The translations under genes and the position numbers were made by a program. A stretch of 64,000 bases of DNA from Rhodovulum visakhapatnamense (GTDB lineage Bacteria > Pseudomonadota > Alphaproteobacteria > Rhodobacterales > Rhodobacteraceae), in assembly GCF_004365965.1 (NCBI RefSeq), contig NZ_SOEB01000015.1, positions 1 to 64,000 of the forward strand, given 5' to 3'. Shown piece after piece: positions 1 to 64,000 of the stretch. The notes below the pieces were generated by a model. It was not told the origin of the DNA, ran no database searches, and saw only the letters and a program-made list of their open reading frames with translations. Position 1 is the first letter of the stretch, and the number at the start of each line of letters is the position of its first letter.

Positions 1-201
1 GAGGAGGCGACCGCGGCCAGCACCACGCTCAAGCAGGAGGCATCGACGCTGCAGCAACTGGTGGCACGGTTCCGTCTTCGGAACGCGGCGCCCGGCCGGC
101 CGGCGGCGCGGCCGGCCCCTTCCGCCCGCCCCGAAGCTGCGCCCGCCGCGGGCGAGCCTCGCAAGCGCGCGGTCAACGACGCAGGATGGCAAGACTTCTG
201 A
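1..201 (+). CDS. Methyl-accepting chemotaxis protein, C-terminal end (partial)
   Basis: Only the last 66 codons and the TGA stop are in the window; the start lies upstream. The first residues (EEATAASTTLKQEASTLQQL) read like the end of an MCP signalling coiled coil, in phase with a helical heptad pattern. An Ala/Pro/Arg-rich flexible tail of about 35 residues follows, and the protein ends in GWQDF. In chemoreceptors a terminal aromatic pentapeptide of the NWETF type tethers CheR and CheB for adaptational methylation, so GWQDF is read as that tether. Sensory domain, membrane segments and ligand cannot be known from this fragment. Confidence 0.85.
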   Translation, partial: EEATAASTTLKQEASTLQQLVARFRLRNAAPGRPAARPAPSARPEAAPAAGEPRKRAVNDAGWQDF

Positions 202-823
202 CGCTTCAGAACCGGCATCCGGACAGCCCGAGCCAGCGCCGCATGGACAGCGCCGCAGGCTGGCCCCCATTCCCCGGTGGTTGCCCCTGTTCAACCGGCA
301 TCCGGCCGAAACCCTGCCCCGGGGACGTGGCCCGGGCGCCTCGTGGGCTCGCGGCAGGTCGTACCGCTTTTCGCCGCCTTGCGCCTGACCGACAGGACCC
401 AAGCGGAACGGATAAGGTCGCGCGCGGACAGACCACCAACCGGTCGGCTCGACGCAGCGGAACCCTTCCAGCCAGGGGGGCCTCCGGCCGCCCGTCGGGC
501 CTACGTGGGAACACTGGCCGCAGGTCCTGGCAACAGAGCCCGGCCCGGCTCCGCCCGCCCTGCAACCGAAGCAGAAGCAGAAGCAGAAGCAGAAGCAGTC
601 TGGACCCGTACAGAGTAGCTCCGGCAAGGCCGTCGTTGCGCATTCCGGCTGCCTGGCAAGGACGGGCTGAGGCCTGGGACGGCGAGCGCCAGGTGTCGCC
701 CCAAAGAACCTCGGCCGTCCTCGCGAGGACGCGCGCTGCACGTTCCGTCCTGAGGGCCCGGCGGCCGGGCAGGTCGGCCCCGCCGAAAGCCGGATCGCGT
801 CTCTGGCCGCACCCGAACCGGGC
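202..823. other. Intergenic region without a convincing gene
   Basis: These 622 bases separate the chemoreceptor stop from the convergent end of the ABC export operon. Both strands carry open frames, but their translations are Arg/Ala/Gly/Pro-rich with no domain-like pattern, and they look like products of high GC. The region holds the GAAGCA repeat at 568-597 and a perfect 14-base palindrome (GTCCTCGCGAGGAC) at 717-730. No T-tract terminator was found. Confidence 0.6.
568..597. repeat. (GAAGCA)5 hexanucleotide tandem repeat
   Basis: Five perfect copies of GAAGCA run head to tail in otherwise irregular GC-rich intergenic DNA. Because the unit is a multiple of three it keeps open frames alive on both strands, giving a run of Leu on the minus strand and Glu-Ala on the plus strand. 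Those frames are not believed to be genes. The array could vary in length by slippage. Confidence 0.9.
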
Positions 824-1942
824 TCAGCCCGCCAGCACCTTGCGGAACCGGGCCAGCACCACCGCCAGCGCCACTCCCGCCATCGCCGCCATGCGCAAAA
901 GCTCGCCCGTCACCAGCGCAAGGCCCGCATCGCGGTAAAGGACCGATTGCGCGAAGGCCACGAAATGCGGCGCCGGGCTGACGATGCCGACCGCGACCTG
1001 CATCCATGCGGGCATCGATTCCATCGGCGTCATGCCGCCTGACAGCAGCAGCATGACGATGATGACCGGAATGACCAGAAGTCCGAACTGCCCCATGTTG
1101 CGCGTGAAGGTGGCCAGCAACAGGCCGATGCTGCCCACCGAGATCGCATAGACCGCAGCGCCCAGCGCATAGAGCCCCAGCGAGTCCGTCACCGGCACCC
1201 CGAGCCCCCAATGGATCACCGCCACAAGGCTGGAAATCGAGGCCAGCAGGATAACCAGACCGGTGGCCAGGATCTTCGACAGCACGATTTCGTGCGGGCG
1301 GACCGGCATCACCAGCACATGCTCGATGGTGCCCTGCTCGCGCTCGCGGATCATCGCGGCGCCCGAGAGGATCAGGGTCAGGATCGTCACGTTGTTCATC
1401 AGTTGCATGACCGAGGTGAACCAGGTTGCGGTCAGGTTCGGGTTGAAGCGGTTGCGAAACACCACATCGACCGGGTCCGAGGCGCCGCCGCCGGGATCGG
1501 CATAGCGCTGCAGTTCGTCGGCCAGAAGCCGCTGCAGGAAGGCCGCACCGTTGCCCGCCTGCGCCATGGCGGTGGCATCGACCAGCACCATCAGCGCGGG
1601 CGCCTGCCCCGCACGCAGATCGCGCTCGAACCCGGGCGGGATCGACAGCACCAGCACATAGCGGCCCTCGTCCTGGGCGCGCGCCGCCTCGGCGGGGCTC
1701 AGCACTTCCGGTTCGGCGAAAAGCGGCGGCCGGATCGCGTCGGTCAGCCGGTGCGACAGCGGGCTGCGATCCTCGTCGACCACGGCCACCGCCAGATCGC
1801 GGATCTCGGTCGAGGCCGCGTTCGACACCAGCCAGGTCGCCGCGGTGAAGACATAGATGATCAAGACCACCATGACCCGGTCGCGACGGATCGCGCTCAG
1901 TTCTTTCAGGGTCAGACGCAGGGTGTTCAGCAGGCTCCGCAT
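824..1942 (-). CDS. yhhJ: ABC-2 type transporter permease, YhhJ-like
   Basis: A 372-residue inner-membrane permease of the ABC-2 family. One N-terminal membrane segment follows a basic start (MRSLLNTLRLTLKELSAIRR), then comes a periplasmic domain of about 150 residues and five or six C-terminal membrane segments. The motif IREREQGTIEHVLVMPV is the usual cytoplasmic 'EREQGTxExLLVTP' element of these permeases. The start was chosen because GGAGG lies just upstream inside the end of the preceding gene; only four bases separate the two reading frames. It is the last gene of a three-gene unit ordered like E. coli yhiI-rbbA-yhhJ, so it probably pairs with the fused permease of the RbbA-like protein. 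Substrate unknown. Confidence 0.85.
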   Translation of the reverse strand: MRSLLNTLRLTLKELSAIRRDRVMVVLIIYVFTAATWLVSNAASTEIRDLAVAVVDEDRSPLSHRLTDAIRPPLFAEPEVLSPAEAARAQDEGRYVLVLSIPPGFERDLRAGQAPALMVLVDATAMAQAGNGAAFLQRLLADELQRYADPGGGASDPVDVVFRNRFNPNLTATWFTSVMQLMNNVTILTLILSGAAMIREREQGTIEHVLVMPVRPHEIVLSKILATGLVILLASISSLVAVIHWGLGVPVTDSLGLYALGAAVYAISVGSIGLLLATFTRNMGQFGLLVIPVIIVMLLLSGGMTPMESMPAWMQVAVGIVSPAPHFVAFAQSVLYRDAGLALVTGELLRMAAMAGVALAVVLARFRKVLAG

Positions 1943-1946
1943 GAGA

Positions 1947-4673
1947 TCACGCCTCCTGCTTGCGCAATCCGAGGATCGCGAGCGCCACATAGGCCAGACA
2001 GAACGCCGCCAGAACCGCCGCCGATGGCGCGACCTCGGCCCAGCCGAAGCCCTTGAGGAAGGTGCCCGAGGTCACCTGCTGATACCAGGCCGAGGGAAAG
2101 CCCTGCCCCACCGCCCGTCCCATCGGGTCGAGCGACGAGACCGGCAGGATCAGGCCCGAGAAATTCACCGTCGGAATGATCGCCAGAACGGCCGTGGCGA
2201 AGACCGCCGCGACCTGGCTTCGGGTGAAGGACGAAATCAGCTGCCCGAAGCCCGTGGTGGCGAAGACATACAGGAAGGACACCGCCGCCAGCGCCCCGAG
2301 ACTGCCGGTGAAGGGCACCCCGAAGACGCCGCGCCCGACCGCGAAGAGCATCCAGAAGCTGACCCAGGCGATGGCCAGATAGGGCAGCTGCTTGCCCAGC
2401 AGGAATTCGGCGCGCGCGACCGGGGTCGCGCGAAAATTGGCGATGGTGCCGGTTTCCTTCTCGCGCACCACGCTGATCGCCGACATGATCGACGGGATCA
2501 GCATCAGGATCACCATCATCATCGAGGGCACCATGGCATGGGCGCTCTTGAAGGACTGGTTGAAGAGAAAGCGGGTCTCGATATTGACACCGGCTTGCCC
2601 CGCGCCCGACGCGGCGGCGTAATCCGACAGCACGCCCAGCGCATAGCTGCGCGCGGTTTCGGCCCGGAACGGCATCGCCCCGTCGATCCAGACCGAAACC
2701 TCGGGCCGGTCGCCCCGGGTCAGGTCGCGGCCGAAGCCGTCGGGAATGTCCAGCGCCACCGCCAGATCGCCCCGCCCCATCCGGGCGCGAAGGTCCGCGA
2801 TGCCGGTCAGCGGCGGGGTTTCCGCGAATTGCCGGATCGCGGTGAACTGGTCGGCCAGCGCGCGGCTGTCGGGGGTGCGGTCCTGATCGTGGACGGCAAA
2901 GCTCAGCCGGTCGACATCGAAGGAGATGCCGTAGCCCATGGTCAGCAGCAGGATCACCGGCCCCGCGAGGGCGAAGAAGACCCGGATCGGATCGCGCGTC
3001 AGTTCCAGCGTCTCGCGCCAGCACTGCGCCCAGAGCCGGGTCATCCCGGCAAGCCGCGGCGCGGTCCCGGACGCCCCCGCCACGGGAAGGGCCGCGGGCT
3101 CGGCGGCCGGGGCCGGGTCGGGCGGCAGCTCGGCCTCGAGGCACGAGATGAACGCCGACTCGAGGCTGTCGGCCCCGTGCCGGGCCACGATCTCGGCGGG
3201 GGCGCCCACCTCCAGCACGCGGCCCGCATGCATCAGCGAGATCCGGTCGCAGCGTTCGGCCTCGTTCATGAAATGGGTCGAGACGAAGATCGTCACGCCC
3301 TTGTCGCGCGACAGCGACAGAAGCTTGTGCCAGAACCCGTCGCGGGCCACCGGATCGACCCCCGAGGTCGGCTCGTCGAGGATCAGCACCTGCGGGTCGT
3401 GCAGCACCGCCACGGCCAGCTGCAGCCGCTGGCGCTGGCCCAGAGGCAGGTCCCAGGGCATGCGGTCGGCCAGCGGCGCCAGGTCGAATTCGTCCAGCAC
3501 CTCGTCGACCCGCGCCTGACGCCGGTCGCGCGGCAGGTGATAAAGATCGGCATGCAGCGCGAGGTTCTGCCGGACCGTCAGCTCGGAATACAGCGAGAAG
3601 CCCTGGGACATGTAGCCGATGCGCATCCGGCTTTCGATATCCGAGGCGCGCAGCGGCTGGCCGAAAAGTTCGGCCTCGCCCTCGCTTGGATCAAGAAGCC
3701 CGGTCAGCATCTTCATCGTGGTGGACTTGCCGCAGCCGTTCGACCCGAGAAAGCCGAAGATCTCTCCCTCGGGAATGGTAAAGCTGACGTCATCGACGGC
3801 GGTGAAATCGCCGAAGCGCCGGGTCAGGTGGCGGGCCTCGATGGCGGTGCGGCCCCGGCTTGCGTTCTGCGGACGGATCACCAGCGGCGGGGCGGCCGGG
3901 CGGTCTGGCAGCAGCCGCACGAAGGCCTCCTCGAGCGTCGCGGCCCCGGCCCGGGCCTTCAGCTCGGCCGGGCTGCCCGAGGCGATCACCCGGCCCGCAT
4001 CCATCGCCGCGAGCCAGTCGAACCGGTCGGCCTCTTCCATATAGGCGGTCGCGACCAGCACGCTCATCCCCGGCATGCCGGCGCGCACCCGGTCGATCAG
4101 GTCCCAGAACTGGCGCCGCGACAGCGGGTCGACCCCGGTCGTGGGCTCGTCGAGGATCAGCAATTCGGGATCGTGGATCAGCGCCGAACAGAGGCTCAGC
4201 TTTTGCTTCATCCCGCCCGAGAGCTTGCCCGCCGGACGGTCGGGAAAGGGCGCAAGCCCGGTTGCCTCCAGCAGCATGTCGATCCGGCGGGCGCGGTCGG
4301 CCGCACCCTGCCCGAAGAGACGGCCGAAGAAATCGAGAGTCTCGCGGACCGACAGCGTGGGGTAGAGGTTCCGCCCCAAACCCTGCGGCATGTAGGCCAG
4401 CCGGGGCGCGATCTCGCGCCGGGCGGCGGGGTCGGCCATGTCGCGGCCAAGGGTCGAAACCCGCCCCTCCTGCAGGCGCCGGACCCCGGCGATCAGCCCC
4501 AGAAGCGTCGACTTGCCGACCCCGTCGGGGCCGATCAGCCCGGCCATGCACCCCGGGGGCACGGTCAGCTCGATACCGTCCAGCGCCGCCTTGCCGCCAT
4601 AGCGGTGGGTCAGCCCGGCGATCTCTGCGGCCGCCCGCTGCGGGCCGGACGGAGGGGGGAACACCGGCGCCAT
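1947..4673 (-). CDS. rbbA: RbbA-like fusion: two ABC ATPase domains plus ABC-2 permease
   Basis: At 908 residues this matches E. coli RbbA/YhiH (about 911). ATPase domain 1 has a Walker A at residues 48-56 (GPDGVGKST), signature LSGGMKQKL and Walker B LLILDEPTTG. Domain 2 has Walker A around 310-318 (GSNGCGKST), an atypical signature DLPLGQRQRL and LDEPTSG. Residues from about 550 onward form an ABC-2 permease with a large extracytoplasmic loop. The switch histidine is absent in domain 1 (VATAYMEEADRFDW) and present in domain 2 (STHFMNEAERCDR), so the sites are asymmetric. E. coli RbbA is described as a ribosome-associated ATPase, but the HlyD-like gene three bases upstream and the permease downstream favour an export role here. 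Confidence 0.88.
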   Translation of the reverse strand: MAPVFPPPSGPQRAAAEIAGLTHRYGGKAALDGIELTVPPGCMAGLIGPDGVGKSTLLGLIAGVRRLQEGRVSTLGRDMADPAARREIAPRLAYMPQGLGRNLYPTLSVRETLDFFGRLFGQGAADRARRIDMLLEATGLAPFPDRPAGKLSGGMKQKLSLCSALIHDPELLILDEPTTGVDPLSRRQFWDLIDRVRAGMPGMSVLVATAYMEEADRFDWLAAMDAGRVIASGSPAELKARAGAATLEEAFVRLLPDRPAAPPLVIRPQNASRGRTAIEARHLTRRFGDFTAVDDVSFTIPEGEIFGFLGSNGCGKSTTMKMLTGLLDPSEGEAELFGQPLRASDIESRMRIGYMSQGFSLYSELTVRQNLALHADLYHLPRDRRQARVDEVLDEFDLAPLADRMPWDLPLGQRQRLQLAVAVLHDPQVLILDEPTSGVDPVARDGFWHKLLSLSRDKGVTIFVSTHFMNEAERCDRISLMHAGRVLEVGAPAEIVARHGADSLESAFISCLEAELPPDPAPAAEPAALPVAGASGTAPRLAGMTRLWAQCWRETLELTRDPIRVFFALAGPVILLLTMGYGISFDVDRLSFAVHDQDRTPDSRALADQFTAIRQFAETPPLTGIADLRARMGRGDLAVALDIPDGFGRDLTRGDRPEVSVWIDGAMPFRAETARSYALGVLSDYAAASGAGQAGVNIETRFLFNQSFKSAHAMVPSMMMVILMLIPSIMSAISVVREKETGTIANFRATPVARAEFLLGKQLPYLAIAWVSFWMLFAVGRGVFGVPFTGSLGALAAVSFLYVFATTGFGQLISSFTRSQVAAVFATAVLAIIPTVNFSGLILPVSSLDPMGRAVGQGFPSAWYQQVTSGTFLKGFGWAEVAPSAAVLAAFCLAYVALAILGLRKQEA

Positions 4674-4676
4674 GGC

Positions 4677-5747
4677 CTAGTCCGGCACGTTGGCCTGAAG
4701 GCTTTCGGGGACCTGAAGGGTCTCGGGCCAGGGCCGGTCAGGATCCGTGCGCACGAATCCTTGCCCGCGAACGCCTGTCTTGACCTTGTCCTCGAACTTC
4801 ACCAGCAGCTCGCGCGGGATGGTCAGCTTGACCCGGAACACCAGATCCTCGCGCTCGGACAGGGTTTCCACGCTTTTCGGCGTGAACTGGCTTTCGGGCG
4901 AGACGAAGGTGACCCGCGCCGGCACGATGTAATCGGGGATCGGGTCGAGGATCAGCCGCGCCTCGTCATTGGCCGAAATCAAGCCGACGACCGGCGCGGG
5001 CAGGTAGATGTTCATGTAGACATCGGTCAGGTCCAGCAGGGTGACGACCGGCGTGCCCGCGGCCACCACCTCGCCCGGCTCGTGCAGCCGGTAAAGCACC
5101 CGGCCGCGGATCGGGGCGAGGATCGTCAGATCGTCCAGCGCGATCTGCAGGCGTTCGACCTCGGCATTGCTCGAGGCGATCAGCGCCTCGGCATCGCTGA
5201 CCTGCGCCCGGGCCGAGGCCAGCGTCGCCTCGGCCGAGGTCAGGGCGTTGCGCGCATCGTCGAAGCTGCTGTCGCTGGCATGACCGTCCTCATGCAGCCG
5301 CGCCACCCGGTCGCGATTGGTCCGCGCAACGTCCAGCGCGCTTTGCGCCTGCATGACGCTGGCCTTTGCCACTTCCCTTGCGGCCTCTGCGCGCAGCACC
5401 GCCGCCTTCGCCCCCAAAAGCTGGGCCTGGGCGTCGCGGTCGTCGATCCGGGCGATCACCTGTCCCGCCTCGACGGTGCTGCCCTCATCGACCAGAACCT
5501 CGGCGATCCGGCCTGCATATTTGGTCGCGACCTCGACGCTTTGCGCCTCGATCCGGCCGTTCGAACTGGCGATCCCCTGCGTGTCGTCGCCGCCGAAAAG
5601 CCCCTGCCAGAAGGCCGCGAACCCGCCATCTGCCAGGGCCGGTCGGGCGCCGGGCGGCAGCGCGAGGCTCAGCCCCACCGCCAGCAGGACCGCGCCCCTG
5701 CGGGCGCACCGTCTCGGAAATCGGGGGAAGATCGGTCTGTCGGTCAT
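4677..5747 (-). CDS. yhiI: HlyD-family periplasmic adaptor, YhiI-like
   Basis: A 356-residue membrane-fusion protein. The chosen start (MTDRPIFPRF) follows GAAGGTGACCCC; an upstream open extension has no signal character. Residues 1 to about 40 form a basic, hydrophobic signal peptide ending near ARPALA. A biotinyl/lipoyl-like half (IRGRVLYRLHEPGEVV), a long Ala-rich alpha-helical hairpin at about 110-190 and a beta-barrel region follow. The role inferred from family and order is to couple the downstream ATPase/permease pair to an outer-membrane channel; no such channel gene is in this cluster, so a TolC-type protein from elsewhere would be needed. First gene of the operon. Confidence 0.85.
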   Translation of the reverse strand: MTDRPIFPRFPRRCARRGAVLLAVGLSLALPPGARPALADGGFAAFWQGLFGGDDTQGIASSNGRIEAQSVEVATKYAGRIAEVLVDEGSTVEAGQVIARIDDRDAQAQLLGAKAAVLRAEAAREVAKASVMQAQSALDVARTNRDRVARLHEDGHASDSSFDDARNALTSAEATLASARAQVSDAEALIASSNAEVERLQIALDDLTILAPIRGRVLYRLHEPGEVVAAGTPVVTLLDLTDVYMNIYLPAPVVGLISANDEARLILDPIPDYIVPARVTFVSPESQFTPKSVETLSEREDLVFRVKLTIPRELLVKFEDKVKTGVRGQGFVRTDPDRPWPETLQVPESLQANVPD

Positions 5748-5903
5748 GGGGTCACCTTCGCGCGGCCGCCGCTGGCCCGGACGGGTGGACGCAAGGGGCC
5801 CACAGGCACGGGCGGCACCGGCCGCATGTCGCCTTTCAGGGTGGTGTCGCATGGCGGGCGGCCGGGGGCAAGGGATCACCTTGCGGCCGGTTGCGGCCCG
5901 CCC

Positions 5904-7592
5904 TCAGACCATGTCGTCGGGCTTCAGCGGCAGGTCGTCCCTCAGCGGCACGGTCTGCCGCTCGATCATCCGGCGGACGCGCGGCTTGCCCGCCCCCCGA
6001 TTGAGCGCCCGCAGACGATCGGTCACCTCGGCATCGGCCATGGTGCGGCGTTCGTGATGGCGCAGGTATTCGGCCCAGGTCGCGACGTGATAGCTTTCGG
6101 CCCAGACCGTCGGGCGTTCGAGATCCCTCAGCAGCACCCATTGCCGGGCGCCGTCGCGAATGCGGATCCGGCGCCGTTCGGTCATCGCGGCCAGAAACGC
6201 GGTCACGTCCTCGGGCGCTATATCGTATTCGACGGTGATCGCGATCGGCCCCGAGCGGGCGCGCAGATCGACGCCCAGCCGCGGCTCGACAAAGCGGCCC
6301 AGCGGCGCCAGATCGTCCGTGCCGAAATTCGGCAGCGGCAGGCGCAGCCCCACCAGCGCGCCCAGAACCAGCACCGCAGCCGCCGCCCACAGCGCCTCGG
6401 CCAGGCCCGCCCGGCCCGCCACATGCCCCCAGAGGAAACTGCCCGTCGCCATGCCGCCGAAGGTGCAGGTCTGGTAAAGCGACAGCGCCCGTCCGACCAC
6501 CCAGCGCGGGGTCGAAAGCTGCACCGACACGTTGAACAGCGACAGCGACAGCACCCAGGAGGCGCCCGCAGGCAGAAGCAACAGCCCCGAGATCCAGAGA
6601 TCGCGCGACAGAGACAGCCCCACCAGCGCCGCCCCGAAGCCCAGAAAGCCCGCCCGGACGATGGTTTCATTGGCAAAGCGGTCGCGCAGTCGCGCCCCCG
6701 AGACCGCGCCGCCGATGGCGCCCGCGCCGAAACAGCCCAGCAGCAGGCCATAGGCGAAGGCGCCCCCGCCCAGCATGTCGCGCGCGACGATGGGCAAAAG
6801 CGCCAGCAGCCCGACCGCCGCCACCCCGAACAGAAATCCGCGAAACAGAACGCGCAAAAGCACCGGCGACATCGAGACATAGCGCAGCCCCGCCGCCACC
6901 GCCGGTCCCAGCGCCTCGCGCGGCAGCCGCCGCTCGGGCAGGGCCGGGCGCCAGAGATAAAGCGACAGCCAGAGCGGCAGATAGCTTGCGGCATTCACCG
7001 CGAAGGCCGCCGCCGCGCCGCCCGCGGCGACGATCAGCCCGCCGACGGCCGGGCCCACGCTGCGCATCAGGTTGAACCCCATGCTGTTCAGCGCGACCGC
7101 CGCCGGAAGATCAGAGCGCGGCACGATATCGCCGACCGAGGCCTGCCAGGACGGGTTGTAAAGCGCCATTCCGAAGCCGATCAGGAAGGTGAACCCCAGA
7201 AGCAGCCAGGGGGTCAGCCCGCCGGCGAAGGCCGCCGCCGCCAGGGCCGCCGAGACGACCAGCATGAAGGTCTGCGCGCCCAGCATGATGCGGCGGCGGT
7301 TGAAATTGTCCGCCAGCGCCCCGGCGATCAGCGAGACCAGCATGATCGGCAGGGTGTTCGAGGCCTGCACCATCGCCACCATGACCGGCGAATGGGTCAG
7401 TTCGGTCATCATCCAGCCTGCGCCGACCGTCTGCACCAGCCCCCCGAAATTCGACACGTTGGAGGCCAGCCACAGATTGCGGAAAGTCGCCTTGCGGAAC
7501 GGCGCGAGCGACGAGGGGCGGACGGGAACTGGGTCGGGCACGGGGCGGCTTTCGGGACGGTCGATCTCAAAGGGATAGGTCGCAGTCGCCAA
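5904..7592 (-). CDS. MFS transporter of the MFS_3/EntS type with C-terminal alpha/beta domain
   Basis: A 562-residue major facilitator protein. Residues about 30-420 hold 12 predicted membrane segments, with a family-typical opening (FRNLWLASNVSNFGGLVQ) and the inter-helix motif GALADNFNRRR. The last 130 residues form a soluble domain (IAITVEYDIAPEDVTAFL, then WAEYLRHHERRT) that resembles an antibiotic-monooxygenase/EthD-like ferredoxin fold; this fold call is inference. The longest frame starts at a TTG with no clear ribosome site, so the true start may lie up to about 20 codons downstream. Relatives export siderophores or drugs; the substrate is unknown. It lies 157 bases upstream of the HlyD-like gene on the same strand. 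Confidence 0.8.
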   Translation of the reverse strand: MATATYPFEIDRPESRPVPDPVPVRPSSLAPFRKATFRNLWLASNVSNFGGLVQTVGAGWMMTELTHSPVMVAMVQASNTLPIMLVSLIAGALADNFNRRRIMLGAQTFMLVVSAALAAAAFAGGLTPWLLLGFTFLIGFGMALYNPSWQASVGDIVPRSDLPAAVALNSMGFNLMRSVGPAVGGLIVAAGGAAAAFAVNAASYLPLWLSLYLWRPALPERRLPREALGPAVAAGLRYVSMSPVLLRVLFRGFLFGVAAVGLLALLPIVARDMLGGGAFAYGLLLGCFGAGAIGGAVSGARLRDRFANETIVRAGFLGFGAALVGLSLSRDLWISGLLLLPAGASWVLSLSLFNVSVQLSTPRWVVGRALSLYQTCTFGGMATGSFLWGHVAGRAGLAEALWAAAAVLVLGALVGLRLPLPNFGTDDLAPLGRFVEPRLGVDLRARSGPIAITVEYDIAPEDVTAFLAAMTERRRIRIRDGARQWVLLRDLERPTVWAESYHVATWAEYLRHHERRTMADAEVTDRLRALNRGAGKPRVRRMIERQTVPLRDDLPLKPDDMV

Positions 7593-7679
7593 CCGGCAAG
7601 GAAGCCCGGAACGGTCCGCCCCCCTGCGGCCGGTCCCTGCCGGTGTGGCGGGGCGCGGCCGGACCCGGCACCAAAGGCG

Positions 7680-9527
7680 CTACTTTTCCAGCGGCGGGCG
7701 CGCCGCGAACCAGTCGGCCAGCGCCGCGCGCTCGCTGTCGGTCAGACGCGCGGCGATCCCGGTCATCGGCGCCAGCACCTCGGGCGCCTTCCCTTCGGCA
7801 AAATAGTCCAGCCGATCCTGCAGATACCCGGCGCGCTGCCCGTCGAGCCGCGGGATCAGCCCGATCGCCCCGGTCGGTGCCGCGCCGTGACAGCTGAGGC
7901 AGGCGGGGACCCCTCGGCCCGGATCGCCGTCGCGCGCCAGAGCTCCTGCCTCGGCCAGCTGATAGTCAGGCGGCGGACGGCGCTCGGGGTCGGACCCCGA
8001 GGGGCTGGCGCGGGCAGTTCCGAAGACTGCAGCCAGCGCCCCGACCTCGGCCTCGGTCAGTTCGTGGGCGGCCTGTTGCATCGTCGTGACCGGCCGCAGT
8101 CCGGAATCGAACAGGGCCATCTGATGGGCGATATAGGCGGGCGCTTGCAGGGTCAGATTGGGCGACAGATCCCGGTCGGCGCCCAGGGCAGGCCCGGGAT
8201 CGTGGCAGGCGGTGCAGCTCTGGGCCTGGGCAATCGCCGTTTCGGTCGCCTGTTCGAGCCCCGGGGCCGCGGCGGCATCGGGCGACAGCGGATCGCCGGC
8301 CGGCAGCCCGGCCAGATAGGCCGCGACGGCGCTGCGGTCGGCGGGGCTCAGCGCGCGGGCGATGGCGGGCATCGGGTTCCAGCCGTCGCGGTCGGGCCCC
8401 CGCCCGGAAGCGAACCCGTCGAGACGACGTTTCAGGAAGGCAGCCCCCTGCCCGGCCAGCCGCGGCACGCCCAGCCCGGCCTTTTCGGTGCCGGTTCCGT
8501 GGCAAAGACCGCAGGCGGGCAGCGCCCGGGCAAAGTCGCCATTCCGCACAAGCGCCGTCCCGCGTTCGGCATCGGCCTCGGTGCCGGCCGAGGGCGGCAC
8601 GCCAAGGGTCCGGTCGGGAAGCCCCGCGAAATGCTCGGCCAGCGCGTCGATCTGCGGCCCCGACAGGCTGGTGGCCACGGTCGCCATGATCCCGCTTTGA
8701 CGGGCGCCGCTGGCATAGTCGCGCAACCGCGCGGCGATGGTGTCGGCATCGAGAATGGCCAGGTTGGGCGCCTGCCCGCCGGTTGGCGCGCCGGTGCCGT
8801 CGGTTCCGTGGCAGGCCACGCAATAGCGCAAAGGCGTGTCGCCCAGCCCGATCGGGCGCCAGCCGGTCGAGGGCGCGGAATACAGATAGTCTGCGAGCGG
8901 ATCGGCGCGGGCATGCAGCTTCAGTTCCATCGCCGCGCCCCGGCGGTCCCAGGCCATCGCGGGCAGTGCGGCCTCTGCGGCCCCCCGGGAGGCCTCGGTG
9001 GCGTCGTGATAGGCATCGGGCGTCATGCCGGGCAACTGGCGCAGAAAGGCGACCACCGCCCAGATCTCGCCGAAATTGCCATCGGCGGGCCAGCTTGGCA
9101 TCGCGGTGAAGCGGACCCCGTCGCGCAGGATCACGTAAAGCTCGGTCTCGGAAAATTCGCCCACCACGGCGGGCAGGCTTTGCGGGCGGGGCCGCATCGA
9201 CAGCGCGACCGGGCTTTGCCCCAGCCCCGGGCCGCCATGGCAGGAGGAACAGACCTGGTCGTAGTGCTGCGCGCCCAGCGCGATCAGCCCGGGATCGTCC
9301 AGATCGGGCACGTCCAGACCCGCCTCGGTCAGCTGGCGGGCGCTTCGTTCGACCGAGGCGCGAAAGGTCTCATGCAGCAGGGCGGCGGTGGCGGCGGCAT
9401 GGGGCGGGCGGGCCGAGACGGGGACCAGCCCGGCCTTGAGGACCGCGGCGGCCCCCAGAACCAGCACCACGGCAACAGCGCCGAGTCCGATCAGAAGGCG
9501 GGGGCGGGTCAGGCGCGGACGGGACAA
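7680..9527 (-). CDS. Membrane-anchored five-haem cytochrome c
   Basis: A 615-residue protein with five CxxCH haem attachment sites at residues 93-97, 236-240, 339-343, 438-442 and 543-547. One N-terminal hydrophobic segment (about 11-31) is an anchor or signal, putting the haems in the periplasm. Each haem is followed by a plausible distal Met ligand: M143 (FTAMPSW), M281, M386 (NPMPAIARALS), M483 and M588 (APMTGIAARLT). After the first class I module the rest reads as two c4-like dihaem modules. The start is a TTG seven bases after AGGAGA; the frame stays open far upstream but without protein character there. Probable electron carrier or dehydrogenase partner; no partner gene is adjacent. 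Confidence 0.85.
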   Translation of the reverse strand: MSRPRLTRPRLLIGLGAVAVVLVLGAAAVLKAGLVPVSARPPHAAATAALLHETFRASVERSARQLTEAGLDVPDLDDPGLIALGAQHYDQVCSSCHGGPGLGQSPVALSMRPRPQSLPAVVGEFSETELYVILRDGVRFTAMPSWPADGNFGEIWAVVAFLRQLPGMTPDAYHDATEASRGAAEAALPAMAWDRRGAAMELKLHARADPLADYLYSAPSTGWRPIGLGDTPLRYCVACHGTDGTGAPTGGQAPNLAILDADTIAARLRDYASGARQSGIMATVATSLSGPQIDALAEHFAGLPDRTLGVPPSAGTEADAERGTALVRNGDFARALPACGLCHGTGTEKAGLGVPRLAGQGAAFLKRRLDGFASGRGPDRDGWNPMPAIARALSPADRSAVAAYLAGLPAGDPLSPDAAAAPGLEQATETAIAQAQSCTACHDPGPALGADRDLSPNLTLQAPAYIAHQMALFDSGLRPVTTMQQAAHELTEAEVGALAAVFGTARASPSGSDPERRPPPDYQLAEAGALARDGDPGRGVPACLSCHGAAPTGAIGLIPRLDGQRAGYLQDRLDYFAEGKAPEVLAPMTGIAARLTDSERAALADWFAARPPLEK

Positions 9528-9746
9528 GGGCGGGTCTCCTCTCAGCGGCCCCGCCGACCCCGGCGGGTGCCAGCCCGACAACGCAAGCGCGCCGCCCGGG
9601 TTCCGTCCGACCTTGCGCCCTCCGGATTTGCGCCCGGATGGGGGGCCTGCGACCTCTCCGCGCGCCGACGCCGGGAACCGGATCGCCCCCTTCGGGCTTG
9701 TCCCGCAATGGACCCGCAGATCGCCCCCACCGCACATCGCCCCGCC

Positions 9747-11414
9747 ATGCCCCACCAGAACCCTCCGCTGCGCCTTGCCATCATCGGTCTCGGACCGCGC
9801 GGTCTGGGGGCGCTGGAAGCACTGGCCGCGCGGCTGGCCGACACTGGTACACCCGTCGCCATCGACGTCTTCGAACCCGGCCCCTGGCCCGGCGCCGGGC
9901 CGAATTTCGATCCCGGCCAAAGCCCCTTGATGCTTCTGAACATCCCGATCCGGGCCATCGACATCGACCCGCCCGCGCCAGTTCCGCGCCGGATCGCGTC
10001 TTTCGCCGCCTGGCTGATGTCGCCCCCCGATGGCGAGCGGTTTCCGGCCCGGGCCGAGCTTGGCGCCTATATGGCGGCGCGGTTCCGCGCGCTGACGGCC
10101 AGCCTGCCCGAGGGCACCGCGCTGACCCGCCATGAAACCGCCATCCGCCGGATCGAGGCCAGCGAGGCGGGCTGGCGGCTTGACGGCGCGGGGGCACGTT
10201 TCGGCCCCTATGACGAGGTGCTGCTGGCGCCCGGCCAGCCCGCCACCCGGCCCGACCCGCAACTGGCACGCTGGCAGGACCATGCCCGGCGCTGCGGCGC
10301 CGAGCTTCTGCCTGCCTATCCTGCCGACCGCCTGCTCGAGGCCGCCGAGGGCTGGGCCGGCAAGGCAGTGGCGCTTCGCGGGCTCGGGCTCTCGACGCTG
10401 GATGCGGTGCGGCTTCTGACGCTGGGCCTCGGCGGCCGGTTCGAGGACGGCCGGTACATCGCCTCGGGCCGCGAGCCCGCGCGCCTCCTGCCCTTTTCGC
10501 TGAACGGCTTGCCGCCCTGGCCGAAACCGGCGAGCGAAGCCATCGACGCGCGCATGGCCCCCCTGCCCGCCGAGACCCGCGCCTTCGAGGCGGCCTTGAG
10601 CCGGGCCCTGGCCCAGCCGCCCGAGGCCGCGCTGGTCACCCTGTGCACCCCGCTCGCACGGGCCGCCCGGCGGGTGCTGGCGGCCACCGGCGCAGGGCCC
10701 GGTGGCGTCGAAGAGTGGCTGACCGCAGAACGCAGCGCCCCGGCCTCGCAGGAGGACCCGGACCCGACCGTGCCCTTGCGGGACGGGCTTGCCATGGCGC
10801 GCGGGACCCGCCCGCCCGCGCCGGGCTATGCCATCGGGCAGATCTGGCGGCACTGGCAGAATGCGCTGCGCCGGGGCGTGAACCCGGGCTCGGCCGCGCC
10901 GGGAACGGCCGAGGCGCTGATCGGCTTCGACGAGGGGCTGAAACGCTATTCCTACGGGCCGCCCGCTGCCACGATTGAAGAGCTTGCGATCCTGATCGAG
11001 ACCGGGATCGTCGATTTGCGCATTGTGGACGACCCCGACATCCTGCTGACCGACAGCGGCTGGCAACTGGTCGAGGGGGACGAGGGCGCCCGGGCCGATG
11101 TTATGGTCGACGCGGTGCTGCCTTCGCCCGCCCTTCAGGGCATCGAGGCGCCGGTCATCGCCGCGCTGCGGGACGAAGGCCGGATCGTGCCGGTGGCCAA
11201 GGGTCAGGGGGCGCGCATCCGCCCCGACGGCCAGGTGATCGGGGCCGACGGGCGGGTGCAGCCGGGGCTGGCGCTGCTGGGCCGGGCCGCGCTGGGCAGC
11301 GTGATCGCGGTCGACTCGATCCATGACTGTTTCGGCGCCTCGGCCGACCGCTGGGCCGAGGGCGTGTTGACCCGTGCAGCGCTCAGCGCTGCGCCTGCCG
11401 CCAGTCCGGGTTGA
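9747..11414 (+). CDS. FAD/NAD(P)-binding protein (NAD_binding_9 type)
   Basis: A 555-residue protein with an N-terminal dinucleotide-binding signature ([17 protein letters not shown]) at residues 8-24. Typical internal elements of this family follow ([16 protein letters not shown]; later [21 protein letters not shown]), and it ends near [20 protein letters not shown]. The family is widespread in proteobacteria without an established reaction. ATG at 9747 was preferred because the protein-like pattern begins there; an in-frame ATG at 9708 would add 13 residues, and neither has a strong ribosome site. The last 32 bases overlap the end of betA on the other strand. The shared location suggests, but does not show, a link to choline or betaine metabolism. 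Confidence 0.72.
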
Positions 11415-13038
11415 TCCAGGGGCCGCGAGTGTCGGCGGGCAGGCGGCGGCCGAGGATGTGATCTGCCGCCTTCTCGCCCACCATGATCGAGGGCGCATTC
11501 AGATTGCCGTTCGGGATGCGCGGAAAGACCGAGCTGTCGGCCAGCCTCAGCCCCTCGACCCCGATCACCCGGAGGTCGGGATCGACCACCGCCATCGGAT
11601 CGTCCCGGGCGCCCATCCGGGCGGTGCCGCAGGGATGATAGGCGCTTTCGACATGCTCGCGGATGAACCCGTTCAGCGCGTCGTCGGACTGCACCGCGGC
11701 GCCGGGCTGGATCTCGTGGCTGACGAAGGGCGCGAAGGCCTCCTGCGCGAAGATCTCGCGCGTGAGCCGGATGCAGGTCCGGAAATCGGCCCAGTCCTTC
11801 TCGTGGCTCATGTAGTTGAACAGGATCTTCGGCGGCTCGTTCGGGTTGGCCGAGCGCAGCGTGACCGCGCCGCGCGAGGGGCTGCGCATCGGGCCGACAT
11901 GGGCCTGAAATCCATGCCCCTCGGCCGCCGCCTGCCCGTCATAACGCACCGCGATCGGCAGGAAATGATACTGGATGTCGGGATAGTCGACGCCTTCGCC
12001 CGACCGCAGGAAGGCCGCGCTTTCGAACTGGTTCGACGCGCCGGGGCCGCCCCTGGTCAAGAGCCATTGCAGCCCCACCCAGGCCTTGCCGGGAAGGTTC
12101 CAGTACTTGAAAAGACTGATCGGCTGGCTGGCCGCCATCTGCAGATAGAGTTCAAGATGGTCCTGCAGGTTCTGCCCCACGCCTGGACGGTCGGCCACGA
12201 CCCCGATGCCATGGTCCGCCAGATGCGCGGCCGGGCCGATGCCCGACAGCATCAGCAGCTTCGGCGAATTGATCGAGGACGCTGCCAGGATCACCTCGGC
12301 CCCGGCGCGGACGACTTCCGTAAAGCCGTCGCGGTCGATCTCGACGCCCGTGGCGCGGCCGTTCTCGATGACGACGCGGCGGGCAAACCCCCGGATCAGA
12401 TCGCAATTGGGCCGCTTCAGCGCAGGCCGCAGATAGGCGCGCGCGGCGGACCAGCGCTCGCCCTTCCAGACGGTCATGTCATAGGGGCCGAAGCCCTCCT
12501 GCTGGTGGCCGTTATAGTCGTCGGTCACGGGATAGCCCGCCTGCCGCCCGGCCTCGACGAAGGCCTGCACCAGCGGGTTGTCGCGCCGCCCCCGGGTGAC
12601 ATGCAGCGGCCCGCCCTGCCCGCGCCAGGCCGGATCGCCGCCATGCCCGCCCGCGTGCCAGTCTTCCATCCGCCGGAAATAGGGCAGCACATCCGCATAG
12701 CCCCAGCCCGCCGCACCCTGGTCGCGCCAGTGATCGTAGTCGCGGGCATGGCCGCGCACATAGACCATGCCGTTGATCGAGGAAGACCCGCCGATCACCT
12801 TGCCGCGCGGGGTCGCGAGGCGCCGCCCGCCCAGATGCGGCTCGGGCTCGGTCCGGAAGCCCCAGTCGTAACGGGGCATGTTCATCGGATAGCTGAGCGC
12901 GCCCGGCATCCGGATCAGCGGCCCGGCATCGGACCCGCCATGTTCGATCACCAGAACCGACTTTCCGGCCTCGGCGAGACGGTACGCGATGGCGCAACCG
13001 GCGCTGCCCGCGCCGACGATGACGTAATCGGCCTGCAT
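11383..13038 (-). CDS. betA: Choline dehydrogenase (GMC oxidoreductase)
   Basis: A 551-residue flavoprotein, close to E. coli BetA (556). It oxidises choline to betaine aldehyde at the inner membrane. Seen: FAD-binding motif [18 protein letters not shown] at residues 8-25, GMC signature [20 protein letters not shown], and the C-terminal block [20 protein letters not shown] with the conserved His-Asn chemistry region (HPCGTARMG). The ATG overlaps the betB stop by one base (TGATG), so translation is coupled. Last gene of betI-betC-betB-betA. The 3' end overlaps the convergent FAD-protein gene by 32 bases, and a 7-bp stem (GCAGCGC-TCA-GCGCTGC, about 11376-11392) sits in the overlap. Confidence 0.95.
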
Positions 13039-14495
13039 CAGTAGGGGGCCTCCACGTCGCCCATGCGCACATAGACGGATTTGAGCTGGCTGTAATGTTC
13101 GATCGCGGCCTTCGCGTTCTCGCGGCCGACCCCCGACATCCCGACGCCGCCGAAGGGCATCTCGACCGGCGCATCGTTGTAGGAATTGATGAAGCAGGTG
13201 CCCGCCTTCAGCGCCCCGATCACCCGGTGCGCCCGCGAGATGTCGCGGGTGAAGACCCCCGCCGCAAGACCGAATTCGGTGGCATTGGCGCGCGCGACGG
13301 CCTCGGCCTCGTCCTCGAAATCGAGGACCGCCATCACCGGGCCGAAGATCTCTTCGCGGGCGATGGTCATGCCGTCGGTGACATCGGCAAAGACCGTGGG
13401 GGCCAGGAAAAAGCCGTCGCGCGCGACGCGGCGGCCCCCGGTGACAAGCCGGGCGCCCTCCTCGACGCCCTTGGCGATATAGCCCTCGACGATCCGCATC
13501 TGGGCCTCGCTGACCATCGGGCCGAAATTGGTGGCCTCGTCCAGCGGGTCGCCCATCACGACACCCTTCAGCCGTTCGGTCAGGCGGGCGAGGAAGGCCT
13601 GTTTGACGCTTTTCTGCACGAAGACCCGGGTGCCGTTGGAACAGATCTGGCCCGAGGAGTAGAAATTCGCGAGGATGGCGCCGCTGACGGCGTTGTCGAG
13701 ATCGGCATCCTCGAAGATCAGCAGGGGCGACTTGCCGCCCAGTTCCATCGTGACGTGTTTCATGTCGGCGGCGGCGGCGGCATAGACCTTCCGCCCCGTG
13801 GGAACCGACCCCGTCAGCGACACCTTGGCGACGCGCGGATCGGAAATCAGCGCCTGCCCGGCCTCGCCCGCGCCCTGCACGACATTGAAAAGCCCGGCGG
13901 GCGCGCCCGCCTCGGTCAGGATCTCGGCCAGTTTCAGCGCGCAAAGCGGCGTCACCTCGGACGGCTTGAAGACCATGGCATTGCCGCAGGCGAGCGCCGG
14001 GGCCGCCTTCCAGGCCGCGATCTGGGTCGGGTAGTTCCAGGCGCCGATGCCGACGCAGACGCCCAGCGGCTCGCGCATCGTATAGGCCCAGTCGCCGCCC
14101 AGCGGGATATGCTCGCCCGTCAGGCTGCCCGCAAGCCCGCCGAAATATTCCAGCGCGTCGGCGGCCGATGCGGCATCGGCGATCAGCGTCTCCTGCAGGG
14201 GCTTGCCGGTGTCGCAGGTTTCCAGAACCGACATCTCGCGGTTCCGCTCGCGCAGGATCTGGGCGGCGCGGATGAGCACGCGGCCGCGCTCGCGCCCCGA
14301 AAGGCGGGCCCAATCGGTCTGGGCGCGCGCGGCGGCGGTCAGCGCCCTGTCGATCACGGCGGGCGTCGCCGCATGAACGGTCGCGATCCGCGCTCCGGTC
14401 GCAGCATAGATCACCGGGATCGGCGTGCCGTCGGTATCTTCGAGATAGGCACCGTCCACATAGTGGCTGGCGGTGGGTTGGGTCTCATAGATCAT
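13038..14495 (-). CDS. betB: Betaine aldehyde dehydrogenase
   Basis: A 485-residue NAD(P)-dependent aldehyde dehydrogenase that converts betaine aldehyde to glycine betaine in the cytoplasm. Visible are the general base region [10 protein letters not shown] (Glu251), the catalytic cysteine in [13 protein letters not shown] (Cys285), the nucleotide-fold segment [12 protein letters not shown] and the family C-terminus [15 protein letters not shown]. The start used is the ATG seven bases after GGAG ([15 protein letters not shown]); an ATG two codons earlier lies too close to the ribosome site. It overlaps betA by one base. Confidence 0.95.
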
Positions 14496-14508
14496 CGTCA
14501 TTCTCCGG

Positions 14509-16014
14509 TCATTCGCCGCGCGGGTAGCGCGCCCGGCCTTCGACCTCGTTCAGGTCCATGTGATTGCGCATGAAGCGGTCGCTGGCCCGCTGCAACGGCT
14601 GGTAGTCCCAGGGGAAATAGGCCCCGTTCCGCAGCGCCTCGTAGACGACCCCGCGCCGGGCCTGGCTTTTGCGGACCTCGGCATCGAACCGGTTAAGATC
14701 CCAGCGCGCGTCGACCTCGGCCCGCAGCCGGGCAAGGGTGTCGGCATGGGCGGGATCGGCGGCAAGGTCGGTCAGCTCCTGCGGGTCGGCCTTTAGATCG
14801 AAAAGCTGATCGGGATCGAGCGCGCAGCGGGTCAGCTTGTGGCGCCCGTCGCGCAGCGCCACCAGCGGCGCATAGGACGCCTCGGCCGCGTATTCCATCG
14901 GCACCGGGCCGCGCGGCCCACCGCCCGCGACCGGCAGCAGCGACTGGCCTTCGGTCCAGGGGGCAACCTCGTCCATCGAGATCCCGGCCAGATCGCAGAG
15001 CGTCGGGCAGACATCGAGGGTCGAGACGGGCGTGTCGATCCGCCCCGGTGCGACGCCCGGTGCCGCGATCATCAGCGGCACCCGCGACGACCCCTCGTAG
15101 AAGGTCATCTTGAACCACAGCCCGCGCTCGCCCAGCATGTCGCCATGGTCCGACACGAACAGGATCGCGGCCTCCTGATCGGTCGCCTGAAGAATGTCGA
15201 GGAAGGCGCCGATCTTTTCGTCGAGATAGGAGATATTTGCGAAATAGGCCCGGCGCGACCGCCGGATGTCGTCCTCGGCGATGTCGAAGCTGCGCCAGTC
15301 GTTGGCGTCGAAGATCCGTTTCGAATGCGGGTCCTGATCGTCGTAAGGGATCGCCGGAACCTCGGGCAGCAGGTGGTCGCAGTCCTCGTAGAGGTCCCAG
15401 AACTTTTTGCGGGCCACGTAGGGATCGTGGGGATGGGTGAAGCTGACGGTCAGGCACCAGGGCCGGTCATCCTTGCGGCGCGCCAGATCGTAAAGCTTCT
15501 GCGCGGCGGCATGGGCGACCTCGTCGTCATATTCCATCTGGTTGGTGATCTCGGCCACGCCCGCGCCGGTCACGGACCCCATGTTGTGATACCACCAGTC
15601 GATCCGCTCGCCGGGCCTGCGGTAATCGGGCGTCCAGCCGAAATCGGCGGGGTAGATGTCGGTGGTCAGCCGTTCCTCGAAACCGTGCAGCTGATCGGGG
15701 CCGACGAAATGCATCTTGCCGCCGAGGCAGGTATGATAGCCCGCCCGGCGCAGGTGATGGGCGAAGGTCGGCAGGTCCGAGGGAAACTCGGCCGCGTTGT
15801 CATAGACGCCGGTGACCGAAGGCAACTGCCCCGACATGAAACTGGCCCGGCCCGGCGCGCAAAGCGGCGAGGCGGTGTAGCAGGTGGAAAACCGCGCCGA
15901 CCGGGCGGCCAGCCGTTTCAGGTTGGGCGCGTGAAGCCAGTGGGCCGGGCCGTCGGGAAAGAGCGTCCCGTTCAGCTGATCGACCATCAGGATCAGAAGA
16001 TTGGGTCGGGTCAT
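14509..16014 (-). CDS. betC: Choline-sulfatase
   Basis: A 501-residue type I sulfatase that hydrolyses choline-O-sulfate to choline and sulfate, feeding BetA/BetB. The sulfatase signature [14 protein letters not shown] carries Cys52-x-Pro-x-Arg56, where Cys52 would be converted to formylglycine. Metal-site elements are MVDQLNG near the start and [11 protein letters not shown]. The C-terminal 80 residues ([19 protein letters not shown]) match the extra choline-sulfatase C-terminal domain. There is no signal peptide, so the enzyme is cytoplasmic and implies uptake of choline sulfate. The ATG overlaps the betI stop by four bases (ATGA). As in Sinorhizobium, betC sits inside the bet operon. Confidence 0.94.
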
Positions 16015-16583
16015 GGCAGGGCCTTCAGTTCGGCGTCGAGTGCCGCAAGGACATGGGCAGAGGCGCTGTCTTCGGCCTCGTCGCGGGGGAAATGCACGAA
16101 TCGCAAGTAAAGCCCGTCGATCAGCGCCGCGAGCCTGCGGGCAATCTCGGGGGCGCGGGGGCCCGCCAGCGGGCGCAGGTCGTGAACGAGGTTCGCATGC
16201 AGCCGCCGGTGATAGACCCCCAGCAGCCGCCGCGCCTCGTCCGACCGGTGCGCCAGCACGTAGAAGTTCAGCCAGGCCGCGATCACGTCATGGCGAAAGC
16301 TCGTCTCGCTGAAGCTGGCGCGGATCGTGCCGTCGAGCCGGGCGCGGGGCGAGTCGGCCTCTTTCAGAGCCGCCCGCACCTCGGCGCCGTAGACGGCGAG
16401 GATATGCCGCATCGCGGCCAGGAACAGCCGGTCCTTGTCGCCGAAATAGTGGAACGCCAGCGCCGACGAAACCCCGGCCCGCCTGGCGATCTGGCCCACC
16501 GTCACGCTGAGCGACCCGGTTGCGCCAAGTTCCTGAATCGTCGCGTCGATCAGTTGTGCCTTGCGCTCGGGTTGGGCGGTCAT
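16011..16583 (-). CDS. betI: Transcriptional repressor BetI (TetR family)
   Basis: A 190-residue TetR-type regulator. The helix-turn-helix lies at about residues 25-55 (VTVGQIARRAGVSSALAFHY, then FGDKDRLF) and is nearly diagnostic for BetI. The start MTAQPERKAQ was chosen because AGGAAA lies eight bases upstream; a longer version would place that ribosome site inside the gene. In other bacteria BetI represses bet genes until choline is present. It is first in betICBA and lies back to back with choX; the 102-base gap holds a sequence close to the known BetI operator. Confidence 0.92.
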   Translation of the reverse strand: MTAQPERKAQLIDATIQELGATGSLSVTVGQIARRAGVSSALAFHYFGDKDRLFLAAMRHILAVYGAEVRAALKEADSPRARLDGTIRASFSETSFRHDVIAAWLNFYVLAHRSDEARRLLGVYHRRLHANLVHDLRPLAGPRAPEIARRLAALIDGLYLRFVHFPRDEAEDSASAHVLAALDAELKALP

Positions 16584-16635
16584 CTGGGGCGTTTCCTGAA
16601 AAAGTGGTTGCAAACCGGAGATAATCAGGCACTGT

Positions 16636-16652
16636 TTGACTGGTCAATCAAT
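16636..16652. promoter_or_regulatory. Candidate BetI operator between betI and choX
   Basis: The sequence TTGACTGGTCAATCAAT contains the perfect dyad TTGAC-TG-GTCAA. It closely matches the E. coli bet operator as I remember it (TTGAACGTCCAATCAAT). Read on the minus strand it includes TTGACC, a plausible -35 for betI with a TATCTC -10 about 18 bases on. One BetI site could therefore serve both betICBA and choXWV. Binding is inferred. Confidence 0.7.
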
Positions 16653-16685
16653 AAATCTGCACCTCAAGTCGATCAGGGAATTGCC

Positions 16686-17600
16686 ATGAAACTGACTTCT
16701 GCCGTCTCTGCCCTGGCCATGCTGGCCGCGGGCACGGCATTCGCCGATTGCGATACCGTCGTGATGTCCGATGTCGGCTGGACCGACATCACCACCACCA
16801 CCGCCACGGCCCGCCATGTGCTGGAAGGGCTGGGCTACAAGGTCGACGTCAAGGTGCTGTCGGTACCGGTGACCTTCGCCTCGCTCGACAGCGACGACGT
16901 GGACGTGTTCCTCGGCAACTGGATGCCGGCGCAGGCGGGCGCCATCGGCCCCTATCTCGAAAGCGGCGAGATCGAGGACATCAACGTCAACCTCGAAGGC
17001 ACCAAATACACGCTGGCCACGCCCACCTATGCCTGGGAGGCCGGGCTGAAAAGCTATGCCGACATCGCCAAGTTCGCCGATGAGCTGGACAACAAGATCT
17101 ACGGGATCGAGCCCGGCAACGAGGGCAACGCCTATCTCGTGAGCCTGACCGAGGAAAACGCTTTCGGGCTGGGCGACTTCAAGATCGTCGAAAGTTCCGA
17201 ACAGGGCATGCTGGCCCAGGTCGCGCGCTTCTACCGCAAGGAAGAACCGGTCGTGTTTCTCGGCTGGGAACCGCACCCGATGAACGCCAATTTCGACCTG
17301 AAATACCTGCCCGGCGGCGAGGATTTCTTCGGCGGCGAGGGCGTCGTGCATACCGTGACCCGCAAGGGCTATTCGGCGGAATGCCCGAACCTTGGCACAC
17401 TTTTCGCCAACATGGATTTCAGCCTTGCCATGGAAAACAAGATCATGGGCGAAATCCTCGACGACGGCGCCGACCCGGCCGAGGCGACCGAAGCCTGGCT
17501 GAAAGAAAACCCGCAGGTTCTCGACACCTGGCTTGCCGGTGTGACCACCAGGGACGGCGGCGACGGCCTGGCCGCGGTCAGGCAAAGCCTCGGGCTCTGA
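16686..17600 (+). CDS. choX: Choline ABC transporter, substrate-binding protein
   Basis: A 304-residue periplasmic protein. Signal peptide about residues 1-20 with cleavage after GTAFA. The mature part begins DCDTVVMSDVGWTDITTTTA, the usual ChoX/ProX-type (OpuAC) opening. Trp and acidic residues suited to a quaternary-ammonium cage are spread through it (GNWMP, ATPTYAWEAG, FLGWEPHPMN). ChoX in Sinorhizobium binds choline and acetylcholine. AGGGA lies upstream of the ATG. First gene of choXWV, divergent from betI, and followed by an intercistronic hairpin that may protect its message. Confidence 0.92.
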   Translation: MKLTSAVSALAMLAAGTAFADCDTVVMSDVGWTDITTTTATARHVLEGLGYKVDVKVLSVPVTFASLDSDDVDVFLGNWMPAQAGAIGPYLESGEIEDINVNLEGTKYTLATPTYAWEAGLKSYADIAKFADELDNKIYGIEPGNEGNAYLVSLTEENAFGLGDFKIVESSEQGMLAQVARFYRKEEPVVFLGWEPHPMNANFDLKYLPGGEDFFGGEGVVHTVTRKGYSAECPNLGTLFANMDFSLAMENKIMGEILDDGADPAEATEAWLKENPQVLDTWLAGVTTRDGGDGLAAVRQSLGL

Positions 17601-17637
17601 CCCCGACCGGACCGCCCGCCCGGCGCAAGCGGTCCCC

Positions 17638-17655
17638 GGCGGCGGTCCCGCCGCC
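17638..17655 (+). other. Intercistronic hairpin between choX and choW
   Basis: Perfect 8-base inverted arms (GGCGGCGG and CCGCCGCC) with a two-base centre, folding as a 7-bp stem with a four-base loop. It lies 38 bases after the choX stop and before the choW ribosome site. There is no T-tract, so it is more likely a 3' stabiliser or attenuator giving excess binding protein than a full terminator. Confidence 0.5.
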
Positions 17656-17696
17656 CTGCCCCTTTCCAAACCGTCAATGCAGGAGGGAATGCCGCC

Positions 17697-18529
17697 GTGG
17701 AGTGGCTGACCGATCACAAGATTCCCGTGGGCCGTGTCGCCGGCACGATCTTCGACTGGCTCAGGGACAATGCCGAGGTCGTGCTGGACGCCATCGCCGC
17801 AATCATGGAGGCGATGATCGACGCGATCCTCTGGGTGCTGCAGACGCCGCATCCGGCGTTGGTCACGCTGGGCTTCGTCGCGCTGACCTATGCGCTGCAG
17901 CGCAGCTGGAAGACCTGCCTCGCGGTGGCCCTGGGCTTTCTGTTCATTCTCAACCAGGGCTATTGGGAAGAGACCACCGAAAGCCTGACGCTGGTGCTGT
18001 CGGCCTGCGTGGTCTGCATGGCGATCGGGGTGCCGATCGGCATCGGCGCGGCGCACCGGCCGCAGCTTTACACCTATCTGCGGCCGATCCTCGATCTGAT
18101 GCAGACCCTGCCGACCTTCGTCTATCTGATCCCGGCCATCGTCTTCTTCGGCATCGGCATGGTGCCGGGGCTGATCGCGACGGTCATTTTCGTGCTGCCC
18201 GCCCCGATCCGGCTGACCTATCTGGGGGTTTCCTCGACGCCGAAGGCCCTGCTGGAAGCCGCGACCGCCTTCGGCGCCACAAGTCGGCAGACGCTCTTCA
18301 AGGTCGAGTTGCCCTATGCCTTTCCGCAGATCATGGCGGGGCTCAACCAGACCATCATGCTGTCGCTGTCGATGGTGGTGGTCGCAGCCCTGGTCGGCGC
18401 CGACGGGCTGGGCGTGCCGGTGGTGCGCGCGCTCAATCAGGTCAACACCGCGCTCGGCTTCGAATCCGGCTTCGTGATCGTCGTGGTGGCAATCATGCTT
18501 GACCGCATCCTGCATGTGGGGGCGCGCAA

Positions 18530-18533
<4 letters not shown>
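17697..18533 (+). CDS. choW: Choline ABC transporter, permease
   Basis: A 278-residue inner-membrane permease of the ProW/BetT-ABC type with about six membrane segments. The EAA-loop region is seen at LLEAATAFGATSRQTLFKVE, followed by LPYAFPQIMAGLNQTIM. The start is a GTG ten bases after a strong AGGAGGG; an ATG eight bases earlier is out of frame. It overlaps choV by four bases (ATGA), the usual coupling of permease and ATPase. Confidence 0.92.
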
Positions 18534-19558
<1,025 letters not shown>

Positions 19559-19945
19559 CGCCTACCCGGACCGGACCGCCCGGGCCATGCCACAGGCGGT
19601 TCCGTCGGGAAAACGGCCGCCCGGCCCGGGTTCCCTCTCCCGCGCTCATTTTTTCGCACTTTTTTCGGAACCGGGCGCGCCGGACCCGCGTTTGCTTGTC
19701 ACAGGTGGCGCGCCGCGGGGCGGAAACCGGCCTGCGGGGATCGTGACGAGACCCCGCGGGCCTGACTATTCCCGGCTTGCCCGGGGCGGTTCCGGACCGG
19801 CCCCGGTATGGTGCGTTTCCGGGGAGTGCGGCCGGACCGGTCGCGCTTGCGCGCGGTGCCAAATCTCGCGTCTTTCCCCGATCACCGACAGCCCCGAAGG
19901 TTCGGGCCCGCGGGCTCGTGCGCAAGCAACCAGAGGAGACCGTCC
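19559..19945. other. Intergenic region between choV and the TRAP operon
   Basis: 387 bases with no protein-like frame. It holds two short T-runs (ATTTTTTCGCACTTTTTTCGG, about 19648-19668) and several overlapping GC-rich inverted repeats around 19795-19855. One of these could end choV transcription, but no stem sits directly before a T-run. The AGAGGAG ribosome site of the next gene is at the right edge. The TRAP promoter should lie here but was not identified. Confidence 0.5.
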
Positions 19946-20968
19946 ATGCAATTCAAGACCCGCCTGCTGACCCTATCCGTCGCCGCCTTCGCGCTTGGCG
20001 CGGGCATGGCTCAGGCCGACACCTGGCGCTATGCCTTCGAAGAGGCGCTCGACGAGGTGCAGGGCATCTATGCCCAGAAGTTCAAGGAAGAGATCGAGGC
20101 CAATACCGACCACGAGATCCAGCTTTTCCCCTATGGCACGCTCGGCGAATCCGCCGACATCATGGAACAGGCGCAGGACGGCATCCTGCAATTCGTCGAC
20201 CAGTCGCCGGGCTTCACCGGCTCGCTGATCCCCGAGGCGCAGGTCTTCTTCGTGCCCTACCTGCTGCCGCAGGAGCCCGAAACGCTGGCCAGCTTCTTCG
20301 AGAATTCGAAGGCCATCAACGAGATGTTCCCCAAGCTCTATGCCGATCAGGGCCTGGAACTTCTGACCATGTTCCCCGAAGGCGAGGTGGCGATCACGAC
20401 CAAGGAGCCGTTCAAGACGCCCGAGGATCTGGACGAGGTCAAGATCCGCACCATGACCAACCCGCTTCTGGTGGAAAGCTACAAGGCCTTCGGCGCGACG
20501 CCGACGCCGCTGCCCTGGGGCGAGGTTTATGGCGCGCTGCAGACCAACATCATCCAGGGCCAGGAAAACCCGATGTTCTTCATCGAGTCGACGAAGATGT
20601 ACGAGGTCACCGATTACGTGACCCGGATCGGGCACAACAACTTCACGACCGCGGTGATGGCCAACAAGGACTTCTTCGAGGACCTGTCGGATGAGGACCG
20701 GCAGGCGATCCGCGACGCGGCCGATGCCGCCTTCGCCCATATCATCGATTATCAGAAGGGCCTGACCGAAGCCTCGGTCGAGAAGATCAGGGAGGCCAAG
20801 CCTTCGATGACCTTCACCACGCTGTCCGAGGAAGAACGCCAGCCCTTCAAGGACGCGGCCGGCGAGGTCGAGGCCAAGTTCCTCGAGATGACCGGCGACA
20901 GCGGCAAGGAGATCCTCGATCAGATGAAAGAGGACCTGAAGACCGCCGAGGACGCCACCCAGAGCTGA
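19946..20968 (+). CDS. teaA: TRAP transporter substrate-binding protein, ectoine TeaA-like
   Basis: A 340-residue DctP-family periplasmic protein. Signal peptide about residues 1-24, cleavage after GMAQA. Long stretches agree with Halomonas TeaA as remembered: [52 protein letters not shown] and the carboxylate-binding block [20 protein letters not shown]. TeaA binds ectoine and hydroxyectoine, so the ligand is probably an ectoine-type solute; no ectoine-degradation genes lie nearby. The start follows AGAGGAG. It lies just downstream of choXWV and heads a four-gene teaABCD-like operon. Confidence 0.85.
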
Positions 20969-20984
20969 TCCGACGGTCACCGAA

Positions 20985-21008
20985 GCGCGCGGGCCGCATC
21001 CCGCGCGC
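20985..21008 (+). other. Intercistronic hairpin between teaA and teaB
   Basis: A 9-bp perfect stem (GCGCGCGGG / CCCGCGCGC) with a six-base loop starts 17 bases after the binding-protein stop. There is no T-tract. Its position, between binding protein and permease genes, matches the hairpins at 17638 and 34667 and suggests differential stability of the binding-protein message. Confidence 0.5.
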
Positions 21009-21083
21009 TCTGGCCATTTCCCCGCCTCTTGCCCGCCCCGCACCCGGCACCCGCCCGCAGGGAGGAACGGAAGGAAGCTGCCC

Positions 21084-21743
21084 TTGTCCTCGGACCAATC
21101 GCTTCGCGCCCAGGCCAGCCCTGCTCAGGGCCCCACGCAGGCCCAGTCCCAGACCGACACCACCGCCGCCGACGACCCCGACGAGGTGGCTTATGTCTCA
21201 AGCCTTCCCGGGGTTCTGGGGACGATCGACGCGGCCATCGCGCGGGTCGAATCCGCGCTGCTGGCCGCGGGCGTCCTGCTGATGGCGCTGAACACGGTCG
21301 CCAATGTGGTCGGCCGCTACCTGTTTCAGTCGAGCCTTTTCTTCACCGAGGAACTGAACCGCATCCTGATCGTGGTGATCACCTTCGCGGGCATCAGCTA
21401 TGCCGCGCGCCAGGGCCGCCATATCCGGATGTCGGCCATCTACGATTCGCTGCCCTCGCGGGCGCGCAAGATCCTGATGATCGTCATCGCGCTGACGACA
21501 GCGGTGCTGATGTTCGGCCTGTGCTGGTTCGCGGCGGCCTATCTTCTGACCCAGGCGGGGCGCGGCCGGGTTCTGCCCGCCCTGCAGATCCCGGTCTGGA
21601 CGACGCTGGTGATCGTGCCGGTGGGCCTGTTCATGACCGGAATGCAATACCTTCTGACGGCGGTGAAGAACGCGATCTCGCGCGACGTCTACCTCTCGAC
21701 GGCGGTTCTGGAAGGCTATGACGACGACGAGACGGAGGTCTGA
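21084..21743 (+). CDS. teaB: TRAP transporter small permease, TeaB/DctQ-like
   Basis: A 219-residue inner-membrane protein with an unstructured Gln/Ala/Asp-rich tail of about 45 residues and four membrane segments. The DctQ hallmark is present: a segment with [20 protein letters not shown] followed by [12 protein letters not shown]. The start is a TTG six bases after GGAAG; no better in-frame ATG precedes the first membrane segment. Three bases separate it from the large permease gene. Confidence 0.85.
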
Positions 21744-21746
21744 GCG

Positions 21747-23042
21747 ATGGCGGCTGCAATCTTCTCGATCATGATCGTGCTGCTTCTGCTGGGCTTTCCG
21801 ATGATGATCCCGCTGATCGCGGGGGCGCTTGTGGGCTTCGTGACCCTCTTCGGCGGTCTCGGCCAGCTCGAGACCATGATCCAGCAGATGATGGCGGGCA
21901 TCCGCCCGGCCTCGCTGATCGCGGTGCCGATGTTCATCTTCGCCGCCGACATCATGACCCGCGGGCAATCCGCGGGGCGGCTGATCGACATGGTGATGGC
22001 CTTCGTCGGCCATCTGAAGGGCGGGCTCGCGATCTCGACCGCCGCCGCCTGCACCATGTTCGGCGCGGTCTCGGGCTCGACCCAGGCCACCGTCGTGGCC
22101 ATCGGCGGCCCGCTGCGGCCCCGGATGCAGAGGGCGGGCTATGGCGACAGCTTCATCCTGGCCCTCATCGTCAATGCCTCGGACATCGCCTTCCTGATCC
22201 CGCCCTCGATCGGGATGATCATCTATGGCGTGGTCTCGAACACCTCGATTGCCGAGCTCTTCATCGCGGGCATCGGGCCGGGGCTGCTGATCCTCGTGCT
22301 GTTCGCGATCTATTCCTGGGCCTATGCGGTCCGGAACGGGGTCCCGACCGAACCCCGCGCCAGCTGGGGCGAGCGTCTGCGCGCGGTCCGGGCCGCGCTC
22401 TGGCCGCTGGGCTTTCCGGCGATCATCATCGGCGGCATCTATGGCGGCATCTTCAGCCCGACCGAGGCGGCCGCGGCCTGCGTGCTTTACGCCCTGATCC
22501 TCGAAACCCTCGTCTTCCGCGAGATGGGCCTGCGCGACATCTACCGCACCGCCAAGTCGACCGGGCTGATCACCGCGGTCGTGTTCATCCTGGTGGCGGC
22601 GGGGGCGGCCTTTTCCTGGGTGATCTCCTTCGCCCAGATCCCGCAGGCCATCCTGTCGGCCGCGGGCATCGACCAGATGGGGCAGATCGGGGTGCTGTTC
22701 GCGATCTCGATCGCCTTCTTCATCGGCTGCATGTTCGTCGATCCGATCGTGGTGATCCTGATCCTGGTGCCGATCTTCGCGCCGGTCGTCGCCGATGTCG
22801 GGCTCGACCCGGTGCTGGTCGGCACGCTGATCACGCTGCAAGTCGCCATCGGCTCGGCCACGCCGCCCTTCGGCTGCGATATCTTCACCGCCATCGCCGT
22901 CTTCAAGCGGCCCTACATGGAGGTGATCCGGGGCACGCCGCCCTTCATCCTGATCCTGCTCGGCGTCTCGGTGGCGCTGATCTTCTTCCCCCAGATCGCG
23001 CTGTTCCTCCGCGATCTCGCCTTCCCCGGCGAGGCCGGGTGA
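21747..23042 (+). CDS. teaC: TRAP transporter large permease, TeaC/DctM-like
   Basis: A 431-residue DctM-type membrane protein with about 12 membrane segments, the sodium-coupled channel of the TRAP system. Characteristic pieces are the AAACTMFGAVSGSTQATVVA loop, IPPSIGMIIYGVVS and the late GSATPPFGCDIFTA motif. GGAGG in the end of the preceding gene supplies the ribosome site. With the DctP and DctQ partners it makes a complete importer. Confidence 0.93.
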   Translation: MAAAIFSIMIVLLLLGFPMMIPLIAGALVGFVTLFGGLGQLETMIQQMMAGIRPASLIAVPMFIFAADIMTRGQSAGRLIDMVMAFVGHLKGGLAISTAAACTMFGAVSGSTQATVVAIGGPLRPRMQRAGYGDSFILALIVNASDIAFLIPPSIGMIIYGVVSNTSIAELFIAGIGPGLLILVLFAIYSWAYAVRNGVPTEPRASWGERLRAVRAALWPLGFPAIIIGGIYGGIFSPTEAAAACVLYALILETLVFREMGLRDIYRTAKSTGLITAVVFILVAAGAAFSWVISFAQIPQAILSAAGIDQMGQIGVLFAISIAFFIGCMFVDPIVVILILVPIFAPVVADVGLDPVLVGTLITLQVAIGSATPPFGCDIFTAIAVFKRPYMEVIRGTPPFILILLGVSVALIFFPQIALFLRDLAFPGEAG

Positions 23043-23061
23043 GGGCCGAAAGGAGACCGGT

Positions 23062-23499
23062 TTGTTCAACTCGATCCTCGTTCCCTATGACGGCTCGGCC
23101 GGGGCCGAACGCGCGCTGCGCCAGGCGGTCGCGCTGGCCAGGCTCTGCGACGCCCAGCTGTCGGTGCTGACCGTCTTCCGGCACCATTCGATGCTGGAAG
23201 CCTCGCTGTCGATGGTCCGCAAGGACGAGCCGGGGCCGCTGGACGACGCCATGCGCGGCTATGCCCGAGAGGTGGCGGACTATGCCAAGCGGCTGGCGCG
23301 CGAGGCCGGGGCCGAGGGCACCCGCGCCTTCATCAAGGCCGGACCGCCCGCCCGCACCATCATCCGCTTCGCCCGCGAACACGGGAACGACCTGATCGTG
23401 ATCGGCAGCCGGGGCCTCGGCTCGGTCGAGAACTACCTGCTGGGCAGCGTCTCGCACAAGGTCACGGGGCTCGCCGACTGCCCGGTTCTGGTGGTCTGA
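23062..23499 (+). CDS. teaD: UspA-domain protein, TeaD-like
   Basis: A 145-residue single universal stress protein domain with the ATP-binding signature near the C-terminus (VIGSRGLGSVENYLLGSVSHKV). The start is a TTG five bases after AGGAGA (MFNSILVPYDGSAGAER). In Halomonas TeaD is encoded directly after the TeaABC transporter and modulates ectoine uptake in an ATP-dependent way; the same order here suggests the same role. The stop is ten bases from the convergent hutC stop. Confidence 0.85.
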   Translation: MFNSILVPYDGSAGAERALRQAVALARLCDAQLSVLTVFRHHSMLEASLSMVRKDEPGPLDDAMRGYAREVADYAKRLAREAGAEGTRAFIKAGPPARTIIRFAREHGNDLIVIGSRGLGSVENYLLGSVSHKVTGLADCPVLVV

Positions 23500-23509
23500 G
23501 CCGCAGCGC

Positions 23510-24211
23510 TCAGAGCCCGAGGCACAGCCGGTAGCTTTGGGCGAAATGCTCGCGCACATAGGTGATCGGCGCCTCATGGAGCCAGGTCTGCCGCTCCATC
23601 ACCAGCACCGGATCGGCTGGCGCACAGCCCAGCGCCGCAGCCGCCGCCTGCCCGGCCGGTTCGGCATGACACGCGATCCCGCCATGGGTATAGGGCGCCT
23701 CGCGCACCAGCCATTCGTTGGGGCTGACGGCCGCCAGATCGGCCGAGGCGATACCGGGGACGGTTCTCAGCACCACCCAGCGCTGCTCGAACATGTGGGC
23801 TTCCCCGTCGGCCAGATGCAGGCTTTCAAGATACAGCGTCGCTTCCGCCTCGGGCAGTTTCAGCCGGGCGCGCACCTCTTCGGGCGCGGGGCCGGTTGCG
23901 CGCGCCAGAAGCCGGTAGCCATAGACCTGCCCGCGCGCCTCGACCTCGCGCCGGATCTGGGGGATTTCCAGCGTCGCCTTGCGCTGCGGCGCCTCGATCA
24001 CCCGGGTTCCGGCCTTGCGGCGCCGGTCGAGGAAGCCCTCCTCGGCCAGATCGCGCAAGGCCCGGTTCACCGTCGCCCGGGCACAGCCGAATTCCGCCGC
24101 GATGTCGGCCTCGTTCGGGATCAGCTCGCCCGGCGGATAGGTCCGGTCGCGGATCCGCAGCATGATGGTGTCGCGGATCGACTGCCACGAGGCGGCGCGC
24201 TCTCCGGCCAT
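23510..24211 (-). CDS. hutC: Histidine utilization repressor (GntR/HutC family)
   Basis: A 233-residue GntR regulator. The winged helix at about 10-75 contains NEADIAAEFGCARATVNRAL and FLDRRRKAGTRVI, and the C-terminal UTRA domain ends VLVMERQTWLHEAPITYVRE. HutC represses hut genes until urocanate is present. The start was placed at the ATG two bases after the hutF stop; the open frame continues upstream but is not GntR-like. It is cotranscribed with hutF and thus probably autoregulated through the divergent hutF/hutI operator. Confidence 0.92.
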   Translation of the reverse strand: MAGERAASWQSIRDTIMLRIRDRTYPPGELIPNEADIAAEFGCARATVNRALRDLAEEGFLDRRRKAGTRVIEAPQRKATLEIPQIRREVEARGQVYGYRLLARATGPAPEEVRARLKLPEAEATLYLESLHLADGEAHMFEQRWVVLRTVPGIASADLAAVSPNEWLVREAPYTHGGIACHAEPAGQAAAAALGCAPADPVLVMERQTWLHEAPITYVREHFAQSYRLCLGL

Positions 24212-24213
24212 GG

Positions 24214-25584
24214 CTAGAGCCCGTCCCGGAGGCGGCGCATCGCGGCCGCATATCCCGCCACGATCTCGTCGCGCCGGACATGCCGCCCGCCCCGCACCAC
24301 ATGGCGCCCGGCCGACCAGACATCGCTGACGGCGCGGTCGTCGCGCGCGAAGATCCAGGTATCGAGCAGCAGATCGCCCTGCCGCCCGATGCCGTCGGGT
24401 CCCATGTCGCCCAGCGCCAGCAGATCGGCCCAGTTGCCGACCGCAAGCCCGCCGCTTGCGCGCCCGGCCGCCTGCGCCCCGCCCTCGGCCGCGCCCTGAA
24501 ACAGCACCCGCCCGGTCGAGCGGTCCCCGGTCGCCAGCGCCGCGCGGGTGCGGTCGCGCAGCCGCTGCGAATAGTCGAGCGTGCGCAGCTCTTCGCTCAG
24601 CGAGATCCGGATATTGCTGTCCGAGCCGACGCCGAAGCGCCCGCCCGCCTGCACCCAGCGCACCCCGTCGAAGATGCCGTCGCCAAGGCTCGATTCGGTG
24701 ATCGGGCAAAGCCCGGCGACAGCACCGGTCGCGGCCAGCGCCAGCGTCTCGGCAGGCTTCATCTGCGTTGCGTGGATCGGGCACCAACGGGCATCGACCG
24801 GGGCATTTTCCAGCAGCCATTCGACCGGACGCCGACCGGTCGCGGCCAGCACCTCGTCGACCTCGGCCTGCTGCTCGGAGATATGGATATGGATCGGTCC
24901 CTCGGGTGCCAGCGCCTGGGCCGCGGCGAGCCCCACGGCATCGACCGCGCGCAGGGAATGCGGCGCGACGCCCATCCGGCAATCGGGGGAAAGACCCGCG
25001 ACATGGACCGCCGCCGCCTCGTGCAACCGTGCGAACCGGTCGGGGTCGTTGCCAAACCGGTCCTGCCCCGCGACCAGCGCGCGGCGGTCGAGCCCGCCAT
25101 AGGTATAAAGCACCGGCAGCAGCGTCAGCCCGATGCCCGAGACCGCCGCCGCCGCCGCGATCCGGCCCGACATTTCGGCCAGATCGGCATAGGGCGCGCC
25201 GCCCGGGCCATGATGCAGGTAGTGGAACTCGACATTGGTGGCATAGCCCGCCTCCAGCATCTCCATCTGCACGAAGGCGGCGATCGCCTCGACATCCTCG
25301 GGACCGAGCCGGTCGAGAAAGCGGTACATCAGCCGCCGCCAGGTCCAGAAACTGTCGCGCGGATCGGGGCCGCGGGATTCTGTCAGCCCCGCCATCGCCC
25401 GCTGAAAGGCATGGCTGTGCAGGTTCGCGGGGGCGGGCAGAAGCGTCTCGACACCGGTTGCACCGGGCGGACAGGGCACGTTTTCACGCACTCCCGCAAT
25501 TTTTCCGCCGCTTTCCACGGCAATTTCAACGTTCTCCGCCCAGGAATTCATCACAAGCGCATGCCGCGCCCAGACCCTCTGCAT
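24214..25584 (-). CDS. hutF: Formimidoylglutamate deiminase
   Basis: A 456-residue amidohydrolase that deiminates N-formimidoyl-glutamate to N-formyl-glutamate and ammonia. Metal-site and substrate motifs are NLHSHAFQRAMAGLTE, IHIHISEQQAEVDEV, PIHATQM and GSDSNIRISLSEELRTLDY, all typical of HutF. GGAGGG sits seven bases before the ATG. It diverges from hutI. Its presence with hutG defines the two-step branch to glutamate, rather than direct formiminoglutamase. Confidence 0.94.
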   Translation of the reverse strand: MQRVWARHALVMNSWAENVEIAVESGGKIAGVRENVPCPPGATGVETLLPAPANLHSHAFQRAMAGLTESRGPDPRDSFWTWRRLMYRFLDRLGPEDVEAIAAFVQMEMLEAGYATNVEFHYLHHGPGGAPYADLAEMSGRIAAAAAVSGIGLTLLPVLYTYGGLDRRALVAGQDRFGNDPDRFARLHEAAAVHVAGLSPDCRMGVAPHSLRAVDAVGLAAAQALAPEGPIHIHISEQQAEVDEVLAATGRRPVEWLLENAPVDARWCPIHATQMKPAETLALAATGAVAGLCPITESSLGDGIFDGVRWVQAGGRFGVGSDSNIRISLSEELRTLDYSQRLRDRTRAALATGDRSTGRVLFQGAAEGGAQAAGRASGGLAVGNWADLLALGDMGPDGIGRQGDLLLDTWIFARDDRAVSDVWSAGRHVVRGGRHVRRDEIVAGYAAAMRRLRDGL

Positions 25585-25601
25585 CGCCTGACCCTCCGAG
25601 T

Positions 25602-25642
25602 TTGACTTGATTATTATGTGCAGACATATAATCTCGAATCAA
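25602..25642. promoter_or_regulatory. Divergent hutF/hutI promoters with candidate HutC operator
   Basis: An AT-rich island between divergent genes. On the plus strand TTGACT (25602-25607) and a perfect TATAAT (25627-25632) are 19 bases apart, fitting hutI. On the minus strand TTGATT (25642-25637) and CATAAT (25618-25613), 18 bases apart, fit hutF. Over both -10 boxes lies the dyad TATGT-GCAG-ACATA (25615-25628), extended by ATT/AAT flanks. A repressor bound there would block both promoters, so it is the likely HutC site. Confidence 0.7.
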
Positions 25643-25657
25643 GGAGGAGCCGACAAC

Positions 25658-26848
25658 ATGACAGATCTCACCCTTGCCAATGCGACCATCCTGCCACTCG
25701 GCGAGGATGCGCCGAGGCGGATCGAGCGGGGTTGGCTGAGGATCGAGGGCGGCCGCATCGCGGCGCTGGGCGACGGCCCGGCCCCGGACGGTGGCCCCAT
25801 CGAGGATCTGGGCGGCCGGCTGGTCACGCCCGCGCTGGTCGATTGCCACACCCATCTGGTCTATGGCGGCAGCCGCGCCCGCGAATTCGAGATGCGGCTG
25901 GAAGGTGCCAGCTATGAGGACATCGCGCGGGCGGGCGGCGGGATTCTCGCGACCGTCACCGCGACCCGCGCCGCCTCCGAGGACGATCTGGTCGCCTCGG
26001 CCCTGCCCCGGCTCGACTGCCTGCTGGCCGAGGGCGCTGGCACCATCGAGGTCAAGTCGGGCTACGGGCTGACCGTCGCGGACGAGCTGAAGATGCTGCG
26101 CGCGGCGCGGCGGCTGGGCCGCGAGCGCCCGGTCCGCATCGTCACCAGCTGGCTCGCGGCCCACGCCCTGCCGCCCGAATACAAGGGCCGCGCCGAGGCC
26201 TATATCGACGAGGTCGCCATTGCCGGGCTGCGCGCGGCCCATGCCGAGGGGCTGGTCGATGCGGTCGACGGCTTCTGCGAGGGCATCGCCTTCTCGGTGG
26301 CGCAGATGGCGCGGATCTTCGATGTCGCGGACGAGCTGAGCCTGCCGGTCAAGCTGCATGCCGAGCAGCTGTCGCATCTGGGCGGCAGCCTGCTGGTGGC
26401 CGAACGCGGCGGTCTGTCGGCCGATCATGTCGAACATGCCGATGCGGCCGATGCCGCGGCGCTGGCCCGGGCGGGCGCGGCCGCGGTGCTGCTGCCCGGT
26501 GCCTTCTACACCCTGCGCGAGACGCAGATGCCGCCCGTCGCCGCCTTCCGCGAGGCGGGCACCGCGATGGCGCTGGCGACCGACTGCAACCCCGGCACCT
26601 CGCCGCTGACCTCGCTTCTGCTGACCATGAACATGGCCGCGACGCTGTTCCGGCTGACCCCGGACGAATGCCTGCGCGGCGTCACCGCGAACGGCGCCCG
26701 GGCGCTGGGGCTGACCGATTGCGGCCGACTGGCGCCGGGCCTGCGCGCCGATCTTGCCGTCTGGGACATCGCCGAACCGGCCGAACTGACCTACCGGATC
26801 GGCTTCAACCCGCTTCACGCCCGTTATTTCGAGGGATGCAAATGCTGA
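25658..26848 (+). CDS. hutI: Imidazolonepropionase
   Basis: A 396-residue metal-dependent amidohydrolase opening 4-imidazolone-5-propanoate to N-formimidoyl-L-glutamate. Motifs: [18 protein letters not shown], the KSGYGL loop, [11 protein letters not shown] and [11 protein letters not shown]. The start was set at the ATG eight bases after AAGGAGGAG (MTDLTLANA); an upstream in-frame ATG falls within the operator. The stop overlaps the hutH start by seven bases. First gene of the plus-strand hut unit. Confidence 0.95.
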
Positions 26849-28362
26849 CTCTGACGCCGGGCGAGACCACGCTCGCCCAACTGGAAACGCTCTGGCGCGA
26901 GGAAGCGCCCGCGCGGCTGGCCGAGACCACCGGCCCCGCCATCGCCGCCTCGGCCGCCCGCATCGCCGCCGCCGCCCAAGGCGATCAGGCCGTCTACGGG
27001 GTCAATACCGGCTTCGGCAAGCTTGCCTCGGTCCGCATTCCGCCCGAGGACACCGCCACGCTGCAGCGCAACCTGATCCTGTCGCATTGCTGCGGCGTCG
27101 GCGCGCCCCTCGACAGCGCCACCGCCCGGCTGGTGATGGCGCTGAAACTGCTCAGCCTCGGCCGCGGCGCCTCGGGCGTGCGCCCCGAGATCGTCGCGCT
27201 GATCGAGGCGATGCTCGAGAAGGGCGTGACCCCCGCGATCCCGGAACAGGGCTCGGTCGGGGCCTCGGGCGATCTGGCGCCGCTGGCGCATATGGCCGCC
27301 GTCATGATCGGCGCGGGCGAGGCCATCTATCAGGGCGAGACCCTACCCGGGGCCGAGGCGCTGGCCCGCGCGGGGCTGACCCCCGTCACGCTGGGCGCCA
27401 AGGAGGGGCTGGCGCTGATCAACGGCACCCAGGTCTCGACCGCGCTAGCGCTGACCGGCTGGTTCCGTGCCATGGCCTGCCTGCGCGCCGCCATCGTCAC
27501 CGGCGCGATGTCGACCGACGCCATCATGGGCTCGACCGCGCCGACCCGCGCCGAGATCCACACCCTGCGCGGCCATCGCGGCCAGATCGACGTCGCGGCC
27601 GCGATGCGGGGGCTGCTGAAGGGCAGCGAGATCCGCGAAAGCCACCGCGAGGACGATGCCCGGGTGCAGGACCCCTACTGCATCCGCTGCCAGCCGCAGG
27701 TGACGGGCGCGGCGCTCGATCTGCTGCGCTTTGCCGGGCAGACGCTTGAAACCGAGGCCAATGCGGTGACCGACAACCCGCTGGTGCTGTCGGACGGGTC
27801 CATCGTCTCGGGCGGCAATTTCCATGCCGAACCCGTGGCCTTCGCCGCCGACCAGATCGCGCTTGCCGTGGCCGAGATCGGCGCCATCGCCCAGCGCCGG
27901 GTCGCGCTGATGGTCGACCCCGCGCTCAGCTTCGGCCTGCCGCCCTTCCTGACGCCCGAACCGGGGCTGAACAGCGGGCTGATGATCGCCGAGGTCACCA
28001 CCGCCGCGCTGATGAGCGAGAACAAGCATCTGGCCGCGCCCTGCTCGGTCGACAGCACCCCCACCAGCGCCAATCAGGAGGACCATGTCAGCATGGCCGC
28101 CCATGCCGCGCGGCGTCTGGGCGGGATGACCCGCAACCTCGCCGTGATCCTCGGCGTCGAGGCGCTTTGCGCGGGCCAGGGCATCGAGTTCCGCGCGCCG
28201 CTGGCAACCTCCCAGCCGCTGAAACGCGCGCTGGCCGCGATCCGCGCCGAGGTGGCCACGATGGGCGAGGACCGCTACCTCGCGCCCGACCTCGCCCGGG
28301 CGCAGGCGCTGATCGAAACCGGCAGCCTCGTCGCCGCCGCAGGACTGGAGATGCCCGCATGA
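26842..28362 (+). CDS. hutH: Histidine ammonia-lyase
   Basis: A 506-residue lyase converting L-histidine to urocanate and ammonia. The Ala141-Ser142-Gly143 triplet that forms the MIO cofactor lies in [17 protein letters not shown]; other family blocks are [11 protein letters not shown] and [17 protein letters not shown]. The second ATG of ATGCAAATG was used because GAGGG is six bases before it. Translation is coupled to hutI and, through an ATGA overlap, to hutG. Confidence 0.96.
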
Positions 28363-29153
28363 GCCCCGTCGACGTGACCCGGGGCGACAGCCCCGTCATC
28401 CTCGGACTGCCCCATACCGGCACCCATGTGCCCGAGGACATCCTTGCCCGGCTGAATGACCGGGGCCGTGAGCTGACCGATACCGACTGGCATGTGCATG
28501 AGCTTTACGACGGGCTCCTGCCCGGCGCGACGACGGTGCGCGCCACCTTCCACCGCTACGTGATCGACGCGAACCGCTCGCCCGAGAATGAAAGCCTCTA
28601 CCCCGGGCAGAACACCACCGGTCTGGTGCCGCTGACCGATTTCGACGGCGAACCGATCTGGGACACCGCCCCCGACGCGGCCGAGACCGCCCGGCGGCTG
28701 GCCGCGTTCCACGCCCCGTATCACGCCGCCCTTGCCGCCGAGATCGCGCGGGTCCGCGCCCGCCATGGCGTCGCGATCCTCTATGACTGCCACTCGATCC
28801 GCTCGGTCATTCCCTATCTCTTCGAGGGCACCCTGCCCGATTTCAACATCGGCACCGCCAATGGCACGACCTGCGCGCCCGCCATTGCCGAAGCCGCCGC
28901 AGGCGTCTGCGCCAGGGCCGAGGGCTATACCCATGTGCTGAACGGACGCTTCAAGGGTGGCTGGACCACGCGCCATTACGGGCGGCCCGAAACCGGGGTG
29001 CATGCGATCCAGATGGAACTGACGCAATCGTGTCACCTGACCACCGAGGCCGCGCCCTTCGCGCTCGACCCCGACAAGGCCGCGCGGTTGCGCCCGCATC
29101 TGGCCGCGATCCTCGCCCGGATCGAGGCGCTGGCGCCGGAGCTGTCCTCGTGA
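28359..29153 (+). CDS. hutG: N-formylglutamate deformylase
   Basis: A 264-residue N-formylglutamate amidohydrolase-family enzyme that releases formate and glutamate, the last pathway step. Motifs are [13 protein letters not shown], the metal ligands in [14 protein letters not shown] and the late block [12 protein letters not shown]. The start overlaps the hutH stop (ATGA), and the stop overlaps the next GTG start (GTGA), so there is no gap before the CoA-transferase gene. Confidence 0.94.
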
Positions 29154-30346
29154 AGCCGCTGGAAGGTCTGCGCATCCTCGATCTGACCCGGGTCCTTGCA
29201 GGCCCCTTCGCGACCGCGATCCTTGCCGATCTGGGCGCCGAGGTGATCAAGATCGAGCCGCCCCGGGGCGACGAATACCGCCATATCGGCCCGTTCCGCG
29301 AAGGCGAATCCGCGCTGTTCTCGCTGACCAATCGCGGCAAGCACTCGGTGGTTCTGGACCTCAAGGCGCCCGAGGGGCAGGCGCTGGCGCGCCAGCTTGC
29401 CACCGGGTGCGACGTGGTGGTCGAGAATTTCCGCCCCGGCGTCGCCGCGCGGCTGGGGCTTGGCGCCGAGGATCTGCGCCGCGACAATCCCGGCCTCGTC
29501 CATTGCGCGATTTCGGGCTTCGGGCAGTCGGGCCCCGCGGCGGACCTGCCCGCCTATGACATCGTCGTGCAGGCGATGTCGGGCTGGATGGACGCGACCG
29601 GCGAGGAAGACGGCGCGCCGCTGAAGGTAGGCGAGGCGCTCGGCGATGTCGCGGCGGGGCTTTACGCCGTCATCGCGATCCTGGCAGCCCTTGTCGGCCG
29701 GGGCCGCAGCGGCAAGGGCGCGACGCTCGATGTCGCGATGCTCGATTGTCTGGTGGCGATGCTGCCGACCAGCCATGCGCTTCATCTTTACGCGAAGGCC
29801 CCGGTGGCCCGCGTCGGCAACCGCCACCCGTTCTCGACCCCGTTCGGCGCCTTCCGCACCGCAGATGGCCATGTGGTCATCGCCGTTCTCAGCCCGCGCC
29901 AGTTCGCGGGTCTCTGCGCCGCGATCGGAAGACCCGAGGCGGCCGAGGATCCGCGCTTTGCCACCGACGAACTGCGCACCGCGCATGAGCCCGAGATCCG
30001 CGCCATGATCGAGGCCTGGACCGGCCCCCGCCCCGCCGCCGATGCGGTCGCGGCGCTGTCGGCTGCCAAGGTGCCCGCCGCGCCGATCCTGACGCTGGCC
30101 GATCAGCTCGGCTCGGATCATGCCGCCGCGCGCGGGCTGGTAAGCGAGCTGCCCCATCCCCGGCTGGGCAAGGCCCCGGTGGTGGGCCAGCCGGTCCGCT
30201 TCGATGGCCAGGCGCCGCTGGCCGAAACCGGCGCGCCCGCACTGGGCAGCGGCACCCGCGCGGTGCTGGAAGGGCTCGGGCTCGATCGGGACCAGATCGC
30301 GGGGCTCGTGGCCGCCGGAATTGTCAGGGAGTATGAGGATGCGTGA
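29150..30346 (+). CDS. CaiB/BaiF family (family III) CoA transferase
   Basis: A 398-residue family III acyl-CoA transferase. Visible are the CoA-fold opening LRILDLTRVLAGPFATAILA, KIEPPRGDEYR, NRGKHSVVLDLK and the region GFGQSGPAADLPAYDIVVQ, whose Asp137 aligns with the catalytic Asp of formyl-CoA transferase. It starts with a GTG inside the hutG stop and overlaps the following dehydrogenase gene by eight bases. It is therefore embedded in, and coupled to, the hut operon. It is not a known step of histidine breakdown. Inference: it activates an imidazole carboxylate such as imidazolepropionate by CoA exchange with a product thioester. Confidence 0.88.
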   Translation: MKPLEGLRILDLTRVLAGPFATAILADLGAEVIKIEPPRGDEYRHIGPFREGESALFSLTNRGKHSVVLDLKAPEGQALARQLATGCDVVVENFRPGVAARLGLGAEDLRRDNPGLVHCAISGFGQSGPAADLPAYDIVVQAMSGWMDATGEEDGAPLKVGEALGDVAAGLYAVIAILAALVGRGRSGKGATLDVAMLDCLVAMLPTSHALHLYAKAPVARVGNRHPFSTPFGAFRTADGHVVIAVLSPRQFAGLCAAIGRPEAAEDPRFATDELRTAHEPEIRAMIEAWTGPRPAADAVAALSAAKVPAAPILTLADQLGSDHAAARGLVSELPHPRLGKAPVVGQPVRFDGQAPLAETGAPALGSGTRAVLEGLGLDRDQIAGLVAAGIVREYEDA

Positions 30347-31481
30347 GTTCGACCATCTGCTGAGCGCCGAGGAATGCCAGTTCCTCGACATGCTGGAGAG
30401 GTTCGCCGCCGAGGTGCTGACCCCGCAGGCGGCCGAAACCGACCGCACGGGCGCCTTTGTCCATGCCCAGCTGGCGGCCCTGGCCGAGACCGGCATGATG
30501 GGCGCGAACCTGCCCGAGCGCTGGGGCGGTTCAGACATCTCGGCGCATGCGCTGTTCGAGGCGGTCGCGGCGGTCGCGGGCGGCTGCGGCTCGACCGTCT
30601 CGGCGCTGACCGCGCATTTCCTCGCGACCGACAGCCTGTTGCTGGGCGGCGATGACGCGATCCGCGCGCGCTTCCTGCCGGCGGCGGCCGAGGGCCGGAT
30701 GCTGGGCGCCTTCGGGCTGACCGAACCCAATGCGGGCTCGGACCCGGCCGACATGCGCACCCGCGCCACAAGGGACGGCGAGAGCTGGCATATCAAGGGC
30801 CGGAAATGCTTCATCTCGAATGGCGGCGTTGCCGATTTCGTCGTCGTCTTCTGCGTGACCGACCCTGAGGCGGGCCATCGCGGGATCTCGGCCTTCGTGG
30901 TCGAGAAGGGCACGCCGGGTCTCGTGCCCGGCCGGGTCGAGCAGACCATGGGTCTGAAGGGCGGCCATGTCTGGGAGCTCGATCTCGACGTGACCGTGCC
31001 CGATGCCAACCGCGTCGGCCCCGAGGGCTCGGGTTTCAAGACCGCGATGAAGGTGCTCGACAATGGCCGGACCGAGGTCGCGGCCATGGCCGTGGGCATC
31101 GCCCGGGCGGCCCTGTCCGAGGCCCGCGACTGGGCCAAATCCCGCATCATCGGCGGCGAGCCGCTCGCCAATCGGCAGGGCATCCAGTGGATGCTGGCCG
31201 ACATGGCGACCGAACTGTCCGCAGCCGAGCTTCTGGGCCATGAGGCCGCGCGGCAGCGGCAGGCGGGGCTGCGCTTCACCACCGCCGCCTCGAAGGCCAA
31301 GCTCTACGCTTCCGAGGCCGCGGGCCGGATCGCCGATACCGCGCTCCAGATCCATGGCGGCTACGGCTACACCCACGATTTCCCGCTCGAACGCCATGCC
31401 CGCGACCTGCGCATCATGCGCATCTATGAGGGCTCGTCCGAGATCCAGCGCAACATCATTGCCGGCCGTCTTCTGGCCTGA
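30339..31481 (+). CDS. Acyl-CoA dehydrogenase within the hut operon
   Basis: A 380-residue flavoprotein of the short/branched-chain acyl-CoA dehydrogenase type. It has FAD-site blocks GAFGLTEPNAGSDPADMRT and WHIKGRKCFISNGGVADF, the helix QIHGGYGYTHDFPLER, and the catalytic base Glu364 in IYEGSSEIQRN. Start: the second ATG, seven bases after AGGGAG; it overlaps the CoA-transferase gene. hutU follows 21 bases later. The acyl substrate is unknown. With the CoA transferase it could desaturate imidazolepropionyl-CoA to urocanyl-CoA, the three-carbon side chain being the right size for this class. Confidence 0.9.
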   Translation: MREFDHLLSAEECQFLDMLERFAAEVLTPQAAETDRTGAFVHAQLAALAETGMMGANLPERWGGSDISAHALFEAVAAVAGGCGSTVSALTAHFLATDSLLLGGDDAIRARFLPAAAEGRMLGAFGLTEPNAGSDPADMRTRATRDGESWHIKGRKCFISNGGVADFVVVFCVTDPEAGHRGISAFVVEKGTPGLVPGRVEQTMGLKGGHVWELDLDVTVPDANRVGPEGSGFKTAMKVLDNGRTEVAAMAVGIARAALSEARDWAKSRIIGGEPLANRQGIQWMLADMATELSAAELLGHEAARQRQAGLRFTTAASKAKLYASEAAGRIADTALQIHGGYGYTHDFPLERHARDLRIMRIYEGSSEIQRNIIAGRLLA

Positions 31482-31502
31482 GCTTCCGAAAGGACCCGAT
31501 CC

Positions 31503-33197
31503 ATGACCGATCCGCGCCACAACACCCGTGACATCTTCCCGCCGACGGGCCCCGAGATCACCGCGAAAAGCTGGCAGACCGAGGCGCCGATGCGGATGCT
31601 GATGAACAACCTGCATCCCGACGTGGCCGAGAACCCGCATGAGCTGGTCGTCTATGGCGGCATCGGCCGCGCGGCACGCACCTGGCAGGATTTCGACCTG
31701 ATGGTCGAGACGCTGAAAACGCTTGAAGGCGACCAGACCATGCTGGTGCAGTCGGGCAAGCCCGTGGGCGTCTTCCGCACCTATCGCGACGCCCCGCGCG
31801 TGCTGATCGCCAATTCGAACCTCGTGCCGCACTGGGCCACCTGGGAGCATTTCAACGAGCTCGACCGCAAGGGCCTGGCGATGTACGGCCAGATGACCGC
31901 CGGGTCCTGGATCTATATCGGCGCGCAGGGCATCGTGCAGGGCACCTACGAGACCTTCGCCGAGGCCGGGCGTCAGCATTATGACGGCAATCTCAGGGGC
32001 AAGTGGATCCTGACCGGCGGCCTTGGCGGCATGGGCGGCGCGCAGCCGCTGGCCGCGGTGATGGCGGGCGCCTGCTGCCTGGCCGTCGAATGCGACGAGG
32101 ATCATGCCGATTTCCGCATCCGCACCCGTTATTGCGACGAGAAGACCCACAGCCTCGACGAGGCGCTGGCGATGATCGGGCGCTGGACCGAGGCCGGAGA
32201 GGCCAAGTCGGTCGCGCTGATCGGCAATGCCGCCGATGTCTTCCCCGAGATCCTGCGCCGGATGCAGGCGGGCGAGCCGCTGCCGAACGGGCGGCCCGAC
32301 ATCGTCACCGACCAGACCTCGGCCCATGACCCGTTCCACGGCTATCTGCCGAAAGGCTGGACCGTGGCCGAATGGCGCGCCCGGCAGGAGAGCGATCCCA
32401 AGGGCGTCGCGACGGCCGCCCGGGCCAGCATGAAGGACCATGTCGCGGCGATGGTGGGCTTCTGGAATGCGGGCATCCCGACCCTCGATTACGGCAACAA
32501 CATCCGCCAGATGGCGCTGGAAGAGGGGCTCGAGGATGCCTTCGCCTTCCCGGGCTTCGTGCCGGCCTATATCCGGCCGCTGTTCTGCCGGGGCGTGGGC
32601 CCGTTCCGCTGGGCCGCCCTGTCGGGCGATCCCGAGGATATCTACAAGACCGATGCGAAGATGAAGGAGCTGTTCCCCGAGAATGCCGGGCTGAATCGCT
32701 GGCTTGACATGGCGCGCGAACGGATCGCCTTCCAGGGCCTGCCCGCGCGGATCATGTGGATTGGGCTGGGCGACCGCCACCGGGCCGGGCTTGCGATCAA
32801 CGAGATGGTGCGTAACGGCGAGCTGAAAGCCCCCGTCGTGATCGGCCGCGACCATCTGGACAGCGGCTCTGTCGCCTCGCCCAACCGCGAGACCGAGGCG
32901 ATGAAGGACGGGTCCGACGCGGTCAGCGACTGGCCTCTCCTGAATGCGCTTCTGAACACCGCCTCGGGCGCGACCTGGGTGTCGCTGCACCATGGCGGCG
33001 GCGTCGGCATGGGGTTCAGCCAGCATGCGGGCATGGTGATCTGCTGCGATGGCACGGAAGAGGCCGACCGCAGGCTTGAACGCGTGCTTTGGAACGACCC
33101 CGCAACCGGCGTCATGCGCCATGCCGATGCGGGCTACGAAATCGCGATAGACTGCGCGCGCGAGCACGGGCTGACCCTGCCGGGCATCCTCAAATGA
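31503..33197 (+). CDS. hutU: Urocanate hydratase
   Basis: A 564-residue urocanase, family length about 555-570, hydrating urocanate to imidazolonepropionate with tightly bound NAD. Seen: dinucleotide loop [15 protein letters not shown] (about 169-183), [18 protein letters not shown], and the C-terminal block [13 protein letters not shown]. The urocanase signature, normally [10 protein letters not shown], reads [10 protein letters not shown] here, so Met418 replaces the cysteine regarded as catalytically important in Pseudomonas (Cys410). This is direct from the DNA (codon ATG). The rest of the protein looks intact. AAGGA precedes the ATG; the stop overlaps hutD (ATGA). Confidence 0.95.
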
Positions 33198-33742
33198 GGC
33201 TGATCCGCCGCAGCGATCTGACGCCCGCGCCCTGGAAGAACGGGGGCGGGCTGACCTGGGAACTGGCGGCCTTCCCCGAAGGCGCGGGCTTTCCGGACAT
33301 GCTGTGGCGGATGAGCCTGGCCGAGGTCGCCTCTGACGGCCCGTTCTCGGCCTTTCCCGGCATCGACCGCACCCTGACGGTGCTGGCGGGCCGGGGCATG
33401 CGCCTCGATTTCGGCGGGGGCAGCGTGGACCTGAGCGAAGACTCGGGCCCGCTGTCCTTCCCGGGCGAGGCGCCGGTGACGGCCCGGCTGGGCGCCGGAT
33501 CGATCCTCGATTTCAACGTCATGACCCGGCGCGGCCGGGCCGCGCATGCGGTTATTGCCGTTTCGGCAGGCGTTCCGGCCCCGCCGGACACGCGGGCGTT
33601 GATCGCACGGCAAAAGCCCGTGGCGGTCGCCGGTTTTGCCCTTGCACCCGGCGAGGCGCTCATGTCCGATCCGGGACGGGACCTGGGCGGCACTGCCGGA
33701 GACGGGCCGATGCTTGCCATCTGCCTGCGCATGACGCCATGA
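33194..33742 (+). CDS. hutD: HutD family protein
   Basis: A 182-residue cupin-like protein of the HutD/Ves family. The conserved opening [18 protein letters not shown] and [18 protein letters not shown] are visible. In Pseudomonas HutD is not an enzyme of the pathway; it is proposed to limit hut expression, possibly by binding a pathway intermediate. It overlaps hutU by four bases and is the last pathway-linked gene before the transporter, about 100 bases away. Confidence 0.88.
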
Positions 33743-33843
33743 ACCGCCCGGTGCCGGTCGATCCGGCGCCGGGCCAGACCTTTCCGGCGCCCTCGGGGCG
33801 GGACGCCGGCCAACACGACCAGCCCCGCCAACAGGAGAGAAAC

Positions 33844-34656
33844 ATGACGCTTCGTCTTTCGCTGAAATCCGCGCTTTTCGGGCTCAGCGCCCTGACTCTG
33901 ACCGCTTCCGGCGCGCTGGCCGACCAGCTGTCCGACATCAAGGCCGCGGGCAAGATCGTCGCCGCGACCGAGATGCACTATGCCCCCTTCGACATGCTGG
34001 AGAAGGGCGAATATGTGGGCTTCGACCGCGACCTCTTCGACGAGATCGCCAAGGAGCTGGGCGTCACCCCCGAATATCAGGACCTGCCCTGGACTTCGAT
34101 CCTGCCGGGCCTCGAGGTCAGCAAGTTCGACTTCGTTCTGGCCCCGGTGACGATGACGGCCGAGCGCGCCGAGCGCTACGCCTTCACCCTGCCGATCTCG
34201 GATTCCACCGTGGCCTTCGTGCAGCGCACCGGCGGCGACATGACCGCGCCCGAAGATGCCAAGGGCAAGACCGTCGGCGTGCAGAAGGGCACCGCCCAGC
34301 AGGCCCAGCTCGAGGCCTATGGCGAAAAGATCGGCGGCATCAAGATCAAGGAATACGGCACTCCCGACGAGGCCTATGCCGACCTGATGACCGGCCGTCT
34401 CGACGCGGTGGCGGGCTCGGCGCCGCTGCTCGACTATCTCGCCAAGACCCGGCCCGAACAGTTCTCGGTCGTCAAGCCGCCCTTCGGCAAGCCCACCTAT
34501 TTCGCCTGGGTCGCGCGCAAGGGCGAGGGCGACACGCTGGTCGCTGCGATCAACGAGGCGCTGATCAAGATCCAGGATGACGGCCGGATGGCCGCGCTGC
34601 AGGAGAAATGGTTCGGCGCCGCGACCGAGCTGCCGCAGGAAATGCCCGAGCTCTGA
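33844..34656 (+). CDS. Polar amino-acid ABC transporter, substrate-binding protein (hut-linked)
   Basis: A 270-residue SBP_bac_3 (cluster F) protein. Signal peptide about residues 1-26, cleavage after SGALA. Typical blocks are YAPFDMLEKGEYVGFDRDLF, GVQKGTAQQAQLEAYG and DAVAGSAPLLDYL. AGGAGA lies four bases before the ATG. Being directly downstream of hutD, it probably imports histidine, urocanate or a related imidazole acid; ligand specificity cannot be read reliably from the sequence. Confidence 0.9.
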   Translation: MTLRLSLKSALFGLSALTLTASGALADQLSDIKAAGKIVAATEMHYAPFDMLEKGEYVGFDRDLFDEIAKELGVTPEYQDLPWTSILPGLEVSKFDFVLAPVTMTAERAERYAFTLPISDSTVAFVQRTGGDMTAPEDAKGKTVGVQKGTAQQAQLEAYGEKIGGIKIKEYGTPDEAYADLMTGRLDAVAGSAPLLDYLAKTRPEQFSVVKPPFGKPTYFAWVARKGEGDTLVAAINEALIKIQDDGRMAALQEKWFGAATELPQEMPEL

Positions 34657-34666
34657 CGCGACCGAT

Positions 34667-34691
34667 GCGGGCCGGATCGCCTCCGGCCCGC
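34667..34691 (+). other. Intercistronic hairpin after the hut-linked binding-protein gene
   Basis: A perfect 9-bp stem (GCGGGCCGG / CCGGCCCGC) with a seven-base loop starts 11 bases after the stop codon. There is no T-tract. Like the stems after choX and teaA it may stabilise the upstream message and lower permease expression. Confidence 0.5.
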
Positions 34692-34716
34692 CCACAAGCC
34701 AGGGAGCGGGCCGTCC

Positions 34717-35364
34717 GTGTTTTCCTTTCAGACCATCGTCGAAAACCTGCCGACGCTTTTGGGCGCCGCGCGCTACACGCTGCTGATATCGGTCCTGGGC
34801 TGTGCACAGGGGCTGATCCTCGGCGCGCTTCTGTGCGCGGCGGCGCTGTCGAAACGGACCGCGCTGCGGCGGGCCGCCGGGCTTTACGTCAGCTTCTTTC
34901 GCGGCGTACCGCTGCTGATCCAGCTGCTCGTGGCCTATTACCTGCTGCCGGTCGTCGGCATCAACGTGCCGCCTCTGGCCGCTGCCGTGCTGACCGTCGG
35001 TCTGTGCGCTGCCGCTTACCTCTCCGAGGTGCTGCGCGGCTCGATCAACGCCATTCCGAAGGGCCAGGCCGAGGCCGCGCTGGCCATCGGCATGAGCCCG
35101 GGCGATCTCTGGGTCCGGGTCTTGTTGCCGCAGGCGCTCAAGATCGGCCTGCCCGCCATCGTCAACGAGCTGATCCTGCTGGTGAAGGCCAGTTCGCTGG
35201 TGACCGTCGTCGGCATCGTCGAGATCACCCGGATGAGCCAGTCGATCGCCTCCTCGACCTATCGCTATCTCGAGATCTACCTCGCCGCCGCCTTCCTTTA
35301 TCTCGCGATCAACCTGGTGATCGCCGCGGCCGGGCGGCTTCTGGAACGGAGGCTGACGGTCTGA
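34717..35364 (+). CDS. Amino-acid ABC transporter permease 1 (HisM/HisQ type)
   Basis: A 215-residue permease with about five membrane segments. The family loop is AYLSEVLRGSINAIPKGQAEAALAIGMSPG. The start is GTG with AGGGAG ten bases upstream. The stop overlaps the second permease start by one base (TGATG). The two permeases would form a heterodimer serving the upstream binding protein. Confidence 0.9.
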   Translation: MFSFQTIVENLPTLLGAARYTLLISVLGCAQGLILGALLCAAALSKRTALRRAAGLYVSFFRGVPLLIQLLVAYYLLPVVGINVPPLAAAVLTVGLCAAAYLSEVLRGSINAIPKGQAEAALAIGMSPGDLWVRVLLPQALKIGLPAIVNELILLVKASSLVTVVGIVEITRMSQSIASSTYRYLEIYLAAAFLYLAINLVIAAAGRLLERRLTV

Positions 35365-36026
35365 TGCTGGAGATGCTGCACCGCTACGGCCCCGACCTGC
35401 TGACCGGCTTCGGGCTGACGCTTCTGACCTGGGTGCTGGGCACCGTGGGCGGGCTCGTGCTGGGGTTCTTCCTCGAAATGGCCCGACGCTTCGGGCCTCG
35501 GTTCTGGATCGGCTGGCCGATCCGGGCCTATGTCGAATTCATCCGCGGCACGCCCTTCCTCGTCCAGCTTTTCGTGCTGTACTATGGCGGGCCGCTGATC
35601 GGGCTGAGGCTCGACGCGCTGCCCGCGGGCGTGCTTGGGCTGTCGCTTTACGGCGCCGCCTATTTCACCGAGATCCTGCGCGCGGGCTTCGATGCCGTGC
35701 CCAAGGGCCAGATCGAGGCCGCCCGTGCCATCGGCCTGCCCGGGCGCACCATCGTCTGGCGCATCATGCTGCCGGTGATGATGGTCTCGGCCCTGCCCGC
35801 GCTGGTGAATTTCGCGATCATCCTGACCAAGGAAACCGTCATCCTGTCGATGATCACCGTGCCCGAGATCATGTTCCAGACCCAGACCATGATGAGCGAG
35901 ACCTTCGCCTTCGTGCTGCCGATCCTGATCCTCGCGCTGTTCTTCTGGGGCTTCGTCGAGGTCATCTCGCGGTTCGGCCGCCGCCTCGAACGCCGCTTCA
36001 CCCACTATCTTCTCGAAGAAAGCTGA
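35364..36026 (+). CDS. Amino-acid ABC transporter permease 2 (HisM/HisQ type)
   Basis: A 220-residue permease, paralogous to the preceding gene, with about five membrane segments. EAA loop: EILRAGFDAVPKGQIEAARA followed by IGLPGRTI. The C-terminus is basic (RRLERRFTHYLLEES). Three bases separate it from the ATPase gene, so all three are one transcription unit. Confidence 0.9.
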   Translation: MLEMLHRYGPDLLTGFGLTLLTWVLGTVGGLVLGFFLEMARRFGPRFWIGWPIRAYVEFIRGTPFLVQLFVLYYGGPLIGLRLDALPAGVLGLSLYGAAYFTEILRAGFDAVPKGQIEAARAIGLPGRTIVWRIMLPVMMVSALPALVNFAIILTKETVILSMITVPEIMFQTQTMMSETFAFVLPILILALFFWGFVEVISRFGRRLERRFTHYLLEES

Positions 36027-36029
36027 CCG

Positions 36030-36830
<801 letters not shown>

Positions 36831-36835
36831 GGGCA

Positions 36836-36859
36836 GAGGCGCCGGGACGGCGGCGCCTC
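36836..36859. terminator. Candidate bidirectional hairpin between convergent genes
   Basis: Perfect 8-bp arms GAGGCGCC / GGCGCCTC with an eight-base loop lie between the ABC ATPase stop and the stop of the RTX gene on the other strand. The position suits a shared terminator, but neither side has a T-tract, so the call is tentative. Confidence 0.45.
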
Positions 36860-38171
36860 AGAGGAAGACCATCTGGGTTTCCAGCATGTCGCCAAGGGCG
36901 TGGCCGGTCACTCCCAGAAAGAAGAGTCCGTTCTCCTCGCCCAGATCGAGATAGCTGCCGACCGGCGTCGCGGTGATCCGTGCCCCAAGATCGGCGGCAT
37001 CGAAACGGCCCAATCCGCTGATCCCCTGCTGGATATGCAGCCGGTCGGCGGGGCCGAAATCGGCAATGGTGTCGCCCCCGGAGGCCCCGCGAAACTCGAA
37101 GATATCGGCGCCGGGACCGCCGATCAGCAGGTCGCGCCCGGCGCCACCGTTCAGCCGGTCGTCGCCGAAGCCCCCCGACAGCAGGTCGTCGCCGCGCCCG
37201 CCATGGATCCAGTCATTGCCCGCCCCGCCATGGATCTGGTCGTTGCCGCGCCCGAAGTCGTCGATGGCGGCCACGAAATCGTCGCCCGCGCCCGGATCGA
37301 CCCAGTCATTGCCGGACCCGGCCATGATCTGGTCGCTGCCATTGCCGCCGTAAATGACGTCGCGATCGGCCCCGCCGTCGATCGCATCATCGCCGTTTCC
37401 CGCCTCGATCCGGTCCTCGCCCGCACCGCCCTCCAGCGTGTCGTCGCCCAGATTGCCGCTGAGCGTGTCGCGCCCGTCGCCGCCGACCAGCCGGTCTTTG
37501 CCATTGTCGCCGGTCAGCCGGTCGTCGCCCGCGCCCCCCTCCAGCCGATCGTCGCCGTCCCAGCCGCGCAGCACATCGTTGCCCGCATCGCCGTCAAGCC
37601 GGTCATCGCCATAGGAACTCTCCAGCGTGTCGTTGCCCGCGCCCCCGAAAAGCACATCGCCTGCGGCAAGCTTGCCCGCGCGGAAGGCGGCCCAGTCGCT
37701 GATGCCCGGGTCACGCTGCGACCCGAAGCGGGTATCGAGCACGTCGTCGCCGTCGCCGCCGCTCAGCAGGTTGGACCCGGCCCCGCCGACCAGAAGATCG
37801 TTGCCGCCGCCCCCGAACAGAACATCGTCACCGTCGCCGCCATAAAGCACGTCATCGTCGTCCCCGCCGACCAGGGTGTCGTCGCCTCCCATCCCGCAGA
37901 TCCGGTCGCGGTCGCCATTGCCGAACAGCGCATCAGCGCCCCAGCCACCGGTGATCGTGTCATCGCCGTCGTTCATCCAGGCAAAGTACGCCGGGAAATA
38001 GGCGTTGGGGATCACGTGGAAATTGTTGGGCCCGTCGTAACCCACGCTGAATGCCCCGGTTTCGGCAAGCTGGACGGGCGCCGTGGGCAAGGACCGGCCG
38101 ATGGCGCGGAATTCGGCCGCAAGCTCGGCCAGAAGATAGGGATGGTCCTTGTCGGATCGGAAATATGCCAT
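36858..38171 (-). CDS. RTX (hemolysin-type) calcium-binding repeat protein
   Basis: A 437-residue acidic protein. Residues 1-66 are a unique head (PNNFHVIPNAYFPAYFAWM). Residues about 68-360 are GGxGxDxUx nonapeptide repeats that would fold as calcium-filled parallel beta rolls, broken once near 145-172 (RFGSQRDPGISDWAAFRAGK). The C-terminal 75 residues (GADIFEFRGASGGDTIADFG onward) resemble the M10/serralysin-type end domain, consistent with type I secretion without a signal peptide. No protease, lipase or other catalytic motif is present, and no type I secretion genes are adjacent. Could be a surface or extracellular structural protein; function unknown. Confidence 0.85.
   Translation of the reverse strand: MAYFRSDKDHPYLLAELAAEFRAIGRSLPTAPVQLAETGAFSVGYDGPNNFHVIPNAYFPAYFAWMNDGDDTITGGWGADALFGNGDRDRICGMGGDDTLVGGDDDDVLYGGDGDDVLFGGGGNDLLVGGAGSNLLSGGDGDDVLDTRFGSQRDPGISDWAAFRAGKLAAGDVLFGGAGNDTLESSYGDDRLDGDAGNDVLRGWDGDDRLEGGAGDDRLTGDNGKDRLVGGDGRDTLSGNLGDDTLEGGAGEDRIEAGNGDDAIDGGADRDVIYGGNGSDQIMAGSGNDWVDPGAGDDFVAAIDDFGRGNDQIHGGAGNDWIHGGRGDDLLSGGFGDDRLNGGAGRDLLIGGPGADIFEFRGASGGDTIADFGPADRLHIQQGISGLGRFDAADLGARITATPVGSYLDLGEENGLFFLGVTGHALGDMLETQMVFL
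37092..37970 (-). repeat. RTX nonapeptide repeat region (coding)
   Basis: Degenerate 27-base units encode GGxGxDxUx repeats, over 20 copies in two blocks. At DNA level the region is rich in GTCGTCGCC-like words on the plus strand, which could misalign or recombine. Confidence 0.8.
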
Positions 38172-38431
38172 GGTCTGCCCTTCGGCCCGGATGTTGCGCG
38201 AAAAGGCCCCCGCCCCCGCTGACGACCCGGGCGGCAGATGTCGTCAATAAAGCTTGCCGTTTGATTAAGGCCGCTGCCGCGATGCAGCAAGGAATGCGGC
38301 GAATTCTTGAAAACCATGCCCGAAGCGGGACCTCGCCGCGCCGGAACGATGCCTGAGCCATGTCTCGCCCCCATCCCGACCAGGAATGGGACCGGCGCGG
38401 TCAAAGCGGTCCGGGCCGGTCGCCCTCAGCG

Positions 38432-38776
38432 TCAGTCGGCGGTCCCGTCGCCTTGGGGGCGCGGGCGGCGCATCGGCGGGTCGGTCTGCGGCTTGCCCGA
38501 CCAGGGCTGCGGATATTCCAGCCAGCGCTGGATGAAGCCCCAGGACTGCCGGTAGCCGTCATGGGGCAAGGTGCAGGCCGAACAGTCCTTGCGGGTCAGC
38601 CCGTTGGCATCGGTGTAGACCTGATACGGCCCGGGGCATTCATAGGCGATCAGCGGGCAGTAGCAGAACAGGCAGTTGAACTCGCGCTCGACGCCCGGAT
38701 GGCAGGGCAGGAACGGGCATTGGGTATTGGTGAAGCCCTTGAAGGCCTCGTTCGAGGTCAGATCCTTGGGTTGCAC
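38432..38776 (-). CDS. Cysteine-rich small-domain protein under B12 riboswitch
   Basis: A 114-residue protein with eight cysteines in a compact pattern: CPFLPCHPGVEREFNCLFCY, then CPLIAYECPGPY and KDCSACTLPHDGY. This matches the small cysteine-rich domain (Pfam PF04071 type) found near cobalamin genes and thought to bind metal; its function is not established. The start is a GTG seven bases after AAGGAG. A cobalamin riboswitch lies about 200 bases upstream in the same orientation, so expression should fall when B12 is plentiful. No other cobalamin gene is nearby. The last 20 residues are basic and Pro-rich. Confidence 0.85.
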   Translation of the reverse strand: MQPKDLTSNEAFKGFTNTQCPFLPCHPGVEREFNCLFCYCPLIAYECPGPYQVYTDANGLTRKDCSACTLPHDGYRQSWGFIQRWLEYPQPWSGKPQTDPPMRRPRPQGDGTAD

Positions 38777-38970
38777 GGCGCAACTCCTTCCGGTCGGCAC
38801 CCCTGGCCGGGCCCGCCCCGGGCCGGTCAGGGACAAGGTGAAGGCCGCGCCCCATATCGCAGGCGAACCGCGGCCGCTGGCCCCGAGGGCATCTGCGGGC
38901 CGACAGGCAGGGGGCGCATGGCACATGCGCCCGGCCTCCGGACCCGCCGCCCGGGGGCGGTTCGGCGCGC

Positions 38971-39146
38971 TGGCAGGTCTCCTGGCTTGCGGGTCTCGGC
39001 CGATCCGCCCGCCTTCCCGGCCGGGCGGATGCCGGGGCCGGTGGCGGCTCGGGGCGGGGGCTCGCCGCTGACAGTTGCGGGGGCAGCGCCGGACTTGCAC
39101 CGGCTTCCCTTTTCACTCCCTTGCGGGAGCACCAGAACGCCTCTCA
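38971..39146 (-). ncRNA. Cobalamin (B12) riboswitch
   Basis: Read on the minus strand, the classical elements occur in order: GGTGCTCCC-type P2 start and a GGGAAGCCGGTGCAAGTCC block, then GGCGCTGCCCCCGCAACTGT, a GC-rich variable stem, and the B12 box AAGCCAGGAGACCTGCC (minus strand, about 38972-38988). These are the family's most conserved segments. Downstream, an imperfect hairpin (about 38829-38804) lies 28 bases before the GTG start of the cysteine-rich gene and may be the expression platform; it has no T-tract, so control may be translational. Confidence 0.95.
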
Positions 39147-39270
39147 TCAATGGGGACCGCGCCCGCCACTGTCAATGCGTCCCCCGGGGGCCCGACGCGC
39201 CGTGGCTCTTGCCAGCCCCCCCGGCACGGCGCTATCCCGTGACGATGAGGTCCCTTTCCCCAGACGCCAG

Positions 39271-40314
39271 ATGACCCAGCGAGAGGGCTTCACGCTCGGC
39301 TGCGCGACCGTTCTGCCCGGCACCCGCCGCACGGTAGACCTGCCCGTGTCGGTGCTTTCGGACCACACCCCCGTCACCATGTCGGCCCATGTCGTGCATG
39401 GCCGCCGCCCCGGCCCCGCGATGTTCGTGACCGCGGGCGTGCATGGCGACGAGGTGATCGGGGTCGAGATCGTCCGGCGGCTTCTGAGCCTGCCCGCGCT
39501 TGGCGCGCTGCGCGGCACGCTGATCGCCATTCCCATCGTCAACGCCTTCGGCTTTCTCAACCTGTCGCGCTACCTGCCCGACCGGCGCGACCTCAACCGC
39601 TGCTTTCCCGGGTCGTCGGGCGGCTCGATGGCCTCGCGGCTGGCGCATCTTCTGGTCGACGAGGTGGTCGCGCGCTGCGAAATCGGCATCGACCTGCATT
39701 CGGCCGCGGTCCATCGCACGAACCTGCCGCAGGTCCGCGTGGTGCCGGACGATCCCGAGCTGGCCCGGCTGGCGCGGGTCTTCGCCGCGCCGGTGGTGCT
39801 GACCTCCGAGGCACGGCATGGCTCGCTGCGCGAGACGGCAGCGCGGATGGGCGTGCAGATGCTGCTGTACGAAGGCGGCGAGGGGCTGCGCTTCGACGAG
39901 GTGGCGGTCAGGGCCGGGCTGTCGGGCGTACTGCGGGTGATGTTCGACCGGGGCATGATCCCGGCCAAGGGCGTGCCGAAGGCGCGGCGCGCGCCGCTCG
40001 ACTGCCGGGTGTCGCGCTGGCTCAGGGCGCCGCAGGGCGGGCTCTTGCGCACCTACCGGTCCGAAGGGGACGTCGTCGAGGCGGGCGATCTGCTGGCGAT
40101 GGTCTCGGACCCGTTCGGCGAGATCGAGGCCGAGATCCGCGCCTCGGAACCCGGCATCATCGTCGGCCGCGCCATCCTGCCGGTGGTGAACGAGGGCAAC
40201 GCGGTCTTTCATCTGGCCGCGATCGCGGCCGCCGACCGGGCCGAGGACCGGATCGGCACCTGGGCCAGCGAGGTCGCGGCCGAGCCGCTGTTTGACGAGG
40301 ACGAAATCCTCTAG
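39271..40314 (+). CDS. Succinylglutamate desuccinylase/aspartoacylase family protein
   Basis: A 347-residue M14-type zinc carboxypeptidase/deacylase. Zinc ligands lie in TAGVHGDEVIGVEI (His and Glu) and GIDLHSAAVHRTNLPQ (His). A C-terminal beta-barrel domain (TYRSEGDVVEAGDLLAMV) is typical of AstE/aspartoacylase-like proteins. Substrates in the family are N-acyl amino acids; N-alpha-acetyl-diaminobutyrate in ectoine breakdown is one known substrate of relatives, but nothing here fixes it. The ATG used begins the recognisable protein; its 5' region runs over the antisense of the riboswitch. There is no strong ribosome site. Confidence 0.8.
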   Translation: MTQREGFTLGCATVLPGTRRTVDLPVSVLSDHTPVTMSAHVVHGRRPGPAMFVTAGVHGDEVIGVEIVRRLLSLPALGALRGTLIAIPIVNAFGFLNLSRYLPDRRDLNRCFPGSSGGSMASRLAHLLVDEVVARCEIGIDLHSAAVHRTNLPQVRVVPDDPELARLARVFAAPVVLTSEARHGSLRETAARMGVQMLLYEGGEGLRFDEVAVRAGLSGVLRVMFDRGMIPAKGVPKARRAPLDCRVSRWLRAPQGGLLRTYRSEGDVVEAGDLLAMVSDPFGEIEAEIRASEPGIIVGRAILPVVNEGNAVFHLAAIAAADRAEDRIGTWASEVAAEPLFDEDEIL

Positions 40315-40332
40315 CCCGAGGGCATCGGGCCG

Positions 40333-41688
40333 TCAGGCCGCCTGGCGGCGGCGGACCACCGCCTCGAGCGCCGGATAGCGCAGCCCCAGCGTGACGCCGC
40401 GCGCGACATAGGACAGCAAAAGCGCCAGCCAGAGCCCGTGATTGCCGAAAAGCGGCAACAGCAGGGCCACGGCGGCGGCATAGATCGCGGCCGAGATCAC
40501 CATCATGTTGCGCATGTCCGCGGTCCGGGTGGCGCCGATGAAGATGCCGTCAAGCATCCAGGCGCCGATGCCCGCGACCGGGACGGCCACCATGTAGGGC
40601 AGGAACACCCGCGCCTCGGCCCGCACCTCGGGCGCGGTGGTCATCAGATCCACCAGGACCCCGCCCCATCCGGCGAAGACCGCGGCCAGAACCACGACCG
40701 ACAGCAGGCCCCAGAGGCTGGTCAGCACCGCGCTCCGGCGCAGCGCCAGCACAGATCCCGCGCCCATCGCCTGACCGACCAGCGATTCGGCGGCAAAGGC
40801 GAACCCGTCCAGCGCATAGGAGGTGATGTTCAGGAACTGCAGCAGCACCTGATTGGCCGCCAGCGACACGTCGCCGAAGCCCGCCCCGAGGAAGAGGAAG
40901 GACAGCACGATCCCCTGCAGCAGCAGCGACCGGATCAGGATGTCGCTATTCACCCCGGCGATATGGCGCAGCCGCACCCGGTCGAACACCCGCGCCCAGT
41001 CCCGCCAGGCGGTGCCGCGAAACGCGTCGCGGCAGAACCAGAGCCCCAGCGCCAGGCCAGACCATTCGGCCAGGAAGGTGGCCAGCGCCACCCCCGGCAC
41101 TCCCCAGCCCAGCGCCAGCACGAAAAGCAGGTCGAGCCCGACATTGAGCCCGTTCATCCAGAGCTGGATCGCCAGAACCGCGCGGGTGCGCTCCTGCCCG
41201 ATCAGCCAGCCGTTGATGCCGTAAAGCGCGATGGTGGCCGGGGCCGACCAGATCCGGATCGCCATGTACTGGCGCGCCATGTGCTCGACCTCGGCGCTGG
41301 CGGGGGCAAGGCCCAGCGCGGCGGCGATCAGCGGCATCTGCAAGGCCATCAGGGCAAGCCCCGCGACCAGCCCGATCATCAGCGCGCGCGACAGCATCGC
41401 GGCCACCTCGGCCGCATCGCCCGCGCCCCGCGCCTGGGCAGTCAGTCCGGTCGTGCCCATGCGCAGAAACCCGAACACCCAGTAGACCGAGGCCAGCGCC
41501 ACCGCGCCCACGCCGACCGCGCCGATCGGGGCCGCCGCGCCGATCTGACCGACCACGGCGGTGTCGACCGCACCGAGGATCGGAACGGTCAGGTTCGACA
41601 GCACGATGGGCAGCGCGATGGCCAGAACCCGGCGATGGCCGAGATCAGCGAGCGCGTCCCGGTCCGGGCGGAGCACCGCCTCAGCCAT
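40333..41688 (-). CDS. MATE family efflux transporter, DinF-like
   Basis: A 451-residue membrane protein with 12 predicted segments in two related halves. The DinF-branch opening is ALPIVLSNLTVPILGAVDTA, then GTTGLTAQARGAGD; the second half begins NSDILIRSLLLQGIVL. MATE pumps expel cationic drugs or organic compounds using sodium or proton gradients. The start overlaps the upstream thioesterase gene by eight bases, so three genes form one minus-strand unit. Confidence 0.9.
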   Translation of the reverse strand: MAEAVLRPDRDALADLGHRRVLAIALPIVLSNLTVPILGAVDTAVVGQIGAAAPIGAVGVGAVALASVYWVFGFLRMGTTGLTAQARGAGDAAEVAAMLSRALMIGLVAGLALMALQMPLIAAALGLAPASAEVEHMARQYMAIRIWSAPATIALYGINGWLIGQERTRAVLAIQLWMNGLNVGLDLLFVLALGWGVPGVALATFLAEWSGLALGLWFCRDAFRGTAWRDWARVFDRVRLRHIAGVNSDILIRSLLLQGIVLSFLFLGAGFGDVSLAANQVLLQFLNITSYALDGFAFAAESLVGQAMGAGSVLALRRSAVLTSLWGLLSVVVLAAVFAGWGGVLVDLMTTAPEVRAEARVFLPYMVAVPVAGIGAWMLDGIFIGATRTADMRNMMVISAAIYAAAVALLLPLFGNHGLWLALLLSYVARGVTLGLRYPALEAVVRRRQAA

Positions 41689-42190
41689 CGCGCGGCGGCA
41701 TCAGGAAATGGCCGGTCGCCTGCGCAAAAATCCGGGCGCGGTTGTCCTGCCAGGCCTCGACATGGACACTGGCATACCGCCGCCCCGACCGGTTGACGCG
41801 GGCCCTTGCATAGGCGTCGCGCGGCAGGCCGGGCCGCAGGTAATCGACGGTGAAGTCGATGGTCTTGGGCAGCCGCGGCAGGGTTTCGGGGGTCAGCGTC
41901 GCGGCATCGAGCATCCCGCGTTCGAGATCGTCCCAGATCATCGCCCAGGACAGCCCGACAATGGCCGTGACCTCTAGAAAGGCGGCGGTCGCGCCGCCAT
42001 GCAGCGCCGGCAGTTCGGGATTGCCGATCAGGGCCTCGTGAAATCCCAGAACGCCGGTCAGCTCGTCGCCGCGCCGGTCGAACGAGATCCCGAGGAAACG
42101 CGCATAGGGCAGCCCGTCGACCAGCGCAGACAGCGCCGCGTCGCGCCGCTGCTTGACGATCTGAACGGGTTCGGGCGCGGCGCGGCTCAT
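41681..42190 (-). CDS. PaaI-type thioesterase (hotdog fold), first copy
   Basis: A 169-residue single hotdog domain. The central helix is preceded by PALHGGATAAFLEVTA, the HGGxxA motif of PaaI/4HBT thioesterases, and ends with the strand YASVHVEAWQDNRARIFAQA. It hydrolyses some acyl-CoA; the substrate is unknown. It lies between a second thioesterase and the MATE pump with overlaps on both sides (four and eight bases). Confidence 0.85.
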   Translation of the reverse strand: MSRAAPEPVQIVKQRRDAALSALVDGLPYARFLGISFDRRGDELTGVLGFHEALIGNPELPALHGGATAAFLEVTAIVGLSWAMIWDDLERGMLDAATLTPETLPRLPKTIDFTVDYLRPGLPRDAYARARVNRSGRRYASVHVEAWQDNRARIFAQATGHFLMPPRDG

Positions 42191-42675
42191 TCGGCGCCTC
42201 CATCGGCGGTGAAGGTACCGGTCGCGGTCGCCACCGGATGGCCGCGGTCGTCATCGGTCGCGGTCGCCCGCACGAAGGCCACCGAGCGGGTCACATGATA
42301 GCATTCCGCCCGCGCCACCAGCCGCTGACCCGGGGTCGCGGCGCGCATGTAGTCGATCCGCAACGAAATCGTCGCCGTATGCGCCGGCCCTTCGGGATGG
42401 CTGAGAACGGCGGTGCCGCCGCAGGTGTCCAGAAGCGCCGAAACCGCGCCGCCATGGATCACCCCGTTGCGCGGGTCGCCCACCAGACGCGAATCGTAGG
42501 GCATCGACAGTTCGGCCCGGCCCTCGCCCAGCTGATCGATCCGCATTGCCAGCGCATGGGCATGGGGGATCTGCTCGATGAACCGCCGCGCCACATCCGC
42601 CTTTGCCCCTGCCGCCATATCTTCGGCGGCGTCCCGCGCCGCTTCCGGCGCCGCGTCCGAGCTGGTGTCGCTCAC
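42187..42675 (-). CDS. PaaI-type thioesterase (hotdog fold), second copy
   Basis: A 162-residue protein with an Ala/Asp-rich N-terminal tail of about 25 residues and one hotdog domain. Motifs: NGVIHGGAVSALLDTCGGTA and TISLRIDYMRAATPG. First gene of the thioesterase-thioesterase-MATE unit; the two thioesterases may form a heteromer. An 18-base perfect palindrome lies 74 bases upstream of the ATG. Confidence 0.86.
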   Translation of the reverse strand: MSDTSSDAAPEAARDAAEDMAAGAKADVARRFIEQIPHAHALAMRIDQLGEGRAELSMPYDSRLVGDPRNGVIHGGAVSALLDTCGGTAVLSHPEGPAHTATISLRIDYMRAATPGQRLVARAECYHVTRSVAFVRATATDDDRGHPVATATGTFTADGGAE

Positions 42676-43056
42676 CTCTGTCTCCTCTGGTCAACGCTCC
42701 GGTTATTGGGTCTGCCCCCCTGCCCTGCAAGTGTAAAAATCCGCAGGCTGTCGCCAATTGGCGACACCTGTCCGGCAGGACGACCGCGCGGTGGAAGCCC
42801 TGACCCGGATTGCCCGCATTTTCCGGGACTTCGCAGTCGTTCCGGCGCAATTCCGGGCAGTGACGGCCTGCGCCGCCGGTTCTGGACGGCACCATTCGTT
42901 CCGATTTTCGGAACCCCCGGAGGGCACCTGACGCTGCGGAACCGCCATTTTCGGCGGTGCGTCAAAAAACAAGCCTTATGAGGCATATAACCGAATTGAT
43001 CCGCGCCCCGGATTTGCCTTAGCTAGTAGCACGGAAGTGGCTGGTAGTTTTAGGCG
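42676..43056. other. Divergent intergenic region with palindrome and two hairpins
   Basis: 381 bases between the thioesterase unit (minus) and the first MerR gene (plus). It holds the perfect 18-base palindrome at 42749-42766, then two hairpins on either strand: GTTCCGA-TTT-TCGGAAC (42898-42914) and ACCGCC-ATTTTC-GGCGGT (42941-42958). No coding frame is convincing. Promoters for both directions must lie here. Confidence 0.55.
42749..42766. promoter_or_regulatory. Perfect 18-bp palindrome, candidate operator
   Basis: TGTCGCCAATTGGCGACA reads identically on both strands. It lies 74 bases before the thioesterase start and about 290 before the MerR gene, a natural operator position for the minus-strand unit. 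The protein that binds it is not identified. Confidence 0.6.
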
Positions 43057-43425
43057 ATGGCGGACGAACGTCTGAGTTTCAAGGAGATGTGCGCCCGGTT
43101 CGATGTGACCCCGCGCACGTTGCGGTACTACGAATACATCGAACTGCTGAGCCCCACCAAGGATGGACGCGCCCGCTTCTATGGTCCGCGGGAAGTGGCG
43201 CGCATGACTCTGATCCTCCGAGCACGCCGGTTCGGCTTCAGCCTCGAGGAAATCCGGCAATGGCTGCTGATCTATGACGAGCAGGGCAGCGAGGCGCAGA
43301 TGGCCGCGCTGGTCCAGATGGCCGACCGCCAGCTCGGCGTTCTCAGCGAACAGCGCGACCAGCTCGACAGCTCGATCGAAGAGCTGCGATCCTTGCGCGA
43401 CGCCGCATCCGCCGGCAAGATCTGA
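43057..43425 (+). CDS. MerR family regulator, first of a tandem pair
   Basis: A 122-residue MerR protein. Winged helix at about 5-72: FKEMCARFDVTPRTLRYYEY and RFGFSLEEIRQWLLIYD, then a coiled-coil dimer helix to residue 115. It has no C-terminal effector domain and no metal-binding cysteines. It is strongly similar to the next MerR gene, even at DNA level, so the pair arose by tandem duplication. Related short MerR proteins in proteobacteria (LiuR/PsrA-like context) control fatty or branched-chain acid catabolism; the downstream genes fit that. The ribosome site is weak. Confidence 0.85.
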   Translation: MADERLSFKEMCARFDVTPRTLRYYEYIELLSPTKDGRARFYGPREVARMTLILRARRFGFSLEEIRQWLLIYDEQGSEAQMAALVQMADRQLGVLSEQRDQLDSSIEELRSLRDAASAGKI

Positions 43426-43462
43426 CCTCTCTTCCCGTCTCGACATTTTGCGACGCAGCGTT

Positions 43463-43478
43463 ACGTTTACGTAAACGT
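43463..43478. promoter_or_regulatory. Perfect 16-bp palindrome between the MerR genes
   Basis: ACGTTTACGTAAACGT is a perfect dyad, flanked by TT on the left, 69 bases before the second MerR start. It resembles the TTTACGT/ACGTAAA-rich sites reported for MerR-type acyl-CoA catabolism regulators. It is the probable operator for one or both MerR proteins and the fatty-acid genes. Confidence 0.7.
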
Positions 43479-43546
43479 CAGCAGGCCTTGTCTTGCCGTC
43501 CGAAAGGGCGCAGGTCAGAGTTCTGAGTGACGTATCCGGACGACCA

Positions 43547-43948
43547 ATGACCGACGAGTTAATGACTATTCGCCAGATGTGCGATGCTTTCGAAGTGACC
43601 GCGCGCACGTTGCGGTTTTACGAGTCCAAGGAGTTGATCTCCCCCCTGCGCGAGGGCCAGCGGCGGCTTTACGGTCGGCGCGACCGGGCCAGGCTCAAGC
43701 TGATCCTGCGCGGCAAGCGCTTCGGCTTCAGCCTCGAGGAGATCCGGCAGATGCTGGACCTCTACGATCTGGACGACGGACAGGAGACGCAATTCCGTCG
43801 CACCTGCGAGCTGGCCCGGGAACGGCTGGCGGTCATGGAACGGCAACGTCTGGAACTGGACGACGCCATATCGGAACTGAAAGGCCAGATCTCCTGGGGA
43901 GAGAGGAAGCTGGCCGATTTCGACAAGAGGAAACCCGCCGCCGAGTGA
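43547..43948 (+). CDS. MerR family regulator, second of a tandem pair
   Basis: A 133-residue MerR protein: IRQMCDAFEVTARTLRFYES and KRFGFSLEEIRQMLDLYDLD, then a longer coiled coil than its neighbour (about residues 80-125). The start MTDELMTIRQ was chosen; an in-frame ATG five codons later is possible. It is separated by 36 bases from the acyl-CoA dehydrogenase gene, so it is likely cotranscribed with the fatty-acid genes. The palindrome upstream suggests autoregulation. Confidence 0.86.
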   Translation: MTDELMTIRQMCDAFEVTARTLRFYESKELISPLREGQRRLYGRRDRARLKLILRGKRFGFSLEEIRQMLDLYDLDDGQETQFRRTCELARERLAVMERQRLELDDAISELKGQISWGERKLADFDKRKPAAE

Positions 43949-43984
43949 CCGTTGCGGTTGGGATGACGTTCAAGGGAGGAACGC

Positions 43985-45763
43985 ATGCCGATCTACACTC
44001 CACCGACCGAGGACATGCAGTATCTGCTGCATGACGTGCTGAAGATCAGCGCGTCCGACATCCCCGGTTATGCCGAGCTTGACCCCGATTTCACCGGGGC
44101 GATCCTGGGCGAGGCCGGCAAGCTTGCCGCCGAAGTTCTGGCGCCGCTGAACGCGACCGGCGACGCCGAAGGCTGCCACTGGGACAATGGCGTGGTGCGC
44201 ACGCCCAAGGGCTTCAAGGACGCCTATGACCAGATCTGCGCGGGCGGCTGGATCGGGCTCGACATGCCCGAAGAGGTCGGTGGCCAGAACATTCCCTACC
44301 TGATCAACTCGGCGGTGGGCGAGATGTTCGTTTCGGCCAACATGGCCTTCAACATGTATCAGGGGCTGAGCCACGGCGCGATGTCGGCGATCCTCGCGCA
44401 TGGCTCGGACCAGCAGAAGGCGACCTATGTGCCCAAGATGGTCGCGGGCACCTGGTCGGGCACGATGAACCTGACCGAGCCGCAATGCGGCACCGATCTG
44501 GGTCTGATCCGCACCAGGGCCGAGCCGCAGGGCGACGGCAGCTATGCGATCACCGGCACCAAGATCTGGATCTCGGCGGGCGAACACGATCTGACCGAGA
44601 ACATCGTCCATCTGGTGCTGGCGCGCATCCCCGGCGGGCCCGAGGGCATCAAGGGCATCTCGCTCTTCATCGTGCCGAAATTCCTGCCCGACGAGGACGG
44701 CAACCCGGGCCGGCGCAACGCCCTTATGTGCGGCGGGCTGGAACACAAGATGGGCATCCATGCCAACGCCACCTGCGTGATGAACTACGACGGCGCGACC
44801 GGCTTTCTCGTCGGCGAGGAACACAAGGGCATGCGCGCCATGTTCACCATGATGAACGAGGCCCGCCTGGGCGTGGGCCTTCAGGGCTATGCGCAAGGGG
44901 CGGTCGCGTATCAAAACGCGCTGGCCTTCGCGCAGGAACGGCTGCAGGGCCGGGCGCTGGGCGATCCGTCCAACCCCGAAGGCCCGGCCGACCCGATCCT
45001 CGTGCACCCCGACGTGCGGCGCAACCTGATGGATCAGAAGAGCTTCCTCGAGGGCGCCCGGGCCCTGACTTTCTGGGGCGCGCAGATGATCGACCGCGCC
45101 CACCGGATGCAGGACCCTGACGCCGAGGCGATGATCTCGCTGCTGACCCCGGTCATCAAGGGCTTCCTGACCGACAAGGGATTCGAGACGACGGTGCTGG
45201 CGCAGCAGACCTATGGCGGCACCGGCTTCACCCGCGCGGCGGGCGCCGAGCAGTTCGTGCGCGACGCCCGGATCACCATGATCTACGAAGGCACCAACGG
45301 GGTGCAGTCGCTGGATCTGGTCGGCCGCAAGATCGGGCAGAATGGCGGCAAGGCGCTGATGGCCTTCTTCGACATGGTGAAGACCTTCGCCAAGGAGCAC
45401 GAAGCCGACGAGGCGCTGAAAGAGGGCTTCCTCGATCCGTTGAAGACGGCCTCGAAGGACCTGCAGGCGGCGGCGATGTATTTCATGGCCGAAGGCATGA
45501 AATCCCCGGCCAACGCGCTCGCGGGAAGCTACGACTTCATGCATCTCTTCGGCCATGTCTGCTTGGGTCTCATGTGGTCGAAGATGGCCGTGGCCTCGCA
45601 GGCGGCGCTGGCCGCGGGCCATGGCCCGCGCGCCTTCCACGAGGCGAAGCTGGCAACCGGGCGCTATTACATGGCGCGGCAATTGCCCGCCACCGCCCTG
45701 CATCTCGCGCGCATCCGCAGCGGGGCAGAGCCGGTCATGGCGCTCGACGCGGCGAATTTCTGA
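43985..45763 (+). CDS. Acyl-CoA dehydrogenase with C-terminal extension (DmdC/FadE-like)
   Basis: A 592-residue flavoprotein of the long form with an extra C-terminal domain. FAD-site blocks [20 protein letters not shown] and [10 protein letters not shown], the helix [18 protein letters not shown], and the catalytic base in [13 protein letters not shown]. Length and motifs fit the DmdC (3-methylmercaptopropionyl-CoA dehydrogenase) family of marine bacteria as well as fatty acyl-CoA dehydrogenases; sequence alone does not decide. GGGAGGAACGC precedes the ATG. First enzyme gene after the MerR pair. Confidence 0.92.
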
Positions 45764-45904
45764 ACGGTGCGGCCCCTCGGGGCCGTCCCCCCCGCATCAT
45801 CGGACACGGATCATCGGATCACGGACATGCAGACGCGTCCTTGCCCGCGCCTTACCGTCCTGCCCTGCCCGAACGACAGCTGCCGGGCGGCCGGCGGTGC
45901 GTCT

Positions 45905-45932
45905 TGGGTATTTTCGCCAAGCAGAAGAGCCA
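45905..45932 (+). repeat. Short intergenic repeat, copy 1 (plus orientation)
   Basis: Reads TTGGGTATTTTCGCCAAG followed by CAGAAGAGCC. It has a small internal stem (CTTGG/CCAAG). The partner copy is at 46092-46119 on the other strand, about 22 of 28 positions alike. Confidence 0.65.
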
Positions 45933-46091
45933 GGGTCAGCCCCCCATCCCCGCGGCGCCCCCGGGCGGTGCCGGGCGGAAGCCGCGGGATGGAGGGCCTT
46001 CTCCTTGGGCGGTCATCGGCTCCCCAGCCTGTACCGCGCGCCCAGACTGCCCGAAGCCTCCCTAACGTAGGGTTATCCATAACGGCGTTTC

Positions 46092-46119
46092 GGGCTTCTT
46101 CTTGGAAAAAATACCCATG
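46092..46119 (-). repeat. Short intergenic repeat, copy 2 (minus orientation)
   Basis: On the minus strand reads CATGGGTATTTTTTCCAAGA then AGAAGCCC. It is the inverted partner of the copy at 45905-45932. AT-rich relative to its surroundings. Confidence 0.65.
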
Positions 46120-46188
46120 ACCCGACAGGACGAACAGGCGCGGCGCCAGGACGGCCCGCGCCCTCAGGACAGGAAGGACGCTCGGAAA

Positions 46189-46824
46189 ATGACGGTCAAG
46201 CTCTACTGCTTCGGGGAAAGCGGCAATGCCTACAAGGCGGCCCTGACCCTGACCCTCGCCGGGATCGACTGGACGCCCGTCTACGTCGATTTCTTCAATG
46301 GCGGCGCGCGGAGCCCCGAGTTTCTTGCGCTGAACCCGATGGGCGAGGTGCCCGTCATGGTGGCAGGCGATCTGGTTCTCAGCCAGTCGGGCGTGATGCA
46401 GGCCTGGGTCACCGAAACCACCGGCCGGTTCGGCGGGCGCGATGCAGCCGAGGCGCGCGAGGTGCTGCGCTGGATGTTCTGGGACAATCACAAGATGTCG
46501 GGCCAGGCCGGAAGCCTGCGCTTCATGATGAACTTCCTGCCCGAGGAGAAACGCCCGCATGAGGCGATCCGCTGGTTGTCCGGCCGGGTGACGGCGTCGT
46601 TGCAGACGCTCGAACGCGTCTTGCAGGACCGCGACTGGCTGGTGGGCGACGGCCCCACCACCGCCGATTTCGCCTGCTGCGGTTATCTGTTCTACCCCGA
46701 GCCCTTCGGCTTCGACCGCCGGGCCCTGCCCGCCATCGACGCCTGGCTCGGCCGGATCGAGGCGCTGCCCGGATGGAGACACCCCTATGACACGATGCCC
46801 GGCTCGCCCGCCGACCGGGCCTGA
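46189..46824 (+). CDS. Glutathione S-transferase family protein
   Basis: A 211-residue GST with an N-terminal thioredoxin-like domain (LYCFGESGNAYKAALTLTLA; LNPMGEVPVMV) and an all-alpha C-terminal domain (DRDWLVGDGPTTADFACCGY). The start used is the ATG after AGGAAGGA that begins the fold; a longer frame adds about 29 Arg/Gln/Asp-rich residues and was rejected. It lies between an acyl-CoA dehydrogenase and a thiolase, so may handle electrophilic by-products such as enals; this is inference. Confidence 0.85.
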   Translation: MTVKLYCFGESGNAYKAALTLTLAGIDWTPVYVDFFNGGARSPEFLALNPMGEVPVMVAGDLVLSQSGVMQAWVTETTGRFGGRDAAEAREVLRWMFWDNHKMSGQAGSLRFMMNFLPEEKRPHEAIRWLSGRVTASLQTLERVLQDRDWLVGDGPTTADFACCGYLFYPEPFGFDRRALPAIDAWLGRIEALPGWRHPYDTMPGSPADRA

Positions 46825-46844
46825 GAGTTCTATGAGGAGGACAT

Positions 46845-48056
46845 ATGACAGACGCTTTCATCTACGACGCGGTGCGCACCCCGCGGGGCAAGGGCCGCAA
46901 GGACGGCAGCCTGCACGAAGTGACCTCTCTGCGGCTGTCGGCCGTGGTTCTGGACGCGCTGAAGGACCGGAACGGGCTTGAGGGGCACGCGGTCGAGGAC
47001 GTGATCTGGGGCAACGCGACCCAGGTCGGCGAACAGGGCGGCTGCCTTGCACGGAGCGCGGTGCTGGCCTCGGGGCTCGATGAATCGATCCCGGGGCTGT
47101 CGATCAACCGCTTCTGCGCCAGCGGGCTCGAGGCCGTGAACCTCGCCGCGAACCAGGTGAGGGCCGGCGCGGGCCGCGCCTATATCGCGGGCGGGGTCGA
47201 GATGATGGGCCGGGTCGCCATGGGCAGCGACGGGGCCGCCATCGCCGTCGATCCCAGCCTGGCGATGAAGACCTATTTCGTCCCGCAAGGCATCTCGGCC
47301 GACATCATTGCGACCGAATACGGATTCTCGCGCGACGATGTCGACGGGCTGGCTGTCGAAAGCCAGACGCGCGCGGCGCGGTCCTGGGAGGAAGACCGCT
47401 TTGCCCGCTCGATCGTGCCGGTGAAGGACGTGAACGGGCTGACCATCCTCGGGCGCGACGAATACATGCGCCCGGGCACCGACATGCAGACGCTGGGCGC
47501 GCTGAAGCCGTCGTTCAAGGACATGGGCGAAATGATGCCGGGTTTCGATCAGCTGGCGCTGATGAAATACCCCCATCTTGAACGGATCGAACATGTCCAT
47601 CACGCGGGCAACTCGTCGGGCATCGTCGACGGCGCCGCGGGCATCCTGATCGGCAGCGCCGAGTTCGGTCAGGCGCACGGGCTGAAACCCCGCGCCCGGA
47701 TCCGGGCCACCTGCAAGATCGGCACCGATCCGACCATCATGCTGACCGGTCCCGTGCCCGCCACCCAGAAGATCCTGACGGACGCGGGCATGCAGATTTC
47801 CGACATCGACCTGTTCGAAGTGAACGAGGCCTTCGCGGCGGTCGTGCTGCGTTTCATGCAGGCCTTCGATGTCGACCCGGGCGTCGTGAACCCCTGCGGC
47901 GGGGCCATCGCGCTGGGTCACCCGTTGGGCGCGACCGGGTCGATCATCCTCGGCACGCTGCTCGACGAGCTCGAGCGCACCGGCAAGGGCACCGGGCTTG
48001 CCACGCTTTGCGTGGCCTCCGGCATGGGTGCCGCAACCATCATCGAACGGGTCTGA
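46845..48056 (+). CDS. fadA: Acetyl-CoA C-acyltransferase (thiolase)
   Basis: A 403-residue thiolase cleaving 3-ketoacyl-CoA in the last step of beta-oxidation. Nucleophile Cys in SINRFCASGLEAVNLAA, His in CGGAIALGHPLGATGS and the second active Cys in CVASGMGAA are all present, as is the NEAFAAV loop. GAGGA lies before the ATG. It is followed 11 bases later by the FadB-like gene. The fadA symbol reflects position and motifs rather than proven substrate range. Confidence 0.92.
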   Translation: MTDAFIYDAVRTPRGKGRKDGSLHEVTSLRLSAVVLDALKDRNGLEGHAVEDVIWGNATQVGEQGGCLARSAVLASGLDESIPGLSINRFCASGLEAVNLAANQVRAGAGRAYIAGGVEMMGRVAMGSDGAAIAVDPSLAMKTYFVPQGISADIIATEYGFSRDDVDGLAVESQTRAARSWEEDRFARSIVPVKDVNGLTILGRDEYMRPGTDMQTLGALKPSFKDMGEMMPGFDQLALMKYPHLERIEHVHHAGNSSGIVDGAAGILIGSAEFGQAHGLKPRARIRATCKIGTDPTIMLTGPVPATQKILTDAGMQISDIDLFEVNEAFAAVVLRFMQAFDVDPGVVNPCGGAIALGHPLGATGSIILGTLLDELERTGKGTGLATLCVASGMGAATIIERV

Positions 48057-48067
48057 GGGAGGCGAGA

Positions 48068-50257
48068 ATGACCGAATTTCACTACGCGACCGATGCGGAC
48101 GGCATCGCCACGATCACCTGGGATGTGCCCGGCAAAAGCATGAATGTGCTTAGCTTTACCGGCATCGAAGAGCTGAACGCCCATATCGACAGCGCGTTGG
48201 CCGACGAGGCGGTCAAGGGCATCGTGCTGACCTCGGGCAAGAAGGACTTCGCGGGCGGGATGGACCTGAATGTCATCGCCCGGATGAAACAGGAGGCGGG
48301 CGACGACCCGGCGCGCGGCCTTTTCGAGGGCCTCATGCAGCTGCATGGCCTGCTGCGGAAGATCGAGCGTGCGGGCATGGACGACCGCAACAAGGGCGGC
48401 AAGCCGATTGCCGCCGCCCTGCCCGGCACAGCGCTGGGGATCGGGCTTGAACTGCCGCTGGCCTGCCACCGGATCTTTGCCGCCGACAATCCCAAGGCCA
48501 AGATCGGCCTGCCCGAGATCATGGTCGGCATCTTCCCGGGCGGCGGCGGCACCACGCGGCTGGTGCGCAAGCTGGGTGCCATGGGGGCCTCGTCCTTCCT
48601 GCTGGAAGGCAAGCTGTCGGACCCGAAGAAGGCAAAAGCCGCTGGGCTGATCGACGAGGTGGCCGAGGACCCGGTGGCGGCCGCCCGCGCCTGGGTCTTG
48701 TCCGAACCGAACATTGTCAAGCCCTGGGACGAGAAGGGCTACAAGATGCCGGGCGGCGCGCCCTATCACCCGGCGGGCTTCATGACCTTCGTCGGCGCCT
48801 CGGCCATGGTGCATGGCAAGACCAAGGGGGTCTACCCGGCCGCCAAGGCGCTTCTGAGCGCGGTCTACGAGGGCGCGCTGGTGCCCTTCGACACGGCGCT
48901 GAAGATCGAAGCGCGCTGGTTCACCCATGTGCTGATGAACCCGTCTTCCTCGGCGATGATCAGGTCGCTCTTCATCAACAAGGAGGCACTGGAAAAGGGC
49001 GCGGTGCGGCCAGCGGGCGTGCCTGACCAGACGGTGAAGAAGCTCGGCATCCTCGGCGCGGGCATGATGGGCGCGGGCATTGCGCTGGTCTCGGCCCAGG
49101 CCGGGATCGAGGTGGTGCTGGTCGACCAGTCCCAGGAGGCCGCCGACAAGGGCCGCGCCTATACAGAATCCTACATGGACAAGGGCATCAAGCGCGGCAA
49201 GGCCAGCCCCGAGAAGAAGGCCGAGATCCTCGACCGCATCACCGCAACCACCGATTATGACGCGCTGAAAGGCGCCGATCTGATCGTCGAGGCGGTGTTC
49301 GAGGACCCGGGCATCAAGGCCGAGGTCACGAAGAAGGTGCAGGCCGCGGTGGGCCCGGATTGCATTATTGCAACCAACACCTCGACCCTGCCGATCACCG
49401 ATCTGGCAAAGGCGGCGCACCGGCCCGAGGATTTCATCGGCATCCACTTCTTCAGCCCGGTCGAAAAGATGCTGCTGGTCGAGATCATCAAGGGCAAGGC
49501 CACGGGCGGCCGGGCCGTGGCCAAGGCGCTCGATTTCGTGCGCCAGATCCGCAAGACCCCCATCGTGGTCAACGATGCGCGTTTCTTCTACGCCAACCGC
49601 TGCATCATCCCCTATCTGAACGAAGGGATCCGCATGGTGGCCGAAGGCGTCTCGCCCGCACTGATCGAGAACGCGGCCCGGCTGGTGGGCATGCCGCTGG
49701 GGCCGCTGCAACTGGTCGACGAGACCTCGATCGATCTGGGCGTCAAGATCGCCAAGGCCACCCGGGCCGCGATGGGCGAGGCCTATCCCGATGGTGCCGT
49801 GGACGAAGTGATCTTCTGGCTGGCCGACGAGGGCCGCCTGGGCCGGAAGGCCAAGGCCGGCTTTTACGCCTATGACGAGGCGGGCAAGCGGACCGGGCTT
49901 TGGGACGGGCTTGCCGCCAAGTTCCCGCCCGCGGCGGATCAGCCGGATGTGCACGAGGTGCAGCACCGGCTGCTGTTCGCGCAGGTGCTGGAGGCGGTGC
50001 GGGCGCTGGAGGACGGCGTGCTTATGGACATCCGCGAAGGCGATGTCGGCGCGATCCTCGGCTGGGGCTTTGCGCCCTGGTCGGGCGGGCCGCTGTCCTG
50101 GCTCGACATGATGGGGGCCGCAAAAGCCGTTGCTCTCTGCGAGGACCTGGCCCAGCGTCACGGCGACCGCTTCGCCCCGCCCGCCTTGCTGCGCGAGATG
50201 GCAGAGGCGGGCGAGAGCTTCTATGCGCGCTTCGGACCCGACGCTCAGGCGGCGTGA
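48068..50257 (+). CDS. fadB: Bifunctional enoyl-CoA hydratase / 3-hydroxyacyl-CoA dehydrogenase
   Basis: A 729-residue FadB/FadJ-type fusion. The N-terminal crotonase domain (about 1-190) has the oxyanion region TALGIGLELPLACH and the catalytic Glu in IGLPEIMVGIFPGGGG. The dehydrogenase half starts with KKLGILGAGMMGAGIALVSA (NAD site) and has the catalytic His in GIHFFSPVEKM, followed by two C-terminal helical domains. The ribosome site is GGGAGGCGAGA. Its last 13 bases overlap the convergent Hint-domain gene. Confidence 0.94.
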   Translation: MTEFHYATDADGIATITWDVPGKSMNVLSFTGIEELNAHIDSALADEAVKGIVLTSGKKDFAGGMDLNVIARMKQEAGDDPARGLFEGLMQLHGLLRKIERAGMDDRNKGGKPIAAALPGTALGIGLELPLACHRIFAADNPKAKIGLPEIMVGIFPGGGGTTRLVRKLGAMGASSFLLEGKLSDPKKAKAAGLIDEVAEDPVAAARAWVLSEPNIVKPWDEKGYKMPGGAPYHPAGFMTFVGASAMVHGKTKGVYPAAKALLSAVYEGALVPFDTALKIEARWFTHVLMNPSSSAMIRSLFINKEALEKGAVRPAGVPDQTVKKLGILGAGMMGAGIALVSAQAGIEVVLVDQSQEAADKGRAYTESYMDKGIKRGKASPEKKAEILDRITATTDYDALKGADLIVEAVFEDPGIKAEVTKKVQAAVGPDCIIATNTSTLPITDLAKAAHRPEDFIGIHFFSPVEKMLLVEIIKGKATGGRAVAKALDFVRQIRKTPIVVNDARFFYANRCIIPYLNEGIRMVAEGVSPALIENAARLVGMPLGPLQLVDETSIDLGVKIAKATRAAMGEAYPDGAVDEVIFWLADEGRLGRKAKAGFYAYDEAGKRTGLWDGLAAKFPPAADQPDVHEVQHRLLFAQVLEAVRALEDGVLMDIREGDVGAILGWGFAPWSGGPLSWLDMMGAAKAVALCEDLAQRHGDRFAPPALLREMAEAGESFYARFGPDAQAA

Positions 50258-50979
50258 ATCAGAAGCGCGTCCAAGAGCGGAACGGTCTGCACCATCGGCA
50301 ACCGGGGCGGAGAGGCCGCCCCGGCCTGCGCGCTTTCCAGTGCTGCGACGATGCGGCGGGCATCGTCCAGCGTAGGAATGACACCGCAGGCCAGCGCCTC
50401 GAAATGAAGCTCGCGCAGGCGGTCGATCGACAGCGTCTCGCCGACCTTGCGCGGCGGGCAATGCACCAGCGCCGCGCCATTGGCATAGACGATCTCGGGC
50501 GACTCGAACGCGATCGAGACCACCGGCACGGACGATCCCAGCAGCGGCGCCGTCCGCCGGATGCCCAGCACGCCGTCCAGAATGCTGGCCGGAAGACGAA
50601 CGAACGGATCGCCGTAGATCTCTTCGGCGAGATCGGACTCGATCAGCAGGGTCTGTTCGGGCAGAAGCATCAGCGGCTGCGTGTTGTCGAGCACGCCTTC
50701 GGGCACGTCGAGAGGCCAAAGCGGCAGCGGGCAGGCCGAGGGACCGCGCCACAGAAAGCCGCGCTCGACCGACCGGATCGGCTGCGAGCCGCGGTCGAAG
50801 GTCAGCACCATGTCTCCGGGCACCAACGCCTCGACCGGGCGCCAGCCGTCGCGGGTCGCAAGCCGCGTGCCCGCGCTGAACCCGCAGGCGAGCCCGGCCA
50901 GCGACTGCGTGGCCAGATCCGCAGCCTCGGCCTCTTCGGGGACCGGTCGGCTGCCATGAAAGTTGATTCTGAATCCCAT
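50245..50979 (-). CDS. Hint-domain protein lacking the usual nucleophile
   Basis: A 244-residue protein. After a short N-terminus, residues about 30-180 resemble the Hint_2 (hedgehog/intein-like) domain: GFSAGTRLATRDGWRPVEAL, PGDMVLTFDRGSQPI and LVHCPPRKVGETLSIDRLRE. In self-processing Hint domains the first block reads CFTPGT; here it is GFSAGT with a Cys one residue earlier, so autoprocessing is doubtful. There is no RTX repeat or signal peptide. The start follows GGGGGAG. Such stand-alone Hint proteins are frequent in Rhodobacteraceae; function unknown. It is convergent with and overlaps fadB. Confidence 0.78.
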   Translation of the reverse strand: MGFRINFHGSRPVPEEAEAADLATQSLAGLACGFSAGTRLATRDGWRPVEALVPGDMVLTFDRGSQPIRSVERGFLWRGPSACPLPLWPLDVPEGVLDNTQPLMLLPEQTLLIESDLAEEIYGDPFVRLPASILDGVLGIRRTAPLLGSSVPVVSIAFESPEIVYANGAALVHCPPRKVGETLSIDRLRELHFEALACGVIPTLDDARRIVAALESAQAGAASPPRLPMVQTVPLLDALLIHAA

Positions 50980-51333
50980 TGCGGTTACTCCCCCTTTCCG
51001 AGCGGCCCTGATGCCAAGGGTTCGGGCAGCGTCGGCACGCGGTCGACGCGGCGCCACTCTGCGGGCGCCGGTTGAATAATTCTAAATTACGATCCCGTCC
51101 CCAATTGGACCCGATCCCGACGGCTTTGTGGCACGGGCCACCGGTCCGGCGACCAATTCCGCCTGTCGTCGGCAACGTGTGACCGAACGGGAGCTTGGCC
51201 CGACCGGCACGACCGCTGTCAGCGCGCAAAAAACGCACGGCGACCCGACCTTCGAGACGCAGCCCCCTTCCCTCCGGCGGCGGCTCTGGCCAAGATCGGG
51301 CCGGGATATCGTATCGAGCGAGGGAGGTGGGCC
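50980..51333. other. Divergent intergenic region
   Basis: 354 bases between the Hint gene and the acyl-CoA synthetase gene, without a convincing frame. It contains an AT-rich island (about 51071-51090, with TTGAATAATTCTAAATTAC) set in GC-rich DNA, a likely promoter location, and CCAATTGG at about 51098-51107. The right edge is the GGGAGGTGG ribosome site. Confidence 0.5.
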
Positions 51334-52965
51334 ATGGGATGGCTGTCCGATGAAACCGGTCTGGAAAAATGCGCGGCGAACTACGTGCCGCTGACGCCGC
51401 TGTCCTTTCTGAAACGCGCGGTGCGGGTCTTTCCCGACCGGGTGGCGCTGGTCTATGGCCAGCGCCGCTATACCTACCGGCAGTACCATGACCGGGTGAC
51501 CCGGCTGGCCTCGGCACTGGCGGCGATGGGGGTGAAACCCGGCGACGTGGTGGCGACGCTGCTGCCCAACGTGCCCGCGCAGGCCGAGGCGACCTGGGCC
51601 GTGCCCGCCTGCGGGGCCGTGCTGAACACCATCAACATCCGGCTCGACCCCAATACCGTCAGCTACATCCTCGATCATGGCGGCGCCAGGGTGCTGCTGG
51701 TCGATCCGCAATTCCTGCCGCTCGCGGCCGATGCGCTGGAGGACATGGAGGGCGAGCGCCCCATCATCATCGAGGTCGGCGACGATCCCGAGGGCGTGCA
51801 CGACTTCGGCGACTTTCCCGAATACGAAGACATCCTGGCCGAGGCCGATCCCGATTTCGACTGGATCCTGCCCGAGGACGAATGGGAAAGCCTCGCGCTG
51901 AACTATACCTCGGGCACCACCGGGCGGCCCAAGGGCGTCGTCTATCACCATCGCGGCGCCTATCTGAACGCGATGGGCCAGATCGTGAGCTGGCGTCTGG
52001 TGATGCACCCGACCTACCTGACCATCGTGCCGCTCTTTCACTGCAACGGCTGGTGCCACACCTGGATGATCGCGGCGCTCGGCGGCACTGTCGTCTGTTG
52101 CCGCGACATCACCGCCCGCGCCATCTACGATGCCATCGCCGACGAGGGCGTGACCCATTTCGGCGGCGCTCCCATCGTGATGAACATGCTGGTCAACGCG
52201 AAGGACGAGGATCGGCGCGCCTTCGACCACATTGTCGAGGTCTTTACCGCCGGCGCGCCGCCCGCCGCCGCGACGCTTGCCGCGATCGAGCCGCTGGGCT
52301 TCAACATCACCCATGTCTACGGGCTGACCGAAACCTATGGCCCCGCGACCGAATGCACCTGGCGAGCCGAGGAGTGGGACGCGCTGCCGACCGAGGAACG
52401 TGCCCGGATGAAGGCGCGTCAGGGCGTGGCCATGCCCTTCATGGAAGAGGTGACCGTTCTGGACCCGAAATCCATGGAGCAGGTGCCGATGGACGGGCAG
52501 CACCAGGGCGAGATCATGTTCCGCGGCAACGGGGTGATGAAGGGCTATCTGAAGAACCCCCGCGCCACCCGCGAGAGCTTTCAGGGCGGCTGGTTCCATT
52601 CGGGCGATCTGGCCCATCAGCACGAGGATGGCTATTTCGAGATCGCCGACCGCGCCAAGGACATCATCATCTCGGGCGGAGAAAACGTCAGCTCGGTCGA
52701 GGTCGAGGGCGTGTTGATGCACCATCCCGATGTGCTCTTGTGTGCGGTGGTTGCGAAGCCCGACGAAAAGTGGGGCGAGGTGCCCTGCGCCTTCGTCGAA
52801 TTGAAGGACGGCCATTCGGTCGATGGCGACGCGCTGATCGCCTTCGCGCGCGAACGGCTGGCGGGCTTCAAGACCCCCAAGCGGGTGGTGTTTCAGGAGC
52901 TGCCCAAGACCTCGACCGGCAAGATCCAGAAATTCGAGCTGAGAAAGATCGCGAAGACGCTCTGA
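51334..52965 (+). CDS. Acyl-CoA synthetase (AMP-forming), DmdB-like
   Basis: A 543-residue adenylate-forming ligase. Motifs: ALNYTSGTTGRPKGVVYHHR (P-loop), HVYGLTETYGPATE, GWFHSGDLA, and the C-terminal catalytic lysine in KTSTGKIQKFELR. Length and style match DmdB (methylmercaptopropionate-CoA ligase) and medium-chain acyl-CoA ligases of marine Rhodobacteraceae. Combined with the DmdC-like dehydrogenase in the same cluster it may serve methylmercaptopropionate or ordinary fatty acids. Ribosome site GGGAGGTGG. Confidence 0.92.
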   Translation: MGWLSDETGLEKCAANYVPLTPLSFLKRAVRVFPDRVALVYGQRRYTYRQYHDRVTRLASALAAMGVKPGDVVATLLPNVPAQAEATWAVPACGAVLNTINIRLDPNTVSYILDHGGARVLLVDPQFLPLAADALEDMEGERPIIIEVGDDPEGVHDFGDFPEYEDILAEADPDFDWILPEDEWESLALNYTSGTTGRPKGVVYHHRGAYLNAMGQIVSWRLVMHPTYLTIVPLFHCNGWCHTWMIAALGGTVVCCRDITARAIYDAIADEGVTHFGGAPIVMNMLVNAKDEDRRAFDHIVEVFTAGAPPAAATLAAIEPLGFNITHVYGLTETYGPATECTWRAEEWDALPTEERARMKARQGVAMPFMEEVTVLDPKSMEQVPMDGQHQGEIMFRGNGVMKGYLKNPRATRESFQGGWFHSGDLAHQHEDGYFEIADRAKDIIISGGENVSSVEVEGVLMHHPDVLLCAVVAKPDEKWGEVPCAFVELKDGHSVDGDALIAFARERLAGFKTPKRVVFQELPKTSTGKIQKFELRKIAKTL

Positions 52966-53086
52966 AGAGACCCGTCCCGCGGCGGCCACGCGCCGCAAGG
53001 GGACGTTGTGACATTGTGGGCGGCGGGCGGGTCGGCTATCGTCCGCCGACAAACCCAGCAGAACGTGCAGGCAAGACCGGCCGCCC

Positions 53087-54103
53087 ATGACGGCGCTCAA
53101 GAAATTCCAACGCCTCGAAAGCCCCGGCCTCTGGCGCGAAAGCCCCGAGGCCCAGCGGCGTGACGTGATCCTGTCCTTCGGCGATGCCTCGCTGGTGGTG
53201 TCGGACAGCGCCGAACGGGTGCTGACGCACTGGTCGCTGGCCGCGCTCGAGCGGCTGAACCCCGGCCAGTCGCCCGCGCTGTATTCGCCGGGGGCCGATA
53301 GCGGCGAAACGCTCGAGATCGACGACGACCTGATGGTCGAGGCGCTTGAAACGGTGCGCCGGGCCATCGGCCGGGCGCGGCCGCGTCCGGGGCGGCTGCG
53401 GATCTGGATCGTCGCGGGGACGCTGGCGGGCCTTGCGGCGCTGGCGGCGTTCTGGCTGCCCGGGGCTTTGGTGCGCCAGACCGTGGCGGTCGCCCCGCCC
53501 GAGGTGCGCGCCGAGATCGGCCAGGCGTTGCTGGCCCGGATGGCCGACGCGGCCGGCACCCCCTGCGACCGGCCCGGCGGGCAGCGCGCGCTGGACCGGC
53601 TGGCCGCGCGGCTGCTGCCGGGCACGGCGCGGACGGTGAGGGTCTTGCCCGGCGGCCTGCCGCGTGCGCTGCATCTGCCCGGCGGGGTGATCCTGCTGAA
53701 CCGGGCCCTGGTCGAGGATTACGAGGACGTCGCCGCCGTGGCGGGCTTCATCCTGGCCGAGGATGCGCGCGCCGCCCGCTCGGACCCGCTGGCCGATCTG
53801 CTGCGCGCCGCCGGACCCCTGGCCACCTTCCGCCTTCTGACCACCGGCACCCTGCCCGACGGAGCGTTGTCGGCCTATGCCCACCACGTGCTGGTGGCGC
53901 CCGAAGCCCCGCTGCCCGAGGCCGACCTGCTGGCGCGTTTCGCGGCTGCCGGTTTGCCCTCGACGCCTTACGCGCTGGCCCGGGACGTGACCGGCGAGAG
54001 CGTGCGGGGGCTGATCCGGAATGACCCGTTGCAGGGACGCGAGACCGATGCGCCAATCTCCGATGGCGACTGGCTGAGGCTGCAGGCAATCTGCGGCGGC
54101 TGA
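53087..54103 (+). CDS. Membrane protein with degenerate M48-like domain
   Basis: A 338-residue protein: a cytoplasmic head of about 100 residues, one membrane segment (about 105-127, IWIVAGTLAGLAALAAFWLP) and a periplasmic domain. The stretch LHLPGGVILLNRALVEDYED then VAAVAGFILAEDARAARSDP matches, position by position, the M48 peptidase pattern 'ALPGGxIxVxxGLL...ELAxVLAHExGH...RDP'. Where HExxH should be, it reads AEDAR, so both zinc histidines are missing. It is therefore probably a pseudo-protease with a binding or chaperone-like role. The frame is intact, so this is not a decayed gene. Confidence 0.72.
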   Translation: MTALKKFQRLESPGLWRESPEAQRRDVILSFGDASLVVSDSAERVLTHWSLAALERLNPGQSPALYSPGADSGETLEIDDDLMVEALETVRRAIGRARPRPGRLRIWIVAGTLAGLAALAAFWLPGALVRQTVAVAPPEVRAEIGQALLARMADAAGTPCDRPGGQRALDRLAARLLPGTARTVRVLPGGLPRALHLPGGVILLNRALVEDYEDVAAVAGFILAEDARAARSDPLADLLRAAGPLATFRLLTTGTLPDGALSAYAHHVLVAPEAPLPEADLLARFAAAGLPSTPYALARDVTGESVRGLIRNDPLQGRETDAPISDGDWLRLQAICGG

Positions 54104-54128
54104 CAGGGGGCTTGCCCGAAAGACGGTC

Positions 54129-54656
54129 TCAGCGCGCGGGGGACACGGGCGTATAGCCCGCCCGCCTCAAGACGCTTTGCGCGCGGCCATGGCTTTCGCG
54201 GTCGGCGAAGGGACCCGCGAAGATCACCGTGACCAGTTCTCCATCCGCCATCACCCGGCCCTGTCGTGCCGGCAGACCCAGACGGTGCAGATCGGCCACC
54301 GCATCGCCCGCCGCATCGGCCTCGGTGAAGGCGCCGACCTGAATGTACCGGCTGCCCGCCGAGGGCGGCACCGCGACGGGCGCAACCGCTTGGGGCGGCC
54401 GAAGCGCCGGATCGACCAGGCGTTGCGGCACACGCTCGGTCCAGACCGTCCGCATCTGGGCATCGCCCCAGTCGGTCCTGCGGCCGCGCAGCGGATTGAG
54501 CCGGTCGTCTTCCCAGACCGCGCGATAGCCCGGCAGCACCTGAAGCGGCACCGCGCCAACGGGGGCGGACTCGGCCCGGACCGGCGCGGCACCGGGACAC
54601 CCGAGCCCCAGCGCCAGAACCGCGGCCCCGGCCAGACGATATCGCTGATACGGCAT
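54129..54656 (-). CDS. SPOR-domain secreted protein
   Basis: A 175-residue protein with a signal peptide (about 1-29, cleavage near APVRA) and a C-terminal SPOR domain (about 100-172: SRYIQVGAFTEADAAGDAV and VIFAGPFADRESHGRAQSVL). SPOR domains bind denuded septal peptidoglycan. The start was placed after AAGGTGAGGG; a longer frame is not supported. It lies 63 bases after upp on the same strand, and its stop is 25 bases from the convergent M48-like gene. Confidence 0.85.
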   Translation of the reverse strand: MPYQRYRLAGAAVLALGLGCPGAAPVRAESAPVGAVPLQVLPGYRAVWEDDRLNPLRGRRTDWGDAQMRTVWTERVPQRLVDPALRPPQAVAPVAVPPSAGSRYIQVGAFTEADAAGDAVADLHRLGLPARQGRVMADGELVTVIFAGPFADRESHGRAQSVLRRAGYTPVSPAR

Positions 54657-54719
54657 GGCACCCTCACCTTTTCGCAAAAAGCGTGACACCGCACCCGGAG
54701 GGTGTAAAGCCGAAAACCG

Positions 54720-55352
54720 CTACCGCGTGCCGAACATCCGGTCGCCCGCATCGCCGAGCCCGGGCATGATATAGCCCTGCTCGTTCAGCCGTTCGTCGAT
54801 CGAGGCGGTGACGATCGGCACATCGGGATGCGCCTCCTTCATCCGGGCGACGCCCTCGGGCGCGGCCAGAAGACACATGAAGCGGATGTCGTTGGCGCCG
54901 GCCTTTTTCAAAAGCTCGACCGCCGCGGCCGAGGAATTGCCGGTGGCCAGCATCGGGTCGACCACGATCACCAGCCGGTCCTTCAGATCCTGCGGCACCT
55001 TGAAATAATACTGCACCGGCTCCAGCGTGGTCTCGTCGCGGTAAAGCCCGACAAAGCCGACCCGGGCCGAGGGCACCAGCTCCAGCACACCGTCCAGCAA
55101 CCCGTTGCCCGCCCGCAGGATCGAGACCAGCACCAGCTTCTTGCCCTCCAGAACCGGCGCGTCCATCGTGCAGAGCGGGGTTTCGATCCGGCGGGTGGTC
55201 ATTTCCAGCTCGCGGGTGATCTCGTAGGCCAAGAGCTGGCTGATCTCGCGCAGCAGCTGCCGGAACCCGGCGGTCGAGGTGTTCTTGTCGCGCATCAGCG
55301 TCAGCTTGTGCTGCACCAGCGGGTGGGTGACAACGGTCAGATGGTCATACAT
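54720..55352 (-). CDS. upp: Uracil phosphoribosyltransferase
   Basis: A 210-residue type I phosphoribosyltransferase making UMP from uracil and PRPP. The PRPP loop is [16 protein letters not shown], the flexible-loop region [12 protein letters not shown] and the uracil-binding C-terminus [17 protein letters not shown]. The ATG overlaps the add stop by eight bases. Last enzyme of the cdd-deoA-deoB-add-upp operon. Confidence 0.95.
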
Positions 55353-56328
55353 CGGCGGCCTCCAGGCGGGTCTTGAGCTTTGCGCGGGTTTCCGCATCGC
55401 AGAAGGCGGCGTCAAGGGCCACCCGGTTCATCGCGGCAAAATCGCTGTCTTCCCAGCCGAAGGTTTCGGCCAGCCGGGCATATTCGCGCCGCATCGTTGT
55501 GTGGAAGAAGGGCGGATCGTCGGTCGAAACGGTCAGCTTGACGCCCGCGCGCCTCAGCCGGTCGATCGGATGGGCCGCCAGCGACGGGTAAAGCCCCAGC
55601 GCCACGTTGGACCCCGGGCAGACCTCCAGCACCGTCCCCGTCTCGGCCAGATGCTCGACCAGCCCCGGGTCCTCGATGGCGCGCACGCCATGGCCGATGC
55701 GGTCGACCCGAAGATCCGACAGCGCCTCGCGCACCGAGGCCGGGCCGCTCCATTCGCCGGCATGGACCGTCAGCCCAAGACCGGCCTCGCGCGCCATGTC
55801 GAAGGCATAGGCGAAGTCGCGCAGCCGCCCGCGGCTCTCGTCCCCCGCCATGCCGAAGCCCACGACGAAATCGCCCGCTGTCTCGGCCGCACAGCGCGCG
55901 GCCTCGCGCGCCCGGTCGGGGCCCAGATGACGGATGCAGGTGACGGTGGCGCGCAGCAGGATGCCATCGCCCTCGGCGCGCTCCGCCGCCTCGCGGATCG
56001 CCTCAAGATGCTCGACCCAGGCCGACAGATCGCAGCCGCCGCAAAAGTCTGGCGACAGGAAGGTTTCAAGGTAGATCACGCCTTCGGCCGCCGCCTCTTC
56101 CAGCACGGCCGCGGTCAGGCGGGCATAGTCCTCGGGCGTTTTCAGGGTCGAACAGGCGGCTTCGTAGATATCGAGAAACTGTAAGAAATCCGCGTAATAA
56201 TAGGTGCCCTCGGCATCGAAAATGCGGGAAATGTCCAAGTTATGCGCCCGGGCCAAGTCGCGGATCAGCGCCGGGGGCGCGGCGCCTTCCAGATGGTGAT
56301 GCAATTCGATCTTGGGCAGGTCGGTCAC
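55345..56328 (-). CDS. add: Adenosine deaminase
   Basis: A 327-residue purine deaminase. Zinc ligands in [11 protein letters not shown], catalytic Glu in [18 protein letters not shown], and the late Asp pair in [10 protein letters not shown]. It converts adenosine or deoxyadenosine to inosine forms. The start is GTG six bases after GGAG and overlaps the deoB stop (GTGA); the open frame continues upstream only as a shadow of deoB. An adenine deaminase reading is less likely given the HAGE-GP-S block. Confidence 0.9.
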
Positions 56329-57536
56329 AGGAAACTCCGTCCGGGGCCTTGGGAGGGAACGCCGAGATGCGCCGCCACGCTGGCGCCGATATCGGCAAAG
56401 GCGCAAAGACCGGCCGCCCGTGGCCCGACCCCGGCGCCGATGACCGGCACCCGTTCGCGGGTATGGTCGGTGCCGGTCCAGGTCGGATCGTTGCCATGAT
56501 CGGCGGTGATCAGCACCAGATCGCCGGGCCGCATCCGCGCCAGAACGGGCGGCAGCGCCGCGTCGAACCATTCCAGCGCCCGGGCATAGCCCGCGACGTC
56601 GCGGCGGTGGCCGTAAAGGCTGTCGAACTCGACGAAATTGGCGAAGGTCAGGCTGCCCTCGGGCGCCTCGTCCATCAGGTCGACCCAATGGGCCATCAGC
56701 TCGGCATCGGGGCCGGTGCGGACCTCGTCGATGCCACGCATCGAGAAGATGTCACCGATCTTGCCGATGGCCTGCACCCGCCGCCCGGCCCCCTGAACCC
56801 AGTCGCACAGCGTCGGCGCGGGCGGCGTCATGGCATAGTCGTGCCGGCGCGGCGTCCGCACAAAGCCGGTTTCGGCCGTGCCGGTGAAGGGCCGCGCGAT
56901 GACCCGGCCGATGCGCATCGCATGAAGCCGCGGCGCGATGCCCGCGCAAAGCGCATAAAGCCGGTCGAGCCCAAAGGCCTCTTCATGCGCCGCGATCTGA
57001 AAGACGCTGTCGGCCGAGGTGTAAAGGATCGGCCAGCCGGTCCGCAGATGTTCGGCGCCGAGCCGCTCGACGATCTCGGTGCCCGAGGCATGGCAATTGC
57101 CCAGCGTGCCGTCGGTGCCCGCGATCTGGCGGATCTCGGCCAGCAGATCCTCGGGGAAGGCGGGAAGCTCTCGCGGGAAATAGGTCCAGTCCCAGGGCAC
57201 CGGCACCCCGGCCAGTTCCCAATGCCCCGAGGGCGTATCCTTGCCGCGCGACACCTCGGTCGCGGCGCCCCACAGCCCCTGCGGCGCGGCCCCAAGCCCC
57301 GGCGCAGTCCGCCCCGAGGCCAGACGACTGGCGGCCCCCAGACCCAGATTGTCGAGATTGTGCAATTTCAAAGGCCCGGAACGCCCGGTATCGGCGCGGC
57401 CCTCGGCACAGGCCTGTGCGATATGGACAAGTGTGTTCGCGCCGGTATCGGGCCGGTCCTCGTTGAAGAACCCGTCGGCATCGGGCGCCCCGCCGCAGCC
57501 GACGGAATCCATCACCACGAGGAAGGCCCGGCTCAT
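56325..57536 (-). CDS. deoB: Phosphopentomutase
   Basis: A 403-residue alkaline-phosphatase superfamily mutase interconverting (deoxy)ribose 1- and 5-phosphates. Metal-site blocks: FLVVMDSVGCGGAPDA, GKDTPSGHWELAG (phosphorylated Thr region) and ITADHGNDPTWTGTDHTRE. GGAGGG lies upstream of the ATG; ATGA overlap with deoA. Confidence 0.95.
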   Translation of the reverse strand: MSRAFLVVMDSVGCGGAPDADGFFNEDRPDTGANTLVHIAQACAEGRADTGRSGPLKLHNLDNLGLGAASRLASGRTAPGLGAAPQGLWGAATEVSRGKDTPSGHWELAGVPVPWDWTYFPRELPAFPEDLLAEIRQIAGTDGTLGNCHASGTEIVERLGAEHLRTGWPILYTSADSVFQIAAHEEAFGLDRLYALCAGIAPRLHAMRIGRVIARPFTGTAETGFVRTPRRHDYAMTPPAPTLCDWVQGAGRRVQAIGKIGDIFSMRGIDEVRTGPDAELMAHWVDLMDEAPEGSLTFANFVEFDSLYGHRRDVAGYARALEWFDAALPPVLARMRPGDLVLITADHGNDPTWTGTDHTRERVPVIGAGVGPRAAGLCAFADIGASVAAHLGVPSQGPGRSFL

Positions 57537-58843
57537 CGCAGAACCCTCCGCTGCACCAGCGGCGGGATCTCGGGTGCGGTGTCGCCCAGGCGGAAGGCCG
57601 CCCGCACCCGCGCCGCGACCGCGTCGGCATCGGTGTCGCTGGCCGCGTGGACAATGGCCAGCGGCTCGCCCGGTGCGATCCGGTCGCCCAGCGCCGCCAT
57701 CTCGGCCAGCCCGACCGCCGGGTTGATCCGGTCGCCCTCGCGCCGCCGCCCGCCGCCAAGCGTCACCACCGCAAGGCCCAGCGCCTCGCCGTCGATCGCC
57801 TGAACGATGCCGCCCTCGGGCGCCGTGATCTCGCAAAGCACCGGCGCGGCCGGCAGCCGGTCGGGCCAGCGCTCGACGAAATCGGCCGGGCCGCCGAGCT
57901 CGGCCACCATCTCGCCGAACTTGAGCGCGGCCTCGCCCGATTCCAGCGCATTCGCGATCCTCAGCGCGCCGTCGGCCGCATCATCGGCCAGACCGCCCAG
58001 CGCCAGTACCTCGCCGCCCAGCGCGCAGGTCAGATCCCAGAGCGCAGGCGTGACACCCGTGCCGGTCAGGGTCTCCATCACCTCGATCACCTCAAGCGCA
58101 TTGCCCGCGGCGCCGACCAGCGGCTGGGACATGTCGGTGATCAGCGCGGCCGTCATGCAGCCCGCCCCCTGCGCCGTCGCGACCAGCGCGCGGGCCAGAT
58201 CCTCGGCCTCTTCCATGTCCTTCATGAAGGCGCCCGACCCGACCTTTACGTCGAGAACCAGCGCCTCGAGCCCGGCAGCCAGTTTCTTGGACAGGATCGA
58301 GGCGGTGATCAGGTCGATGCTCTCGACCGTGCCCGAGACATCGCGGATCGCGTAAAGCCGCCGGTCTGCGGGGGCGATGTCGCCCGAGGCGCCGACGATG
58401 GCGCAGCCAACCTGCGCCGTGATCGCCCTGAGATCCGCGACCGACACCTCGCTGCGATAGCCGGGGATCGATTCGAGCTTGTCGAGCGTGCCGCCGGTAT
58501 GACCGAGCCCGCGCCCCGAGATCATCGGCACGAAGGCGCCGCAGGCGGCGAGCGCGGGCGCCAGCGCCAGCGACACGCAATCGCCGATGCCGCCCGTCGA
58601 ATGCTTGTCGAGCACCGGCCCCGGCAGGTCCCAGTCGAGCACCTTGCCGCTGTCGCGCATCGCCCGCGTCAGCCCGACCCTCTCGGGGGCGGTCAACCCG
58701 TTCAGCAGAACCGCCATGGCAAAGGCGCCCGCCTGGGCATCGGTCACGGCGCCGGTGGCGAGGCCCTCGGCGAACCAGAGCAGGTCCGCGTCGGTCAGGG
58801 CCTCGTCATCGCGAACCCGCGCGATGATGCTGCGGGCATCCAT
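57533..58843 (-). CDS. deoA: Thymidine phosphorylase
   Basis: A 436-residue phosphorylase (E. coli 440) splitting thymidine to thymine and deoxyribose 1-phosphate. Phosphate site KHSTGGIGDCVSLALAP, then ISGRGLGHTGGTLDKLESIP and VKVGSGAFMKDMEEAEDLA. One base separates it from the cdd stop. Its product is used by DeoB. Confidence 0.95.
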   Translation of the reverse strand: MDARSIIARVRDDEALTDADLLWFAEGLATGAVTDAQAGAFAMAVLLNGLTAPERVGLTRAMRDSGKVLDWDLPGPVLDKHSTGGIGDCVSLALAPALAACGAFVPMISGRGLGHTGGTLDKLESIPGYRSEVSVADLRAITAQVGCAIVGASGDIAPADRRLYAIRDVSGTVESIDLITASILSKKLAAGLEALVLDVKVGSGAFMKDMEEAEDLARALVATAQGAGCMTAALITDMSQPLVGAAGNALEVIEVMETLTGTGVTPALWDLTCALGGEVLALGGLADDAADGALRIANALESGEAALKFGEMVAELGGPADFVERWPDRLPAAPVLCEITAPEGGIVQAIDGEALGLAVVTLGGGRRREGDRINPAVGLAEMAALGDRIAPGEPLAIVHAASDTDADAVAARVRAAFRLGDTAPEIPPLVQRRVLR

Positions 58844-58844
58844 G

Positions 58845-59234
58845 TCAGTTGTCCATATGGGCGGGCGTGAAGGCCCCGGGCAGCAGGTCGGCCAGGGTTG
58901 CGACCCGGGTGGCGCCGCCGGTCGTGGCCAGCGTCACCCTGACCTCGGGCCCGGCGAACTCGGCCAGCTTCTGGCGACAGCCGCCGCAAGGCGGCACCGG
59001 ATCGGGGCTGTCGGCAATCACCGCCACCTCGCGGATCTCGCGGCAGCCCGCAGCCACCATCGCGGCAATCGCACCGGCCTCGGCGCAGGTCCCTTCGGGA
59101 TAGGCCGCGTTCTCGACATTGCAGCCGGTATAGACCTGCCCGTCCGCCCCCAGGATCGCCGCCCCGACCTTGAAGTTCGAATAGGGGGCATAGGCGTTTT
59201 CGCGCACCGCGCGGGCAGCGGTCAGTAGCGGCAT
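58845..59234 (-). CDS. cdd: Cytidine deaminase
   Basis: A 129-residue tetrameric-type cytidine deaminase. Zinc and proton-shuttle residues lie in GTCAEAGAIAAM and VPPCGGCRQKL; GCNVENAAYPEG binds the ribose. Start after GGGAGGACC. First gene of the nucleoside salvage operon, divergent from prpE. Confidence 0.95.
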   Translation of the reverse strand: MPLLTAARAVRENAYAPYSNFKVGAAILGADGQVYTGCNVENAAYPEGTCAEAGAIAAMVAAGCREIREVAVIADSPDPVPPCGGCRQKLAEFAGPEVRVTLATTGGATRVATLADLLPGAFTPAHMDN

Positions 59235-59362
59235 GGGGTCCTCCCGTTTCCCGGACAATCTGCGGCGCCGGTGCGGCCGATGCAAGCCCACGCGAAATCG
59301 CGACGAATTGGCGCGGCGGGCGGGCGATTGCGCTAACATTCATTTGAGATGGAGTTTCTATC

Positions 59363-59408
59363 TTGCGCAACTTGAACTCCCTGCGTAACAGAATTGCGCC
59401 AGTTACGC
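59363..59408. promoter_or_regulatory. Operator-like repeats upstream of prpE
   Basis: TTGCGCAA (59363-59370) is a perfect 8-base palindrome. GCGTAAC (59383-59389) and GTTACGC (59402-59408) form a 7-base inverted repeat with a 12-base spacer ending just before the ribosome site; a further TTGCGCTAAC lies at 59328-59337. Spacing suggests one or more regulator sites, for instance an ScfR-type acyl-CoA regulator; the identity is a guess. Confidence 0.45.
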
Positions 59409-59424
59409 GGAGGGAAGGAAAGTC

Positions 59425-61320
59425 ATGTCATATGCCGAGGTCTACGAACGCTGGAAGGCGGACCCCAACGGCTTCTGGATGGAAGCCGCAGAGGCGATCG
59501 ACTGGGTGGAAAAACCCTCCAAGGCGCTGTTCGACGAGAATGCGCCCCATTACGAATGGTTCAGCGACGGCATGGTCAACACCTGCTGGAACGCGGTCGA
59601 CCGTCATGTGGAACAGGGCCGCGGCGAACAGGTCGCGATCATCTATGACAGCCCGATCACCCATACCAAGCGCGAAATCACCTATGTGGAACTGCGCAAC
59701 CGCGTGGCGACGCTGGCGGGGGCGCTGCGCGACAAGGGCGTGACCAAGGGCGACCGGGTCATCATCTACATGCCGATGATCGTCGAGGCGCTGGAAGCGA
59801 TGCTGGCCTGCGCGCGTCTGGGCGCGGTCCATTCGGTGGTGTTCGGCGGCTTCGCCGCGCACGAACTGGCCGTCCGGATCGACGACGCCAAGCCGAAATG
59901 CATCATGGCCGCCTCCTGCGGGATCGAGCCGGGCCGTCTGGTGCATTACAAGCCTCTGCTGGACGGCGCCATCGACCAGGCCACCCACAAGCCCGAATTC
60001 TGCGTGATCTACCAGCGCGAACAGGAAGTGGCGCAGCTGACCGAGGGTCGCGACGTCAACTGGCACGGCTTCCAGTACGGCGTTCAGCCCGCGGAATGCG
60101 TGCCGGTCGAGGGCAACCACCCGGCCTATATCCTTTATACCTCTGGCACCACCGGCCAGCCCAAGGGGGTGGTGCGTCCGACCGGCGGCCATCTGGTGGC
60201 GCTGAACTGGACGATGAAGAACATCTACAACCTCGAGCCGGGCGATGTGTTCTGGGCCGCCTCGGACGTGGGCTGGGTCGTGGGGCACAGCTATATTTGC
60301 TATGCGCCGCTGATCCACGGCAACACCACCATCGTCTTCGAGGGCAAGCCCGTGGGCACTCCCGATGCCGGCGTGTTCTGGCGGGTGGTCTCGGAACACA
60401 AGGTGAAGAGCTTCTTCACCGCCCCCACCGCCTTCCGCGCCATCAAGCGCGAGGACCCGAACGGCGAATATGTCAACAAATACGACCTGACCGGGCTGAA
60501 GGCGCTGTATCTCGCGGGCGAACGCGCCGATCCGGACACCATCAAATGGGCGCAGCGCATGCTGGGCGTCCCGGTGATCGACCACTGGTGGCAGACCGAA
60601 ACCGGCTGGGCCATCGCGGGCAACCCGCTGGGGATCGAGAAGCTGCCGGTCAAGATCGGCTCGCCCTCGGTGCCGATGCCGGGCTATGACGTGCATATCC
60701 TCGACGAGGGCGGCCACGAAGTCGGCGCGAACACGCTGGGCGCCATCGCGATCAAGCTGCCGCTGCCTCCGGGTACGCTGCCAACGCTGTGGAACGCCCC
60801 CGAGCGGTTCGAGAAATCCTATCTCAGCCACTTCCCCGGCTACTACGAGACCGGCGATGCAGGCTACAAGGACGAGGACGGCTATCTTTACATCATGGCG
60901 CGGACCGATGACGTCATCAACGTCGCGGGCCACCGGCTGTCGACCGGCGCCATGGAGGAAGTGCTGGCGAGCCACCCGGATGTCGCCGAATGCGCGGTGA
61001 TCGGCGTCGCCGACGAGCTGAAGGGGCAACTGCCGATGGGCTTCGTGTGCCTCAACGCGGGCTGCGGCCGCGACCATGGCGAGATCGTCCGCGAATGCGT
61101 GAGACTGGTGCGCGACCAGATCGGGCCGGTCGCGGCCTTCAAGCTCGCCTGCGTCGTCGACCGGCTGCCCAAGACCCGCTCGGGCAAGATCCTGCGCGGG
61201 ACCATGGCCAAGATCGCCGACGGGCTGGACTTCAAGATGCCCGCGACCATCGACGACCCGGCGATCCTCGACGAGATCGCCGATGCGGTGAAGCGGCTGG
61301 GTTACCCGCAGGCGGCCTGA
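59425..61320 (+). CDS. prpE: Propionyl-CoA synthetase (AMP-forming)
   Basis: A 631-residue ligase of the PrpE/ACS group. Motifs: YILYTSGTTGQPKGVVRPTG, WWQTETGWAIAG, GYYETGDAGYKDEDGYLYIM and the catalytic lysine in KTRSGKILRGTM. The opening SYAEVYERWKADPNGFW and overall length fit PrpE better than acetyl-CoA synthetase (about 650, with a different N-terminus). It feeds propionate into propionyl-CoA metabolism. Ribosome site GGAGGGAAGGAAAG; a strong terminator follows. Confidence 0.9.
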   Translation: MSYAEVYERWKADPNGFWMEAAEAIDWVEKPSKALFDENAPHYEWFSDGMVNTCWNAVDRHVEQGRGEQVAIIYDSPITHTKREITYVELRNRVATLAGALRDKGVTKGDRVIIYMPMIVEALEAMLACARLGAVHSVVFGGFAAHELAVRIDDAKPKCIMAASCGIEPGRLVHYKPLLDGAIDQATHKPEFCVIYQREQEVAQLTEGRDVNWHGFQYGVQPAECVPVEGNHPAYILYTSGTTGQPKGVVRPTGGHLVALNWTMKNIYNLEPGDVFWAASDVGWVVGHSYICYAPLIHGNTTIVFEGKPVGTPDAGVFWRVVSEHKVKSFFTAPTAFRAIKREDPNGEYVNKYDLTGLKALYLAGERADPDTIKWAQRMLGVPVIDHWWQTETGWAIAGNPLGIEKLPVKIGSPSVPMPGYDVHILDEGGHEVGANTLGAIAIKLPLPPGTLPTLWNAPERFEKSYLSHFPGYYETGDAGYKDEDGYLYIMARTDDVINVAGHRLSTGAMEEVLASHPDVAECAVIGVADELKGQLPMGFVCLNAGCGRDHGEIVRECVRLVRDQIGPVAAFKLACVVDRLPKTRSGKILRGTMAKIADGLDFKMPATIDDPAILDEIADAVKRLGYPQAA

Positions 61321-61375
61321 GAGGCGGTCCGCGGGCCCCGGCGTCGGGTCCCGGACTGAAAAAGCACCTGGATTA

Positions 61376-61418
61376 GAGCCGACGCAGAGACAATCTTGCG
61401 TCGGCTCGCGTTTTTTTT
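61376..61418 (+). terminator. Rho-independent terminator after prpE
   Basis: An 11-bp perfect stem (GAGCCGACGCA / TGCGTCGGCTC) with a ten-base loop is followed by GCG and eight T residues. It is the clearest intrinsic terminator in the window, 56 bases after the prpE stop. Confidence 0.93.
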
Positions 61419-61530
61419 ACCTTTTAGGCACTTTTTTTCCCGATCCTGGCCGGACCTGACGAATAGACAGGTTGGTGCTTGGCCGCAGGCGCGATAGTAA
61501 GATGAAAATGCAACCCATGCGAGTGTAGTG

Positions 61531-63123
61531 ATGTTGCCGATCCCGGAACGCACCGCCAGTGGGACTGTCGGCGGGGACGAGGACTTCGGCCCGACCGGTC
61601 GGGGCATGCTCGCAGAGCCGAGTTTTGCCGGGCGCGGGGCACAGAAACGCGCGGCCATGCTGGGCCATGACATGCGGGCTGCAATCTCGGATATTCTCGG
61701 CGGGCTGGCGCTGGCAGAGCTGGGTCCGCTCGACGCCGATTCCCGGTTGCAGCTCAAGCGCGTCCAAAGCGCGGCCGAACAGCTTGCCCGGCTGACCGAT
61801 GAAACCGTCGCACTGATGTCGGGCGACGAGGTCGACCGGGCCGAGGTGCCGGTCCACACCCAGTTGCACCCGTTCCTCGACCGGATCGCCAGCCGCTGGC
61901 GCGCCCATGCCGACGAGCACGGGCTGACCTTCGCACTCGACGCCGATGGCGACCTGCCCGGCATTGTCGGAACCGACCCCGCCGCGCTGGAACGGATACT
62001 GGCGAACGTGATCGGCAATGCGATGAAGTATTCCCAGGCAGGAACGGTGCGGCTGCGGGTTCATATGGGGCCGCAGGAATCGCTGTGCCTGCGGGTGCGC
62101 GATGCCGGCCCCGGCTTTTCCGAGGCGGCGCTGGCACGGCTTTTCGAATTCGCCGGACGGCCGGTCGAAAGCAGCCGCCCCGGCACCGGGCTGGGGCTTC
62201 ATATCGTGCGGGATCTGGCACGGCGCGTGCGCGGTCAGCTTCAGGTCGTGAACCTGGCCGATGGCGGGGCCGAGGTTTCGGTCATCCTGCCGCGCGGCGC
62301 CTGGGCGCCGGGGGTGCATGCGCCGGGCGATCTGCATGACCTGCCCGATCTGTCCCGCTGCGACGTGCTGTTGGCCGAGGACAACCCCACGAACCAGCTT
62401 CTGATGCGGCAGATGCTGGAAACCCTTGGCGCGCGCTGCACGCTGGTCAAGGACGGCCAGGCCGCGGCCGAGCTTCTGGCCGCGCGCCGCTTCGACATCG
62501 CGCTGATCGACATCGAAATGCCGCGCCTGTCGGGCATCGACGTGATCCGGCGCCTGCGCACGTCCGAAGGCGACGGGCCCGGCACCGCGGTGCTGGCGGT
62601 GACGGCCTTCGTGCTGTCGGCCAATCGCGACCAGATCTATGCCGCCGGCGCCGACGGGATCCTCGCCAAGCCGATCCTCAGCCTCGACTCGTTCGGCGAA
62701 GCCATCCTGCGGGTGTTGCGCAAGCGGCCCTGCGGCTGCATGCTGGTTCCGTCCCATGACGTCGCGCCCTTCGACGCGCTGCATCTCGACCGGTTGCTGG
62801 CGCTGGCGGGGCCCGAGGACGGGCGCGAGCTTCTGACCCGGATGCGGGACGATCTCGAAACCGTGCGCGCCGGTCTGACCGAGGCCCTCGCCCAGGGCGA
62901 CCGGGCCAAGCTGCGGTCGCAAACCCATGTGCTGATCTCGCTGGCGGGCGCAGTCGGCAATGGCGCCCTGCAGGCGATGGCCGAAAACCTCAATGCCGCC
63001 GCACGCCTGCCCGACGAGACCGAGATCGCGCGGCTCTGCCCAGGCACCATCACCAGCATCGATGACCTCTGCACCGCGCTCCGGGCCGAATTCGACAGCC
63101 GTTACAGCAAGGCAGGCGCATGA
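61531..63123 (+). CDS. Sensorless hybrid histidine kinase (HisKA-HATPase-REC-HPt)
   Basis: A 530-residue cytoplasmic protein without membrane segments or a PAS/GAF sensor. Phospho-acceptor His46 in MLGHDMRAAISDILGG; ATPase blocks NVIGNAMKYS, RDAGPGFSE and RPGTGLGLHIVRDL; receiver Asp327 in ALIDIEMPRLSG; C-terminal HPt His466 in RSQTHVLISLAGAVG. It thus holds a complete His-Asp-His relay. A GTG one codon earlier is a possible start; neither has a strong ribosome site. The stop overlaps the response-regulator start (ATGA), so the regulator downstream is the likely target, as in LuxQ/LuxU/LuxO relays. Confidence 0.87.
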   Translation: MLPIPERTASGTVGGDEDFGPTGRGMLAEPSFAGRGAQKRAAMLGHDMRAAISDILGGLALAELGPLDADSRLQLKRVQSAAEQLARLTDETVALMSGDEVDRAEVPVHTQLHPFLDRIASRWRAHADEHGLTFALDADGDLPGIVGTDPAALERILANVIGNAMKYSQAGTVRLRVHMGPQESLCLRVRDAGPGFSEAALARLFEFAGRPVESSRPGTGLGLHIVRDLARRVRGQLQVVNLADGGAEVSVILPRGAWAPGVHAPGDLHDLPDLSRCDVLLAEDNPTNQLLMRQMLETLGARCTLVKDGQAAAELLAARRFDIALIDIEMPRLSGIDVIRRLRTSEGDGPGTAVLAVTAFVLSANRDQIYAAGADGILAKPILSLDSFGEAILRVLRKRPCGCMLVPSHDVAPFDALHLDRLLALAGPEDGRELLTRMRDDLETVRAGLTEALAQGDRAKLRSQTHVLISLAGAVGNGALQAMAENLNAAARLPDETEIARLCPGTITSIDDLCTALRAEFDSRYSKAGA

Positions 63124-64000
63124 GTGTTCCCCCGCTTCTGATGATCGAGGACACACCGTCTCTGCAGATGATTTACGAGACGGTGCTGCGCAATGCCGGT
63201 TACAAGGTGGTCTCGGCCTCGACCGCGGAAGAGGGGCTGGCGGCGTTCCGCGAACTCAAGCCGCCGGTCGTGCTGCTGGACCTTATGCTGCCCGATCGTC
63301 CGGGGCAGGAGTTGTTGCAGGAATTCTTGTCCCTCGCGCCGGAAACCCGGGTGATCGTGGTCACCGCCAACGGCTCGATCAATCGCGCGGTCGAGGCGAT
63401 GCGGGCCGGCGCCTATGAATTTCTGCTCAAGCCCTTCAACGAACAGCGCTTCCTGCATGCGGTCGAAACCGCGCTGGCCGAACGCGGCGCGGTCCGCGAA
63501 CCGCCGACCCCCGCCCCGCCGGTCCGGACAACCCCGGAACCGCCGACGGGCTTTGTCGGCAGTTCGCCGCAGATGGTGGCGGTCTACGACCGGATCGCCT
63601 CGGTCGGCAGGTCCAAGGCCACGGTCTTCATCACCGGCGAAAGCGGCACCGGCAAGGAGATCTGCGCGCAAGCCGTGCATGCCGCCTCGGCGCGGGCCGA
63701 CGGCCCCTTCGTACCGCTCAACTGCGCCGCAATCCCGCGCGATCTTCTGGAATCCGAGGTCTTCGGCCATCTCAAGGGCGCCTTCACCGGGGCGCTGGCC
63801 GACAAGCCTGGCGCGGCGGCGGTCGCCGACGGCGGGACGCTCTTCCTCGACGAGATCTGCGAAATGGACATGGGGCTGCAGACCAAGCTCCTGCGCTTCC
63901 TGCAGACCTCGACGGTGCAGCCGATCGGCGCCTCGCATCCCCGCAAGGTCAATGTCCGGATCGTCTGCGCGACGAACCGCGATCCGCTCGAGGAGGTCAA
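63120..64000 (+). CDS. Sigma-54-dependent response regulator (partial, LuxO/NtrC-like)
   Basis: The first 293 codons are in the window. Receiver domain at about 1-120 with phospho-acceptor Asp54 (VVLLDLMLPDRPG), a Pro-rich linker, then the AAA+ domain: Walker A FITGESGTGKE (about 170-180), the sigma-54 contact loop GAFTGA (220-225) and Walker B GGTLFLDEI (239-246). The expected helix-turn-helix end lies beyond the window. Coupled by ATGA to the hybrid kinase. Targets unknown. Confidence 0.93.
   Translation, partial: MSVPPLLMIEDTPSLQMIYETVLRNAGYKVVSASTAEEGLAAFRELKPPVVLLDLMLPDRPGQELLQEFLSLAPETRVIVVTANGSINRAVEAMRAGAYEFLLKPFNEQRFLHAVETALAERGAVREPPTPAPPVRTTPEPPTGFVGSSPQMVAVYDRIASVGRSKATVFITGESGTGKEICAQAVHAASARADGPFVPLNCAAIPRDLLESEVFGHLKGAFTGALADKPGAAAVADGGTLFLDEICEMDMGLQTKLLRFLQTSTVQPIGASHPRKVNVRIVCATNRDPLEEV

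Follow-up and report, generated by a model that had tools for sequence, protein, structure and literature searches.

What might a CoA-transferase and an acyl-CoA dehydrogenase do between hutG and hutU? In the 64,000-nucleotide stretch of DNA analysed here (the window), genes for two such proteins (29150-30346 and 30339-31481) lie as a pair in a histidine utilisation (hut) operon, in which HutC, HutF, HutI, HutH, HutG and HutU each score above an NCBIfam cut-off. The answer that we consider likely, judging from sequence, is that the pair supplies the Hut pathway with urocanate made from imidazole propionate (dihydrourocanate) via CoA esters; the gene evidence for this role is strong, the chemistry unproven.

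23510-24217 (alternative start 24211), minus strand: hutC, repressor (TIGR02018, 253 bits, cut-off 220)
24214-25584, minus strand: hutF, formimidoylglutamate deiminase (TIGR02022, 555 bits, cut-off 413)
25616-25627: hutF/hutI gap, palindrome ATGTGCAGACAT resembling a HutC operator, the sole exact ATGT-N4-ACAT in the window
25649-26848 (alternative start 25658), plus strand: hutI, imidazolonepropionase (TIGR01224, 419 bits, cut-off 298)
26842-28362, plus strand: hutH, histidine ammonia-lyase (TIGR01225, 691 bits, cut-off 539)
28359-29153, plus strand: hutG, N-formylglutamate deformylase (TIGR02017, 370 bits, cut-off 279)
29150-30346, plus strand: CoA-transferase, family III (CaiB/BaiF), proposed imidazole propionate:urocanyl-CoA CoA-transferase (Pfam CoA_transf_3, 430.9 bits)
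30339-31481, plus strand: acyl-CoA dehydrogenase (ACAD domains), proposed imidazole propionyl-CoA dehydrogenase
31503-33197, plus strand: hutU, urocanate hydratase (TIGR01228, 923 bits, cut-off 375; thiourocanate hydratase 652, below 930)
33194-33742, plus strand: hutD-like, HutD/Ves family (Ves model, 67.8 bits, far below cut-off 292; the name HutD is our assumption, the related Ves being the only model matched)
33844-34656, plus strand: ABC importer substrate-binding protein (polar amino-acid type, below every model's cut-off; accompanies the pair in mini-operons)
34717-35364, plus strand: ABC importer permease 1 (BPD_transp_1)
35364-36026, plus strand: ABC importer permease 2 (BPD_transp_1)
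36030-36830, plus strand: ABC importer ATPase (amino-acid ABC ATPase models, highest score 312 bits, below 379)

The hutG gene ends at 29153 and the CoA-transferase starts with GTG at 29150, giving a GTGA overlap; the transferase and the dehydrogenase (ATG start at 30339) share the 8 bases ATGCGTGA, and the dehydrogenase ends at 31481, leaving a 21-base gap (31482-31502) before the hutU start at 31503. On these three junctions the first-pass annotation had assigned the pair to the hut operon, and all three are borne out.

Protein families and conserved residues

The CoA_transf_3 domain (Pfam, 430.9 bits) covers residues 4-367 of the 398 in the CoA-transferase, in which D166, taken by us from its position in formyl-CoA transferase to be the catalytic aspartate, aligns with Asp in 99 of 100 relatives and with a gap in the other. 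The dehydrogenase carries the N-terminal, middle and C-terminal domains of acyl-CoA dehydrogenases (Pfam), and its Glu364, presumably the catalytic Glu of the C-terminal YEG motif, is kept in all 103 relatives aligned. The transferase falls below the cut-off of all seven NCBIfam models that it matched, and the dehydrogenase below that of all 23. In a quick tree, which carries a long-branch warning, a branch with full support sets 104 rows apart; rows L031, L032, L033, L173 and L175, whose genomes are already represented by named loci, were left out of the tree, residue and neighbour counts, and L153 and L202 were not entered. Dehydrogenase positions 88, 91, 92, 95 and 246 presumably line or border the acyl pocket, by medium-chain dehydrogenase numbering. 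Position 246 is acidic throughout the clade (103/103; 99 E, 4 D) and Gly in all nine control dehydrogenases and the five solved relatives shown.

Such conservation does not discriminate between imidazole propionate and a ring-substituted analogue as the likely substrate. The same type of reaction on a ring-modified compound (N-methyl- or thio-imidazole propionate) would fit the mini-operon genome G155 (locus L143), which also has a thiourocanate hydratase (1044 bits, cut-off 930), and four other members of a 22-genome set described below, which have second hutU-like matches of similar score. The hutU adjacent to the pair is however a urocanate hydratase, below the thiourocanate cut-off of 930 both in the window (652) and in locus L204 (688); on these scores the ergothioneine (thiourocanate) route was rejected, and we hold a ring-modified substrate to be very improbable.

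Distribution of the pair and its association with hut

The loci of the best 80 relatives, chosen by a scan with the dehydrogenase sequence alone (which gave a 98% match in Rhodovulum kholense), place the pair between hutG or hutH and hutU in 58 cases, although these counts are not of independent events because many rows are close kin. Paracoccus denitrificans (L074) is among the bacteria with an embedded pair. One further pair is flanked by hut remnants and two lie on contigs cut on one side; in nine loci, of which two are on short contigs, no hut enzyme gene lies within 9 kb, and these loci are, on a phage-free reading, mostly LysR-linked. Insertion of the pair into hut is thus more than chance, recurring as it does in 58 of 80 loci, and chance insertion was rejected on this ground. 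The conservation with hut genes that the first-pass annotation had asked about holds in the class to which the window belongs and in two families from outside that class.

The LysR-linked branch raises the possibility that imidazole propionate is the substrate only of pairs that are hut-embedded or HutC-linked, whilst this branch handles a different acid, a division that would be compatible with our reading of the window. Pairs with LysR do stand distant from hut in six loci (L034, L035, L078 and L119, with LysR confirmed; L150 and L152, with LysR as annotated), but others lie within 9 kb of it (L113, L120, L171, L172 and L206, with LysR confirmed, and by reading L205), and that of L151 adjoins a hutC-ABC set. 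Furthermore, dehydrogenase positions 57, 88, 92, 95, 103 and 361 carry the same residue throughout both types, and the genomes of L034, L035, L078, L111, L116 and L119 all retain hutU. We therefore regard such a division as doubtful, with perhaps some chance of being right.

A link between pair and hutU is also seen at the level of whole genomes, as the first-pass annotation had anticipated. Where the pair is unlinked or loosely linked to hut, hutU was found in 21 of 22 genomes, a Zavarzinia MAG (L114) being the one exception. In the class sample hutU is present in 5/5 pair genomes against a baseline of 97/385, and in the family sample in 6/6 against 82/149, the window's own genome being included in both baselines and two of the class-sample genomes belonging also to the set of 22; in families f190 and f189 it was found in 14/14 pair genomes, 13 of these above cut-off. 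The companion expectation, that other beta-oxidation genes would be missing from the vicinity, held likewise: searches with three window genes (a thiolase and a ligase above cut-offs, a FadJ-like protein below; E up to 1e-10) found no relative within 5 kb of the pair at any of 103 loci, 86 of which extend that far in both directions, whereas 7 of 9 controls gave matches, all seven to thiolases and three to ligases as well.

These results bear on a more conventional explanation, that the pair works on glutarate or another ordinary acyl-CoA substrate (i.e. as succinyl-CoA:glutarate CoA-transferase, SUGCT, with glutaryl-CoA dehydrogenase, GCDH) and sits in hut by accident. Whilst succinate--glutarate CoA-transferase is the transferase's best NCBIfam match, the scores (318.7/750 for SUGCT, 219/470 for GCDH) are far under the cut-offs, and the glutarate pair was rejected on them; the hut placement recurs in many genera and, with a different gene order, outside the window's class, and the empty neighbourhoods of the 103 loci count against it too. 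We consider this explanation extremely unlikely.

HutC-linked modules and their operators

A separate module of hutC, the pair and an ABC importer occurs without intact hut enzymes in seven loci, and the plasmid locus L148 is one more; the regulators of all eight score 228-245 bits against the HutC cut-off of 220. Of the 7 module promoters, 5 contain an exact ATGT-N4-ACAT site where 0.07 would be expected; among 47 hutF/hutI gaps the number is 25, against 0.15 expected. These counts over alphaproteobacterial loci do not amount to a blind test, since the motif was adopted after the sites were seen. A first operator guess, TTGTATATACAA, fitted these loci poorly, and in L093 the scan covered a 250-base stretch because the regulator had been called too long. 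The modules share hut's predicted operator.

In family f190, presumably the Pseudomonadaceae, the pair lies downstream of hutU, often of a second copy (in 7 of 10 genomes hutU gives two matches of nearly full length), and the order hutU (or the portion of it on the contig), CoA-transferase, dehydrogenase, permease is seen in 10/10 loci. TGTA-N2-TACA, a published HutC consensus obtained by footprinting (PMC12977541), stands upstream of hutU in 7 of 8 loci examined (expected 0.19). The complete, low-GC f190 genome G851, at a guess Entomomonas, has the order hutC-hutD-hutU-pair-permease-hutG-hutI, with hutU, hutI and hutG each above its cut-off, and histidine ammonia-lyase was not detected in it (zero TIGR01225 or PF00221 matches). 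Import of urocanate could instead supply this cluster.

Proposed mechanism

The proposed conversion of imidazole propionate to urocanate is supported by the genomic comparisons, and from the sequences we infer the substrate, the oxidative direction and a ligase-free, self-priming CoA loop. Uptake of imidazole propionate would depend on an importer, for which the ABC system at 33844-36830 is the probable candidate in the window. The CoA-transferase would move CoA from urocanyl-CoA to the imported acid, releasing urocanate. The dehydrogenase would then regenerate urocanyl-CoA by oxidising imidazole propionyl-CoA, with ETF accepting the two electrons, and the released urocanate would be degraded by HutU, HutI and the remaining Hut enzymes and would relieve HutC. 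Such a loop would need neither ligase nor thioesterase, only the first CoA having to come from another acyl-CoA.

As the chemistry is reversible in principle, the dehydrogenase could be run as a reductase: urocanate would take CoA, urocanyl-CoA would be reduced, and imidazole propionate would be excreted as an electron sink, like hydrocaffeate in Acetobacterium. CarC of caffeyl-CoA reductase (6fah_C) is indeed among the solved relatives of the dehydrogenase. However, in the 58 embedded loci the immediate neighbours on both sides of the pair are hut genes and not Etf genes; the enzymes are joined to an importer in the mini-operons; G851 lacks a detected hutH to supply urocanate, yet keeps hutU, hutG and hutI; and hosts such as Paracoccus are respiring bacteria. 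The reverse direction thus appears quite unlikely.

Returning to the oxidative route, we lean towards a broader proposal, in which the pair is a transferable module for consuming imidazole propionate, with its own ligase-free CoA loop and often its own importer and HutC. In at least two lineages it would have entered histidine operons in separate events, and in G851 it would have replaced histidine ammonia-lyase as the entrance to Hut, so that the hut cluster starts from imidazole propionate and not from histidine. If true, a hut pathway independent of histidine exists, the two-gene route gives genes to an activity reported in 1973, and the pair serves as a marker for organisms that consume imidazole propionate in soil, in the sea or in animals, and supplies enzymes for sensing or removing the compound.

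Comparison with known systems

Coote and Hassall reportedly described in 1973 the degradation of imidazolylpropionate by Pseudomonas testosteroni, running through urocanate, a physiology that genes such as this pair could explain; we know of no genes assigned to it. The terms urocanyl-CoA, urocanoyl-CoA, imidazolylpropionyl-CoA and imidazolepropionyl-CoA had no mention in the open-licence papers searched, among which subscription journals are mostly missing, so that a paper elsewhere is possible. Imidazole propionate, which gut microbes produce and which is associated with type 2 diabetes, is termed non-metabolizable in a structural paper on its producing enzyme (PMC7921117). Urocanate reductase, UrdA, interconverts the same two acids as is proposed for the pair; it is however reductive and acts on the free acids, whereas the pair belongs to other protein families and would proceed via CoA esters.

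The carnitine enzymes CaiB and CaiA (carnitine CoA-transferase and crotonobetainyl-CoA reductase) likewise combine a family III CoA-transferase with an acyl-CoA dehydrogenase on a charged acid, CoA being passed between substrate and product. The pair scores only 138.4/413 and 147/540 on the CaiB and CaiA equivalog models, on which a carnitine pair was rejected, and is proposed to be oxidative rather than reductive. In caffeate respiration by Acetobacterium woodii, CarA/CarCDE cycles CoA in a closed loop that links an arylpropionate to the corresponding acrylate, and CarC is a sequence relative of the dehydrogenase; that system is reductive and electron-bifurcating with its own Etf, whereas the other genes of the window operon, counted from hutI through the ABC ATPase, are hut and ABC genes. 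The surroundings of the pair are those of an ordinary hut operon with hutF, for the Hut pathway from histidine via urocanate to glutamate, whose first intermediate the pair is proposed to feed. It would give this pathway a further entry point, independent of histidine, which in G851 stands without HutH.

Genomic setting of the enzyme pair

The gene order in the window is hutC, hutF, hutI, hutH, hutG, CoA-transferase, acyl-CoA dehydrogenase, hutU, a hutD-like gene and an amino-acid-type ABC importer, with each of HutC, HutF, HutI, HutH, HutG and HutU passing its NCBIfam cut-off.

23510-24217, minus strand, hutC, over the NCBIfam cut-off
24214-25584, minus strand, hutF, over the NCBIfam cut-off
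29150-30346, plus strand, CoA-transferase
30339-31481, plus strand, acyl-CoA dehydrogenase

Both inserted enzymes match broad Pfam families, and fall below the cut-off of every NCBIfam model matched; the overlaps and gap described around the pair in the first-pass annotation are exact. A TRAP transporter (DctP; membrane parts assigned by reading) and a UspA-like gene adjoin hutC at 19946-23499, and TRAP genes also adjoin the LysR-type pair and hut in loci L120 and L172. Upstream of hut lies a choline-O-sulfate to betaine cluster (11383-17600), which encodes a choline-binding ABC protein together with choline dehydrogenase and choline-sulfatase.

Conservation with hut genes

Within the window's family, sampled at one genome per genus, dehydrogenase orthologues of at least 62% identity occur in 6 of 149 genomes (next-best match 44%), four hut-embedded and two beside a LysR gene. 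Four hut-linked and two LysR-linked sequences were used to query a set in which each species is represented by a single genome; the best 80 of 297 relatives were picked by dehydrogenase sequence, not context, and the nearest was Rhodovulum kholense (98%). With embedding defined as the same strand and at most 400 bases to a hut gene on each side, the pair lies between hutG or hutH and hutU in 58 of these best 80 (hutG in 35, hutH in 23). Elsewhere among the 80, L084 has the pair between hut remnants, and L047 and L059, on short contigs, have one side visible. The 19 loci with neither embedding nor partial embedding comprise seven mini-operons (hutC, the pair and an importer module), L113 and L120 with hut within 9 kb, L100 with hutU nearby on the opposite strand, and nine others, including L082 and L114 on short contigs and L119 with a hutD-like gene adjoining the pair.

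A search for hutU in the 22 genomes without a plainly embedded pair (four of them, those of L084, L100, L113 and L120, do have hut genes or remnants near) found it in 21, a Zavarzinia MAG (L114) being the exception. In the class sample the dehydrogenase occurs in 5 of 385 genomes, all five among the 97 with hutU and two of them also among the 22, and in the family sample hutU is found in 6/6 pair genomes versus a baseline of 82/149, where the window's genome is counted in both samples and the hutU baselines are somewhat high because the hutU model also matches thiourocanate hydratases. One such gene, at L143 (1504-3108) in the Shinella fusca genome that also holds L115 (G155), is a second hutU-like gene with a thiourocanate hydratase model score of 1044 bits over 930; it is caught by TIGR01228, which alone therefore overcounts hutU. 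Second hutU-model matches of 668-688 bits were also seen in genomes G150, G151, G153 and G114. No relative of the thiolase, FadJ-like or ligase gene of the window was found in the 5 kb flanking the dehydrogenase at any of 103 loci (86 with the full 5 kb on both sides), whereas 7/9 control dehydrogenase loci had one. These counts favour what the first-pass annotation proposed to test, that the pair co-occurs with hutU and not with other beta-oxidation genes.

Among 299 genomes sampled across the phylum, two families outside the class gave dehydrogenase matches, f190 (52%) and f189 (51%). In f190 the gene occurs in 10/138 genomes, and the order is hutU, CoA-transferase, dehydrogenase, permease in 10/10 loci, with hutU whole in eight, 96% present at a contig end in L202 and represented by its last quarter in L196; L170 and L204 encode an NCS1-like permease that scores below the cut-off of that model. 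Two nearly full-length hutU matches are found in seven of the ten pair genomes, one in two, and only fragments in one. The sequence TGTA-N2-TACA, the footprinted HutC consensus in PMC12977541, lies upstream of hutU in 7/8 f190 loci examined (miss, L201; expected 0.19). In f189 the pair is present in 4/150 genomes, three of which have hutH and hutU no more than 9 kb away from it. The different gene order outside the class suggests that the pair joined hut on more than one occasion.

Fifteen plasmid records carry a dehydrogenase relative; identity is at least 58% in 14 of them and 45% in the other. Among six regions inspected (L148-L153), L153 is hut-embedded, L148 (Sinorhizobium) has the mini-operon gene set and L151 an annotated hutC and ABC set, while no hut enzyme was found near the pair in L149, L150 or L152. 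In L153, a Thioclava nitratireducens plasmid, the hut operon and pair (7022-11853) lie near an IS6 transposase, and the matches to hutG and to hutU are each split into two segments, as a frameshift or a sequencing error would leave them. In L151 (Mesorhizobium sp. AR02 plasmid pMspAR02a) the pair stands beside the annotated hutC, an amino-acid ABC transporter and a LysR gene, and its region adjoins a ring-hydroxylating oxygenase set.

Loci without intact hut enzymes or without hutH

In the seven mini-operons (Phyllobacterium, Sinorhizobium, Aquamicrobium, two Mesorhizobium, Shinella and a Hyphomicrobiales MAG) hutC is divergent from genes for the CoA-transferase, dehydrogenase, substrate-binding protein, two permeases and ATPase, and no intact hut enzyme was found in the stretch read around them. 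All eight regulators, including that of L148, pass the HutC cut-off. The motif ATGT-N4-ACAT, whose odds flatter because it was picked after inspection of sites, is exact in 5/7 mini-operon promoters (expected 0.07, as estimated at random positions of these loci) and present with at most one mismatch in 7/7 (0.23); the corresponding figures for hutF/hutI gaps are 25/47 (0.15) and 45/47 (0.72). It occurs once in the window, at 25616. HutC control of the pair would make sense under the proposed conversion to urocanate, since urocanate induces; in PMC12977541 the inducer is given as histidine or urocanate.

In L084 (Paracoccus alkanivorans, 8447-11506) fragments of HutI, HutG and HutU surround an intact CoA-transferase, dehydrogenase and importer, and the genome has a full hutU elsewhere; the arrangement likely records the birth of a mini-operon and is a relic of a lost hut operon. 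In the corresponding position L086 retains a weak match to the end of hutU (38%, E 4e-4). The importer thus stays with the pair even at loci that have lost the hut enzymes.

The genome G851 is 3.3 Mb on two contigs and 100% complete, with a GC content of 36% in the part examined. Its hut cluster has the order hutC, hutD, hutU, CoA-transferase, dehydrogenase, permease, hutG, hutI, with HutC, HutU, HutG and HutI each over cut-off, and no histidine ammonia-lyase was found in it by TIGR01225 or by PF00221 (E up to 1). It alone has the pair in a genus sample of four, and neither hutH nor hutU was found in its sister, G827. A urocanate pathway with the pair and without HutH is what conversion of imidazole propionate to urocanate predicts, here in one genome; a simple alternative is that G851 imports free urocanate instead. 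The pair may possibly work reductively, although the importers and this hutH-less genome fit poorly with such operation.

Protein features and proposed reaction

A quick tree of 113 rows, which carried a long-branch warning, separates all 104 pair-type dehydrogenases from the nine controls by a branch with SH-aLRT 100. The catalytic Glu of the dehydrogenase is conserved in 103/103 and the transferase Asp in 99/100, the remaining one being a gap. At dehydrogenase positions 57, 88, 92, 95, 103 and 361 the whole clade shares one residue and the controls differ; at position 246 the clade has Glu in 99 sequences and Asp in four, whereas 9/9 controls and the five solved relatives shown have Gly. Some of these positions presumably line or border the acyl pocket, judging from medium-chain dehydrogenase numbering, and an acidic residue there would suit an imidazolium ring.

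If the dehydrogenase product is to become urocanate, the substrate must be imidazole propionate or a close analogue. As the module has a CoA-transferase and neither ligase nor thioesterase, CoA exchange is the economical scheme, in which imidazole propionate would take CoA from urocanyl-CoA. Coote and Hassall reportedly described imidazolylpropionate degradation by Pseudomonas testosteroni in 1973. In the open-licence literature searched, no paper names the CoA intermediates of this route, combines urocanate, HutC and acyl-CoA dehydrogenase, or combines imidazole propionate, urocanate and both enzyme names; the accessible part of PMC13320830, a preprint from 2026 about imidazole propionate in the gut, concerns production and competing histidine pathways, not breakdown. 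The original proposal is well supported by comparative genomics, from which we judge that the pair probably converts imidazole propionate to urocanate; the ligase-free CoA loop would be a less secure part of this reading. Modules of a CoA-transferase and an acyl-CoA dehydrogenase are known as a kind; here the proposed substrate is new, and the module is grafted on the Hut pathway.
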